From Haliclystus octoradiatus (lineage: Eukaryota > Cnidaria > Staurozoa > Stauromedusae > Haliclystidae), in assembly GCA_916610825.1 (NCBI GenBank), contig OU744446.1:34635833-34699832 (forward strand): DNA of 64,000 bases, read 5' to 3'. This document shows, in pieces, positions 1 to 64,000 of the stretch. The notes beneath the pieces are model-generated. The model ran no database searches, was not told where the DNA came from, and worked only from the letters and a program-made list of their open reading frames with translations. How positions within the stretch are numbered: the stretch's first letter is position 1; each line of letters starts with the position of its first letter. The position numbers and the translations under genes are program-made.

Positions 1-53
1 AATATAACGTGTCGGTGCTGGCGGCAGCTCGTGATATTAACAATAGACAGGAA

Positions 54-3000
54 ATGGACAACATCTCGATTGCCTCTTCAACAAAATCACGGTCTAGTAA
101 ATCGTCTAAATCTAGCAATATTTCACACCGATCGAGTATAAGACGGGCTGAACAAAGGATTGTAACAGCAAAATTGGAACTAGACGCAAAAATTGCTGAG
201 CAAAATGCAAACATCGCCATCGCCAATGCTAAATTAGTAGCAAGTAAAACGATCTCAGAAGCTCACGATATGCTAGATGATTTGCATGAAGAATTCCCTG
301 TTGGTGACAATTTATCAGCACGTGCCGGCTCTGTCGTTTCTATCAGTTCCGGACGTAATCATAGTAATTCAGCAAACAATAGGAATATATTAACAGACAA
401 TGAAATAGATAATAGTCTTTCGAACAAAAGCAAACAAGCGGTTAAAAGTTCTAATGAGAATATAAGCACAAGTTCGTCTTCTTCTATTGAAATAACAGCT
501 CTTCGTGAAGCTCTTTGTGCTGTTCAAAGGTTGAGTGCAACCAATGAATTACCGACGCCAGAAATAGTTAAATTCACCGGTAATCCTGTTGATTATCCGA
601 GATTTATCAATAGATTCACCGATCTAATTGACTCTAAGCCACTTGATGAGAATCAGAAATTTTCTCGCCTATTACAATTTTTAAGTGGACCTGCTCTAAA
701 GGCAGTGGAGGGTTTTGAAATCACAGGCCCAGGAAAATTAAAATCAGCAATAGATCGTTTAAAAAAGAAGTTCGGACAAAAACATGCCATTACTCATGCT
801 TGCCTGAAGGTGTTAACGGAAGGTCTTCCAATTAAAGCAAATGACAAATTAGCCTTCCAAACTCTTTCTGACAATGCAAATAGTGTTTATTCAACATTGA
901 AACATTTAGATTGTCTGTCGGAAATAAATACAGGTGTAATTGCAAAATTAAATGAAAGGATGCCTAGATATTTTCAGACTAGGTGGCAAAAGGTTGCCAA
1001 TAAGATTAGAAAAAGAAAGGATAGGCAGCCTACTTTGAAGGATTTCATTGAGGAATTGGATGATGAATCCGACGCCCTGAATGACCCTATATTTGTTGTG
1101 GCAGCTCCAATTTATAAGGATGTGACCGTTACTAAAAAGAAGGTAGATATTGTAACCAGGGCAACCACGTTAGCAACAACAGGGAACATAAAAAATTGTC
1201 CACTTTGTACAAACGAAAATCATTTAATGTACAAATGTGATGTTTTTAAGGAAAAAAGCATGGGGGAAAAAGTACAAATTATTAAGGATAACAACTTGTG
1301 CTTTGCTTGTTTACGAACAGGGCACATTTCTCGTAATTGCAATTTGTCTAAACCGTGCAAAGACTGCAATAATAAGCATAACACCCTTATACACCGATCT
1401 CCCCCTTCTCAGGAAAGTAGTAATTGTATCGAAATTATAAATAATTACACTGAAGGATGTAACTCAGCTAATACTGATGACTGTCATATTGATGAAACAT
1501 CTATGATGCAGATAATCCCAATTACTGTGTTTGGTTTAAATAATGTTGCTGTGACAACATATGCTTTGTTGGACTCAGGTTCTTCCGTGTCATTGTGTGA
1601 CAAAGATCTACATGACAGGTTAGGGATACAAGGTGAAATGAAGGAAATTTGCCTAACAACTGTCAATGGGGAAGGGAAGGGAGTTAGAACAGCCAACTGT
1701 AAAATAGTGATTTCCAAAGTGCTAGAGAATAATGAAACACCTCGTTATGATGACGAGGTTATTTTAAATTCTGTATGGGTTATCGAGAACCTAAATGTAG
1801 GAAATAAGGTTAAGCCATGGGAAATAAACTTGTCAAAGTACCGACACTTAAACGGCATAAATTTTCCTTTAGTTGAAATAGAAAAGGTTTCTATGTTAAT
1901 TGGTACCAACTGTCCTGATGCGTTGGTTCCTTTAGATAGTAGAAAAGGTGGGGCTACAGACCCATGGGCAGTAAAAACTAAGCTAGGTTGGTCACTGCTT
2001 GGTACAATATCTCAGTCTAATGATAACACATTTGTGCATGTTAACACAATTTCTGATGCTGTCAGCTTAAATCAACAGGTTGAAGGTTTTTGGTTGATTG
2101 ATCAGTACGGTACTTTATCTGCTGAAGATGATGGTCTATCTGTGGAAGACAATAGAGCATTAGAGATGATGAATTCTACTCTAAAGTTGGTAGAAGGGCA
2201 TTATCAACTGGGTCTACCTTGGAAGGATAAGAGTCTTTCTCTACCTAATAATTTTAATGTTGCAAAAAGAAGGCTAATGTACTTGAAGAAACGCCTTCAA
2301 AGAGATGAAGATCTAAGACTGGCATACCATGGTATTATCAACAAATACTTGGAGAAAGGGTATGCAGTCCGAAAAGGTGATACAGAGAAGGCAGAGAATG
2401 TTTCAAGATTGTGGTACCTTCCACATCATGCTGTACTATCACCTAAGAATCCAAAGAAGGTACGCATGGTTTTTGATGCGGCAGCAACATATGGTGAGGT
2501 TTCCCTTAATTCAAGTCTTCTTCAGGGTCCTGACTTGACAAATTCTTTGATAGGGGTCTTAACAAGGTTCAGATTAGGTAAATATGCATTTGTGAGTGAT
2601 ATCGAGGCAATGTTTTTACAGGTGAAAGTAGACCCTCGTGATTGTAACTCTTTAAGTTTCTTATGGTGGCCAGATGGCAATTTAGAGGCTGAGCCTGAAA
2701 CACTTCAAATGGTGTCTCACATTTTTGGTGCAGTAAGTTCTCCTTCCTGTGCAGCTTTTGCACTGAAACGCACTGCTATTGATAATAAAGAACATTTTTC
2801 AAAGGCGGCAGTTGATACCGTTCTTGAAAGTTTTTATGTAGATGATTGCCTCAAAGCTACTTCTCTCGAAGGAGAAGCAATTGCTCTAGCAAAAGAGGTG
2901 AAGCAGCTACTAAAGGTTGGCGGTTTCAACCTCACTAAATGGAACTCAAACAGTAGAAAACTGCTTTCAGAATTTTCAGAACAGGAGAGGTCATCACCAT

Positions 3001-5423
3001 TAGTTGATCTAGATTTGGATAAGTTAGGTGTTGGCAAAACTTTAGGTGTAAAATGGGACGTTGATAAAGATTGTTTTGGTTTCAGTTGCGATGTTAAGCA
3101 AAACCCCCCAACTAAGCGTGGTATATTGTCTACTGTTAGTTCTTTGTATGACCCTTTGGGAATGGCAAGTCCGTTCACTTTCAAGGCAAAATGTTTGTTA
3201 CAAGATTTGTGGCGCAGTGATTATGGTTGGGACACTGAACTGAAGGAGTCTCATCTCGTTACTTGGGAAAAATGGCTCATTGACTTGATCAAATTAGAGA
3301 AAGTAGAGTTAACAAGAAATATTCTACCATTATCACTTGATGTTTACTCTAAGGTGGAGTTACATGCCTTTTCAGATGCATCTCAAGTAGGGTATGGAGC
3401 AGTCATCTATTTGAGATTGGTAAATCAGGATTCTATCAGTTGCTCATTTGTGATAGGTAAGAATCGTCTTGCTCCTTTGAAAGAGATCAGTATTCCAAGA
3501 TTGGAATTACAAGCAGCGTTGACGTCGGTTAGATTGTGCTCAAAGATCTGCAGAGAGTTGAGATTGACTGATTCAACTTTGACATTCTGGACAGACTCGA
3601 CAACGGTGCTCAGTTACATCTCAAATGAAAGTAAACGATTCAAAGTTTATGTTGCGAATAGAGTAGGAGAGATTCGCGAGACAACAACAGCCAGTCAATG
3701 GAGGTATGTTGATTCTGCAAGTAATCCAGCTGATGATGTTTCGCGAGGGTTGTCCCCAGAAGAACTTGGTGCTGAAAGTAGATGGTTTGCAGGACCTGAT
3801 TTTCTACAGAAGGAGGAATCAGAATGGCCGGAAGATCCTCGTGTTATGCAATCATTAGTAAATGATCCTGAGGTTAAAGAAGATGCAAATGTTTGTCATA
3901 CAACTAGTCAAGTGAGTGAAACAGGTTTTGAAGAGAAATTGTTCAGTCGCTACTCCTCTTGGGATAAGCTTAATAGAACCGTTGCTTGGATACTCAGGTA
4001 TAAGGAGTATCTCAGATTCAAAGTAAGGTATAAGGATGAAAACATAAAACCTGCATTTTCTTTCGTCGATTATTTAAAGGTTTCAGAGCTCAAAACAGCA
4101 GAAAGTGTGATATTGAAGATTGTACAAGGTCAAAAATTTAGCAAAGAAATTTTTGCGTTAGAAAAAGGAAAATCATTGCCATCAAATAGCTCATTGTTGA
4201 AACTAAATCCATTTTTAGACAATGGGTTGCTTAGAGTTGGAGGTAGAATAAATCAAGCACAAGTTGCATTTACCTTTAAACATCCTGCGATTCTTCCGAA
4301 ATCACATCATATATCGAATTTATTGATTAAACATTGTCATACATCTATGAGTCATGTTGGACAACAATCGACATTGTCTTTGCTTCGTACCAAGTATTGG
4401 ATTATTAATGCTAGGAGTGCAGTTAGGAAATTAGTCAGAAACTGCATGACATGTATGAGATATGAGAGAAAGGTTGGCGAGCAATTGATGTCTTCCCTCC
4501 CTAAATCAAGAACGTTAGCGTTCAAGCCTCCATTCTTTCATTGTGGCGTAGATTATTTTGGCCCTCTTAAAGTTAAAAGAGGACGAGGAACTGAGAAAAG
4601 GTATGGATGCATATTTACATGTTTCAACACAAGGGCTGTACACTTGGAATTAGCGAATAGTTTAGAATCAGATTCATTTATTAATGCTCTCAGAAGGTTT
4701 GCAGCAAGAAGAGGCATGCCTAGTGTGATGCATAGTGACAATGGCACTAATTTTAAAGGTGCAGATAAAGAACTTAAAGAAAGTATTGCAGCAATGGACC
4801 AGAATAAAATTTCTAAATTTTTGTTATACAAGGCCTGTGAATGGGATTTCAATACCCCAACTGCTAGTCATCATGGAGGTATTTGGGAGAGATTAATTAG
4901 GTCGGTCAGGCAAATTATGAGGAAAGTTATAGGAAGCAGTCTTCTCACTGAAGAGACACTGCTTACAGTGTTGGTAGAAATAGAGTCACTGCTAAATTGC
5001 AGACCCCTAACCCCACTAAGTGATGACCCAATGGAGCTTGAAGCATTAACTCCAAACCACTTGTTAATGCAAAGTCAAGGACCACCATTACCTATTAGTA
5101 CTTTAGATAACGTGAAGTCTAATTACTGTAAACGTTGGCAACATGTCCAAGTGCTTGTCAATCATTTCTGGAATCGATGGGTTAAGGAGTACCTCCCTCT
5201 TCTGCAAGAACGCAAGAAATGGAGTACGAAGAAGGATAATTTTGCATTAGATAGTTTGGTATTAGTCTTGGATGAGTCAGTACACAGATGTCAGTGGCCG
5301 TTAGGCAGGATTGTTAAAATTTACCATGGTCGTGATGGCTGTGTAAGAACAGTACAAGTTAAGACAAGGTTTTCAATGTTAACCAGACCTATTACAAAAG
5401 TATGTAGCTTGGAAGAAGTTTAA
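54..5423 (+). CDS. BEL/Pao LTR retrotransposon gag-pol polyprotein, intact
   Basis: One uninterrupted frame encodes gag, protease, reverse transcriptase, RNase H and integrase, the replication proteins of a BEL/Pao retrotransposon. The frame is open to the left edge; the first ATG is at 54, giving about 1789 aa. Reading order (residues counted from base 9): Ser/Lys-rich N-terminus; DUF1759-type gag around 180-340; Cys-rich knuckles around 398-460 (CFACLRTGHISRNC); aspartic protease with DSGSS near 521; RT with YVDD near 942; RNase H with HAFSDAS near 1118 and FWTDS near 1192; His/Cys integrase zinc finger around 1432-1480; integrase core with GVDYFGP near 1512, HSDNG near 1575 and the Glu of GIWERL near 1625; DUF5641-like C-terminus. 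No frameshift or internal stop is seen, so the copy looks young. The 5' LTR and primer-binding site lie off the window. Confidence 0.95.
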   Translation: MDNISIASSTKSRSSKSSKSSNISHRSSIRRAEQRIVTAKLELDAKIAEQNANIAIANAKLVASKTISEAHDMLDDLHEEFPVGDNLSARAGSVVSISSGRNHSNSANNRNILTDNEIDNSLSNKSKQAVKSSNENISTSSSSSIEITALREALCAVQRLSATNELPTPEIVKFTGNPVDYPRFINRFTDLIDSKPLDENQKFSRLLQFLSGPALKAVEGFEITGPGKLKSAIDRLKKKFGQKHAITHACLKVLTEGLPIKANDKLAFQTLSDNANSVYSTLKHLDCLSEINTGVIAKLNERMPRYFQTRWQKVANKIRKRKDRQPTLKDFIEELDDESDALNDPIFVVAAPIYKDVTVTKKKVDIVTRATTLATTGNIKNCPLCTNENHLMYKCDVFKEKSMGEKVQIIKDNNLCFACLRTGHISRNCNLSKPCKDCNNKHNTLIHRSPPSQESSNCIEIINNYTEGCNSANTDDCHIDETSMMQIIPITVFGLNNVAVTTYALLDSGSSVSLCDKDLHDRLGIQGEMKEICLTTVNGEGKGVRTANCKIVISKVLENNETPRYDDEVILNSVWVIENLNVGNKVKPWEINLSKYRHLNGINFPLVEIEKVSMLIGTNCPDALVPLDSRKGGATDPWAVKTKLGWSLLGTISQSNDNTFVHVNTISDAVSLNQQVEGFWLIDQYGTLSAEDDGLSVEDNRALEMMNSTLKLVEGHYQLGLPWKDKSLSLPNNFNVAKRRLMYLKKRLQRDEDLRLAYHGIINKYLEKGYAVRKGDTEKAENVSRLWYLPHHAVLSPKNPKKVRMVFDAAATYGEVSLNSSLLQGPDLTNSLIGVLTRFRLGKYAFVSDIEAMFLQVKVDPRDCNSLSFLWWPDGNLEAEPETLQMVSHIFGAVSSPSCAAFALKRTAIDNKEHFSKAAVDTVLESFYVDDCLKATSLEGEAIALAKEVKQLLKVGGFNLTKWNSNSRKLLSEFSEQERSSPLVDLDLDKLGVGKTLGVKWDVDKDCFGFSCDVKQNPPTKRGILSTVSSLYDPLGMASPFTFKAKCLLQDLWRSDYGWDTELKESHLVTWEKWLIDLIKLEKVELTRNILPLSLDVYSKVELHAFSDASQVGYGAVIYLRLVNQDSISCSFVIGKNRLAPLKEISIPRLELQAALTSVRLCSKICRELRLTDSTLTFWTDSTTVLSYISNESKRFKVYVANRVGEIRETTTASQWRYVDSASNPADDVSRGLSPEELGAESRWFAGPDFLQKEESEWPEDPRVMQSLVNDPEVKEDANVCHTTSQVSETGFEEKLFSRYSSWDKLNRTVAWILRYKEYLRFKVRYKDENIKPAFSFVDYLKVSELKTAESVILKIVQGQKFSKEIFALEKGKSLPSNSSLLKLNPFLDNGLLRVGGRINQAQVAFTFKHPAILPKSHHISNLLIKHCHTSMSHVGQQSTLSLLRTKYWIINARSAVRKLVRNCMTCMRYERKVGEQLMSSLPKSRTLAFKPPFFHCGVDYFGPLKVKRGRGTEKRYGCIFTCFNTRAVHLELANSLESDSFINALRRFAARRGMPSVMHSDNGTNFKGADKELKESIAAMDQNKISKFLLYKACEWDFNTPTASHHGGIWERLIRSVRQIMRKVIGSSLLTEETLLTVLVEIESLLNCRPLTPLSDDPMELEALTPNHLLMQSQGPPLPISTLDNVKSNYCKRWQHVQVLVNHFWNRWVKEYLPLLQERKKWSTKKDNFALDSLVLVLDESVHRCQWPLGRIVKIYHGRDGCVRTVQVKTRFSMLTRPITKVCSLEEV

Positions 5424-5446
5424 GTGAACCAGTGTTAGAAAAAACA

Positions 5447-5484
5447 AAAAAAACAAAAAAAACAAAAAAAAATATATATATAAT

Positions 5485-5548
<64 letters not shown>
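5447..5548. repeat. A-rich tract and (TAA)n microsatellite
   Basis: An A-rich stretch is followed by about 21 TAA units, between the BEL/Pao stop codon and the probable 3' LTR. It probably expanded inside the untranslated part of the element. Confidence 0.85.
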
Positions 5549-5551
<3 letters not shown>

Positions 5552-5776
5552 GAAAATATAAAAGTACAAAAATAAATATAAATTGATTATAAAAATGTTA
5601 AAGTTTAGAAGCTAGTTATATCAGTGTGTATTATTAAATAGATTTAAAGATTTAGAAATGTTAAGGTAATTTTATTTGTATTATTGTTCATTTATTGTTC
5701 AATTTAATTATCTTTGTATTAGACATTGTATTTAGATTTAGTTATGAGAACCCGAGTGTTCTCATGGGGGTCGGTA

Positions 5777-6199
5777 TGTTACCTCTGTGGGTAACAGGAA
5801 ATGTTGTCACGTGACAACGCCCTTTTTCTGTAATTAGGGTTTAGTTTTCTGTAATATTTGTTGTTGTATTGTGATCTCCGTTGAGATAGGAGTATTGAAA
5901 GTAGAAATAATTTAATTTGCAACCAAAGTGTTTAAACTGTTGTTCAGTGTTATTTGTGAAGATAAACCAAGGTATTTATTCATTTTATTGTTAATTGTTA
6001 TTAATTGTTATTTACTGATTATGAATATTTAATGTTATACTAATTGTTATTGTTATCTTATTTTAGAAAACCGTTCATTATTATATTATTCATTTGTTGA
6101 CGAATAGAGATTTGAAAATATCACTGCTGTTTTATTGCTTCAACTCTATTAACTTGAATAAGAGCGCGTGTTTCTGTTTCAAAATATACTGGTACAACA
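5777..6199 (+). repeat. Probable 3' LTR of the BEL/Pao element
   Basis: A purine-rich run (ATGGGGGTCGG, a possible polypurine tract) precedes TGTTACC at 5777. The matching inverted end GGTACAACA finishes at 6199, which gives a 423-bp LTR with TG...CA ends. The right boundary is inferred, because the 5' LTR is outside the window and cannot be compared. Confidence 0.6.
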
Positions 6200-6450
6200 A
6201 CGTTTAAAAAGTGTTCAAACATTTCAGAGATTTCCTCTTCTCTGATGTTTCTGGACTTTCAGTATCAGGATCATCCATTTTCTCAAACGCTGACCTTCAA
6301 CTTGAAATCCAACCAGTATAAATTTACATTTAACAATAATTTAATCAAAAACATACATAGAGTTACCAAACAGAACATCAGCGTACTGTGTAGGCCTATC
6401 AGTAACATCTCTCCCGTTGAAGGGAGTCCACAATTTTGATTTAAACACAT

Positions 6451-6632
6451 TACAGTCAAACCTGTTATAACGGTCACCTCTATACAGTGGCCAACTGTCT
6501 ATAGTGGTCACTATTTCAAGATCTAAAATAGTACTTTCTATTGAATCAAACCTACTATATAAAGGCCACCTGTCTATAGTGGTCAATCTATCTATCTCTC
6601 TTAATTGACCATTATATACAGGTTTCACTGTC
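6451..6632. mobile_element. MITE-like element, family A copy 1
   Basis: About 180 bp starting TACAGTCAAACCTGTTATAA and ending with the inverse (ACAGGTTTCACTGT). Internal GGTCACCTCTATACAG and CTGTCTATAGTGGTCA blocks match the copy at 8707. The TACAGT ends suggest a TA target duplication, as for Tc1/mariner/pogo-type non-autonomous elements. It lies in caspase intron 4, just downstream of exon 4. Confidence 0.7.
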
Positions 6633-6652
6633 TACATAATTAGAATACTCAC

Positions 6653-6803
6653 CATGACCCAGCAGCAGAATTCCTCCATGAATAATATCCTGGTACAGTT
6701 GAATAAGCAAACAAAAAATCTGATTCTGAAGGTAATGATATATCATTTGTTCGTTCATCAACAGGACCATCAGTAGCATCAACAGAATCCATGTAATCAG
6801 AAC
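6653..6803 (-). CDS. Caspase exon 4: inter-subunit linker and start of p10
   Basis: Acceptor TTTTTCAG at 6804-6805, donor GTGAGT at 6647-6652. Phase fits exon 3 (G|GT, Gly) and the exon ends TG|, expecting a Trp. It codes an acidic linker with several Asp residues, the usual site of p20/p10 cleavage, then the p10 opening [20 protein letters not shown] and RNSAAGSW, matching the substrate-pocket strand of caspases. The following p10 core (helices and the KQIPC-like end) is not found between here and the BEL/Pao LTR. A short open stretch on the minus strand near 6205-6280 is not convincing as the last exon. Confidence 0.85.
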
Positions 6804-7029
6804 CTGAAAAATATTAACAATAATTTACAATTTACTGAATACTGAATAGATTGCCTGATGATCACCTTGGCATGAAACTTTGAGTAGCAAACATGACTGT
6901 CTGATTTTTGACTTCATATTTTATATATCATTCAAAATTCTGCCATTCAAAAGCATTGAGTCCTATGTTCCTTCAGTAAGACAACTTACAACATATAACT
7001 TACATTTTATAAATTTTATCAATATTAGA

Positions 7030-7219
7030 TACAGTCAAACTTGCTTAATATCTCCCCTCTTGTACAGACAAAAAGCGGGACATTAAGCGACGTAGGATTT
7101 TAAGCGACGTGGGATTATGAGAGCTTGCATGGAGAATGAAAACTAGAAATCAGTTTTATGTGGGGATATAAAGCAAGGTGGGATATTAAAAGAGGGGATA
7201 TTAACAGAGTTCGACTGTA
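7030..7219. mobile_element. MITE-like element, family B
   Basis: 190 bp with TACAGTCAAACTTGCTTAAT at the left and GAGTTCGACTGTA at the right as inverted ends. The outer ends resemble family A but the interior differs, with several GGGATATTA/GGGACATTAAG-type blocks. TA probably duplicated on insertion. It lies in caspase intron 3. Confidence 0.65.
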
Positions 7220-7380
7220 ATGGTTTTGGAGTGTATAACTATGGAATAAAATGAAACCTATATATAAAAGCCATGTTGTCAAGTTCTAGATAAGTTTACC
7301 CCTATGGGCATGTGAAATTTGTACACAGGGTTGAATTAATAGAATAATGATTTTAGAGTTGTGCATGGTATCAGACATGT

Positions 7381-7544
7381 TCCGACAAAAATGGGGATCC
7401 TGGGATCCTAGATCCTGGAAGGCTAGACAAAATTCAGAAGAAAATTGATGTTTTTAATGATTTTCTGGTCAAACATTAACAAGAAAATTCAGAAGAAAAA
7501 CTTGAAATGCCCCTAGAATTCCAGAAGGCTGAACCTTTGTCGGA
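7381..7544. mobile_element. Short inverted-end repeat, family C copy 1
   Basis: 164 bp starting TCCGACAAAA and ending TTTGTCGGA. It is almost the same sequence as 11757-11921. Internal GGGATCCTGGGATCCTAGAT and AATTCAGAAGAAAA (twice). No coding capacity; a non-autonomous DNA element in the caspase intron. Confidence 0.65.
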
Positions 7545-8194
7545 CCATGGTATCAGAATTCCAGGAAATTGACATCTGAATTTGGAAATTGACATCTATT
7601 TGAAATACGAATCCGATCTGATCCGAATGTCAAGATTAAAAAATAAAATTGTCGATGTTTCAATTTGACTGTTATAGACAGTAATTATTATTTATATTGA
7701 CACTACAGTTTCTTAATCATCAGAATAACATCGTTTGATTAAGTCTAGATACAAGATATGTTGTTGAAGACAATAAAACTGCAAAAACAATGGAAAAATA
7801 GTTTCAGAATCTCGATTAATTCGACATAAAAATATCAATCCGAATCCGACCAAAAATCTGATCAGATTCAGATTCGAGTCGGATTCACACATCTTTATGG
7901 TTTACAATGCTTTTTTATATTACTGAAACACCCACTGCAGGCTATAAAAGATGATCGACTGACCGTGTATCACTGTAGAAGACGTAAATGTTTTGCCAGA
8001 CACTGATATACAGCTGTACTTTGATATAAAACTGGTTATGTTTGTATACAAAATACAAAAACAATTTAAAATAAAGAAGGAATCAATTAATTATAAAATA
8101 CATTAGTAGATCAAAAGAAAAATGATCAGTAGAGCTCATAGTCAGATGTTTCCAAAAATGTTTTTATGAAAGAAATATTCATGTTTGATCTTAC

Positions 8195-8680
8195 CTTGGC
8201 AGGCTTGAAAAAAGAACAGCTTGGGTTTGCCAGCAAGATTTGATCCCCGAAAGAAACCAGTTAATTCTCTAATATCAATGGTACCATCAGTACCGTATAT
8301 GACACCCTCTTGTCCATGGCTCAATACTGAACATGCGAGGCAACTATATTTACTAAAATCCAGTTGGGATGTTTGTTTCATAACTTTTCTCATTTCGTAA
8401 ACACTCAAATTTCTATAAGGTTGTACAACAAAGCCCAAATCTATGAAGAGAGCTTCTAATTTTGATGCGTCGACATCTGTACCGTTTCTTGGATACCCTT
8501 CCATGCCTGACGATGGTAAGAAATCTCGATTGTTAATAATTATCATGACACCACGTGGATGTGTTTTCATTGGATAAAATGAATCAGAATCATGGGACGT
8601 ATGTGTTTGTTCAGGAGTTGGAAATTGGGATGGTTTTGATTCAATTTCTTTGCCTTTGAAAATGCCACTTAAACGTCCAT
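8195..8680 (-). CDS. Caspase exon 3: p20 catalytic subunit
   Basis: Codes residues about 131-292. The p20 fold is clear: YPM...RG with the P1-Asp-binding Arg near the start of the domain, NGTDVDA, catalytic His in SHGQEG (about residue 252) and catalytic Cys in QACQG (about residue 291). LVGKPK-type sequence (LAGKPKLFFF) precedes the Cys. The wording of this domain is closest to executioner caspases 3 and 7, unlike the initiator-type CARD. The acceptor is TTTGTAG at 8681 and the donor GTAAG at 8191-8194, directly after the first base of the Gly in QACQG. The pentapeptide is QACQG rather than the usual QACRG. Confidence 0.92.
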
Positions 8681-8706
8681 CTACAAACAAAAACAGGAAA
8701 ACTCAA

Positions 8707-8886
8707 TACAGTCGAACCTCTTATAACGGTCACCTCTATACAGCGGCCATCTGTGTATAGTGGTCACTCTTGCAATGTCTAAAATAGTATTTTCTATTGA
8801 ATCAAACATGTATATAAAGGCCACCTGTCTATAGTGGTCAATTTTCTACCTCTGCTAGCTGGCCGTTATATACAGGTTTCACTGTA
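8707..8886. mobile_element. MITE-like element, family A copy 2
   Basis: 180 bp, TACAGTCGAACCTCTTATAA to ACAGGTTTCACTGTA. Homologous along its length to 6451-6632, with better preserved ends. It lies 26 bp upstream of the caspase exon 3 acceptor, inside intron 2. Confidence 0.75.
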
Positions 8887-9178
8887 TATCTATTTTAAGC
8901 ACGTTTGGAACAGTCAACACCATTTGGAAAATTGAGACAAAGATAAGGCCACTCTCTATATTTTTCAAAATGTCGTGAGATTATCAACAGAGCCTGGTTG
9001 CTAATAATTTTGCTCGTGTTGCCATGGTAACATTTGAGAAGTATAAAATTTCCTGTTAAAGTACTGTTTTGCAAATAATTCAAATAGTAATCTGGGTGCT
9101 CCTATGTATTTTTCATTGTCACCTTTCAAGTATACTTTAACAACTATACCATAGTTACAAAATTTGGGAATTTTCCTT

Positions 9179-9388
9179 CATGCAAAATTTATTGATGTAT
9201 GTTACACTTTCCAATTATCTACTTATATTAATAATACTGTCTGTTTATATATCACAATATTTCGATATTTCGATATTTCTGTGTCTGTCCGCGACTTATG
9301 TACGTCTTACTGGCGATATAATACGGATAATCCGTTGTCGGGAAATTATGCAAAATTTATTGATGTATGTTACACTTTCCAATTATAA
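9179..9388. repeat. Dispersed repeat D copy 1 with a short direct duplication
   Basis: A 37-bp block beginning ATGCAAAATTTATTGATG occurs at 9179 and again at 9350, flanking a module (GTCCGCGACTTATGTACGTC ... GATAATCCGTTGTCGGGAAA) that recurs at 30240-30345 and, reversed, at 52600-52720 and 55610-55750. No protein or RNA function is visible. Confidence 0.6.
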
Positions 9389-9771
9389 TATTCAGAGTTT
9401 TGCACTCTTAAATTATTATTCTGAAATTTAAAAGAAAATTTGACAAAGGCAAATTTTGGCTCCAGTGTTCCAAACATCCTTAAAGTATACATTCTGGATG
9501 TTGGTCTGTAATCAATTGACAATTAGATCGAGAACACAAATAGATGTATATGTTTCTATTGCATTTTAATTTTGCGTGATCAATACCTCTCAAAAAGTGC
9601 ATTTGATGCAACAAGTTGGTGTCTCATTCTTTTTCTCTGACAGGAACCCGTTTATTTTCTATAAAAAACGTTTTACACCACAATAACACTAAACGTTTCA
9701 AGTTTTGAGGAAAACGGCCAAACTAGATCACAATCTGCTTCAAGAAGTATTGTTTCTTTTAATCAATGAAA

Positions 9772-10122
9772 TGACTATTTGACCGGCAGTCACAGCCATT
9801 ATGGATTCCGCTGCGCCTGCGCAGATAGTAAATTACTCAATCACATGCTTTACTCGTCCCAGGGTTAGCGTTAGGGTCCCATCACTTGATAACCACCCAG
9901 TCGTGGTTAAATTCGTTTTTGTTTCATCAACTTTCGACGGCATAGCGCATTGGCAGTGCGTCTGACTAGTGTGCACATCATGCTGGTTCAAATCCAGGTC
10001 GATCCAAATTTTTAACTTATTTTCATAATTTATGTTATAAAGTATTTATTTATAAGTTACTGTTAGTTCATAATATGCATGTGTTGCTATTCATAATGGC
10101 TGGGACTGCCAGTCAAATAGTT
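9772..10122. mobile_element. Composite inverted-repeat/tRNA-like element, family E copy A
   Basis: About 350 bp bounded by inverted ends (TGACTATTTGACCGGCAGTC at the left, GACTGCCAGTCAAATAG at the right, arms about 34 bp). The interior holds a GGGTTAGCGTTAGGG stretch, a conserved CACTTGATAACCACCCAGTC block, and a tRNA-like segment. It lies in caspase intron 2. Copy B is at 10553. Confidence 0.7.
9936..10006 (+). ncRNA. tRNA-like segment inside family E copy A
   Basis: GGCATAGCGCATTGGCAGTG resembles box A and D arm, and GGTTCAAATCC is a perfect box B; CTGGTTCAAATCCAG can form a T arm. No convincing acceptor stem is seen, so this is a tRNA-derived pol III promoter relic rather than a working tRNA. 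Confidence 0.5.
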
Positions 10123-10552
10123 ACAGCGTTAAATCTATATCTTTAACCGTCATACCCTTGAATATTTAAAATTATGATGCATCAATTTGACTTGGGTTAT
10201 AAATATTACACAATGTTTTGAATACTAATATATTTTTAAAGGAATGAGCATTGATTGAGTTTTAATTGGTAAGATTATTACCAGGAAATATTCTTAAATG
10301 CATCAAATTGACCACAGTGCATTACAGGCTCCAAGTTGAAAACGAAATGCCATTTTTCCGGCCCCAAGTAGTAGTACGTGCAGATTCCCAGAGCGAGCAC
10401 AAAGGATTGAGTTGTCATCATGCATCAAAGCATCAGAGAATGCATCAAAGGATATCAGTCAATTTGATGCATTTTAAGAGTTTTGATACAATGGAGGCAA
10501 TTATCTATATGACATAATGAATAATAACCAAATCCATTATATAAAACGAAGT

Positions 10553-10962
10553 GTCTATTTGAACGGCAGTCATAGCCACTATGGATTCAACTGCGTGTGC
10601 GCAGACAGTCAATTACGTCATTCACTCGATCCCGTGTTTCACTCGTCCCAGGGTTAGGGTCAGGTTTAGGGTCCGATCACGTGATAACCACCCGTTTAGG
10701 GTTTAGGGTTAGGGGCAGGTCATGTGATAACCACCCAGTCAAGGTTAAATTCATTTCTGTTTCATCAGTTCTTGTCGGTTGGCATAGCTCATTCGGAATA
10801 CCTCTGACTAGTGTGCAGGTCATGCTGGTTAAAGTCAAGGTTGTTCCAAATTTTTAATTTATTTTCATTATTTATATTCCTAACTGTTTGTAAGTTACTG
10901 TTCACTCATGATACGCATGCGTTGGTATCCATAATGAATGTGACTGCCGGTCAAATAGTCAC
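10553..10962. mobile_element. Composite inverted-repeat/tRNA-like element, family E copy B
   Basis: About 410 bp with the same inverted ends as copy A (right end TGACTGCCGGTCAAATAGTC). It differs by extra GGGTTTAGGGTTAGGGG runs and a duplicated GTGATAACCACCC block. The tRNA-like part (about 10777-10847) is more degenerate than in copy A. Confidence 0.7.
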
Positions 10963-11756
10963 AGTGTATATAAAATGATTTTACGAGCATTTTAGAACAA
11001 ATTAATATAAGGTTTAATTAATGGATGAATTTATATATAAAAGTTTAGTTTATTTACCAAACGGCTTTGTATCCTCTTTATCGCATGATAACTGACCTAT
11101 AGTAATAGACATGTTTAGTTATTTTATTTGATATTGTTAACATATGTAGGCATATAATAACTACGGACCTATGGTAGCTACGATAAGAACAATGCAGACA
11201 GGTTCTGCTGTATTGAGGTGATCATTTATCAGGGGTTTGACTGTAGCTGAATTATCTTTTGTAAATATTTATGATTAGGTCTACTGTACAATTGAAATGA
11301 ATGATAGATATATTTACTTTCAATTTTTATAATGATAATAATTCCGATGACGATAATTCCTTTTGTGTAAATGCTGTCGAGGTTTTACAATCAAAATACG
11401 TTCAAACGTGCATCTGAATGAAAATGTTATGGAAATGAAATGTAAAAACAATAAAATTTTATTCTTATAATAATTCTGTTTACTGTGATTTGGGAAAAAT
11501 TTTATTGAAAATTAAGTATTGGTTGAGAATTAAGACGAAATATATTCTTGTTGTGACATTATTTAGCATGAAATATTCAGACTCTTACTAAGGCTTGTTT
11601 GTAACAAGAAATTACAAGCATATGATTAGCATTATTATTTTAGCTTTTTTATTTCTGCTTTGTAATCTTTGTTTTAAAAGACAATTGACCCTTTCACAGC
11701 CATAAAATGCCTAACAGATGCTTCACTGCGGTGTGTCAAGATTCTCACACCCAGGA

Positions 11757-11921
11757 TCCGACAAAAGTGGGGATCCTGGGATCCTAGATCCCGGAAGGCT
11801 AGACAAAATTCAGAAGAAAATTGATGTTTTCAATGATTTTCTGGTCAAACCTCAACAAGAAAATTCAGAAGAAAAAGTTGAAATGCCCCTAGGATTCCAG
11901 AAGGCTGAACCTTTTGTCGGA
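11757..11921. mobile_element. Short inverted-end repeat, family C copy 2
   Basis: 165 bp, TCCGACAAAA to TTTTGTCGGA, nearly identical to 7381-7544 in the same orientation. No coding capacity. Confidence 0.65.
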
Positions 11922-12529
11922 CCCTGCCCACACCAACATGTACCGGTACCAATAGCACAAAGCAAAAACACAAGAACAACATGTACAAATAGAAACATTT
12001 TCTCCACCCAAAGAAGCAAACTTGAAATATCCGGGATATATACTTTGATGAGTATAATTTCTTGTTTTTAGATGTGTTGTTGTCACACAAGTGATGTGAG
12101 TTTCACATGAGATGTTTAAGAACAAAATCTTACGAAGTGAGGAAATATATTATAGTCATGGGGCCGGAACACCTTGTGCAACTCTGCTAGTAATTGATTG
12201 GAATCCAACCAGCATTCAGTTGCATGATCTGCCTTAATATTTTCTGGTCTATAATTTGAAATCTTTGTCTACAGACGAATGATCAGTTTTAAATAAATAA
12301 TCTATTCAAGATCTTGACTAAATTGAACATTCAAAAATTGGAATATTAAAGGAAATTGCATACTCCAGAAGCCTCGTATAAGATAATTGAAAAAGATGCC
12401 CTTGATGTATAACATGAATAATAGAAATACATTAATTTGCAAAAGCATTAACAAACTATAACTTGAATGGCTCCTAGCAACATGAGGTTAAAGTAGATCA
12501 GGTTGCAAATCATGTGGCAATTTACGATA

Positions 12530-12805
12530 AAACATTGCTGCTATCACTACGAATTTTGAAAAACTTAAAATCTACTGAAAACATACTGAAAACTTTCTGA
12601 ATAGGCTACTGAATTTGGCACTTCCCGTACTCAGTAGCTTTCGAACATAAGGTGCATATTAGCTCTTGAGTAAAATGAGAAGAATCCAGATTAAAGTGTC
12701 TGTTGAATTTCAGTAGGGCTTCAGTATGGCTACCCAATCCCATTCAGTATGTTGTTTTCAGTAGCGATTCAGTATTTTCAAGATTCATAATGTATGATAA
12801 AACAT
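12530..12805. repeat. Imperfect foldback rich in ACTGAAAA/TTCAGT motifs
   Basis: Left part has CTACTGAAAACATACTGAA and right part the inverse (TTCAGTATGTTGTTTTCAGTAG), with matching outer ends GATAAAACATT and TGTATGATAAAAC. It ends about 30 bp from the caspase exon 2 donor. The motif recurs at 14411. Confidence 0.5.
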
Positions 12806-12836
12806 GGTAATTAACTTTCAACTGAAACTAACTGAC

Positions 12837-12944
12837 CTTCTTCACTTGCAACAGTGGGTGGGCCATCAACACTGTCTGACTGCTTTTTACCAGGGTATGC
12901 AGGCGGTGGAATATCCATAGCATCAGTTTGGACATTAGAATCAA
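12837..12944 (-). CDS. Caspase exon 2: acidic/proline linker
   Basis: This 108-bp exon is too short to stand out as an open frame; I found it by matching splice sites. It starts after CTTTAG and ends before GTCAGT, phase 1 at both ends. It encodes about 36 residues rich in Asp, Pro and Ser (TDAMDIPPPAYPG), the linker between CARD and protease domain where caspases are often cleaved after Asp. Phases agree with exon 1 (G|TT, Val) and exon 3 (G|AT, Asp). Confidence 0.75.
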
Positions 12945-14085
12945 CTAAAGGATGAAACAATCGATCAACGTATCAATTTCACATGTACAACAAAGTTATA
13001 TGGCATAGCAGCGAATCCCTAAAAAGTGGGACTTGTAATGTTCAGTTGCCTGGTACTCAAACAAATAAACACTCTGAGATTTTATTCTGAATCAGATCAG
13101 GGCGGCCTTTGAATATGGTGCGTAATGCACACTAAAATTGTGGCTTGCGAAATGGCATTTATTACTCAACTCTGAGCCTACAAGGATCAAAAATCAATAC
13201 AATGCTTGTAAGGAAGATTTTGTTTTTCTTATTAAAAAATGAACATTTATTTATGGGCAGAATTTGGCAAAAGTCCAACTTGCAATTAAACGGTGTTGAA
13301 GAAGCGAAGCCCTGTCATCTATTGGGGCTTTAGGTGCATGCCTAATGCCTAGCCTGTGTTCAGTCCGGCATATGTACCGCATTGTTAGTGGAAGGAACAA
13401 TTAGTATGCAATACATGGCAAAGAAAAAGTCTTTCTGCAGCGCAGGCCATACCTGATTAATTGTTTTCTAAATTTTCAATACCCAACAAGATAAGTAACA
13501 GAATTTTCCCATCATAGGCCTACATGTTTTAGGGGTAGAGTAATCCGTTACCATGGTACTCCCTGTGGCGTTGCCTCGTTTATGATAACTGGATATAATG
13601 CGATTGATAGATTAAGATGATGATTATTATGTGTTAGAAGTGAACGATTAGGGGTTTGTAATGACAGGAAAAACAATTTAGTAAACATTGGCTTAATGGT
13701 TGCGGATTTGATAGGTTTCAACTTTTGAGCTTTCATTTGTGATAATTTTTTTATGCCTTGAACAAAACATTTCTTACAATTGCAAACAGTTTTCATTAAA
13801 ATATTTTCAATGTTAAGAACAATATGTTTATAATTAATATTGTAAAACGTTGTCTTACTGATCTGACACATGGCTCAAAGCAATAAAAAAGCAGAAATTG
13901 AGCAAAAATAGCAGTCAGAGAATCAGACAGTCATATATGTTTCTCATACTCACTTCAGTGTGAATTTCAAGTAGCAAATATGATTGCCTGATTCTATTAG
14001 GCCTACTGTTATTATTATGGTTATAATTATTTGTATCTGTTAAAATCTAGGACAATGACATTGTGAAGCAGAAAAGTATGTCTGA

Positions 14086-14160
14086 AAGTGGGAGCTGAAC
14101 CTATGATCTCTGAATGTCTGCTCGACAGTGATCTAACCTTTGAGCTTCGCATTCATCTGA
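14086..14160 (-). ncRNA. Degenerate tRNA-like (SINE?) segment
   Basis: On the minus strand GGTTAGATCACTGTCGAGCA looks like a box A/D arm and GGTTCAGCTCC like a box B with two changes. It could be the head of an old tRNA-derived SINE in caspase intron 1. Weak. Confidence 0.25.
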
Positions 14161-14410
14161 TCTATCCTCACAACAACTGCAAGTCACTCTTGTTATACGG
14201 CGCTGTAAACTTTAAATTGGTCAGATGAAAATTGAGGTCCATTATCGCTAACAACTTCATCAGGAATACCATGTACAGCGAATATAGATTTCAGTGCAAT
14301 AATAAGATTGTACAGTTAAACAGATCTCCGGTTAGTTTTGCCGTGCCACATTGAGTTGATTTGCCAAGTTTCAAGTCACAACTTTCATTTTTTAACAATA
14401 GGCCTATCAT

Positions 14411-14506
14411 CACTATGAGATATAAAAGTACTGAAAAACTACTGAAAAACTACTGAATATTCAGTAGTTTTTCAGTAGTATTTCATTACTTTTAAATCTC
14501 ATAGTG
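14411..14506. repeat. 96-bp palindrome
   Basis: CACTATGAGAT at the left is mirrored by ATCTCATAGTG at the right, and the middle is ACTACTGAAT/ATTCAGTAGT with repeated ACTGAAAA units. The arms are about 48 bp, nearly perfect, with no loop. It can fold into a long hairpin and lies in caspase intron 1. Confidence 0.75.
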
Positions 14507-14945
14507 CATAGCTGTCACCTTGTTGCTTTGGTCTGGCTATATAGAAAGGATGTGCATTGCATTGGACATTGGTAAATATATATTTTGAAACTTCTATTCG
14601 TAGCTTGGCTTTATGGCTATGCTGTATTACTATAATATCTGCAAGCAACTTTCTTGAAACTCAAATATGAGATGTTTGAATGAAATTTGATCCATCATAT
14701 GACTGTCATATAGGCTTTTATTTGTTGTCTTGTAAATTGTAGAATGAAGGATTTGCATTCATGATTATTTCCTCACAATATTAATTGAAGATATGACTGA
14801 TGATCTGGTGATGTATTACATTAAACTTGAAAAGGGGTTAATAATTAGCCTATAAAATATGACGAATTTCTGCCATTGGTAGCAATGAAAATAAAATCAA
14901 ACAAAGAAAGGCGAACACGGAAAAAATATAGCAGAAGAAACTTAC

Positions 14946-15228
14946 CGGTTTCGTCGCTCTGATCGATAGATAAGTTGACTGTAAGATGTGGTGTTGTTGA
15001 CTTCAGAGCTTTTAGAAATGATTCAAAAGCTTTTGGTCCTTTTCTCCCAAGTATATCTAACAGCTTTTCGTTTTTTGATTGAGGAGTTACCTCTGATTTA
15101 ATAAGCTCGCGATCATTCTCAGTAAATATTTTATCAGAATATAAATAAGACGAAACAACATCAGCATTCATGTCTCGGGCAAGATCCATTCTTGTCTTTC
15201 GCAGCAAATCCCTATGATGTTGGTCCAT
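14946..15228 (-). CDS. Caspase exon 1: start codon and CARD domain
   Basis: Begins with ATG at 15228 and codes residues 1-94. The whole exon is a death-fold CARD that would recruit the zymogen to an adaptor for proximity activation in the cytosol. The N-terminus (MDQHHRDLLRKTRMDLA), the RELI segment and the GPKAFESFLKAL segment resemble the CARD of caspase-2 and CRADD more than that of caspase-9. The exon ends ...ACC G followed by GTAAG, phase 1, which joins in frame to exon 2. A TTAA-flanked repeat cluster starts about 440 bp upstream, so the promoter, if compact, lies in 15229-15669; no TATA box is clear. Confidence 0.85.
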
Positions 15229-15669
15229 GTTGACTCGATAATATCAAGGACAGACGTAAAAATATTATAAAGCTTAGAGAAGGATATTATGATAGGCCTC
15301 CTGCTCAAATCAACTCCGGTTTAACTCTGACAGCACACTTTCGAATTGCTAGATTAGATTTCCCGTTTCAAAATGTTCTGATTAATTTCCATTTCCAATC
15401 TAATAAAGTTGGAGTTCTCGTTTTCATGTTTATATACAAGCAATAAACAGGGCTACCAATCAACCAATCAATGGCCGTTTCTACTGCTACTTTTGAGTGG
15501 GTTTCAACCACCTACAAAATTTAGTATTCCCTCCAATGCATTTGACGTAAAATCAAATCAGAAAATGGTGTATTAGTCAGAATATTTTCCGGTTGCATTT
15601 CTGAGAATTTTTATCATGTTGATTTATTTGTCGGATGTGCCCGTATTTCTGAATTTTATTAAGCATGGG
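15229..15669 (-). promoter_or_regulatory. Upstream region of the caspase gene
   Basis: This 440-bp stretch between the caspase ATG and the repeat cluster is the likely 5' UTR and proximal promoter by position only. I see no clear TATA box, initiator or upstream exon. Confidence 0.25.
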
Positions 15670-16668
15670 TTAGGCTAGGGTTATATGGACGCACCGAACT
15701 CAATTGATTCATTCATTCGAATTAAATCTCATGATAGCGCGCTTCGTATAACATCATTCGGTTCATCAACATTCCTCAAAAAACATTAAGGCTAGGGTTA
15801 TATGGACGCACCGAACTCAATTCGAATTAGGTGCGACACCGAATAGCATTAAATTCGCATTTGGGGTTATACAGACGAACCAAATGTCGACGATCTTTAA
15901 AAACTGACCAAAATGTCACATGATAGGAAGTAGTTTTCTTGGAATTATGCCGCATGGTTTGAAACCAGAGTGTTTTGTTTGCATTATTTTTCATTTTCAG
16001 CGATTTTTCCGTTCTATTTTGCCTATCTATAGTTTGAAACTTGTATGAAGTAGTAATCTCGAAGGTTTGCAAGCATTTTATGGGAGACAGTTTTTGTTTT
16101 AGCAAGGCATAGTACTCAGAGCAAATTGAATGCGAATTTCCATTTAGATAACGTATTATGATAAAAGCGACCCCAATTCTAATGCTGATGCATTGTGATT
16201 GACTAGAAGAAAGCGTTTTTAAATGTTTTAAATCATGATTTTGGAAAACATCAGCTTCCCTGTCAGCCATCTTTCAATCATATAAACAAGTCACCATAAC
16301 AACTTCCCAAAAGCGATGTTCTTTCCATCGCATTGCCATGGAAACATTCTTTAAAATGATTTATGATTTGTACATCCCCCGGTTTATTGCCATATAAGGT
16401 AAATATAGGAGCTCAGTCACGGCACCGTGAGTGGAATGTATTTAGTTCGGTGCGATGATAGCTCGCTCGTATAACGCGGCGATGAATTTAATTCATGGAG
16501 AAGAGCTCCGCACGTCAAGGCTTGACGTGCGGAGCTAGCTTGACGCACTTAATGTTTTTTGAGGAATGTTGATGAACCGAATGGTGTTATACGAAGCGCG
16601 CTATCATGAGATTTAATTCGAATGAATGAATCAATTGAGTTCGGTGCGTCCATATAACCCTAGCCTAA
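15670..16668. mobile_element. Palindromic element split by a TTAA-flanked element (family F)
   Basis: The outer arms 15670-15788 and 16549-16668 are inverse copies of each other (start TTAGGCTAGGGTTATATGG) and would make a 240-bp palindrome with TTAA in its centre. A 759-bp inner element (15790-16548) sits there with TTAA on both sides. The inner left end repeats GGCTAGGGTTATATGGACGC; its right part ends AGCTTGACGCAC. The inner unit contains a 147-codon minus-strand open frame (15827-16270) of no recognised family. A TTAA duplication is typical of piggyBac-like and some other DNA transposons; no transposase is recognised. Confidence 0.65.
16504..16536. repeat. 33-nt perfect palindrome in family F
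   Basis: AGCTCCGCACGTCAAG, one G, then its exact inverse: 16-bp arms. It recurs at 16681-16713 (inverted) and 17928-17960. It is much richer in G and C than its surroundings. Confidence 0.8.
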
Positions 16669-17253
16669 GTGCGTCAAGCTAGCTCCGCACGTCAAGCCTT
16701 GACGTGCGGAGCTCTTCTCCATGAATTAAATTCATCGCCGCGTTATACGAGCGAGCTATCATCGCACCGAACTAAATACATTCGACTCACGGTGCCGTGA
16801 CTGAGCTCCTATATCTACCTTATATGGCAATAAACCGGGGGATGTGCAAATCATAAATTATTTTAAAGGATGTTTCCATGGCAATACGATAGAAAGAACA
16901 TCGCTTTTGGGATGTTGTTATGGTGACTTGTTTATATGATTGAAAGATGGCTGACAGGGAAGCTGATGTTTTCCAAAATCATGATTTAAAACATTTTAAA
17001 AACGTTTTATTTTAGTCAATCACAATGCATCAGCACTAGAATTGGGGTCGCTTTTATCATAATATGTTATTATAATGGAAATGTGCATTTAATTTGCTCT
17101 GAGTACTATGCCTTGATAGAACAAAAACTGTCTCCCATAAAAATGCTTGCAAACCTGTGAGATTACTACTTCATACAAGTTTCAAACTATAGACAGGCAA
17201 AATAGAACGGAAAAATCGCTGAAAATGAAAAATAATGCAAACAAAACACTCTG
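16669..17253 (-). mobile_element. Family F copy 2, inverted and truncated
   Basis: Inverse copy of the inner element, from GTGCGTCAAGCTAGCTCC to CAAACAAAACACTCTGG, where it stops abruptly against the next copy. With copy 1 it forms arms of nearly 600 bp separated by the 120-bp outer arm. Confidence 0.7.
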
Positions 17254-17969
17254 GTCGACACAGAATAGCATTAAATTCGCATTTGGGGTTATACAGACGA
17301 ACCAAATGTCGAAGATCTATAAAAACTGGCCAAAATGTCACGTGATAGGAAGTAGTTTTCTTGGAATTATACGGCATGGTTGAAACAAGAGTGTTTTGTT
17401 TGCATTAATATTTACTTTCGGCGATTTTTTCGTTCTATTTTGCCTATCAATAATTTGAAACTTGTATGAAGTAGTAATCTCAAAGGTTTGCAAGCATTTT
17501 TACGGGAGACAGTTTTTGTTCTAGCATTGCATAGTACTCGGAGCAAATTAAATGCGAATTTCCATTAAAATAAACGTATTATGATAAAAGCGACCCCAAT
17601 TGTAGTGCTGATGCATTGTGATTGACTAGAAGAAAGAGTTTTTAAATGTTTTAAATCATGATTTTGGAAAACATCAGCTTCCCTGTCAGCCATCTTTCAA
17701 TCATATAAACAAAGTCACCATAACAACTTCCCTAAAGCGATGTTTTTTCCATCGCATTGCCATGGAAACATCCTTTAAAATGATTTATGATTTGCACATC
17801 CCCCGGTTTATTACCATATAAGGTAGATATAGGAGCTCAGTCGGGGCACCGTGAGTGGAATGTATTTAGTTCGGTGCGATGATAGCTCGCTCGTATAACG
17901 CGGCGATGAATTTAATTCATGGAGAAGAGCTCCGCACGTCAAGGCTTGACGTGCGGAGCTAGCTTGACG
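17254..17969 (+). mobile_element. Family F copy 3, direct
   Basis: Direct copy starting in CACAGAATAGCATTAAATTC and ending AGCTTGACGCACTTA. Same order of blocks as copy 1. Open frames here are repeats of the one at 15827-16270 and broken. Confidence 0.7.
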
Positions 17970-17980
17970 CACTTATATGG

Positions 17981-18497
17981 ACGCTAGGGTTATATGGACG
18001 CACCGAACTCAATTCGAATTAGGTGCGACACCGAATTGCATTAAATTCGCATTTGGGGTTATACAGACGAACCGAATGTCGACGATCTTTAAAAACTGGC
18101 CAAAATGTCACGTGATAGAAAGCAGTTTTCTTGGAATTATACCGCATGGTTTGAAACCAGAGTGTTTTGTTTGCATTATTATTTACTTTCGGTGATTTTT
18201 TCGTTCTATTTTGCCTAACAATAATTTGAAACTTGTATGAAGTAGTAATCTCAAAGGTTTGCAAGCATTTTTACGGGAGACAGTTTTTGTTCTAGCAAGG
18301 CATAGTACTCGGAGCAAATTAAATGCGAATTTCCATTAAAATAAACGTATTATGATAAAAGCGACCCCAATTCTAGTGCTGATGCATTGTGATTGACTAA
18401 AATAAAACGTTTTTAAAATGTTTTAAATCATGATTTTGGAAAATATCAGCTTCCCTGTCAGCCATCTATCAATCATATAAACAAGTCACCATAACCA
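17981..18497 (+). mobile_element. Family F copy 4, direct, 3' truncated
   Basis: Starts GCTAGGGTTATATGGACGCA and runs in parallel with copies 1 and 3 until ACAAGTCACCATAACC, then unrelated sequence follows. Confidence 0.7.
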
Positions 18498-19472
18498 GAG
18501 CCATCTATTTACAAAAGTTGGGACACGCTTTCATGTGCCGCTACCGTCTCCTATTGGACAGATGCCATTCACGTGATGTTTTGGACGCCACTTTCGTACT
18601 TTCGGCACCAGGGTTCTTGTTCTTTTGGCACCAGGTTTCCTGTTTTAAGCGAAGCGCGCGGAAAAATACAACTTTTATCAGTGAAAACAAACATAGGCTA
18701 TTAAATTATTAATTGCTGTGTTAATAGGCGCAATATCAATCGAAATAAAAGTATTGTTTACTATTCCAACTGGGGACAAGAATTAAAAAAAAGTTGTCTT
18801 TGACTGCAAAGAATAAGCGTAAGAGATACTCTACAAACTCCTTGTCCATTTAGCAATTCCAATAGCATTGATCTGATTTACTCTTGAGCAACATGCTGAT
18901 GAGATCGATAACATAGTATATGTCGATACGGAAAACCATTAAAAAGATATCCGAAGAAGAAGAATGACTCGATAATTTGATTTTCAACAATATTCTTAAA
19001 ACATCACAAAGAATACCAAAAACGATAAAATGTAAACTATAATTTTAACTATATTAAACTATAAGAACGACGTGACCGATAGCGCCAACGTCTAACTACG
19101 AAATTTACTCAACCAATAACTTACTGCCACTCCTTAATGGTAATATCACGTGACATAATTAATACTAGTGATCAAGAACAGTTCCGGATTCGGGTTACAA
19201 TCGGATTATCGGATTATATTTCGATTATGATTCAAGATAATTAATACAAGAATAATTTATGATTAAGATTAGCAACAAAATAGTAAGAATAATAAAAATA
19301 CAAAATCCCTTTTTAACAGTATACATTGAAGTAAATTTGTATTCTAATTTTGAGAGTCCAACAAATAAATATGGAGAAAGACAACTCATAAATGGTTATA
19401 TAATACTCTTGTTAAACAATCGCAAGCATTTCACAGAGTTCCAAAATGGCTTAAAAAAACACAACATTCTCG
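18498..19472. other. No recognisable gene or element
   Basis: AT-rich sequence between the family F cluster and the Penelope-like fragment. Short open frames (for example 18518-18712 and 19259-19495) have no recognised similarity and look like chance. Confidence 0.4.
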
Positions 19473-19612
19473 TGAAAAGCGTGAAACTTGAGTAACAGTA
19501 AAGAATGTGTATTCTTTGACTCTTTCGCCATATATTATTATTATTTACCGCTCTGTCAAATGAAGACATAGAGCCCTATATTATCTGCTATTAGATAAAC
19601 ATAAATTTTATT

Positions 19613-19651
<39 letters not shown>

Positions 19652-19826
19652 ACAAATGACAGCGATAAAAGAGACATAATTTAGCAACGTTTCGTTATCT
19701 TCTTAATAACATCGTCAGGCGAGTGAGTGATATTGAAAATTTCATAAAATATATAGAGAAAACTAATTAACATAATTCTAATAGAGCGTTAAATTCACAG
19801 ACATCGATACGGAAGACTGTCAGTGA

Positions 19827-20123
19827 TCAAACAAAGAGCCGGGATTTAACAGAGTCTAATTGCGTGTTGAGTGTAGGCTTGATCTGCCGAATCGCAAGCA
19901 TTTCATGAATGAGGCAATCAAAACGGTTCTTACATTTTTTAATAACTCGAAAGTTTTGATGACAATCGCGGACGGTAATACCATGTGAATGGCGAAGATG
20001 TGATCCAATGGCCGATCCAGTATGTCCGTCAATGCGTTGATGTAAGTGTTGGCAAGTGAAGCCAACATAACTTGCATCACACAAGTCACATTGAAAACAA
20101 TAAACAACGCATTGACGAGACAA
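19827..20123 (-). pseudogene. Penelope-like GIY-YIG endonuclease fragment
   Basis: About 98 residues: VVYCFQCDLCDASYVGFTC, then HLHQRIDGHTGSAIGSHL and a C-terminal LAIRQIKPTLNTQ. The Cys pair before YVG, the RI..H and the closing IKP.LN motif are those of the GIY-YIG endonuclease at the C-terminus of Penelope-like element proteins, which nicks target DNA. The frame runs upstream into a TAA microsatellite, so the RT half has been lost or displaced. Confidence 0.85.
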
Positions 20124-20125
20124 GA

Positions 20126-20206
<81 letters not shown>

Positions 20207-20235
20207 TATGGCGAAAGAGTCAAAGAATACACATT

Positions 20236-20290
20236 GTTTACTGTTACTCAAGTTTCACGCTTTTCACAGCGATCTTCAGACAGATTTTTT
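20236..20290 (-). ncRNA. Hammerhead-ribozyme-like motif 1
   Basis: Minus strand: CTGAAGA core (20279-20273), helix II CGCT/AGCG, GAAAC, mini helix III ACT/AGT with a 2-nt loop, cleavage site GTA, and helix I CTGT/ACAG. All core positions of the hammerhead consensus CUGANGA...GAAA...UH are present. It overlaps the right end of the Penelope-like fragment. The left inverted end (19473) has the GAAAC half but lacks CTGANGA. Confidence 0.6.
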
Positions 20291-20610
20291 ACTCAATGAA
20301 AAATATACATGATATCTACGTTCTATGGTCAACTCTCCGTAATGCTGCTTTCTATTGTTTAATTAATACAATGCTATTGTTATTGCTATTGTTAATACAA
20401 GTGGTGGAAAAATGTGATGGTTTCCTTTATTCTCAGTAAATGATTATTTATTATGTTTTTGATTTATTAAAATTGGACAGGTAATATTTATTTTCGTGAC
20501 GACATTTAGATATTAATTCAGTTTTTTTGTTTATTATTGGTTCTTCTGCGCATATAATATGATATTTTTCTAAGAGGCATAAATGGCATTTTTTCGAGAT
20601 GTTGTCGAGG

Positions 20611-21374
<764 letters not shown>

Positions 21375-21968
21375 CTTTTTTATAGGGCCATTTCTTAGTA
21401 CTGTATAATCCAATGGTGCTTCACAATAGGATGTCTGTTTTTATTTATAGATAGATATATAGATATATATTTCAATCACTTCTGTGAATAAAAGTTACTT
21501 AATGAAAATATTTAATTACAATTATATTGATTCACATTTATAAAATGATTGGGGTCACCCCTTAAGCAATGCTTGTTTATCGGGGGACACTGTATGATTT
21601 ATAGACCTGTGCCACATGCCCCTTTACTTCACTTGACCTGCGGCTGCTGCGTATAGCACAGATGCGTATAGATGAGCGCTGGTACGTAGCGGAATAGTGG
21701 GCCTTGTGGAGCTAGGCTATATGATTTACAATTAGCATATTATAATGCCAGGATAAGTCAATTAAGTTTCAGATAAGGATAAAAGAAGGAAAGCAAAAAT
21801 AATGAATATTAGTACATAGAAAATAAAATTGCAGAATGCAAAGATTGAATAAGTTTAAAAAAAAATTATTTTCAGATTGCAGAGATTGAGTGAGATAATG
21901 TTAATAAGTTGATTGCAAAGAAAGAAGAAAATTCATAAGGAGTTTGAGTGGTGTTAATAGGCAGGTTA
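21375..21968. other. Non-coding flank, probably LINE 3' trailer in part
   Basis: Between the TAA tract and the LINE stop codon. The right half is likely the 3' UTR of the LINE by position. Nothing else is recognised. Confidence 0.35.
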
Positions 21969-23272
21969 TTAGTCTGATTGTGAACAAACATAGCAGTCTG
22001 GTAAGCCAATGGAGCAGATATCAGAATACTTGTTCAGTAGAGCGAGCTTGAGCTGTATCTTGAACTTTTTTTGGTCACATAACTTACTTATAATATTTAA
22101 TGAGTGATTCCACATTGTGGGGTAATGGTAATTAGGAAGTTTTTGGTGAAAGTTTGATTTCCCAAAGGGGACATACATTACATGTCGTTGTCGTCTGTTG
22201 GAACTACTTCCAAGGAAGTGAAAATTGTTTACTAAAATTGCTGGACATTTTTTGTTGAAAAAACTCCAAATTAGGGCGAGAACAATGCATTTGTAAAGAT
22301 CATCGAAAGTCAAAATTGATACAGATTTTAAAAGAGGTAACGAATGCGTGAGAGGCTTAGAAAGAGTGATAATGCGGATGCATTTTTTTTGTAAAACGTT
22401 AACTTTATTGCGATGAGCAGAATTACCCCAGACAGTTAAGCCATATTCAATATGTGGTTTTATTATTGCAGAATATATTTTTACTTTATGAGCTAATGGG
22501 AGAAATTTTTTAAGTCGAATAATTGTATACAAAAGTTTTCTGATTTTTTTACAAACAAAGTCAATGTGAACATTCCAGTTCAATCTGTCATCAAGAAAAA
22601 TGCCTAAAAATTTCACAGACTTCTCCTGGCAGTTTCGTCCACACTGTTGGATTGGTATACTATTTAATGTGATGTTAATGGAGGCAGGATTTCTATGATT
22701 AAAAAGTATATATCGTGTTTTGGATTCATTTAGTGTCAAATGATTATTTGAAAACCATTCTGAGATCTGTTTTAGTTCAATATTTACAACATTTTCCAAT
22801 TTGTTTAAGTCATTTGATGACCACTGTATAGTGGTATCATCTGCAAAAAGGTTAAATTTTAATGTAGAGCACAATGGTAAATCATTAATAAAAATTAAAA
22901 AAAGCAAAGGACCAAGTATGCTACCCTGTGGAACGCCACAGGTTATCAAACTGGACGCGAGTGAGTATCATTTATGGCTACTACTTGAGATCGAAGTGAT
23001 AAATAATTGGAAAACCAAACTAATTCTGTTGAATTTACTCCGTAATGGGATAATTTACTTAAAAGGATGTTGTGGTTTACCGTATCAAAAGCTTTTTTTA
23101 AGTCTAAAAAAAGGGCAAGATGATATTTGCTGTTGGAGTTTGAAAAAATGTTGTTGAGGAAATTTAGAACGCAATGGCTAGTTTGAGAGGATTTTCTAAA
23201 CCCAAATTGAAAAAAAGATAAAAAGTTATTGTCAAATGATTTCCATTGGCAGTGAAGAAAGCTGGTAATCAA
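21969..23272 (-). pseudogene. LINE 1: reverse transcriptase part of ORF2, frameshifted
   Basis: Two overlapping minus-strand frames join into one RT: 23272-22946 holds FQFGFRKSSQTSH and LALFLDLKKAFDTVNH, and 22949-21969 holds GVPQGSILGPLLFLIFINDL, the catalytic FADDT, and the C-terminal half (VKFLGIFLDDRLNWNVHI, KPHIEYGLTVWG). The break lies just before GVPQGS. The sequence is of the jockey/CR1 type of non-LTR retrotransposon. The element as a whole runs from about 24528 to 21800. Confidence 0.9.
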
Positions 23273-24240
23273 TTTTTTTCATGTTTCTTCCCAAGAGAGT
23301 ATTTGTTGCCTGCCAAAGAAGCTTGATATTATTTTTGCATGAGTCATAGAAATGATTCCAATACAATACTTTACAAGTTTTAATAGCTTTGAAGTAGACT
23401 GAAGCATAGCAATCATATTTAATTTTAAATGCCGGATTTTTTGATGTTATCCATTTGTGATACAATTTTTTTTTTTATTCTTGATATAGTAATCCTTTGG
23501 TCATCCACGGATTTAGCTTATGATTTTTACGATTAAGCTTTTTTGTTATTAAAGGGCATGCAATATTGAGACAGTCATCAAATGTTTTGTGAAATGTATC
23601 AAAGGCTAACATAGGATCATTAGGAAGATACCAGTTACAGCATGAGAGCAGAAGTTTAAGATTTTCAAGGTTTTTGTCAGACGTATCTCTGTATTTAATT
23701 ACATGTAAAGGTTTGTTATTCTTTTTTGCAAAAAGAAGAAAAGGACACAAATGATCAGACATATCTGTGGTGATTATTCCTGTGGTAATATTGTGTTTAA
23801 AATTGGTAAATATATTGTCAATTAATGTACATGATTTGGTTGTGATTCTTGTGGGCTTGGAGATCATCGGAATGAGATTATATAATTAAGAAAACAATTT
23901 ATCAAGTTGTCAGCTTTAGAAGATTCTAGTAAAAAGTTAGTGTTAAAGTGACCACCAACAAATGATGTGTGATTTTTGAGAACTTGAAGAATATTTTCAA
24001 GAATTGAAATGGCATTTTTGAATATTGAGCGAGGAGGGATGTATATTGAAACAAATGCAAATGTGTTACTCTCTACTACGATTGTTTCTATGTCATCATT
24101 TATGATGGTGAAAAAGACATTCCCGAGTGGGAAATATCATGGGTCGTGACATAGCCTAGTCGCTCAACTGATTCAAATTGCTCTGACATGTACTCTAATT
24201 TTGACTGTCTAGACGTCATAGTTGTTGTTGAATGATTTTG
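23232..24240 (-). pseudogene. LINE 1: endonuclease and linker part of ORF2, broken
   Basis: Minus-strand pieces in several frames. 24240-23870 reads as a decayed APE-type endonuclease with IETIVVE and SIYIPPRSIF (the Y.PP motif); 23867-23475 continues with PTRITTKSCTLIDNIFTN and TDMSDHLCPF (the SDH motif of the endonuclease); 23465-23232 is the endonuclease-RT linker. Order and spacing fit ORF2 directly upstream of the RT. Confidence 0.8.
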
Positions 24241-24327
24241 AAAGAATGAACATTAATATTATGAGTGTTAAATGATAAATAATAGAAGTAAACAACAATA
24301 AAAAGAAGTAAGAGATTTGACTTATCC

Positions 24328-24528
24328 TCAGCATGATGATTGACTAAGGAATTCGACATCTTCGTCGTTAGTAATCATAATGTTTGTTTTGTCTAATTTT
24401 TTTACAATAATCTTCATGTCTGTAGTCCAAGTAGCTAAAATAAACTTGTTTCTTTTTAATTTTCTGCATTCGAAGAATAATCTTGCAGACTCTTTATGGT
24501 GGTGCCCAGAATCACCTATCAAGTTCAA
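24328..24528 (-). pseudogene. LINE 1: probable C-terminal end of ORF1
   Basis: 66 residues including KESARLFFECRKLKRNK, ATWTTDMKIIVKKL and a closing NDEDVEFL. This pattern (basic stretch, W-T, then a short acidic end) is like the C-terminus of ORF1 proteins of several invertebrate LINEs, and it sits just upstream of the endonuclease. A TAG acceptor-like site in phase 1 precedes it, so I considered it as a last exon of the TSP1 gene and rejected that. Confidence 0.5.
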
Positions 24529-24712
24529 AAAACCTCAAATACACCACAAATGTAATACATATTGTTAGATTTATACCTACCATAGACATCAATTAATTAA
24601 TTTATTTATAGAAGTTGTTATACTCATTTTTGTCATTTTTACAGACGTATACATACATAAATCACACTGTTTTAGATCTTACATTCCGATGCTCAACCTA
24701 CGAACATTCCCA

Positions 24713-25345
24713 CACTGTATTAAGGGTTATTGTCCTTTCCCGTGAGGGACGTTGAGAGTTAAAAACATAGTACTACTGTTAGTGAGACGAACATCTCCAT
24801 AATAGTTGCTATTAAGGAAATAAACAGATGATATTCACTTTCAGCCACCCCTCTACCCGCGCCAGTCCAATACATATATAAAAAAAAAATATAAGTACAA
24901 TTACAATTACTATGTAGTCCATAATAAATACTAGTCACACAAACTTATCCCAATTCTTTACAGACACACTCAATACAGCATCAAGGGGTAGTGCCCTTTT
25001 CCGTGAGGGACATTGAGAGTTAAAAACATAGTACTACTGTTAGTGAGACGAACATCTCAATAATAATTGCTATTGAGGAAATAAACAGATGATATTCACT
25101 TTCAGCCACCCCTCTACCCACGCCAGTCCAATACATATATAAAAAAATTTATAAGTACAATTACAATTACTATGTAGTCCATAATAAATACTAGTCACAC
25201 AAACTTATCCCAATTCTTTACAGACACTCTCAATACAGCATCAAGGGTTAGTGCCCTTTCCTGTGAGGGACGTTGAGAGTTAAAAACATAGTACTACTGT
25301 TAGTGAGACGAACATCTCAATAATAGTTGCTATTAAGGAAACAAA
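24713..25345. repeat. Tandem repeat, 260-bp period, about 2.4 copies
   Basis: The block AAGGGTTATTGTCCTTTCCC and its variants recurs at 24722, 24983 and 25243, each followed by GTGAGGGACGTTGAGAGTTA and ACATAGTACTACTGTTAGTG. Copies are highly similar. No coding. Confidence 0.85.
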
Positions 25346-26435
25346 CAGTTGAAAGGCATTGCAAATAAATTCGTAAACAGTAAAGAAACAGATGATCTAC
25401 GTATAAATTCAAGTTTGCAATATTTCGAATTCACAAAATGGTCCCAAAATTGACAGCTCGCCCAGCCTCTGCGCAGAAGTGAATTACAATAGCTTCCACT
25501 CATAAGTAGAATTAATTTGCATTAAATGTGAAGCGGATCAGTTGTAGCTTTACTTCGAAAGAGAATTGACAGCTGTCACGATTTCTGACTGAGTGCGTGC
25601 TTCGTAAAACACTCAAAAAAATGTGAGAAATGTTGAAAGGAAGTTGATTCTGTGAAAGGCACGCGGTTTCGATTGGTTGCTGTTAAATCGTACAACTCCG
25701 AAATTCTAGCCTGTTAGTATCTGTTGACAGGAAATTGGATCACGATTTTCCTAAAAATGATTAATTCATCATCTTCATCTTGCAATTGGTGAAAACAGTA
25801 ATGAAAAGTGTACAATCGCTATGAATTAGTGTAGGTCCAATTGTGGGCCTTGGGCCTTTCAGATTACCGAATAGCAAATAGGGGGTTATATTTACATAAA
25901 TTATTTGAAAAACTATTTGAAATACCAAACATTTCCTATAGACAAAATTGTTCTCGCAAAGACAGGGCTGAAAATCTTCTAACGTAAATTGTAACCATGG
26001 CTCCTTTCAGTGTCACCTTGATCTTTAAGATTATTACCAACTTAGTTGATACCATGTGAACTTTCACTCATTGGAAACACCTCAAGGTATCCCTTTTGAG
26101 CCATCGAGTCTTCAATTAATATCCATATGTTCGATGGAAAAAATAATAGCAGTTTCAATAATGTTTCCATAGTCAGAATTTTTGCCTTTTTCGAATTATC
26201 TGTCTTAGCATGAATTATCAGTTGTATATTTTTATACTATCATCATCTTACTTTATATCGTCACCGCGTCAAGTGAATTTAACTTCATTCTGTTAATGTT
26301 TTAGGCATTAAACCCATGGGAATTTCTATACGCTGTTTAAAGGTATTAAATTATGGTGATAGAACAACACTTTCATCAAGCAAATTCCACCAAGTAATTA
26401 CTCTACTGCAGAAAAAATTAAGTGTTTGGTTATTT
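25346..26435. other. No recognisable gene
   Basis: AT-rich. The last 150 bp before 26435 may be the 3' trailer of LINE 2. Nothing else is supported. Confidence 0.35.
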
Positions 26436-28354
26436 TTATTGATATTTTGTTGTTTTATTCTTAGTGAATGTCCTCTTCTTGTATAATTCGAAGGTGAATA
26501 TGGAAAAAGAGAGCCCGTAGGAAGATATTAAATTATTTATGATTTCATAAACCATGCATAAGTCGAATTTGACTCTACGAAATTCTAAAGATTCTAATGA
26601 TAGCTTCAAAAGTCTGTCATTGTAATTGTTATAACTAATGTTGCAGCGACCGCATATGGCTTTAGTGAAGCGTCTTTGCACTTTTTCTACTAATTTTATG
26701 TCTTTTATTAAATACAGACTCCACATGCACCTGATTGTCAGATTCAATAATTGGACGAATATATGTAATGAAGGATTTGACAAGTAAGATTTGCTTACCA
26801 TTGCTTGAGGAGAAACAATTTTTAAACAAATAGGATCGATTTTTAGATTTTGCTACTATCTTTGCACAATGTATGGAAAATTTAAACTTGGATGATACAA
26901 CAATGCAAACATCTCGAACAAAGTCAGTTTATTGTAAAACGTTTGTTGACAAATCATAAGGTGTAGATGGAATTCCATTGATGTTGCCAGTAGATAATGT
27001 ACTGTATTTGTCATATGCCACACGGAGTTGCCAGCAATAAGCCCATGCTGTAAAAAAAGTTAATGTTTGTTGCAATGCTGGTGTGTGTTGACTGTTTCTA
27101 GCTCAATAAAACTTTGGCAGTTTGGTCTTAAACAATCTGTTATTTTATTGATAAATACTAGGAAAAGCAAAGATCCTATCACAGATGCTTGAGGAATACC
27201 ACTTGTGACTAGGAGAGATAACGTTTGAGGATTGCCAATTGAAACTTGCTGTGATCAATCAGGGATGGATACGATTCAAGCCAGAACCAATAATTCAAAT
27301 TTGATACCATAGGCTTCCAGTTTTCGAGACGTTTTTGGTGTGACACTGTATCAAAAGCTTTTCTAAAATCAATATAGACAGAATCTATTCGCATACGATT
27401 GTTGATAGCAATGCACCATTTGTTAAGCGTAATAATCAATTGAGTACAGGTTGATCTGCGTGATAAGAATCTGTATTGATCTTTAGATATTAAATTATAT
27501 CTAGAAATAAGGAAATAATTGCTTCAGCGATGATGGATTCCATTGTTTTACAAACGATACAAGCGAGAGAGATTGGTCTAAAGTTCTTTCTGTTCGAAGC
27601 ATTGCATTTTTTTAAAATTGGGTTGATGATTGCAGTCTTCTATACTTTTGGAAGATCACCCGTGAGAAGAGAAAGTTCAAATAGTAAACAAAAGGGAATT
27701 GCAATCTCATCGGCAATAGATTTGAAAATAACGCACAGTATCCAATAGGTGTACGCGATGTCTAGAAAGGAAGCTTTTTCAAAAGCTTGATCACATCTGG
27801 GTAACAAAATTCGAGAAAAGTAAGTATATTGTTTTCTTCTAATCTGGGAGAAAAATCTGGTATGATGCCGTTATCAGTAGTGAATACACTTGAAAAATAG
27901 TTATCAAATAAAGTGGACTTTGTTTTATCGTCAGAAATAAGTTCATCTTGATCATTTAGAATTGCATAACTTGATCTTTTAGTATTTATCTTGCTATTAA
28001 CAAAAGAGTAAAATGAATGAAGTGAAGGATCAGCCAATAACTGGTTTTCACGTTCGATATTAAAATTGTGAACAGCTTTCTTATATTTACGACTAAAAAA
28101 ATTTCATAATTTCAACATTTATTTCCATCATTCTTTTTAGATAATTTGTAAGCTGCATATTTTCGTCTTGCTACGTTCCTAACGTGCTTTGGATTTAAAT
28201 GTATATTTTTGTGATTTATTTTAACAGGAACATATTTAGATATACAAATGTCGAGTACCTTAGTGATCGAATTCCAAAATTTCTCAACATTACCTTGACT
28301 ATCCTTATGAATGTAGAGCCAATCGAGTCTTTTAAGGAACTTATTCATATTCAA
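26436..28354 (-). pseudogene. LINE 2: decayed non-LTR ORF2
   Basis: Minus-strand remnants in RT order. 28354-28112: endonuclease-RT linker (RLDWLYIHKDSQG, HLNPKHVRNVARRKYAAY). 28037-27762: RT N-terminus (SFYSFVNSKINTK, LFDNYFSSVFT). 27439-27209: RT core (SVYIDFRKAFDTVSHQK). 26801-26436: RT C-terminus (SLYLIKDIKLVEKVQRRFTK, LLKLSLESLEFRRVKFDL). Frameshifts and stops separate the parts and the YADD region is not clearly readable. Jockey/CR1-like, older than LINE 1. Confidence 0.8.
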
Positions 28355-28431
28355 AGTTACATGAATATTTTTATGAAATCTAATTTAATTCAATCTAATA
28401 TAAACATTTTTGGATTACTTGATGTTAGTTA

Positions 28432-28945
28432 GCAATGCAAGAAAGACCGCGTCATTGTTTCATTCTATTACCTTATCAAAGTCCTTAGTTGCCTAATAGA
28501 GTTCCGGACACGAGTGAATGAAAATTGATGATCTGCTGTCATTTTATCCACAAACATATTTCCATAGCTTGGAACGACCATCACAGTTGTTCATGGCTGA
28601 AAAATTTCTTAAATTAGTTAGAAATGGAGTATTTGTAAAGTCTTCATCACTATATTATCATTTATCAATTATACCTTTATCAGATTTAAACTCGTTTAGA
28701 ACATCTTAATGAAGGGTTGAAGTTTATTCGAACTCGAACAATTTTTATAGCAACCAATTCTAATTTCGAAAAATAACAAGGATTCCTTGTAAATTTACTT
28801 AACTTTCATACTTAAAAATCGCCAACGAAACAGGGTTGAAAGTAATCCAAATACATAATGCATAGAATCTATAAACTAGTGAAATGTGTAAAGTCATCAT
28901 ATCAAAGGAGCTAGTTTGGTTGATTTTAAATTTTCGATGGTTTGT
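28432..28945 (-). repeat. Dispersed repeat G, inverted copy
   Basis: Inverse of part of the 1.2-kb unit that is tandemly repeated at 57.3-62.7 kb: it matches from GCAATGCAAGAAAGACCGCG back to AAAATCAACCAAACT. It lies 950 bp beyond the TSP1 stop codon, while the array lies upstream of the TSP1 start exon. Confidence 0.75.
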
Positions 28946-29900
28946 GAAATACAAAAAGATAATTGTTGTTGTGTTTTGACCGTGAGAACTTTTAAACCGA
29001 CAACTCATCATTTGTTTGGGGGCTTAGACAAGACAGTATTACATATATTTGTAGTGTTTATATTGTTTTCTGAAGCTATTTATTATATTAAACTGCTAAG
29101 CCAGTCGTCATGGTTTCATTTGGAATAAATTGTAAAGACTATTTAAACCAGTTAGTCCCTGTGACAACAATAACAAGACGTTACTCCTTAGGGAAAACTT
29201 CACATCATTTACTGTATGTCATAAATTTGCGCTACGCCCCTAGTATAATTAGTGAGCAATAAATATTCTTCTGGTAATAGTTTTCATGGTTATTAGTTGT
29301 TTCCATTTTTTAAAGTTGTTTATTATAATGTTTTGATTCTGCAGCGACATCAGCTAAAGATGAGACAATTTCGCACGTCATTTACAACTCACACCTGTAT
29401 TATGAGTAGTGAAAATCACTTCATTTATTCTATCTTGATATGGCCGAACAAGATTTACAAACATATTTCCGAAACTTGTTGTGTAGCACTTGCTGGAACC
29501 GTTGCATTGCTTCAGATTTACACTGTCCATCTAAATCATTCACAAATTTCAAACAGTGAGTATGAATCAATTATTAGCATTGAAAAGAGCTTACAGTTTC
29601 TCTTGGTGTTGTCAGATTCATTCAATGCATGCTGCTTTAATTTGAAATCGTTGCAGTTGAATATTGAAGGCAATTTCAGTTTAAAATAACAATATTATTG
29701 TTCAAAAGACAATTTAATTAACATCTAAAAGAAATCAAGACCATCTTGGCATTATTGAAGAAATTAAGGCATTCAGTTACGTTACTAATTGATACTGGTG
29801 AGCAATGATAAAATTTGTACGACATAAATTAATTAATGATAGAGAGACAGGGTTAATTAATTTAAGGTATCTTAAGTACTGTTTTAAACAGATAAAGGAG
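28946..29900 (-). other. 3' flank of the TSP1 gene
   Basis: Likely holds the 3' UTR. A minus-strand AATAAA (TTTATT at 29424-29429) is about 470 nt past the stop and is a possible poly(A) signal. The plus-strand frame 29297-29689 has no recognised similarity. Confidence 0.3.
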
Positions 29901-30067
29901 TTAGCAGCCAGAGGTATCCGTGCAAGTTACTGTGTGAACATTGGTGCCTACACAATTAGCACCAGTGCCACTTTGAGGAGGATTATCGCACGTACGCGTC
30001 TCAGTTATAACACCATCACCACAGAGATTGCTACACGCATCACCATTAGAAAATTCACTCCAGCCTC
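29901..30067 (-). CDS. TSP1 gene exon 7: repeat 6 and stop
   Basis: Acceptor TTTTTTAG after a long pyrimidine run, phase 1. Reads GGWSEFSNGDACSNLCGDGV then RTCDNPPQSGTGANCVG and TCTDTSGC, directly followed by TAA. The protein therefore ends with the last Cys of the repeat and has no C-terminal tail. Confidence 0.88.
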
Positions 30068-30229
30068 CTAAAAAAGAATAAAAAAAAATCAATGAATGAA
30101 AACATTTTGTATTGAGAGATAAGTGTCCGCTAACTAAGTTATACAAATGATTACTTATTGAGCAAAAAATTAAGTGAAGATCTAGAGATGTAACACAAGA
30201 TAGATATAAATCTACTAATTATTGTATCT

Positions 30230-30350
30230 GTTTGTTATATTTATTGTCAATTCGCGATTTATGTACGTCTCACTGGCAAAATGTTACAGATAATCCATAG
30301 TCGGGAAATTAAGCAACATTTGTGTCGAGATAACTATATACAGTAACATA
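30230..30350. repeat. Dispersed repeat D copy 2
   Basis: CGATTTATGTACGTCTCACT and ACAGATAATCCATAGTCGGG match the modules at 9290 (same strand) and at 52.6 and 55.6 kb (reversed). It extends into CATTTGTGTCGAGATAAC as those copies do. Confidence 0.6.
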
Positions 30351-30620
30351 TTTGTTGTATGAATATTGTCATATTCTGGTGTTGTTTTGAAGCAATAAAG
30401 TCTCCCTTGATACTTCATTTGATATCATTGTATTAAGAAATTTGGAGATTTTAAAAATTTCATAGGTTGATAATCTAGCGGGTAGTAAAGTCGAAGGCGA
30501 ATTGAAATCTCCAGAAGGGAAACGTTTTGTTTAGAATTTGAGTTGCGAGAAAAAAATTGAATAATTCAAGGGGACTACCTGTGCCTAATCTTTATTTTTG
30601 GTTTCCTGTTTATTGTATAT

Positions 30621-30682
30621 TATATAGATAAATTGTACTTCTGAACATTGATATATGTTCTGAAGTAGAATTTATCTATATA
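30621..30682. repeat. 62-nt hairpin
   Basis: 28-nt arms TATATAGATAAATTGTAC... and ...GTAGAATTTATCTATATA pair with two mismatches around a 6-nt loop. Size and shape would suit a small-RNA precursor or a tiny foldback element. It lies in TSP1 intron 6. Confidence 0.6.
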
Positions 30683-31902
30683 ACTGATGTGGCCTTACTA
30701 TTCCTATGCGGATTATTTTCCTACAAGTCAAACAAAAGCATTCAACGCATACGTATCATGAATGAATAGCGAAATAAATAATGACATTAATGAATGAATT
30801 CTGTATAGCACATACGACCTTGTCTCAAAATATAATTGTCTGCATTTTAGTCAGACGCCATACCTATTGCGCCGTGGCTGGTGGAAATTATCCAAATCAA
30901 AATGTACGCTACTAAAAGTATAAAGCGTTTGTGGTGGGTTGTTTTCTATCTATTTTTCATCTAAAATGTAATGGCTTTGTTAACAGTAAAACTTCAGCTT
31001 GAAATCACGTATATACCTTGTCATGTAAAGCAATGTAAATCAAATGTATAAAAAGCTTTGTGATGTTAAAGCAGCATTGAAGTACGCCTTTTCATCGAAA
31101 TTGCGTTTCCAAATGCTGCACCAATTTATGAGCATGTTATGAATCTTCGCTAGAATCCAGGTTCATGACTTCCTAATTTCTATTTGCTAGAAGAGATTGT
31201 TCTTCTGCTCGTTTTCTCTGTCAATCTTCCCGCACAAGATTGATGGATCGCTACATCCCATCAACTGACTATTTTTGCGCTGACTTAAGAACGTTGGTAG
31301 CATATCAACTATAAACTATATATCAATCATAAACTATAAATCATAAACTATACTCATCGGAAAACTATTTTGTTGGCTTACTAGACTCCTACACCTATGA
31401 AACTAATAGCTACTCTTGCTTGTTTTTTAGTTAGAAGGAGGTCATTTTAAAATTCAACTTTTCTCTGTTTGATAGAATAGAATTTGCAAATATTGAAAAC
31501 CACCTTAGTTGTTAAAAAAAATTATCAAATTGATTGTGAAGCAGCTGTTCAATCACATTTACTAACTGATTTTTATTTGAATCTGAAATTATATCTTTGT
31601 TGTGTAATAATCGCAAAGTAACACAGGTATCCATTATATGTCCCTCTTTGTTTTTAACCAAGATCTTTTCGAATTCGATAGTAATATTGCTCGATATATA
31701 CTTTATAGAGTGAGCTATTATAATCAGAAATAATTAATCTTAGTAGGAATTTACTCATATATATTTTTACATCAATTTGTAATAATCAAAAATCGAATTC
31801 TCCTCTGACTGTGGTAAGATTACTGTTTGTTTTTACATCTCAGATGTGGCACATGATACGATTTGAATATTTTACATCATAATAGGAATCCTCCATTGTA
31901 AC
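30683..31902. other. Intronic sequence without recognisable features
   Basis: TSP1 intron 6. Only a short ATAAACTAT-type repeat near 31315-31355 stands out. Confidence 0.35.
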
Positions 31903-32083
<181 letters not shown>

Positions 32084-32364
32084 TTGATTGATTGATTGAT
32101 TGATATTGATAGCAGTTTATTAAAGACATATAAACAGTTTACAGTTTTAAGATTAAGGTATTATATTTATTTACATTGGTTATTTAATTACGCTAGTGCT
32201 GCTTCTTGATGTCTGACTAATATTTTCTATATTGATATAATGTATTTTTGTATTTTGTATTTTTGGTTTGATAATATAGGATTACATAATTATACTTCTG
32301 TTAATTTATTTCTAATTGTACTTTTGAATTGATTGTAATTTAAAGAATTATAAGCGGAGTACTT

Positions 32365-35103
32365 TTAAAGGAGTTTCGCCCCTCGAAAAGAGAAACTGCG
32401 TTTTCCACGATCGGTTGTGACCCGAGGTAGGCGTGGTTCCCCTTTCCTTCTAGTGTTGTATACAGTTGTAATGTCCGAAATAATAAGTTCTTTTGCTAAC
32501 ATTGTTGTTCGAATTTCATCTTCCTGGAATACATTTAACCAATTTAATTGTTCTAAGTTATCGTTCATTTGTGTAAATTTTCGTTTACAAAGTACAATTT
32601 TTGATGCTTTATTAATGACATCACGTTGGAATTTTTTCAATAATGTTTCGCAACAGCAGCTCCAGACAGGTAATGCATACAATGCTGGCTGAATTATCAT
32701 TGATTCTATTATTGATTTCAGCATTTCTAATGGTAGATCATCTTTAACTTTTTTGATGTTATGTAGTCGAATTCTTGCTGTTTTGATAATGTTTGTGATG
32801 TGTTGTCTGTAGCTGTGCTGATCGTCAAAAGTAACTCCTAGGTTCTTCGCACATGATACATAATCTATAGTGTTGTTATTTAATGTTATGATAGGGTTGA
32901 TACTAGATGTTTTTACTTGCTTGTGGCCTATACACATAGCTTTTGTTTTTGATACATTTAGCGATAAGAAGTTGTTTTGGCACCAGTTTTGAATTTTTTC
33001 CAAGTCCATATTGATCTTTTCACTGGCTTCAATATGTGAATTAATGTTTTTAGGATTGAAGGTATGAATAAGCTGCGTGTCATCGGCATATTGCCAGGAT
33101 TTGCAGTTTTTAATGACATCGGGGATGTCGTTGACGTAAATAATGAAAAGAAGTGGCCCCAGAATTGAACCCTGAGGGACACCACAGGAAAGATACATTT
33201 TTTCTGATGTTACATCACCAACTTTAATAAACTGATTTCTATCTTTTAAATAAGATGTAATCCACTTCATAGCTTTAGATTTTAATCCTAAAGACACAAG
33301 TTTTTGACTTAATACTGAATGACAAATACTATCAAAGGCTTTTGACATATCTAAAAGTAATAAAACTGACAATTCATGCTGATCCATTGCCTTCAGTATG
33401 GTATCAGAAATCTCAAGTAGCGCAGTTACTGTTGAACAACCAAGCTTGTATCCATGTTGTGAAGTTGTGAGAGATTCTTTGACGTGATCGTATAATTGAT
33501 GGTAAATAATGCGTTCAGTCAATTTGGATAGTAATGATAATAAGGATATAGGACGATGTTGACCAGGTTCTTGTGCCTCAGGTACTTTAGGAATTGGTGT
33601 TATTTGTGCAGTTTTGAAAATGGCAGGAAAAATGGATAGTTCTATTGACATGTTGATTAGAGTTGTAATTTGTGTTATGATTGCAGGTAAAGACGTTTTT
33701 AAGATATAACCATTAATTCCATCACTTCCTGGAGAACTCCAGTTTGAGAATCGTGAGACAGCTTTTATGATATCAATATTGTTGACTTGATGAAAATCAA
33801 ATGTTGGGGGTAATTTAGGAGGGATTAGTAATGTTTCTTGAGGTGTACATAAGTTTTTAATATTCTCACCAACGTCACAAAAGAACTTATTCATCGCATT
33901 TAACTCTTCAACTGAATCAATCGAACATTTTGCTTGTTGTGAGGGTTTTGTTAATTTCTGAATTAGATGCCAGGTTTCTTTCGGGTCTCCATTACACATC
34001 TTGAATTTATTATGATGGTACCGATGACGAGCTGACTTTGAAATTTTATTCAATTTGTTTCTTTCTAGATGGTAACAGAGCCAGTCATTTGAATCTCTTG
34101 TTGTCATGGCAACGTGGCGGAGATGATTTCGGTGTTTCATTTGATGACGTATTGTAGGAGTAACCCAGGGTGCATGTTGAGGATGGTCGATTATAGTTTT
34201 TAGTGGAGCGTGTTTGTTTAGTGCAGTGATAAGAATTTGTTGTAAAGTAAAGGAGGCTTGTTCAATATCTTGTTCATTTACGTAATTATTAAATATTGAC
34301 CAATCAGTAGATAGCAAATCATCACAAAAGGATTGAGGATTGAAATCTTTGTACATACGAATTTGTTTAATTTTTATTTCAGGTATAGGTTTGGTGACAT
34401 GTAATTCAATTTTAAGTCCTAGATGGTCGGAGCTGCATGGTATGCAAGTAGAACATTTTAAAATGCTTTCGTTGAAATTTGAAGAGCTGACAACATAATC
34501 TATTTGGCTGATGGTGTTTTCTGTAACTCTTGTTGGGTCAGTAACGTGGGACAACATGTCATATTCATCTAGAAATTGTTTCATTGTGCTACTTTCAGTT
34601 GATGATCTAAGTAGATCAATATTTAGGTCACCAACTATAACAAATGGTTGCTCTGGAATTGATTGTATAGTTTGTTCGAGTGTTGAAATTGCAGATTGAT
34701 ATATATTTGATCGAGGACAATAGCAGTTAATAATATAAAAAGATTTCGAGGAAGTATTTATTTTGATGACTAATTGTTCATATGATATTGCAACAGATTT
34801 TATCGTTAGCTTTTTATCAACAGATACCTTTATGTTTGACTTGTAGAAAATAGCAGTGCCACCTTGATTGCCATGGCGATCATTTCTAAGACATTTATAT
34901 CCTGATATTTCACAAATTGAGCCTTCACTACACCAAGTTTCTTGGATAGCAATAATATCAACTTTATGTTGCTGTGAATATAGTTCTAGCTCAGCAACTT
35001 TACTAAGTGTGAGGCATTGGCAATTGATTGAAATTAATGTAATTAAATTATTGTTGAGGGTGGTGATTTTATTAGAGATAATATTTGGTAGAGGTTGGCT
35101 CAG
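32365..35103 (-). CDS. LINE 3 ORF2: APE endonuclease and reverse transcriptase
   Basis: One open frame of 912 codons. APE endonuclease first (DIIAIQETWCSEG, INCYCPRSN, VIVGDLNIDLL, SSDHLGLKIE), then linker (WVTPTIRHQMKHRN), RT with SPGSDGINGYILK, LLLLDMSKAFDSI, GVPQGSILGPLL and catalytic YADDT (in WQYADDTQL), and a C-terminus ending KRSFSFRGAKLL. No Met occurs until 34584, after most of the endonuclease, and the frame is preceded by the ORF1 stop in the same frame. It could therefore be made as an ORF1 fusion by stop read-through, or by non-AUG starting. No disabling change is seen. Confidence 0.9.
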   Translation of the reverse strand: MSQPLPNIISNKITTLNNNLITLISINCQCLTLSKVAELELYSQQHKVDIIAIQETWCSEGSICEISGYKCLRNDRHGNQGGTAIFYKSNIKVSVDKKLTIKSVAISYEQLVIKINTSSKSFYIINCYCPRSNIYQSAISTLEQTIQSIPEQPFVIVGDLNIDLLRSSTESSTMKQFLDEYDMLSHVTDPTRVTENTISQIDYVVSSSNFNESILKCSTCIPCSSDHLGLKIELHVTKPIPEIKIKQIRMYKDFNPQSFCDDLLSTDWSIFNNYVNEQDIEQASFTLQQILITALNKHAPLKTIIDHPQHAPWVTPTIRHQMKHRNHLRHVAMTTRDSNDWLCYHLERNKLNKISKSARHRYHHNKFKMCNGDPKETWHLIQKLTKPSQQAKCSIDSVEELNAMNKFFCDVGENIKNLCTPQETLLIPPKLPPTFDFHQVNNIDIIKAVSRFSNWSSPGSDGINGYILKTSLPAIITQITTLINMSIELSIFPAIFKTAQITPIPKVPEAQEPGQHRPISLLSLLSKLTERIIYHQLYDHVKESLTTSQHGYKLGCSTVTALLEISDTILKAMDQHELSVLLLLDMSKAFDSICHSVLSQKLVSLGLKSKAMKWITSYLKDRNQFIKVGDVTSEKMYLSCGVPQGSILGPLLFIIYVNDIPDVIKNCKSWQYADDTQLIHTFNPKNINSHIEASEKINMDLEKIQNWCQNNFLSLNVSKTKAMCIGHKQVKTSSINPIITLNNNTIDYVSCAKNLGVTFDDQHSYRQHITNIIKTARIRLHNIKKVKDDLPLEMLKSIIESMIIQPALYALPVWSCCCETLLKKFQRDVINKASKIVLCKRKFTQMNDNLEQLNWLNVFQEDEIRTTMLAKELIISDITTVYNTRRKGEPRLPRVTTDRGKRSFSFRGAKLL

Positions 35104-35670
35104 TCAATCAGTCTGAATTGGGGGAGAATCTGAATAAAGAGGAAAGCAAGAATTTCGTTTTACTATTGTGAAATTCCTTACCATGTAACGTTTGTTTTGG
35201 TCTGAAATATTTGAATTCAGTTGCCGGCATTCATTTCGAAGGTCGTGCAAAAGACGTTGTTCGTCTTTCGTAAAATCAGGATTTATATAAATATCTTTGT
35301 ACATAGGGTTCAACCTCAGCATTTTTGACAATATGAAGCATTCTCTCTTCTGTGTTGTAGATTTCAATTTTATTCTTATTAACTGCTGTTCTTTTCCGAT
35401 CCGTTCTGTGTTTTCAATCTCTATCCTGTTGTCTGGATCAAGCTTTTTACAAAGTGATTGAAACGCCTCTTTGTCGTTCTTATTGTCTGTAATCGGTAGA
35501 CCATGAACTATTATGTTATTTTTCAATTGGTCTTTCTCGCCAATATGGTGGATTGCACGTTCATGTAGCTTTTGTTGTTGCCCTAGTTTTAATACCGCTG
35601 CAAAACTTGGCTTTTCATTAGATTTAATGGTTATTACAGGATTTATTTTTGTATTATCAGCATTATCAGT
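35104..35670 (-). CDS. LINE 3 ORF1, 5' truncated
   Basis: Open frame entering from the truncation point near 35670 and ending in TGA at 35104-35106. It includes KPSFAAVLKLGQQQKLHERA, NNIIVHGLPITD, ENTERIGKEQQLIRIKLKS and DEQRLLHDLRNECRQLN, the RNA-binding type of ORF1 seen in many CR1/L2-like LINEs. The first Met (35526) is internal, so the true N-terminus is lost. The next codon after TGA continues as ORF2 in the same frame. Confidence 0.75.
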   Translation of the reverse strand, partial: TDNADNTKINPVITIKSNEKPSFAAVLKLGQQQKLHERAIHHIGEKDQLKNNIIVHGLPITDNKNDKEAFQSLCKKLDPDNRIEIENTERIGKEQQLIRIKLKSTTQKRECFILSKMLRLNPMYKDIYINPDFTKDEQRLLHDLRNECRQLNSNISDQNKRYMVRNFTIVKRNSCFPLYSDSPPIQTD

Positions 35671-35796
35671 GTGATTGATTGATTGATTGATTGATAGCAG
35701 TTTATTAAAGACATATAAACAGTTTACAGTTTTAAGATTAAGGTATTATATTTATTTACATTGGTTATTTAATTACGCTAGTGCTGCTTCTTGATG

Positions 35797-35798
<2 letters not shown>
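35671..35798 (-). mobile_element. LINE 3 family, second copy: 3' end only
   Basis: TGATTGATTGATTGATTGAT, then GCAGTTTATTAAAGACATAT and about 100 bp that repeat the 3' UTR at 32104-32210 almost exactly. This severely 5'-truncated copy lies head to tail with LINE 3. Confidence 0.85.

Positions 35799-35834
<36 letters not shown>
35799..35834. repeat. (TG)n microsatellite, right part
   Basis: GT units resume directly after the truncated LINE copy. With 31903-32081 it flanks both LINE copies. Confidence 0.9.
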
Positions 35835-35835
<1 letters not shown>

Positions 35836-36135
35836 TGTTTTTGTATTTTATTTTATTTTAATATCGTATTCATAGTAATTTATTAGCTACAATAGCTACA
35901 ATATCGGATATATTTCATGTACATCCATCTTTTTTGATTGGCATGTGAAACTGAAATTCCAAAAAATAGCAGGATTCTTTGAAACTTGAAAACCTTGAAA
36001 TTGAAAGCTAATTGTGGGGCTGAATCTTGGTACCAAATATAAGAAAAAATGTGGGTGGAGGAAGGAAGTTGATCAAATCCTGCGATAGAGGATGATAATA
36101 CTTCATTATGAATTCTTATTAGCAGATCCACTTAC

Positions 36136-36297
36136 CGCATGGTGTATCAGCACAAGCAATGGTTTGAGTTAATGGGCCTACACAATCATTCCCTGATCCA
36201 ACAGGTGATGGATTTGTGCATGTCCGTGTTTGTTGCTGGATTCCAGTAGAGCAGCATTCGCCAGGTGTATCTTCCCAAGCTGTAAAGACGCCATCAA
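36136..36297 (-). CDS. TSP1 gene exon 6: repeat 5, divergent
   Basis: Acceptor TTATTTAG, donor GTAAGT, phase 1 to 1. Reads DGVFTAWEDTPGECCSTGIQ then RTCTNPSPVGSGNDCVG and ACADTPCG. The first Trp is Phe and the CSVTCG core has become CCSTG, so the repeat fold may be altered, but the second half is normal. Confidence 0.85.
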
Positions 36298-36950
36298 CTA
36301 AATAAAAATATTTATTATAAACTTTAATAAACAATCTTAAAATTATAGATATCAAAGACTTTTCTTGCATAGCTCTATTTGATATGATGATCATGAATAT
36401 GCATCAGAGATACCATTTTCATGGAAATTTACAGGAGGAAATACTTTCACTTAGACCTTTGAATGAATTGCGAGAAACAGCAGTAAAGCACATTTATATT
36501 TACAAGTATGCTAAGATTTCTTTTATAGCGATCTTATATCAGGCAGATACAGAATTCCGTGGCACAATATATATTTAGCTAGGTCAAAACGGACAAACAT
36601 TTTCATGGAACATGAATGTTCGATGTCATTGTCATATTCGTTCGTTGGGCATGCTAACCGTATAGAACAATGTATTCTGTCTAATGTTCGCGGGACAAAT
36701 TTCGAAAACATTTGAATGTTCTGCGGATGTAATGGAATGTGGAAGACCCTACGTTTTATGCTATTATAATCTCTGCTCTGTGATTGGTTATGGTCTAGTA
36801 GCGGATTGAATCTCGTAATGTCAGAAATTTTGTATGTTAACTTAGGTCAATCGCATGGATTGATTCCACATGAAAAGTATCAGAGTTATAGCGGAGTTTT
36901 CTATTTATTAGTATTTCAGTTTTTGTAAATTTTATTATAGAACGTCATCA

Positions 36951-37530
36951 TGTCAAAGAAACACCCTGATGAATTTTTGTCAGATGGTAGCTATGATTAC
37001 GAAGGTAGCGAAGACCAGGATAAGCTGTTAAATGCCTTGAACACCTAGATAAAACAAGATTGAGTAAAAAGAGAATTGTTGTTGTTAATTTAAAAAGGCC
37101 TGAAATTACTGATCTAGATATCCAACCTACGTCTTTTAAGAAGAGTCACAGGTGTTAATTGAAAGACCCGAAAAGAAAATCCAAATCGGAAGAAAATATT
37201 GTAGTCAAATTGATATCATTACTTGAAGAAAGAAAATGCCTTTGGGACGTCCAAGAGGAATGGTACCATCTGAGAGATGTTAAAGATAAAGAAAAGATCT
37301 CAAACCAAATGGATATAGATTTTATTGAAAGAAATTAAAAAATTTTGTCACTCAGAGCGCAGTTAGGCGGAGAGACTGCAAAAGTGAAACAAAAAAGTCT
37401 GGCCAAGGAACCGATAAGCTCTACAAGCCAACTTGGCAATATTACCAGCTACTGAAATTTTTGGTTCCACCGATGCAGGCCGGTAAAGATAGGGACAATA
37501 CTCGATCTGGTATCACGATTAAATAAAAGT
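36951..37530 (+). pseudogene. MADF-like pseudogene
   Basis: Plus-strand frames broken by stops and shifts read SKKHPDEFLSDGSYDYEGSE, then LISLLEERKCLWDVQEEWYH and LRDVKDKEKISNQM, then LYKPTWQYYQLLKFLVPPM. The LWDV.....Y.LRD..K pattern is the opening of a MADF (Myb/SANT-like) DNA-binding domain, found in host factors and in the second protein of PIF/Harbinger transposons. More of the copy may continue at 38567-38815, after the foldback element. Not functional. Confidence 0.6.
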
Positions 37531-37896
37531 AATGAAGACATTGTCGCCATACCGAAGGGACCCGTACCACTCCTCTATTTCTAGATGAGTGGCTATTTTC
37601 GCTGAGAGCAATAATTTTAAACGCTCTTTGTTGATCTCAGCTGCGACACTGCAGATCAATTCCACAGATCTCATGGCAGCAGATAGGCCTTGATTGTCAA
37701 TGCATAACGATGCGCCACAGCTACTCACAATGCAATTACCTCTTGACCATTCCATCCGCCATCCTCAGATGGTACTCATTTGATGTTTCAGATAAAAGTC
37801 AATGCCGAGTTGACCTTCGGGGGATTTGAACCACAGTCGATCAGATTTGATCCGATCAGAAGTTCGGTTGGTCTGCCATCTGAGCTAATCCTCCCT
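37520..37896 (-). mobile_element. tRNA-derived SINE
   Basis: The minus-strand head (37896-37811) reads GATTAGCTCAGATGGCAGAC (box A region) and GGTTCAAATCC (perfect box B), followed by a body of about 290 bp. The 78-codon minus frame inside the body is by chance. Transcribed by pol III if intact, and it would need a LINE for mobility. Confidence 0.65.
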
Positions 37897-38020
37897 ATGA
37901 TTGAATCAGACAAGTAAGACGAAAAAACAGATGAAAAGACAATTTAGGAAAAAGCGAGATTCTCAAAAAAATCTCTGCTCAAGGAATGCATCAATGCCTT
38001 GAATAAGCGTGTGATAATTC

Positions 38021-38566
38021 CATAGACTTACATAGACTGCTGACGAAGATGTGCAATATGGGGAACAAAGATGGCTGACGCAATGGACTTATTTTAGCCT
38101 TCTCCTCATTGACATTTTCAAAATAATTTGATCAAAATGATTTAAACAGAATGATTTTTTCAGATGTTCTCACTGTTATAGAAAGATAGTTTAAATAGGA
38201 TTTACCTCCCAGCGAAGTGAGATTTGTTCATAGGATCACAATTATTTTCAAACATTTATGAATAATTTAAAATCAGGCCGGAGACAAAGGAATATATTAA
38301 AAAAAAGCTTTACCTTCAAATACGATTACAAAATAGATGTTTTATCTCATATATGATGCAACTTGAAATTGGTAGTCATAAATAACTTTCATTAAAAAAA
38401 ATCCTGTTTCATTTAGAAAGAAAACTTGCTCAAAAAGTGGCTTGAAATTTTAGCTGTTTTCAAGCCTCTGTTTTGGTACTTTGCGTCAGCTATTATGGAT
38501 GCCCATGGTCAATATGTGTTTTCCATGAAATTTGGCAATGGAATCAGTAGTCTATGTAAGTCTGTG
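38021..38566. mobile_element. 546-bp inverted-end element with 8-bp target duplication
   Basis: Ends CATAGACTTACATAGACT and AGTCTATGTAAGTCTGTG are inverse (one mismatch). Flanks GATAATTC and AATAATTC make an 8-bp duplication with one change, as for hAT-type elements. Subterminal GGCTGACGCAATGG and TTGCGTCAGCTATTATGG are also inverse. A related sequence starts near 47100. No coding. Confidence 0.7.
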
Positions 38567-38869
38567 AATAATTCCAGGCAATGCAGCATCAAAAGAACCT
38601 ATTGATCACTGTGATATGTATGTTGACAATGCTCTAAACTCTTTCATGAAACTTGAAAGAGATATTGCCGAAAAGAGAGGTGGAAGAGAACCATCTAATA
38701 ACATTGACCTGACCCAGTCAGTTGTAGCTTCCCCATCTAATAAAACTATGTTGAGATGGATAGTGAACCAGTGTCAGAGCCTCTCAACTTACCACACTTA
38801 TATAGTACCATAAGGAGAAATATCAGCATAGGATTTATTAAGTGTATAAATGAATAAGGTGCTATTAAA

Positions 38870-39054
38870 CAAATAGTTCATACTTTCCGTGAACTATGCT
38901 CTGATAGCACCACGAGAGGCAAGTAAGGAGAAAACGAGAAGGCATCAGAAAATTACGAGCCGCCTCGGTGAATAACTTTCGCCTTCGAGTTTCCTCCTGA
39001 AGTGACTCGAGTGGTGCTATCAGAGCATAGTTTCCGGAAAGTATGAACTGTTTG
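38870..39054. mobile_element. 185-bp foldback element
   Basis: Arms of about 47 bp: AATAGTTCATACTTTCCGTG at the left, CCGGAAAGTATGAACTGTTT at the right, with ATGCTCTGATAGCACCAC mirrored by GTGGTGCTATCAGAGCAT. Loop about 90 bp. No coding. Confidence 0.75.
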
Positions 39055-40771
39055 GTTTACAACATAGTCAGCCCCGATCTGTGACTGTTGGGGACGTTTT
39101 TCAGAGCACTTTCTGATCTTTACAATCCATGATCAAGTATGTAATTCTCCTATTTTCGTGACGTCACAGGAAGAAAGCTGAGTCGAGAGCTGTACATTCG
39201 CCTTTTTATATCAACTGAAAGCTGCGAGGAAAAAAAGATCTCGAGAAATTTATATTTCTCTCGGATTTCTCTTTTTGGAATTGAAAGAATGGATGCTTAA
39301 CATCGTTTTCTTAGATAGTCATTGATTCTTATCTTTAAACAATATTTTTTTATGTTTTTATGTGTGTTATTCATTATGGAAAATTGACTGCAAAAACTTG
39401 AAAATGAAAGAAAATGTTTCTTACCTATAATTTGAACAATTTCGTAAAAAGCCGTGAACGCAAAGAAATAAATAAAACAAAGAAATATTTATTGACTAAA
39501 TGTTTGCTAATTGCCTATTTTAAAGAGCAGATTATTGAATTTATGATAACTTTTTAACTAACTGATTATCTAATGTTGCTAACTTTCATTTGGAAAAATG
39601 GTTTAATTATTTGAAATTTTAGCGGCTGAATTTGTTTAGCCTATGTTTTGGTTTTGGTAGTTTATTGAAAGCTTGCCTTTCTATGCCAGGAATTTAGTGC
39701 TAATACTAATATCTTGGAACTTTCAAAAATTGGCCATAAAAAGATGAGGGGACTTATAAATGAAATGAAGTTATGTTATGTTATGTTATGTTTTTTCAAT
39801 TATCAATATTGTAAAAGTTGAAAGTTAGGCAAATTGTTTTTGAATTGTTAATTTGTGCAAAGTATTTCTATACACTTTAAACCTGTTTGTTTACTGGCTC
39901 AGATATTTCTACTGCAAGCCATTTGATTTATTTTGAACAACGGAGAAACTGCATGAAACAGTAACTCAATGAAATTGTATATGACTGTATATAATATAAT
40001 AACATAATAACATTCTCTTTGAATAACAGTTATTACATATATTTCGTGGAGAAATATTGTACAATTTATTTTACAGACCTTCTCATATGTATTTGTTTAT
40101 AAAACAATAACTATCTTGCTGTTAAATTACCTTTATTTGTTTATGAATTGAAATTGAAATTTTGAGGTAGTGAATTGAAAATTTGCTGTCGATTGTCGTT
40201 TTTCTATTTTAGAAAGGGTTATTACATTTGCAAATGTTTGTATTCATATTTATTAAACTCGGATTTCTTTGCTAGAGAATATTCGTTTGCTGGCTTGTTA
40301 AATCTACGATATAACTTCAATATTTCACTGCTTCAAATGTATAAGCGCATATAGGATTCTTTATACGATCAGCTGAATAATACTTTACAACTTCTACATA
40401 AATACTGTTGCAAACTTCACCAATGCTCAATTGCGTCTATTTTCAATCTATTAGTTAAAAATAGATCTGAATTAGCCTCATGAAGAGATCCGAATATGCT
40501 GATATAGCATTTCCCCTCTTGATTGCCATGGACAGTCCCTACCGCACAGATTCTAAAATATTACTTCTTCAATCAATTGATTTTTAAATTGCTGACGTTA
40601 GACTAATATCAGCCGGGGACGCTTGACACCAGCGCTTGAGAACAATTCTTTTTTTAATTATGTTTAATTTCCCTGTCGTGTTTATAAAGTGCCAACATTT
40701 TTTAAGAACCCACATGATAACAATTCAATACGGGAAATTTTTACAAAATATGTGATATGATGAAGCATTAC
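39055..40771. other. Intronic sequence without recognisable features
   Basis: Part of TSP1 intron 5. AT-rich; a short TTATG repeat at about 39773-39792 is all that stands out. Confidence 0.35.
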
Positions 40772-40951
40772 CTGGACAAGGATCCGAGTTGCATGTTTCT
40801 GTCTTTGTGTCACCATCAGGTGATGTAGAGCATGCGGCTCCAGTGCCAACGGGAGTTGGATTATCACATACTCTATTCAAACTCCGTACCCCTCCTCCAC
40901 AACCAGCAGAACACGTACTGGCCACTGCCCATTCCGACCAATCACCATCGA
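40772..40951 (-). CDS. TSP1 gene exon 5: repeat 4
   Basis: Acceptor TTTTTATAG, donor GTAATG, phase 1 to 1. Reads DGDWSEWAVASTCSAGCGGG then NRVCDNPTPVGTGAACS and CNSDPCPG. It is the most canonical repeat, with W..W and C..GCGGG. Confidence 0.9.
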
Positions 40952-42765
40952 CTATAAAAATACAGACACAAGTTTCAAGATTATGTTATTGTGAAAGGCT
41001 TTGTTGATATTCTATTATATATACTTAGTGGATCCCCACTATGTAGGAGAAAATCTGGAATCTAATACTGTGGATTGCTATAACTTTGAATGCAACGATG
41101 GTTATTACCATCTACTTATCAAGCCTAGTTTCAATTTAAATAGGAGGTATTAGCGATCTACGTCGGGTACCACCGATAAATGCAGAACATAATCACGGAG
41201 ATCTATTCACCGTCGTACACAATCAGTCTCGCAAAAGCACAGGTGAAAATCGCTGGTCTAGCTCCTGAAAGAGCATGTCTCGGATATTGGTTGTTTTGTT
41301 GTTTGCATAGAGAAAACCTTTTTGCGCTTTTTTTCTATATTCGATATACCTTTTTCTAAGAATAGTCGTAAAGAGGTACCACAGCCACATGAGAGGAAAA
41401 AAATCCCAAACTAAAATATTTTGACTTTGAAGACGTATATGACGTTCCTCAACGGCTGTACATCTTCAGCTGAACGTTGCATCTTTTCTTAAAACAAAAT
41501 TTAACAATAAAAACAAGTGTATTGGAAATAACGACAAACTGTAGAAAATTTAATGATCTTGTAGAACCAGTTCACATCAAAAATTGCGTTAAATTGCTGC
41601 ATCTTCGGAGTTAAGATATCTAAATTTAGATGATACTAATTATGATACACGGCCAGCCTTTGTGCCTCCTTTGAACACACACGTGATTTTGTATAATTAT
41701 TTCGTAGAACGAGAATGGAAGCTATTTATCCACGAACTGATTTGAATGTCACAAGTGCAATAGAGGTGGACATCATAGGGCATGTTAAGCTTGAAGAAAA
41801 TCAATTCAATTATTGTGGACGGAAGACAGAGTTGACAACTACGATTGAACTGATTCAAAATTTCATGTTAGTTTTTACTTCATACAAGTATATTGGGGAT
41901 TGAAATAACGTTTGAAATAACAGAATCGAAATTTATCACCAAAGCAAAATGAAATTATAACATTCTGTGACTTCTCTTTTTTAATATGGATACTTTACCA
42001 TTGACTAGTTTTTGAAATTTGAAAAAATTATGTTTAAAAATACGTGGAGTTTGTCTGAAAATGGTGCCTACCTCTGCATGTTTTCATATTGCATTTACGC
42101 ACGTAAGTTGTAAAAGTTAGAATCAAATGAATTTTATCAGTATTGATTGGAAATTAAACATTTTATTGAAGTTGCTTTGGTTTGCGTCAAACTTTTCAGA
42201 TAATCGCGACTGTTACTCCGACCCCGCTATTCATTTGTGAGCATACATATTTTTTGGCTATAAAAAGGCATTAGGCATATATTTTGAGTTTCGACACCGT
42301 CGTATGTACTTGAGCTTAGCAATGTTTGTATGTTATTCAAAATTGAAAAAGGATAAACTAGATTACTTTGTAAAGCATTTTGAAGCAAAAGTATTTTAGC
42401 CTCGCATCTTCTAATCAATCTTAAAGACAAACCGGAGGCTCCTGATCATTCTAAATTCTTTAATGAAAATCAAATGGTGACCAAGGCACTTAGAAAAAAA
42501 CTCATGATTGAAATCGATTAGCAGCAAACGAATCCAAACAAATAACTTGCATGGTTTTAAATTTATTACATGGCTATTTTTTGTGGGTATACACATTTTT
42601 AGATCCACTCATTCTCTTTAACAGCCGACTCAAAACCCATATCGTGAATGAGGAAGGGCCTTATTTACGATATGGATTTCTGGTTTGTTTCTAAAGAGCT
42701 CGTGGGTCTCAATTGAGAGAAACTCAATATTTCAAATTTAATGTCAAATTCTAGGAAAGCCTTAC
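40952..42765. other. TSP1 intron 4, nothing recognised
   Basis: AT-rich intron between repeats 3 and 4. Short open frames have no recognised similarity. Confidence 0.35.
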
Positions 42766-42933
42766 CGTCACAAGGAATAGCAGTAGGACAATTCACAGTG
42801 TTTGTGTCTGAACCAGGGCACGTTCCGCCGTTTTGTGGAGCAGGGTTGTTGCATTGCCTTGTCTCTATAGCCGTTCCAGGGCCACAGCCAGTACAAGGAT
42901 CCAGAATACTATATCCAGACCAGCCACCGTCAA
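42766..42933 (-). CDS. TSP1 gene exon 4: repeat 3
   Basis: Acceptor TTATCCTAG, donor GTAAGG, phase 1 to 1. Reads DGGWSGYSILDPCTGCGPGT then RQCNNPAPQNGGTCPG and NCPTAIPCDG. The CSVTCG position is reduced to CTGCG. Confidence 0.88.
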
Positions 42934-44935
42934 CTAGGATAAATGATATAAAGACATTCATTAGAAAAATTCGAATGATGTTTCAAAGAATTGACCACTA
43001 ACGTCCATATCCAGACAACTTAATTAAACATGGACAATCAAGGATCAACACATCTTTAATTCTAGGTAATTCATTCGAAACAAAATAATTAAACAACTAA
43101 AGTAATTGTAATTTGCAAGATTTGATACTTTTATTTGTTTTTTGTTTTGTGTATTTAATTTAAGTTTAAATAATTTATTCACTGATCAAGACACTCAAAA
43201 TGTACTTTTCGTATAACAAAAAAGCAAAAGCAATAATTCTACTATGCCGTATGTTCTGATGTGTTTATTATGACATCACTTGCTGCTTAGAATGAGGGCT
43301 GAGCGGAAGAGAAATCAAAAAATGTATGCGTTAAAATAGAGGCGTAACTACAAGTTACTTTCAAGCAACTTCTACTTATAATTTGTAACTTTATTCGAAA
43401 TAAGCTTCTAGTTATAGCTAGAAACTATTTAATTTGAATGCTAGTAGCGATTTCTTCCTGAACACTAATTAATTTTCGACTTTTCGTCTGAGGTTTTTGA
43501 GTGTCTGCATGATCCCCCACTACCACCTTTCCCTTTTGGTGTATAATAGTTGGAAATTCAAATCGTTCGAACAATCCACCATGCTTAGATTCCTTTTGTT
43601 TCGATAAGCATCGAATGCGCGTGAGGTGAATTTTTTATTTCTGAAATGAAGGAGACAGGAAAAAATTGCAATACGATTGATCGATTTGTAGCGCAACTTG
43701 ATTGCTTACTTGAGAATAGAGTGATGTAATTGTGGATGCACTGGTTTCACAGTTGTCGTTTTTGCAAATTATATCGAAAGTCACACCATCGGCTAGAGTA
43801 ACTCAAATAAGGTTTCGAGTTGCAAGCAAATGCATGCTTATATTGAGATATGAATCGTGCAGCTTAACTGTTCAAAATAAATTTACGAAGGAATTTATGC
43901 TGGTCTAGATAACCTGATCGAAGCCTTAATTTGATTGAGAACATATTCTATTTCGTTTTTTTGCTGTCGAAAGAAGCACAAAAGTTTTGAAGTGAAAAGT
44001 AGAACTCAGATGATTTTATTTACTAAAAATTAGGTACTATTTAGTTGATCCCAACGCACGTGGAAGTTGTAGCCATACCCTCCCAAAATACCCAGAAACA
44101 TGATTAACCCGAGTGTCATAAAGTAGTAAGGTACAGCATTTTCGGGGGATTGTCTGAATAAAGTTCTTATCAGAAAATATTTTATAACATTGCAATTTAA
44201 TTTCCATAACGTGAGTTTGTTTACAAATTGATAACTTTCTTTTCCAAATCTTTTTCCGATAATAATTTCTGGTTATTCTGGTTATATAGTTTCCAAATAA
44301 AGATCATCCAAATAAACTGAAACTGTAGATGTTTTTCAAAATATATGTAAAGAAAGAAATTATTCAATTAACATTTTATATATTTATGTTCCGTGTGGCA
44401 TCATGCCCTTCATGTTATCATATAACTAACCTCTTGAGGCACAACGAAATTCTGTCTCCAAAAAACTATTGTATAATGCTGCTGGGAACATATAACGCAT
44501 GCACGGGTTAGCAGGATGGAATACAATTTAGGGCAAAAGATTTCTGCCCACCACGGATTGCGCATCTGATAAATATGACGCATATATCATTGAATGCTTT
44601 TAAACAGCCTCTAGACGCTGTAAATTCAAAACGATTTTGTAAATTGTAAATAGGCTGAATGTCAGTGTATATATTATTCAATTGATAAATACCTTTGTAT
44701 GCCTTCAAATATATGTCTTGCAAATGAATAAATAAAATAATTAATTATATAAGTTGAGACGTCATTTTTTAACGCGTTTTGCAATGTTACCAAAGCCTCA
44801 TAAAGCTCTGAATACACGACAAAAATGTAGGCGATCACAGAATAATTAAAGGAATACATTATTGTACGCAGTTAAGGTAGAAAATATTTCATTATTTATC
44901 GCAATAAGTCAACCTGCATCATCAACTGAAAAACT

Positions 44936-45353
44936 CATGAGCCGCCGCTGTAATAGTCTGCGTTACAGACCGCGATTCATTCACAAAAGAATAGGGTCTG
45001 TGTGTTTTGCACAGTTCTCTGTCCAGCCACTCTACGTAAACGTAGAGCGGAAGTTTCTGATAGATGCATGGTAAATCTATTGTTCTTAGATAATAAATTC
45101 ATCACCTCTGTTCGATCAATTAATTGTCATAGCTACGAAGCCTAAAATAGAACTTATTGCAATCATGTCAACTAAAGTGAACAAAGTAATGTGAGAATCC
45201 CGGTGAGAATCATCTTAATCTTGCATAATTATGTGACATCAATCTTATTCTGATGCGAGGCCCGGACAGAGAAACCGAGCAATTCACACAGACCCTATTC
45301 TTTCGTGAATGAATCGTGGTCTGTAACGCAGGCTACCGCTGTAAGGGAACTCA
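44936..45353. mobile_element. Foldback element with arms of about 95 bp
   Basis: Left arm 44936-45027 and right arm 45253-45353 are inverse: TCATTCACAAAAGAATAGGG with CCCTATTCTTTCGTGAATGA, GTCTGCGTTACAGACC with GGTCTGTAACGCAG, and TCTCTGTCC with GGACAGAGA. Interior about 225 bp, no coding. It lies in TSP1 intron 3. Confidence 0.75.
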
Positions 45354-46455
45354 TTATTTATGACCACTGGGTTGGGGCCGAATAGCTCCAATTTTTCAAA
45401 TACAATTCCTTTACCGAACCAAAAAGAGCTTCAAAAATATGTTTACCCAAGCCTAACTATAAAGGTGCTTTGCTATAAAATTAAATATCTAGGTGCTTTG
45501 TTTGAAACTCCTTGCACAAGGATATTGGAAGTTCTTGTTTCAAGCTCACTGCCAAAATTGCTAGTTATGATAAAAATAAGAGCTAAAAATGCATCACTTC
45601 CTTTCTCTTTGTATTTCGATTTGAATTGGTTATTTCATTGCAACATATTTTTGTTTTACCCAACCTTTGTTGACAATAATTTTTTATTTATCCAACCACA
45701 CTCACTTTGGCCCTGACTCAGGTCATAACTAATGAGCGATCCCTAATTCAAGACAACTGAAACGAGTCTCTCGCTTTTGTTATCACTTTTTTTATGACTA
45801 CAGTGTATCGGCTGTTTTAGAAATCCGTAAATTTCTTGTAATCTACGGGGTCTGTAGCTTGGATACCGGGATTTGACATTACTATGGTGTTAACCAATCA
45901 GATTGCAATAATTAATCGTAGCGAACCCATTCTACATGTTCTAAGGTGCTACGTTAAGGACCAATCATTCATATTGTGATCTACAATGGCGATTGTAATT
46001 AGGCATTTTCTTATAGCAGTATAAATTTTCGAGATCGTAAAAATATCACTTTGATTTGACTAGTAAAAGTTGCAAAGAAAATAAAATGAATCTTTCAAAG
46101 TCAACATATTTGGCAAATGTAATAGTAGAAAAGAAATATAAAAGAAAATGGAATCTGCTGCAGTTCCACTTGTTCTGTTATACACCAGCTTACCAGTTAT
46201 GTAACCAATATAATATATCAAAGCCACATGGTGTGAGAAATGACCCTCGTCTATTTAGCCAAGATATTGCACAAAGTAGTATCTATATTCATGAAAGAAT
46301 CGTTGATGTGTAATACGTATATAAAATGATTTCCAGATTAATTTTCTAAATGGTATATATATACATATGAAGACAAGCTTTTGGATGTTTCAATAGATTA
46401 GACCGTATCAACATTTGAGTATAATACTTGACAATACGTTAAACACCATATTTAC
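45354..46455. other. Intronic sequence without recognisable features
   Basis: TSP1 intron 3. The frames 45360-45716 and 46056-46313 have no recognised similarity and are probably chance. Confidence 0.3.
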
Positions 46456-46623
46456 CTGGACACAGTTCAGAATTGCAAGCTGCAGTTATCGTAGTTGATC
46501 CAGTGCACGTTGCTCCACCATATTGAGGTCCTGGATTGTTACATGTTCTTGTACCAACTTTTGTCCCGCCACCACAAGTGACACTGCATGAACCATACGT
46601 ATAAGCACCCCAACCACCATTAA
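46456..46623 (-). CDS. TSP1 gene exon 3: repeat 2
   Basis: Too interrupted by flanking stops to appear as a long frame, but the exon is clean. Acceptor TATTCTAG, donor GTAAAT, phase 1 to 1. Reads GGWGAYTYGSCSVTCGGGTK then RTCNNPGPQYGGATCTG and ACNSELCPG. Six Cys in the standard TSP1 pattern, CSVTCG intact. Confidence 0.85.
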
Positions 46624-47365
46624 CTAGAATATAATGCGGTATTAGATTTATTCCTTTTTAGTTATGGCAGCACTAAAAACTAGTTATTCCACGTAATAAT
46701 TCTTTTGAAAACAAACTGCGCGATTACAAATTTGTAAACATCTTAATTTAAATATTCATTCACAATTAAATTCATAATTTGACTTATTTATTCAAAAAAG
46801 CTGTTAGTTTGTGATCTGCTTTTATAGATCGGTGCAGATAATGCGCTGTATTCTGTAATATATGGTAATAAGAAAAGGCTTCAAGCGTGATTGTGGACGA
46901 GAAAATTGGATATATTGTGATGAAGCATGAAATATCTCTTGGGCATCTGTCAGTTTTTGAGAAGTTCCTGAAGCTTATGTTATTGAAATAGTATACGTAT
47001 ACATGATTTACTAAGATAATTTATTTAAAAATCGGTTCAGAAGTTAATAAGCAATTTGTTCTGGATCTCGCTTCAACGTTTTTATACTCAAAAGTAAATC
47101 ATAGACGTATATAGACTGCTGGTTTCATTGACATTTAAAGGAAGCATGTAGCGGAATAGGAATCCATAATGGCTGACGAGAGGACCAAACCGTCGCGTGA
47201 AAGACGCAAAATCTCAAGTCTATGTCTATTTCTATGTTAACTATGACTATGAGAAGATAGCTAAAGTAAGTCCTTCGCGTCAGTCGTCTTTGTTCCACAG
47301 GCTTCATATTCTCGACAGCTGTGGGTCTTTGAAGTAAACAGATAAATTCGAATTTTGATTTATAC

Positions 47366-47545
47366 CTGGTGGACAGTGATAAAAAGAATGACATGATTGT
47401 GTTATCGTTTTGAAGCATTGGTATTTCTGTGTGTAGATAGCATGAACTGGGTGAAAATGGCAGAGAACATTGCAATGACGTGTTCCACCACTACCACATG
47501 TGACGTCACAGCTACTCCATCCAGTCCACTCATAGCATTTGGGTA
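47366..47545 (-). CDS. TSP1 gene exon 2: repeat 1
   Basis: Acceptor TTTTCAG, donor GTATAA, phase 1 to 1. Reads YEWTGWSSCDVTCGSGGTRH, the W..WS.C..TCG..G core, then an unusual Cys- and His-rich second half (CNVLCHFHPVHA ... CHSFYHCPPG) longer than the other repeats and without the usual RTC.NP. About 60 residues. Confidence 0.85.
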
Positions 47546-49204
47546 CTGAAAATCAAATCAATTAATCATGAGTTATATATCCTGTCAATCCTAAAGCTGA
47601 CGCCTTAAGTACCTCTACATACTTGCGCGGCAATAACGATTGATCGAGGGCATAGCAATGTACACCGTACAAGTGTATATTGTGTAACTCGTTGAAAGTG
47701 GCTTGATATTTTATTAATTTGTCTGTATGTGAAAAGGTACACAAGCACTTTCCAATGCTTTTAATTGACGTAAATTGTATTGTCACAACTCACAAGTCAT
47801 TATAGAGCATCTTAATAGTAGCTCTGATGATGGACTATATAGACTGAGATAACTTCCCTTCATTGCTATTTTGTATACCTTTTCATGCTATTCGAGATCG
47901 TCAGAGCATTCATAACAAACTGCAATGTATAGAGTTGGGGGAGAACCATCACTTAAAAACGATTTTTGAACCGTTCACTGTCTCAAGTGTATGAATTATC
48001 TTAATTCACAACTCTGATTTACATAGGTATAAATACCGGAATTGTTTTTAATCGTGTTTGAATGGCTTTTTGCATCCAAATAATTGCTGACAAGATGAAA
48101 TGTAATAGTTTTTATGAATATTATTGGGATTTAATAGCAGATATTGGTCGAGCAACTATTTTACTTCTACAAATTATTATTGGGTACCAATTTATAGAAA
48201 CGCTATATGTCGTCCAAAACTGTTATCAAAGACCTGTTATTCATATAGCTTTTTGAGCTTAATGCTAGTTCTATATGAAATATTTTTGTAAGTCATTGAT
48301 GGTAGAACAGCTTCAGCTTTTTGATATTTATGGTCAAACGAATTCTTAAGTACATTTCTTAGAAATAATCATATATAGTCCCATTTCAACATTATTAATT
48401 TGTAATAAATTAGCAGGAGAGTGATTTATAACAGAATCAAATTGCAATAGCCCATAGAATAGCAATTGTAACATGAACATTCCACCTATCTTACTGAGTG
48501 GCTCTTTTATTATTCCTAAGCTCTGCGTACAAACATTGTAGTGACCATGTACTTGGTTGAGCATTTGAAATCCCCTAAATGGCTTCTTCTAAGCACTCTT
48601 CTTGAATATAAATTATAACATACTCGATCATAAAATCACACTTTTAGCAATACTAACACATAATGAACTATTTCTCAACTGGTCATTATCTCTTAATTTG
48701 GAAAACAAAACAATAAACAAATTTCATTAGTCATGCATGACGAATATCAGAATTTTCCATTACAAGTCCAATCAACAACAATAAATAATTTCTTACTATT
48801 ACAAAGTTTACAGAAGCTGCTGCTTTTCATTTTTAATTTTGAGTTATGTCATTTTCTCATTTTCATTTTATTTTTGATGCCAAATGTGATATAACGTGAG
48901 ACAGTTAAAACATGACCGATACCAACTGTGGCTCCACTGGATATGATCTCTTAATTAAGATTTACTTAATTACATATGAAAGGCCTGGGTACTAATGTAT
49001 ACTAAATTATGCTAAATCTATCACGTGATAACGTGTGACGATATACGACAATTTTATAATTTACATATGCAGATGATAACTAACCAGCGATAAATAGGAA
49101 ATAGTAACAATACAATTTATTTCTAGCATCAAAAGCCCTTGTTCTGTTAAACAATAACTGAAGATTTGTAAATCGATATAGGTGGAACTGTATGTTTTTC
49201 AGTA
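47546..49204. other. Part of TSP1 intron 1, nothing recognised
   Basis: AT-rich with short chance frames only. Confidence 0.3.
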
Positions 49205-49262
49205 TTTAGTTTATTTGTCTGATGATTGCGTAAGCATGAAACTATTAGTAACAATTATGAAT
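49205..49262 (+). ncRNA. Hammerhead-ribozyme-like motif 2
   Basis: CTGATGA at 49219, helix II TGC/GCA around GTAA, GAAAC, mini helix III ACT/AGT around ATT, cleavage after GTA at 49250, helix I TTGT/ACAA. It is followed by TGTAGTCTTTGACTCC, the same trailer as at the Penelope-like fragment at 19.5 kb. Confidence 0.6.
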
Positions 49263-49700
49263 GTGTAGTCTTTGACTCCTTTTATTATATTTAGCTCTGT
49301 CAATGATATCGAGCACTATTTTTTGCTATTAGATAATATCTAATATTATATGAATAAAATTTAAATGAACATTTAAATTTTAAAATATTGGCAAGCGATT
49401 ACTGTTCAATGCTTGTAAAGAGCAAAGCGGTAAATAATAATAATAATAGAGTCAAGGAAGACACACCATTTTTTATTACAATGGTTACAATTGTTAATAA
49501 CGGAATCTATTGTTATTATGCTTCCGTAAGTTATCATGTTTTTGCTTCTTTGTAATTATAGATAGGTAAAATTTATTCTCATGGCGGCATTTTTAAATTA
49601 ATTCTGATTTTTTATTCATTAGTGTTATTTTAGAACAAATGATGTGTCATTCTTGACTCTATTATTATTATTATTATTATTATTACTATTATATATATAT
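49263..49700. mobile_element. Penelope-like terminal remnants with TAA tracts
   Basis: TTTGACTCCTTTTATTATAT, TAGCTCTGTCAATGA, GCTATTAGATAATATC and two TAA/TTA tracts (near 49435 and 49660) are in the same order as at 19500-19650. No coding part remains. Confidence 0.55.
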
Positions 49701-49720
49701 AGATAGATATATAAATAGTA

Positions 49721-52700
49721 CTAGCAATGAGTGTGGTCCATAATGGACCTTCTATGATAAAAACTTTCAGATCACCTATAATTAAACAATTGACTAAGCT
49801 GACTATCGCTGTAAAATACGGAGTATGAACTCTGTAGTAGAACATCATGAGACACAATACGCATTGAAACGATGTAGCATTAATCAATACATCTTAATCA
49901 TTCCTTTAATAAAAATTTAATTTATTTCACATCAATTGAGTCGATTGAAATGTATAATTTAACGTAGCTATATCTACATAGAAAAACTTTATTTTATGTG
50001 TTGAAAGGAAACCAGAACACATTAATTATTATAAATTACAAGTACTCAGTCAAATTTCGAAATCTGAAACTATCCATAAAAAATCACTTCAAATCCGATC
50101 CGATCCGAAGACCTAAAATATTAACCCGAATCTGACCGGATACGATCGGATCGCGTTCGGTTCGAATTCATAAATCTTTATTGCAATATATACAGCAACA
50201 ATGTGGTGTTCACAAAATAACGCCGTCAAGGTGTGGCCGGTCAAACTCGTGGCATTGCATGCAATATATTCAATATTAAATTGATTTAGCTTCGACAAGA
50301 CACATGGTCCACTAATTTCTGTTATTAACATGATCAAACGATATCTTTTGTTAATTAACAATGATTTACTGCTTCATATTAAAAAAAAATCAGAAAAATC
50401 GTTGATAAAAATTGCCGAATGGCGGATTTGGACTGACGACCCTGATATTGTAATACCAGGGCATTAACCAATCGGCCACTACCTTACTTTTTGTTATGGG
50501 TGCTTTAACTGAAGTGATCAACAAAATTACTGCTTCGACAACGTATTATTGAACAAGGCCGACCCACGCGCGTGTATTGAAAATCAAATTATATATATAA
50601 TCTGAAAATATTATGATATGATAGTAAATGAGCCTATATATTTTTGACCTTTGCAATCTCAGCAAGCAGGCCTGTGATTTTCATGGCAGTCTATCAAAAT
50701 ATCAAGATTTCGTTGAAAATAAAATTTTGTAAGTAAAAAAAAGAAGTGAAAAATTGGCCTGATAGTGCTTCTTGTTATCAAATTTTCCAGAATAATAGCA
50801 TCAACATTCTTTTAAAAGGAAATGAAGTTCTATAATAAATCGCTATACTAATTTGATATTGATATCATTTTACATCTTGTTGTCAATATTTCTACGCGCT
50901 ATTTATAATACATTACAGATGTCGAATGAAAGAAAAGACGATTATGAATAAATTAATTATTTTGATAGAAAAATGAAAACAACTCATTTTGCCAGATTCG
51001 TGATATGCATATTTATTCAGAATTTATTGAAACGGACGCGATGGTTTATAGAGTGGAAATGTTTAGTGCAGCTTCAAAGATATAAAATATCATAGCTGAT
51101 GGCAGTATTTAAATGCTCATGTTATGATGTCTGATGAAAAGGATTTACTTATATAGAAAATGAATCTACTTTACCTTGCATTTGATCGCGATATGAAATG
51201 ATCATTTTTGTCAGAATTATTTCGAATAAAAAGCAATTTATATTATATTCTTATCGGGCTCACATTCTCCTTCGATAAAATATGGTTGTTAACTTATTAT
51301 TGATTGGTGTATTAACTCAGAGAACCCGCTATTATGTATTTAAATGTTGTTCGGAGATTATGCCGCTCGTACAGTTTTTATTTGGATCTCATTTGGAAAA
51401 TGGTAAGTAGTATTTTAATAAATATTGTTTGCTATGATCGATTATTTCATGCAACCTTTTCACTTTTTATTTTTGTAACACAAGGTTTGTTACACTCATC
51501 CAAACTGTATTAACTATTTAAAAATGTTTTTGAATTATGTTTTTGTACTTTTAAATTCAAAGCAAAATTTTTGAACGCTGAAAATATTATAATTATTAAT
51601 TATTATTTATCACAAATCATACGCTCAATTCAATTTAACTTTGTTAAATTTGATATACCTGAAATTAACTTTATTAAATGTTGATCAAAGATAATAACAA
51701 GACATCGCTATTTTTATTCTCGAAACTGTAGTAACATACTGTGTCTTATTCGTATAGCAAGTCAACACAATGAAATTTTAATTTTAATCGATGCCTATAA
51801 TTCCTTCGTTAATTATGGAAGCAAAATCTGAAAATAAAAGCCTTGCTGCTCAAAACCAAATGATTCGTTTTTTTATATCAAATAATAAATTATAGAAATA
51901 CTTTTGTGCAATGCCTTGATTAATTCTAAACTCTATAATTTTAGACTGTAGACAGATAATCTCTTCGAACTTTGAATATTTTTCGAATTAGTCGAACGCC
52001 AACGTCAATTTGAAAATTCTTGCAAATTAATTTGTTTTTAAGCCCCGCGATAGATTATTCATTTCAAAACAGATTGTTTGCTCAGTGTTCTCACAAATTA
52101 TATATCAAAATAGCCTTTTTAAAAGTGAAATGTTTTATATCTCCATTTTGAGAAAAGTAATGAAGGGCATTTTGTTTCATTAATAAATTAAATTAAGACC
52201 TCAAGTCTCTATATGTATTGCTGATATCAACACTACATGAAATAGGTCTACGTTTCTTTGATTTCAAAACATATTTTGTCTGGCCTAGTTATACTGGTAA
52301 TTCAATGTAATTCAGTATTTCGTATTGTTTTAATTATCATAAAACCGATTCAGTTTCAAGTTTCACTTGTTCAAACAATTTACACGCAGCTTTTAAATTC
52401 AAAGCAAAATATTTTTGTTCTGGAGAATTCAATTTGAAGTCGATTTGGCTGCCCGCTAGATTATCGACTTATGAAACTTTTCAAAATCTCTGAATTTTTT
52501 AATGCAACGATATCAAATAAAATATCAGATGAAGTATATTATTTTAAAACAACGTCATAGACCCATACTTTTCATACAACAAATTTGTTACTGTACACGG
52601 TTATCTCGACACAAATGTTTGCATAATTTCCCGACAACGGATTATCCGTATTATTTCGCCAGTAAGACGTACATAAGTCGCGGACAGACACAGAAATATA

Positions 52701-52730
52701 GTGATATATAAACAGACAGTATTATGTATA
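49721..52730. repeat. 3.0-kb tandem duplication, copy 1
   Basis: Direct copy of 52731-55762; the start CTAGCAATGAGTGTGGTCCA recurs 3010 bp later. Contains a tRNA-like segment (50414-50482, minus), a purine/pyrimidine CCGATCCGATCCGAAGACC block, repeat D near its right end, and a plus-strand ATG followed at once by GTAAGTAG (51400-51410). No long open frame. Confidence 0.9.
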
Positions 52731-55700
52731 CTAGCTATGAATGTGGTCCATTATGGACCTTCTATGATAAAACTTTCAGATGACTTATAATTAAATAATT
52801 GACTAAGCTGACTATCGCTGTATAATACGGAGTCTGAACTCTGGAGTAGAACATGAGACACAATACGCATTGAAACGATGTAGCATTAATCGATACAACT
52901 TAATCATTCCTTTAATAAAAATTTAATTTATTTCACATCAATTTAGTCGATTGAAATGTATAATTTAACGTAGCTATATCTGCATAGAAAAACTTTATTT
53001 TATGTGCTGAAAGGAGGCCAGAACACATTAATTATTATAAATTACAAATACTCAGTCAAATTTCGACATCTGAAACTATCTATAAAAAATCACTTCAAAT
53101 CCGATCCGATCCGAAGACCTAAAATATTAACCCGAATCTGACCCGATACGATCGGATTGCGTTCGGTTCGGATTCATAGATCTTTATGCAATATATACAA
53201 CACTATGTGGTGTTCACAAAATAACGCCGTCAAAGTGTGGCCAGTGAAACTCGTGGCATTGCATGCGATACATTCAATATTAAATTAATTTAGCTTCAAC
53301 AAGACACATGGTCCACTGATTTCTGTTATTAACATGATCAAACGATATCTTTTGTTAATTAAAAATGATTCACTGCTTCATATTAAAAAAAAATAAGAAA
53401 AATCGTTGATAAAAGGTTGCCGAATGGCGGTTTTGAACTGACGACCCTGAAATTATTATACCAGAGCATTAACCGATTAGCCATTGCGTTACTTACTGAT
53501 ACCAGTGCTTTGACTGACATTATCAACAAACCTACAGCTTCGACAACGTATTATTGAACAAGGCCGACCCACGCGCGTGTATTGAATTTCAAATTATATA
53601 TATAATCAGAAAATATTATGATATTATACTATATGAGCCTATATATTTTTGATCTTTGCAATTTCAGCAAGTACACCTGTGATTTTCATGGCAGTCTATC
53701 AAAATACTAAGAGTTCGTTGAAAATAAAATTTTATAAGTAAAAAAAAGGTCTGAAAAATTGGTCTGATAGTGGTTCTTGCTATCAAATTTTCCAGAATAA
53801 TAGCATCAACATTCTTTTAAAAGGAAATAAAATTCTATAATAAATCGCTATACTAATTCGATATTGATATTATGTTACATCTTGTTGTCAATATTTCTAC
53901 GCGCTATTTATAATACATTACAGATGTCGAATGAAAGGAAAGACGATTATGAATAAATTAATTATTTTGATAGAAAAACGAAAACAACTCATTTTGCCAG
54001 ATTCGTGATATGCATATTTATTCAGAATTTTTTGAAACGGACGCGATGGTTTATAGAGTTGAAGTGTTTAGTGCAGCTTCAAAGATATAAAATACCACAG
54101 CCAATGGTAATATTTAAATGCTCATGTTATGATGTCTGACGAAAAGGATAATTTACTATGTAGAAAATGAATCTACTTTACCGTGCATTTGATCACGATA
54201 TGAAATCATCATTTTTGTCAGAATTATTTCGAATAAAAGACGTCAATCTTTATTTTATTCTTATCGGGCGTACATTCTCCTTCGATAAAATATGGTTGTT
54301 AACTTATTATTGATTGGTGTATTAACTCAGAGAACCCGCTATTATGTATTTAAATGTTGTTCGGAGATTATGCCGCTCGTATAGTTTTTATTTGGATCTC
54401 ATTTGGAAAATGGTAAGTAGTATTTTAATAAATATTGTTTGCTATGATCGATTATTTCATGCAACCTTTTCACTTTTTATTTTTGTAACACAAGGTTTGT
54501 TACACTCATCCAAACTGTATTAACTATTTAAAAATGTTTTTGAATTATGTTTTTGTGCTTTTAAATTCAAAGCAAAATTTTTGAACGCTGAAAATATTAT
54601 AATTATTATTATTTATCACAAATCATACGCTCAATTCAATTTAACTTTGTTAAATTTGATATACCTGAAATTAACTTTATTAAATGTTGATCAACGATAA
54701 TAACAAGACACCGCTATTTTTATTCTCGAAACTGTAGTAACATATTGTATCTTATTCTTATAGCAAGTCAACAAAATGAATTTTTAATTTTAATCGATGC
54801 TTACAATTCCTTCGTTAATTATGGAAGCAAAATCTGAAAATAAAAGCCTGCCTGCTCAAAACCAAATGATTCATGTTTTTATATTAAATAATAAATTATA
54901 GAAATACTTTTGTGCAATGCCTTGATTGATTCTAAACTCTGTAATTTTAGACTGTAGACAGATAATCTATTCGAACTTTGAATATTTTTCGAATTAGTCG
55001 AACGCCAACGTCATTTTGAAAATTCTTGCAAGTTAATTTGTTTTTATGCCCCGCGATAGATTGTTCATTTCAAAACAGATTGTTTGCTCAGTGTTCTCAC
55101 AAATTATATATCAAAATAGCCTTTTTAAAAGTGAAATGTTTTATATCTCGATTTTGAGAAAAGTAATGAACGGCATTTTGTTTCATTAATAAATTAAATT
55201 AAGACCTAAAGTCTCTTTAATTTCATAGCGTTTGTGCCGCGCTATATGTATTGCTGATATCAACACTACATGAAATAGGTCTACGTTCTTTGATTTCAAA
55301 ACATATTTTGTTTGGCCTATTTATACTGGTAATTCAATGTAATTCAGTATTTCGTATGGTTTTAATTATTATAAAACTGATACAGTTTCAAGTTTCACTT
55401 GTTCAAACAATTTACACGCAGCTTTTAAATTGAGAGCAAAATATTTTTGTTCTGGAGATTTCAATTTGAATTCGATTTGGCTGCCCGCTAGATTATCGAC
55501 CTATGAAATTTTTCAATATCTCTGAATTTTTTAATACAATGATATCAAATAAAATATCAGATGAAGTATATTATTTTACAACAACGTCATAGACCCATAC
55601 TTTTCATACAACAACTTTGTTACTGTACACGGTTATCTCGATACAAATGTTTGCATAATTTTCCGACAACGGATTATCCGTATTATTTCGCCAGTAAGAC

Positions 55701-55762
55701 GTACATAAGTCGCGGACAGACACAGAAATATAGTGATATATAAACAGACAGTATTATGTATA
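52731..55762. repeat. 3.0-kb tandem duplication, copy 2
   Basis: Parallels copy 1 along its whole length with scattered substitutions and short indels, including about 30 extra bases near 55215-55245. The tRNA-like part is at 53417-53488 and the ATG-GTAAGTAG site at 54410. Confidence 0.9.
53417..53488 (-). ncRNA. tRNA-like relic in the 3-kb unit
   Basis: Minus strand: TGGCTAATCGGTTAATGC resembles box A and D arm, and AGTTCAAAACC resembles box B. T and acceptor stems do not pair well. The equivalent at 50414-50482 has a poorer box B (AGTCCAAATCC). Confidence 0.3.
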
Positions 55763-55828
55763 TAAGTGATAAGTGATAGTTGTCCACACTTGTGTAGGTA
55801 CATTGCTCAATGATAAATTTCAGAGCTT

Positions 55829-55999
55829 TAATAGATAAATAAATAAAATGAGTCAAAAAAGAGACATATATACCTGTTATCGCTACTTCGAGTTTCACGC
55901 CATACGGCCATCTTGCCTGATGATCGCCGTATGGCGTGAAACTCGGAGTAGCGAGAACAGGTATGTCTCTTTTTTGACTCATTTTATTTATTTATCTAT
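55829..55999. repeat. 171-bp palindrome carrying a hammerhead-like motif
   Basis: AAATAAATAAAATGAGTCAA ... GTTTCACGCCATACGG at the left is mirrored by CCGTATGGCGTGAAAC ... TTGACTCATTTTATTTATTT at the right, arms about 75 bp around a short loop containing CTGATGA. The TCGAGTTTCACGC arms are Penelope-like terminal sequence. Confidence 0.85.
55900..55966 (+). ncRNA. Hammerhead-ribozyme-like motif 3
   Basis: CTGATGA at 55917, helix II CGCC/GGCG around GTAT, GAAAC, mini helix III ACT/AGT around CGG, cleavage after GTA at 55950, helix I CTTGC/GCGAG (five pairs, one wobble), with further distal pairing CATAC/GTATG. This is the best-paired of the five. Confidence 0.7.
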
Positions 56000-56256
56000 A
56001 TATATATATATTAGATATTATCTAATAGCAAAAAATAGTGCCGATGTCATTTTACAGAGCGTAAATAATAATAATGGTGTCAAAGACTATGCATTCATTT
56101 TCTGTAACTTGAATTTTCTCTCTTTATGCCATCATCAGACAGATACATTAAACGAAATAGTATTATATATACACAGCTATAGATATAAAATAAGAAACGA
56201 GACGTTTTCTGTGTTACTCAGAGTTTCACGCTGTAGCGCTCCTCAGACGGTTTTAT
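56000..56256 (-). mobile_element. Penelope-like terminal remnant, reversed
   Basis: GATATTATCTAATAGC, ACAGAGCGTAAATAATAATA and GTGTCAAAGACTATGCATTC are the inverse of the blocks at 49263-49450 and 19500-19600. It ends in hammerhead-like motif 4. Confidence 0.6.
56203..56256 (-). ncRNA. Hammerhead-ribozyme-like motif 4
   Basis: Minus strand: CTGAGGA (56246-56240), helix II CGC/GCG, GAAAC, mini helix III ACT/AGT around CTG, cleavage after GTA at 56215. Helix I next to the core is weak (two pairs). Confidence 0.5.
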
Positions 56257-56767
56257 TCATATAAAAAACATTTCTAAATTCAACAAATATATATACATGA
56301 TTAAAGTTTAGACGCCTATTGATTAAATTGTTGTTCTATTGTTTTTTGCTGATATGCTAGCTTTCGTACGAAATTATCATATGCTATTGTTCTATTTATG
56401 TTTTATCTTCCTTCAAATTTTTCATATAAAATTTGTTTTCGTGCCTGCATTCCGAAACTAACTCAGATCTTCTATTTAATAAGTTCTTGCTTCTATAAAA
56501 TGTTATAATTTTTTTTTCCTATAAACGGAGATTGCATTTTTTCAAGACATTGTTGTATGGCACTGCAGTCGATAGTATTGACGATTTGACGAAGAATGAT
56601 TTTCTGTTGCCTTTTAGTAACCAGATGTGTTTAGATAAATCAGTGCCATTTTCATCGTTTCTGTTGAGAAATTACGACTTATGTTTTCGTAAAACGATCT
56701 TTGAAAGAGTTATATGAATTATCTAAACGCATTTGGTCACTAAAAGACAACGGAAAATCATTCTTCG

Positions 56768-56838
56768 TCAATAGATCTATACTTGACTGATGATCGCCGT
56801 ATATGGCGTGAAACTCGGAGTCGTGAGAACAGTATATA
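56768..56838 (+). ncRNA. Hammerhead-ribozyme-like motif 5
   Basis: CTGATGA at 56787, helix II CGCC/GGCG, GAAAC, mini helix III ACT/AGT around CGG, cleavage site GTC at 56820-56822 region. Helix I has a mismatch beside the core, then pairs (TATAC/GTATA distally). Confidence 0.5.
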
Positions 56839-57217
56839 TATTTTTTAGCCTCATATTATTCATTAATCTATTAAATCTCTGATATTTGTCATTGCGCACT
56901 ATACCTACACAAGAGTGGACAAATTTATTTATTTTTGATCTATATATGATTCACTCATTGCAAGAACGAAAATGTTGATATCCGTTGGACCCCATTTTCA
57001 AAATCAGATCATGATAAAATTTTAGCACAACTTATTTTAAAAGCAGTCTGTAAAAGAATACCGATTGGCCTTATAACATTTCAAACGTTCATTATATTTG
57101 TACCAATCAAATGCACATACCTGGTTTTACGAATAGATGACGTTTCAATAAATGCAAAAATGATATAAAAGATATAATGTAGAAGATAGTGTAATTCTTA
57201 CCAGTTTTCCATCTTAC

Positions 57218-57332
57218 CTATATCTGTATCGGTACATCTGTCTGGGTGACGGTAACTAATGTGATGTTCTGAGGGTAGAAACTGAATAAGCAGAAAAACT
57301 ATAGATGTGATGAGGAAGATGCCCTTAAACAT
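57218..57332 (-). CDS. TSP1 gene exon 1: start codon and signal peptide
   Basis: ATG at 57332 opens MFKGIFLITSIVFLLIQFL, a hydrophobic signal peptide, followed by a short polar spacer with one Cys (HPDRCTDTDI). It ends GATATAG before GTAAG, phase 1. An in-frame ATG 63 bases further upstream (57395) would add 21 residues in front of the signal; I prefer 57332 because it gives a normal signal peptide. The link to the TSP1 exons rests on phase, strand and order, as no other minus-strand start exon is seen nearby. Confidence 0.65.
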
Positions 57333-57334
57333 TG

Positions 57335-57726
57335 TTTCTATATAGATAATTGTTATCGATAATAATATAGTTAGATCAACTTTACTAATATTCAATTTCT
57401 ATCTAATTTGAGAATTTGTCAGCCATGAACTGTGTTGAAGGCTTCAGACTATCAAACTATATTGGTTAATGAAAAAATCATGAATCTGCAGTATTCTGTC
57501 AATCGTGTCAGCAACTCTATAGGCTACCAAAGAAATTATAGGGTTATTGTATGAAACAACGATACCGTCCTGCTTGAATTACTAACACGACAATGAACAG
57601 ACATTTTAATCAATAATTAGATGAAACTGAAGCACGAATATGATATGAATAGCTTTCTTTAAAAAAGTTATTATTGTGTAATACAATTCCATAAACGAAT
57701 AAATATTCAACCATGCACATGCAGTG
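57335..57726. repeat. Repeat G, degenerate partial copy beside TSP1 exon 1
   Basis: Weak but ordered similarity to the 1.2-kb unit: TTGAGAATTTGTCAGCCATG, AATGAAACAACG/TGAAACAACGATACCG and CGAATAAATATTCAACC. It begins within a few bases upstream of the TSP1 start codon. Confidence 0.5.
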
Positions 57727-58948
57727 ATGCATCAGATAGATACATTAAGTAGAACCTCAGCCCCACAATGGTATGTTGATTAACGTGAGTTTTATAAAAC
57801 TTACTTTGTTACCAACGTATGACGTAATTCTCAAAATCAAAAAAGCAAGATAAACGTCTTTTTTCTCTTGATTACTAATTACTTGATACATATAATACTT
57901 GATAATGGCAAGCGCTGGATTAAAACATTAAGCAACGGATTGACGTGGTAGCAGTGATAGGTTACAAAGCGAAAGCTAGCAATGAAGGCCTCACAATGTC
58001 TAAAAGTATCTAAACTTTCTTTTCAAAACAATTCTGATATCTATCCTTATTTTAAAACATGTCGGGTAAAATCCTTGCATAGATAATCTGTGGATACGTT
58101 ATTCCTAAAGGGAGTTGCATAGTAGAAACAAAGTCAGGTTAAAAAAATTTACAAAAAGTTGTTTAATGATTACAACTGAAATGGCTTAAAACTTAATCAA
58201 TTGTTTCTCCGGTACACTCTATTATTTTCTGCCTTTCTCTCAGTTTTGGAGACACATCACATTATATCAAATTGCAATGCTTTATATAATAAACTTTCTA
58301 TTTGCATCATAAACCATCGAAAATATAAAATCAGCCCGCTCCTTTGATATGATTGCCTTACATATTTCACTAGTTTATTATGCATTATGTATTTGGATTA
58401 CTTTCAACTCTGTTTCGTTGGCGATTTTTAAATATGGGGTTAAGTAAATAGACAAGGATACCTTGTTATTTTGCGAAATTTGAATTGGTTGCTATACTAA
58501 TTGTTCGAGGTCGAATAAACTTCATCTATTCGTTAAGATTTTCTAAAAGAGTTTAAATCTGATAAAGGTTATATATTTGATAAATGATAATTTAGTGATC
58601 AAGAGTTTACAAATACTCCATTTCTAACTAATTTGAGAAATTTTTCAGCCATTAACAACTGTGATGGTCGTTCCAATCTATGAAAATATGTTTGTGGATA
58701 AAATGACCGCAGATCATCAGTTTTCATTCACTCGTGTCCGAAACTCTAAAGGCAATTGAGGACTTTGATAAGGGAATTGAATGAAACAATGACGCGGTCT
58801 TTCTTGCATTGCTAGCACGGCAAGGAAAAGACATCTTGTATGAAATAAATCGATAAAATTGAAACACGAATATGTATAGCGTTCCTCAAAATAAGTTTAA
58901 TAGTGTTTACAAACTATATCATTATTGAATAAATATTCAAGCATACAC
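57727..58948 (+). repeat. Repeat G, 1.2-kb tandem unit 1
   Basis: Starts GCATCAGATAGATACATTAA and ends before the next GCATCAGATAGATATATTAA at 58949. Includes TGACGTGGTAGCAGTGATAG and the block that is found reversed at 28.4-28.9 kb. No coding. Confidence 0.8.
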
Positions 58949-59007
58949 AGTATTGCATCAGATAGATATATTAATTAGCATATCAGCTCCATGATTGTAT
59001 CTAAATG

Positions 59008-59711
59008 TTGACTTGCTCCAAGTCTCGCTTATTTTTATGACGACTTTGATATGCTGATAAGTGAGACTTGTGTCCTTTGCACATTCTGTTGTTTTCCAAG
59101 ACATGAGAAACCCATCAAACCATGCAAGATGACGTAAAACAGTTTGAAGTTGTCCAGAGGGTTGTCTTCGTTCCACATTCGTTTTTGGAAACATGACGTG
59201 CAATCTAAACACGACTTAAATGATTTAAATTTGGCTTCACGATCGTTAGTTAACTCTTTACAGCTGTCGAAAATACTATAACTAGAAAATATGTCGGGAA
59301 TATGTGGTTGTTCTTGATTCAGCAAACTTATTCTGGCAAGTTGTTGCTCTTTTTAAAATGCTGCAAACTTTCTCAGTTTTGAATGATCGTTGTGGTGGCG
59401 AGGAATGCCCTAGATTTATTCCTGTAGGCAGTGTATTAGTAAGTTTGATCAAAAATCAAGCAATTATTAAAAGTAAATTGTAAACTCTTGGAAGGTAGAT
59501 GTTTTTATCCATAACTTGACGTCATGTGTACCCCCGATAATTTCATCTTTCTAAGACTTCTGAAAACTAATGAAAATTTATGAAAACAACGAGATCAGAC
59601 AAGCCGGCGTTGGGCAGAATCCTGCCCAACATTTTACAAAGGACACAAGTCCCGCTTACCAACTATCAAATCTCAGCATATCAAAGTAAGCGGGACTTGG
59701 AGCCAGTCAAA
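59008..59711. mobile_element. 704-bp inverted-repeat DNA transposon with 8-bp duplication
   Basis: Ends TTGACTTGCTCCAAGTC and GACTTGGAGCCAGTCAAA are inverse and the similarity continues inward for about 75 bp (TTTGATATGCTGA, GGACACAAGTCCCGCTTA). TCTAAATG flanks both sides (59000-59007 and 59712-59719). The parallel unit at 62387 reads straight through a single TCTAAATG, the empty site. Two minus-strand frames (59325-59035 and 59212-58958) have no recognised family. An 8-bp duplication fits hAT or P-type elements. Confidence 0.85.
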
Positions 59712-60959
59712 TCTAAATGTAACCTTGGTTATATAAAACTTATTTGTTATCAATGTATGACGAAATTCTAAAAGTCAATGAAGCATAATAAACATCTTTT
59801 TTTGTTTTGATTACTAATTACTTGATACACAATGCTACGCGGAATTTATAGCAATAAACAACGGATTGACGTGGTAGCAGTGATGGATTACAAAAGGAAA
59901 GGTAGCAATGAAGGACTCACAATGATAAGGGTATCTAAACTTTTTACTTTTAAAAACGATTTTGATATATATCCTTATTTTACGACGTAGTCGGGTAAAA
60001 TCCTTGCATAGATAATCAGCAGATATGTGATTCCTAGAGGGAGTTGCATAGTAGAAACGCTCCCAGGTTTAAGATATTTGCAAAAAGTTATTATATGTAC
60101 AACTGAAATGGTTTACAACTTGATTAAATGGTTGTTTATTCAGGTACCCTCTATATTTTCTGCCTTTCTCTCAATTTTGGAGACACATCACATTATATCA
60201 AATTGCAATGCATTTATAAAATAAACTTTCTATTTGCATCATAAACCATAGAAAATCTAAAATCAACCAAACTCGCTCCTTTGATATGATAGCCTTACAT
60301 ATTTCAACCCTGGATTTCTTTCAACCCTGTTTCGTTGGCGATTTTCAAATATGAAAGCTAAAGGGTCGAACAAGACCGTCAACCTTTGTATGGAATTTTT
60401 TGAAATCTGATCTAGTAGCTATTTTATTTATGTCATCATATTTCAGTGAGTTTGATGATATTTGAGCAGTGAATTCTGAAACGCAACTTCTAAAATCTAA
60501 AATGGTAACAATTTTTGAAATACACAAGCAAAGCAATATGATTTGAATATTCAGATGATGACAATCAGGGTTTCAAATACGACTTATATAGGTCTTAAAA
60601 ATCATCATTGCATGCGAACAAGTCGGCAATTACAAAAACATCAAAGTTCGAAAACAAACGAACGACTGGGCAACGGTCACTGTCAGAAAATCAGTACAGT
60701 AATTAAATTCAATGGGAATCAATTTTGTAGAAAGCCATAATATCCAAACACCCAGAAATCACACATGATGTTTATTTTGTTTCGATCGAATTTCAGTAAT
60801 GTCAGTATAATAAAATACAGAAATATATGCCGTTGATTTGATCATTGATGTTGTCAAAATGAAGCTAGATTCGGTATGATTCTTCTTTGCAAGAAATATC
60901 ACATTTATAGATTTGTAAACAATTAGTAGCAGTAGTAGTAGTAGTATAGAAAGTCACAT

Positions 60960-61570
60960 TATAGGAATGTGCCGTCCCTCTTACGCCTTACATATCTGCT
61001 ACACAAAGAACGCGACAAAACACGGTCAGACATAGCTGACAAAGAAACTTTTAAATAACACAATTCACGATACAAAACATTATGAAAAGATACTACTCTC
61101 CCATAGCCCCATCGAAGCATCTCCTTCGTTTGCCAATGAAGGATGTCATGCAGCGGTTGAGGGGCGTACGTCTTTCGATGTGACCTAAATAGACATCTGA
61201 CGTTGGTGAGCAATAGCAGAGGCAGAAGGAGAAAGTTTCTAAGTTTAGCAGTAGACAGTAAGTTGGGCCAATGTACTCCTAAAGCATGCCGAAGCATGGC
61301 GTCATAGCTGAGTCAAGTCGGGTCAATAATGAGGTTGATAGAGCCCACGTTTCAGATGCATATAATAGAACAGGTTCTATTGTGTGTCTGAACAGTTTTA
61401 AGTTAACGTCAGTGTTGACATCGGACGCCCAGAATTTATTCAGACCTCTAATGGCTGCCCAAGCCTGGCCTCTACGTTGAGTTAAATCATCTGAAGAAGA
61501 TGGAAGTACAGAACCTAGGTACTTGAACGAATCTACACGTTCTATGTCACCATTTGATGTAGCAAGGTGT
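60960..61570 (-). pseudogene. LINE 4: C-terminal RT fragment
   Basis: The minus strand reads VDSFKYLGSVL, RRGQAWAAIRGLNKFW, LKLFRHTIEPVLLYASETWA and, after a frame change near 61297, MLRHALGVHWPN. This is the region after the catalytic core in RTE/CR1-type RTs (FKYLGS, then ETWAL). No YADD motif is included. Confidence 0.75.
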
Positions 61571-62386
61571 GCCTGTTACAACCAAAAAACAGTATCAAAT
61601 GTGCACATTTATCTACATTATGCTTTCTTTCAACAAAATTATTTATTCCATGTTACATCTTTGGTGAGCGGTCTTGGCAAATCACAAAACACTTCTTTGT
61701 AGTTTTACAGCCATTAAAGCACTTCTCGTGATATATTAAAGTTACAAGATTTCATCGCTATGAAAACTCAAAACCGAGTTGGTGATGTAACAGCTGGTGT
61801 TGGAAAATGAGGTTTTTTAGAAAATTATGTTTTTCAAAACAATTATCGCCGGTCAATAATGCGCCTTTAAGTAAATAAACAAGGAAACCTTGTTATTTTG
61901 TGAAATTTGAATTGGTTGATATACTAATTGTTCAAGGTCGATTAAGCTTCAACTCTCTCTTCGTTAAGATGTTCTAAAAGAATTTAAATCTGATAAGGGT
62001 TATATAATTGATAAATGATAATGTAGTGATGAAGACTTTACAAATACTCCATTTCTAACTAATTTGAAAATTTTTTCAGCCATGAACAACTGTGATAGTC
62101 GTTCCAATCTATGAAGATATGTTTGTGGATAAAATGACCGCAGATCATCAGTTTTCATTCACTCATGTCCGAATCTCTAAAGGCAATTGAGGACTTTGAT
62201 AAGGGAATTGAATGAAACAATGACGTGGTCTTTCTTGCATTGCTAGAACGGCAAGGAAAAGACATCTTGTATGAAATAAATCGATAAAATTGAAACATGA
62301 ATATGTATAGCGTTCCTCAAAATAAGTTTAATAGTGTTTACAAACTATATCATTATTGAATAAATATTCAAGCATACACAGTATTG

Positions 62387-62710
62387 CATCAGATAGATAT
62401 ATTAACTAGCATATCAGCTCCATGACTGTATCTAAATGTAACCTGGGTTATATGAAACCTATTTGTTACTAATGTATGACGTAGTTCTGAAAGTCAATGA
62501 AGCAAGACAAACATTATTGTTTTGTTTTCATTACTAATTACTTGATACATAATACTCGATTATGGCAATCGCTGAATTTAGAGCAATAAGCAACAGATTG
62601 ACGGGTAGCAGTGAAGGGTTACAAAGGGAAAGTCAGCAATGAAGGCCTCAAAATGCCCAAGAGTATCTATACTTTCCTTTAAAAGCAATTCTGATATCAA
62701 CCCTTATTTT
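62387..62710 (+). repeat. Repeat G, partial tandem unit 3
   Basis: GCATCAGATAGATATATTAA again, through TAACCTGGGTTATATG and GACGGGTAGCAGTGAAGGGT, ending near 62710. It provides the empty site of the 704-bp element. Confidence 0.8.
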
Positions 62711-64000
62711 AAAATACTAGTACCCAGTTACACACGATGCGAGTAAATTAGTGTGAAATGAACCATGGGAGCCGACATTTTATCCTCTCTAGGGGCTCCC
62801 AAGAAATTACAAATATCTGCATTAATTAAGTCTCTATCCTGCATTCGGGTGTCTAGGTTGAAATTAAGCTGTGAAGTAGAAATCACAAAGCCACGATTTT
62901 ATGAGGATCGAAAGACAGGACATACTTGCTATTGATTCTAATTATGCGATGTATTGATTTCCAGTACAGGTACCTTTATGGCTTAATTTAAAGGTTGCAA
63001 ATTACATTCAAACTTGTACATGACCTTTCCCCGGGGACCTTTCATACAAATCGTATATATACTACAATATTGTACAGTGAATGCCTGCCAATGTGTTTGT
63101 TAATTGTATAAATTTCTCAAGATGTTTTCAATTCGCTGATATCTAGTCATATCGGCGATCTATACCATTTGCAACTGGATTCTGTTCTTCCTTTACGACA
63201 GATGAAATGATCTTGAATATGCACTGTATAAAACTGTTTCTATGCATTAAGTACCATCATCAAAGCTCCCTCCCACATCGGGATACTGTAATTAAATATT
63301 TATTGGAAACAGTTCCCCATTCAGCCAAGGCATTCTGAAAACCCATTCTTTAGGCTTTTCTGTTGGCATTTCCAAAACGATAAAGCGATATGGAAGGGCA
63401 TATACAGCTATTGAATTCATTTACATATATACTTTGGATAACACTATCTATATACAAATATGTAACAAATTTGAGCTGAACATTTCATATGTACATAAAT
63501 GCGTGAAAAGAGCATAAGTATAGATACATAGTTCCTTGTTAATAATCGATTGAAGTAATAACATAAACTAATATATATAAAAAGCACAGCCCAATCCTTG
63601 ATATACTTTTATGCAAAGCGAATATGGAAGAAATTTTCTGCTTATCTCGCTGTCACTGTACTATACATCGTCACACTTTATGCAGGGATAATAAATGCGT
63701 GAAAAAAGGACAAGAGTTCACACAGACACGGCAATTTGCGCTCCATTTGTAGATAGGTAAATTTCCTCGCGAGTATAGATAATTTAATACAATTTCAACG
63801 TATAGTATATTTTATAAACCATACAAACATATGTAACACTATTGTCGCCACTGTTTGAAATATACATTTCCTTTCTAGTTGAAAATGAAGTAAAAAAGGA
63901 AGCAATTTGATAATCAATTTTTCAAGTCATTAAACAGTGTGTTTCTATAGATATATCAATTCAGTATTTAGCTATGCTTTATTTAGGCTAAAACAATAGC
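62711..64000. other. No recognisable feature
   Basis: AT-rich sequence upstream of the repeat array. I see no gene, splice-flanked coding block or repeat here. Confidence 0.35.

What the first reader, a model, noticed from the sequence alone, without database searches (positions are those of the whole stretch)
49205..56838. Five hammerhead-ribozyme-like motifs linked to Penelope-like sequence
Seen: motifs at 20236-20290(-), 49205-49262(+), 55900-55966(+), 56203-56256(-) and 56768-56838(+). Each has CTGANGA, a 3-4 bp helix II, GAAAC, a three-pair helix III (ACT/AGT) with a 2-3 nt loop, and a UH cleavage site. Three have helix I of 4-5 pairs. All show an odd non-standard pair at the base of helix II (T opposite T in four, G-T in one), so this looks like a family trait. 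Known: Penelope-like elements and small circular retrozymes carry type I hammerheads with tiny helix III. Inference: these are such ribozymes, some probably active, in an intron of the TSP1 gene.
Basis: partly seen in the sequence, partly recalled or inferred. Interest (0 to 1): 0.75.

Follow-up and report, generated by a model that had tools for sequence, protein, structure and literature searches.

The report
Hammerhead ribozymes in Penelope retrotransposon remnants
This stretch of an animal genome holds several copies of a tiny self-cutting RNA motif inside the broken remains of Penelope-type jumping genes, a partnership that is already known, here followed by a small RNA hairpin close to where the copies end.

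Summary
The motifs are real. A sixth copy lies at 6847-6898(+), and three more are truncated or decayed. Best reading: relics of Penelope-like elements (PLEs). Two motifs lie 149 and 171 nt downstream of the same endonuclease-like C-terminal coding remnant. A GIY-YIG fragment sits at 19827-20126(-), just below Pfam's cut-off. Motif size and spacing match the biochemically studied Anolis PLE (PMC11167929). All copies are fragments; no PLE reverse transcriptase was seen in the ORFs scanned.

Further details: a covarying 7-bp stem-loop 44-80 nt past the cut, and same-subfamily copies that stop being alike beyond about +105, near where PLE reverse transcription should start.

The best-formed motif (55917+) lies in an 82-nt inverted repeat that should bury it in long transcripts. 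The TSP1-intron claim is not shown: the cluster lies 5' of every TSP1 exon found. No Rfam hammerhead model hits. PLE hammerheads are published, and a U·U at the base of helix II is reported in axolotl. New member of a known kind.

The parts
49205..49262 (+). Hammerhead motif (C3 at 49219, cut 3' of 49250, GTA); helix I 4 bp, helix II 3 bp plus T.T
49251..49355 (+). Tail of the 49219+ copy: TTTGACTC, AT-rich stretch, stem-loop at 49294-49314; like the 56130- tail up to about +105
49402..49660 (-). Decayed endonuclease-like remnant (49589-) followed by a tail with the stem-loop (49433-49402) but no recognisable hammerhead
55909..55962 (+). Hammerhead motif (C3 at 55917, cut 3' of 55950, GTA); helix I 6 bp, helix II 4 bp plus T.T
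55831..56003 (.). Inverted repeat, 82-nt arms 55831-55912 and 55922-56003, 78% complementary without gaps, 9 nt between; head-to-head junction predicted to bury the 55917+ motif
55763..55922 (-). Truncated minus-strand copy: 3' half of a hammerhead, then tail with stem-loop and AC-rich end
55983..56146 (-). Decayed hammerhead (56146-56094) with its tail and stem-loop
56203..56254 (-). Hammerhead motif (C3 at 56246, cut 3' of 56215, GTA); helix I 2 bp, helix II 4 bp plus G.T
56396..56700 (-). Endonuclease-like C-terminal coding remnant with two in-frame stops, its end 149 nt before the 56246- motif
   Evidence: no Pfam match
56715..56786 (+). Second, inverted piece of the same coding remnant, running straight into the 56787+ motif
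56779..56834 (+). Hammerhead motif (C3 at 56787, cut 3' of 56822, GTC); pair 1.1:2.1 not formed, helix II 5 bp plus T.T
56823..56926 (+). Tail of the 56787+ copy: stem-loop (56876-56897) and AC-rich CTACACAAGAGTGG at +83 to +96
20233..20287 (-). Hammerhead motif (C3 at 20279, cut 3' of 20245, GTA); helix I 4 bp, helix II 4 bp plus T.T; runs into an (ATT)n tract
20451..20600 (-). Endonuclease-like C-terminal coding remnant, its end 171 nt before the 20279- motif
   Evidence: no Pfam match
19827..20126 (-). GIY-YIG endonuclease fragment, 5'-truncated, in another copy beyond the (ATT)n tract
   Evidence: E 1.9e-4, 22.1 bits, cut-off 22.6
19689..19718 (-). CTGACGA...GAAAC sequence about 108 nt after the GIY-YIG stop; at best a decayed hammerhead
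   Evidence: E 8.9
19466..19600 (+). 3' half of a hammerhead with tail and stem-loop (19550-19574)
6847..6990 (+). Sixth full-length motif (6847-6898, helix II broken at two pairs) and tail with stem-loop (6937-6961)

Best explanation
The motifs are minimal type I hammerheads from the end (pseudo-LTR) of Penelope-like retrotransposons. Fragments of these elements have inserted into and beside one another, often head to head, in AT-rich DNA of an animal genome. In an intact element the order would be: endonuclease, stop, about 150-170 nt, hammerhead, then about 105 nt of tail with a stem-loop. Most likely, transcripts of tandem units were cut by the hammerhead just 3' of GUA, separating units and leaving a 5'-hydroxyl on the downstream one; the element's enzyme bound the tail and started reverse transcription near its 3' side. 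Shown here: the motifs, covariation in helices I and II, the order of parts in two copies, the stem-loop, and the loss of likeness beyond about +105 in same-subfamily pairs. Inferred: cleavage, protein binding, the start of reverse transcription, and that most copies are dead. The PLE identity rests on a sub-threshold GIY-YIG hit, a protein type recalled from memory, and geometry taken from a paper.
For: Exact descriptor and shuffles. Two-sided changes in 4 of 11 pairs; 60 of 66 cells paired against 24-54% when slid. A model from 4 copies finds the 2 held-out ones at E 1.8e-8 and 2.2e-4, rough E-values. Endonuclease-like remnants ending 149 and 171 nt upstream of two motifs. GIY-YIG fragment. 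A9-to-cut distance of 26 nt in 3 of 6 motifs and 28, 29 and 30 in the others, against 26 for the Anolis PLE. Stem-loop: 45 of 48 cells paired, 0 of 500 shuffles reach the covariation score, and RNAalifold predicts the same 7 pairs. Likeness of same-subfamily tails is lost beyond about +105; the Anolis start site is about +85 to +92 by my subtraction. Palindromic head-to-head junction, as described for PLEs (PMC3846280).
Against: No Rfam hammerhead hit. No Pfam match for the upstream coding remnants. No PLE reverse transcriptase among the 8 ORFs first scanned with Pfam; other ORFs were not scanned for it. The hammerhead fold is never the minimum-energy fold: penalties of 4.5-51 kcal/mol in 24 of 24 foldings. 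Tails of the two subfamilies, and the 56246- tail, are not alike in sequence (49219+ against 56787+ and against 56246- show no likeness above shuffles at the 0 of 200 level). The stem-loop is missing from 3 of the 9 hammerhead copies (55917+, 20279-, 56246-). The number of two-sided pairs is unremarkable against shuffles (59 of 500, 93 of 500).
Confidence: 0.82

Rival explanations
1. Non-autonomous metazoan retrozymes: small tandem repeats transcribed and circularised through their hammerheads and mobilised in trans by a PLE.
For: Retrozymes carry type I hammerheads and coexist with PLEs in animal genomes (PMC7229834). Several motifs here, such as 55917+ and 49219+, have no endonuclease remnant recognised directly upstream on the same strand.
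Against: The only 150-450 base tandem array, 24722-25352, has no hammerhead-model match. Two motifs follow endonuclease-like coding remnants. The helix III here is the minimal form linked to PLEs.
Confidence: 0.08
2. Hammerheads of another retroelement or repeat: the upstream coding remnant is not from a PLE, and the GIY-YIG fragment beside it is unrelated.
For: Pfam does not recognise the remnant; I call it PLE-like from memory. The GIY-YIG fragment belongs to a different copy and protein type.
Against: Motif geometry and tail end agree with the Anolis PLE, and palindromic head-to-head junctions are a PLE habit.
Confidence: 0.08
3. Chance resemblance to hammerheads in AT-rich repeats.
For: Rfam models do not match. 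The related exact pattern has one match in the prokaryote collection, inside a 912-aa open frame read on the opposite strand, with two helix I pairs broken.
Against: At most 3 hits in 300 shuffles against 5; two-sided changes in helices I and II; that pattern has 0 matches in viral contigs and 1 in genome contigs.
Confidence: 0.02

Closest known systems
PAc, Poseidon of Anolis carolinensis (Frangieh et al. 2024, PMC11167929; parts 1-2 of the text and passages read)
   Same: Hammerhead at the end of a PLE, cut 26 nt after A9-equivalent (26 in 3 of 6 motifs here), element end about 85-105 nt past the cut in a stem-loop region, palindrome-prone tandem or partial copies, ATT-rich surroundings.
   Different: PAc has a full RT-EN ORF starting inside the hammerhead and a protein-assisted ribozyme; here only fragments, no shown ORF start, and a second stem-loop upstream of the end that I did not see described there.
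Minimal type I hammerheads of PLEs and Terminons (reviews PMC7761336 and PMC6155905, passages; primary papers not held)
   Same: Minimal type I form with very short helix III, in pseudo-LTRs of PLEs.
   Different: Reviews describe most as lacking helix III nucleotides; here all six full motifs have a 3-bp helix III.
HHR_Amex2 of axolotl retrozymes (PMC7229834, results part 1 and passages)
   Same: Type I hammerhead with a U.U mismatch at the base of helix II.
   Different: Canonical-size motif in a tandem retrozyme with loop-loop contacts; not a PLE fragment.
Penelope elements of the rotifer Adineta vaga (PMC3846280, passages)
   Same: Head-to-head inverted pseudo-LTRs with palindromic junctions and an optional short 3' tail.
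   Different: The text does not use the word hammerhead; those elements are near full length.

Membership tests
Hammerhead ribozyme, type I | Conserved core CUGANGA / GAAA with three helices and a UH cleavage site, open at helix I | tested here: met
   5 of 5 reported motifs by descriptor, but helix I is 0-2 contiguous pairs in two of them
Hammerhead ribozyme, type I | Match to a curated covariance model | tested here: not met
   No Rfam hammerhead hit; whether those models find published PLE hammerheads was not tested
Hammerhead ribozyme, type I | Self-cleavage | not testable with these tools
   Needs a bench test
Penelope-like element | GIY-YIG endonuclease at the end of the ORF | tested here: inconclusive
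   One fragment at E 1.9e-4 just below the cut-off; the remnants next to the hammerheads have no Pfam match
Penelope-like element | Telomerase-related reverse transcriptase | tested here: inconclusive
   Not among the 8 ORFs scanned (two RVT_1 hits, one with a LINE-type endonuclease); other ORFs not scanned
Penelope-like element | Tandem or inverted partial copies (pseudo-LTRs) with palindromic junctions | tested here: met
   Inverted repeats at 55831-56003 and 56574-56783; copies on both strands
Penelope-like element | 3' ends at a fixed point past the hammerhead | tested here: inconclusive
   Likeness lost beyond about +105 in 49219+/56130- and 56787+/55912-; 19477+ pairs are weak past +70, 20279- and 55917+ end earlier, 56246- has another tail
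Metazoan retrozyme | Hammerhead in 150-450 bp tandem repeats | tested here: not met
   Only array of that size, 24722-25352, has no hammerhead-model match
Metazoan retrozyme | Circular RNA of the repeat | not testable with these tools
   Needs RNA from the source animal

The most novel reading that the evidence does not exclude
PLE RNAs of this animal carry a two-part 3' module: a hammerhead, and 44-80 nt past its cut a covarying bulged stem-loop just before the point where copies end. The stem-loop is kept in shape although the tails of the two subfamilies are no longer alike in sequence. It would be the recognition and priming site of the PLE enzyme, coupled in spacing to the ribozyme, so that one RNA end carries both the cutting signal and the copying signal.
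Probability: 0.3. Interest if true: 0.5.

Novelty: new member of a known kind. Interest (0 to 1): 0.3.

Why it matters
The role of hammerheads in PLEs is called unknown in a review read in passages (PMC7761336). A set of copies with a shared stem-loop and shared end points allows the link between ribozyme cutting and the start of reverse transcription to be tested outside Anolis. Two truncated copies begin inside the hammerhead, about 23 nt (19472+) and 29 nt (55912-) 5' of the cut, in line with the Anolis finding that uncut RNA is the main template; the second of these is also a palindrome junction, so it is weaker evidence.

Tried and rejected
Rejected: retrozymes (no hammerhead-bearing tandem unit); chance; 'inside a TSP1 intron' as a shown fact; a microRNA gene at 55870-55967(-) (MIR161-like, 41.4 bits against a gathering score of 90, and two others), which the inverted repeat explains.

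Led nowhere: viral contigs pattern scan, 0 matches. Genome contigs pattern scan, 1 match, L001, covered on the opposite strand by a 912-aa open frame that looks like an RND-type transporter (recalled), with two helix I pairs broken. The search for related loci in viral contigs with the two endonuclease pieces, no relatives confirmed. PDB sequence search with the GIY-YIG piece: one hit, hydrazine dehydrogenase at E 0.35, taken as chance. Paper search 'Penelope-like, Naiad, GIY-YIG': 0 papers. The 2014 and two 2017 papers on PLE and Terminon hammerheads are not held, so I cannot say whether this stem-loop is in print.

Limits: the descriptor and the stem-loop register were chosen after looking at the sequence, and the stem-loop segments were cut out by me before RNAalifold saw them. 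The 6 motifs and 7 stem-loops are copies in one window, not independent species. Ends of copies were first read by eye; self-BLAST alignments run on 15-100 nt further in AT-rich DNA, and one search supports an end near +105 in two pairs only.
Full report
OBSERVATION. In 300 dinucleotide shuffles the mean is 0.26 and the maximum 3; with helix I of at least 3 pairs 3 hits remain, against mean 0.03 and maximum 1. The descriptor was written after seeing the motifs. Contiguous helix I is 4, 6, 0, 2 and 4 pairs in that order.

FURTHER COPIES. Self-comparison of the window and a covariance model built from six motifs add a sixth full-length motif at 6847-6898(+), whose helix II has two mismatched pairs, and three partial copies: 55922-55872(-), 19466-19506(+) and 56146-56094(-), at rough E-values of 3.3e-4, 1.3e-3 and 7.8e-3 (51 matches in all at E up to 10; the next, 7687-7731(-), has E 0.046 and I do not count it). 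The six training motifs match by construction. As a check, a model from four of the six finds the two held-out motifs, 55917+ and 56787+, at E 1.8e-8 and 2.2e-4. A core-like sequence at 19718-19689(-) scores E 8.9 and is at best decayed.

STRUCTURE SUPPORT. On the six motifs 60 of 66 cells form standard pairs (90.9%), against 24-54% when the 3' partners are slid; 3 of 500 shuffles reach this. Four of 11 pairs, two each in helices I and II, have changes on both sides; 59 of 500 shuffles reach that number, so it is not striking, while 7 of 500 reach the covariation score. Helix III never varies and gives no evidence.

AGAINST. Rfam gives no hammerhead match: whole window at gathering score, 48-58 kb at E up to 10, and short stretches around 49219, 55917 and 20279 (the other motifs were not given alone). 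I could not test whether its models detect published minimal PLE hammerheads. In 24 of 24 foldings (6 motifs, 4 lengths) the hammerhead fold lies above the minimum, by 4.5-51 kcal/mol; the energy model ignores the folded core and was not calibrated on active hammerheads.

SURROUNDINGS. Upstream of 20279- and 56246-, on the same strand, coding remnants end in a shared C-terminus (EL-(V/I)-S-x-CRHENK) with stop codons 171 and 149 nt before C3. A third remnant, near 49589(-), is followed by a tail without a recognisable hammerhead. From memory I take this protein type as the C-terminal part of a GIY-YIG endonuclease of PLE-type retroelements; Pfam gives no match. A piece of another copy at 19827-20126(-) matches GIY-YIG at E 1.9e-4, 0.5 bits below the cut-off. 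No PLE reverse transcriptase was seen among the 8 ORFs scanned; two had RVT_1, one of these with a LINE-type endonuclease. Other ORFs were not scanned.

TAIL. Past the cut several copies share TTTGACTC, an AT-rich stretch and a stem-loop of a 4-bp outer stem, a 2-nt bulge and a 3-bp inner stem. I found it in 7 tails: 6 of the 9 hammerhead copies, at +44 to +80, and the 49480- tail. It is missing from 55917+ and 20279-, which end earlier, and from 56246-, whose tail differs. 45 of 48 cells pair, and the innermost pair occurs as UA 3, AU 2 and CG 2; 0 of 500 shuffles reach the covariation score, but 93 of 500 reach the number of two-sided pairs, 2 of 7. RNAalifold gave the same 7 pairs on these segments. 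Windowed comparison: 49219+ and 56130- are alike to +105 and not beyond (z 7.8, 6.6, 6.4, then -0.3), as are 56787+ and 55912- (5.0, 4.3, 6.0, then 0.3). Pairs with 19477+ or 6855+ are weak past +70, and 49219+ against 56787+ shows no likeness in the tail, so a shared origin of the stem-loop across subfamilies is read by eye. In 56787+ an AC-rich CTACACAAGAGTGG lies at +83 to +96, and its counterpart in 55912- at +87 to +100 (read).

COMPARISON. In the Anolis PLE (PMC11167929, parts 1-2 and passages) the hammerhead cut is 26 bp after the start codon and reverse transcription starts in an AC-rich stem-loop 111-118 bp into the ORF, i.e. by my subtraction about +85 to +92. Here the distance from A9 to the cut is 26 nt in 3 of 6 motifs and 28, 29 and 30 in the others. 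That A9 corresponds to the Anolis start codon is my reading of the paper's wording. The Anolis endonuclease prefers ATT; here 20279- and 19477+ run into (ATT)n or (TAA)n tracts. In that paper the hammerhead cut only with protein, and its mutants did not reduce insertion. Two truncated copies here begin about 23 and 29 nt 5' of the cut, so the templates of those ends were not cut there.

PALINDROME. 55917+ is the best formed but lies in an inverted repeat with 82-nt arms. With 12 flanking bases the penalty is 4.5 kcal/mol; with 40 or more it is 45-51 and the mean pair probability is 0.00. Head-to-head palindromic junctions are described for PLEs (PMC3846280, passages). A second inverted repeat, 56574-56783, joins two copies of the coding remnant, one of which runs straight into 56787+ and may explain its poor helix I.

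HOST GENE. Five TSP1-like exons, minus strand, lie at 47307-47552, 46442-46657, 42668-42982, 40728-40985 and 36122-36403; four pass Pfam's TSP_1 cut-off, the first does not. The cluster at 49-57 kb is 5' of all of them, so intron or intergenic cannot be decided.

NOVELTY. PLE hammerheads are established (PMC7761336, PMC6155905, passages). A U.U at the base of helix II is reported for HHR_Amex2 (PMC7229834). The bulged stem-loop is the part I did not find described within searches; the primary PLE hammerhead papers were not held. The finding is a new member of a known kind.

Noticed in passing
49719-55762: Two tandem 3.0-kb units, 93% identical, that look like a non-autonomous Helitron on the minus strand: hairpin plus CTAG at the 3' end, and related copies at 9.2 and 30.2 kb that begin with TCTACT after A. 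Helitron marks are recalled, not tested against a library.
   Followed up: partly
20613-21374: A 254-copy (ATA)n tract, 99% perfect, inside the coding remnant upstream of the 20279- hammerhead.
   Followed up: no
24722-25352: Tandem array, period 260, 2.4 copies, of retrozyme-like size but without a hammerhead-model match.
   Followed up: partly
36122-47552: Minus-strand exons of a gene with repeated TSP1 domains, one domain per exon.
   Followed up: partly
8142-8702 and 14845-15243: Minus-strand exons with a caspase domain and a CARD, possibly one CARD-caspase gene.
   Followed up: no
32365-35103: LINE-type ORF of 912 aa with endonuclease and reverse transcriptase domains, open throughout.
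   Followed up: no
15670-18502: Nested direct and inverted repeats, 88-99% identical.
   Followed up: no
57343-62714: Several dispersed repeat copies, 71-95% identical, related to 28.4-29.0 kb.
   Followed up: no
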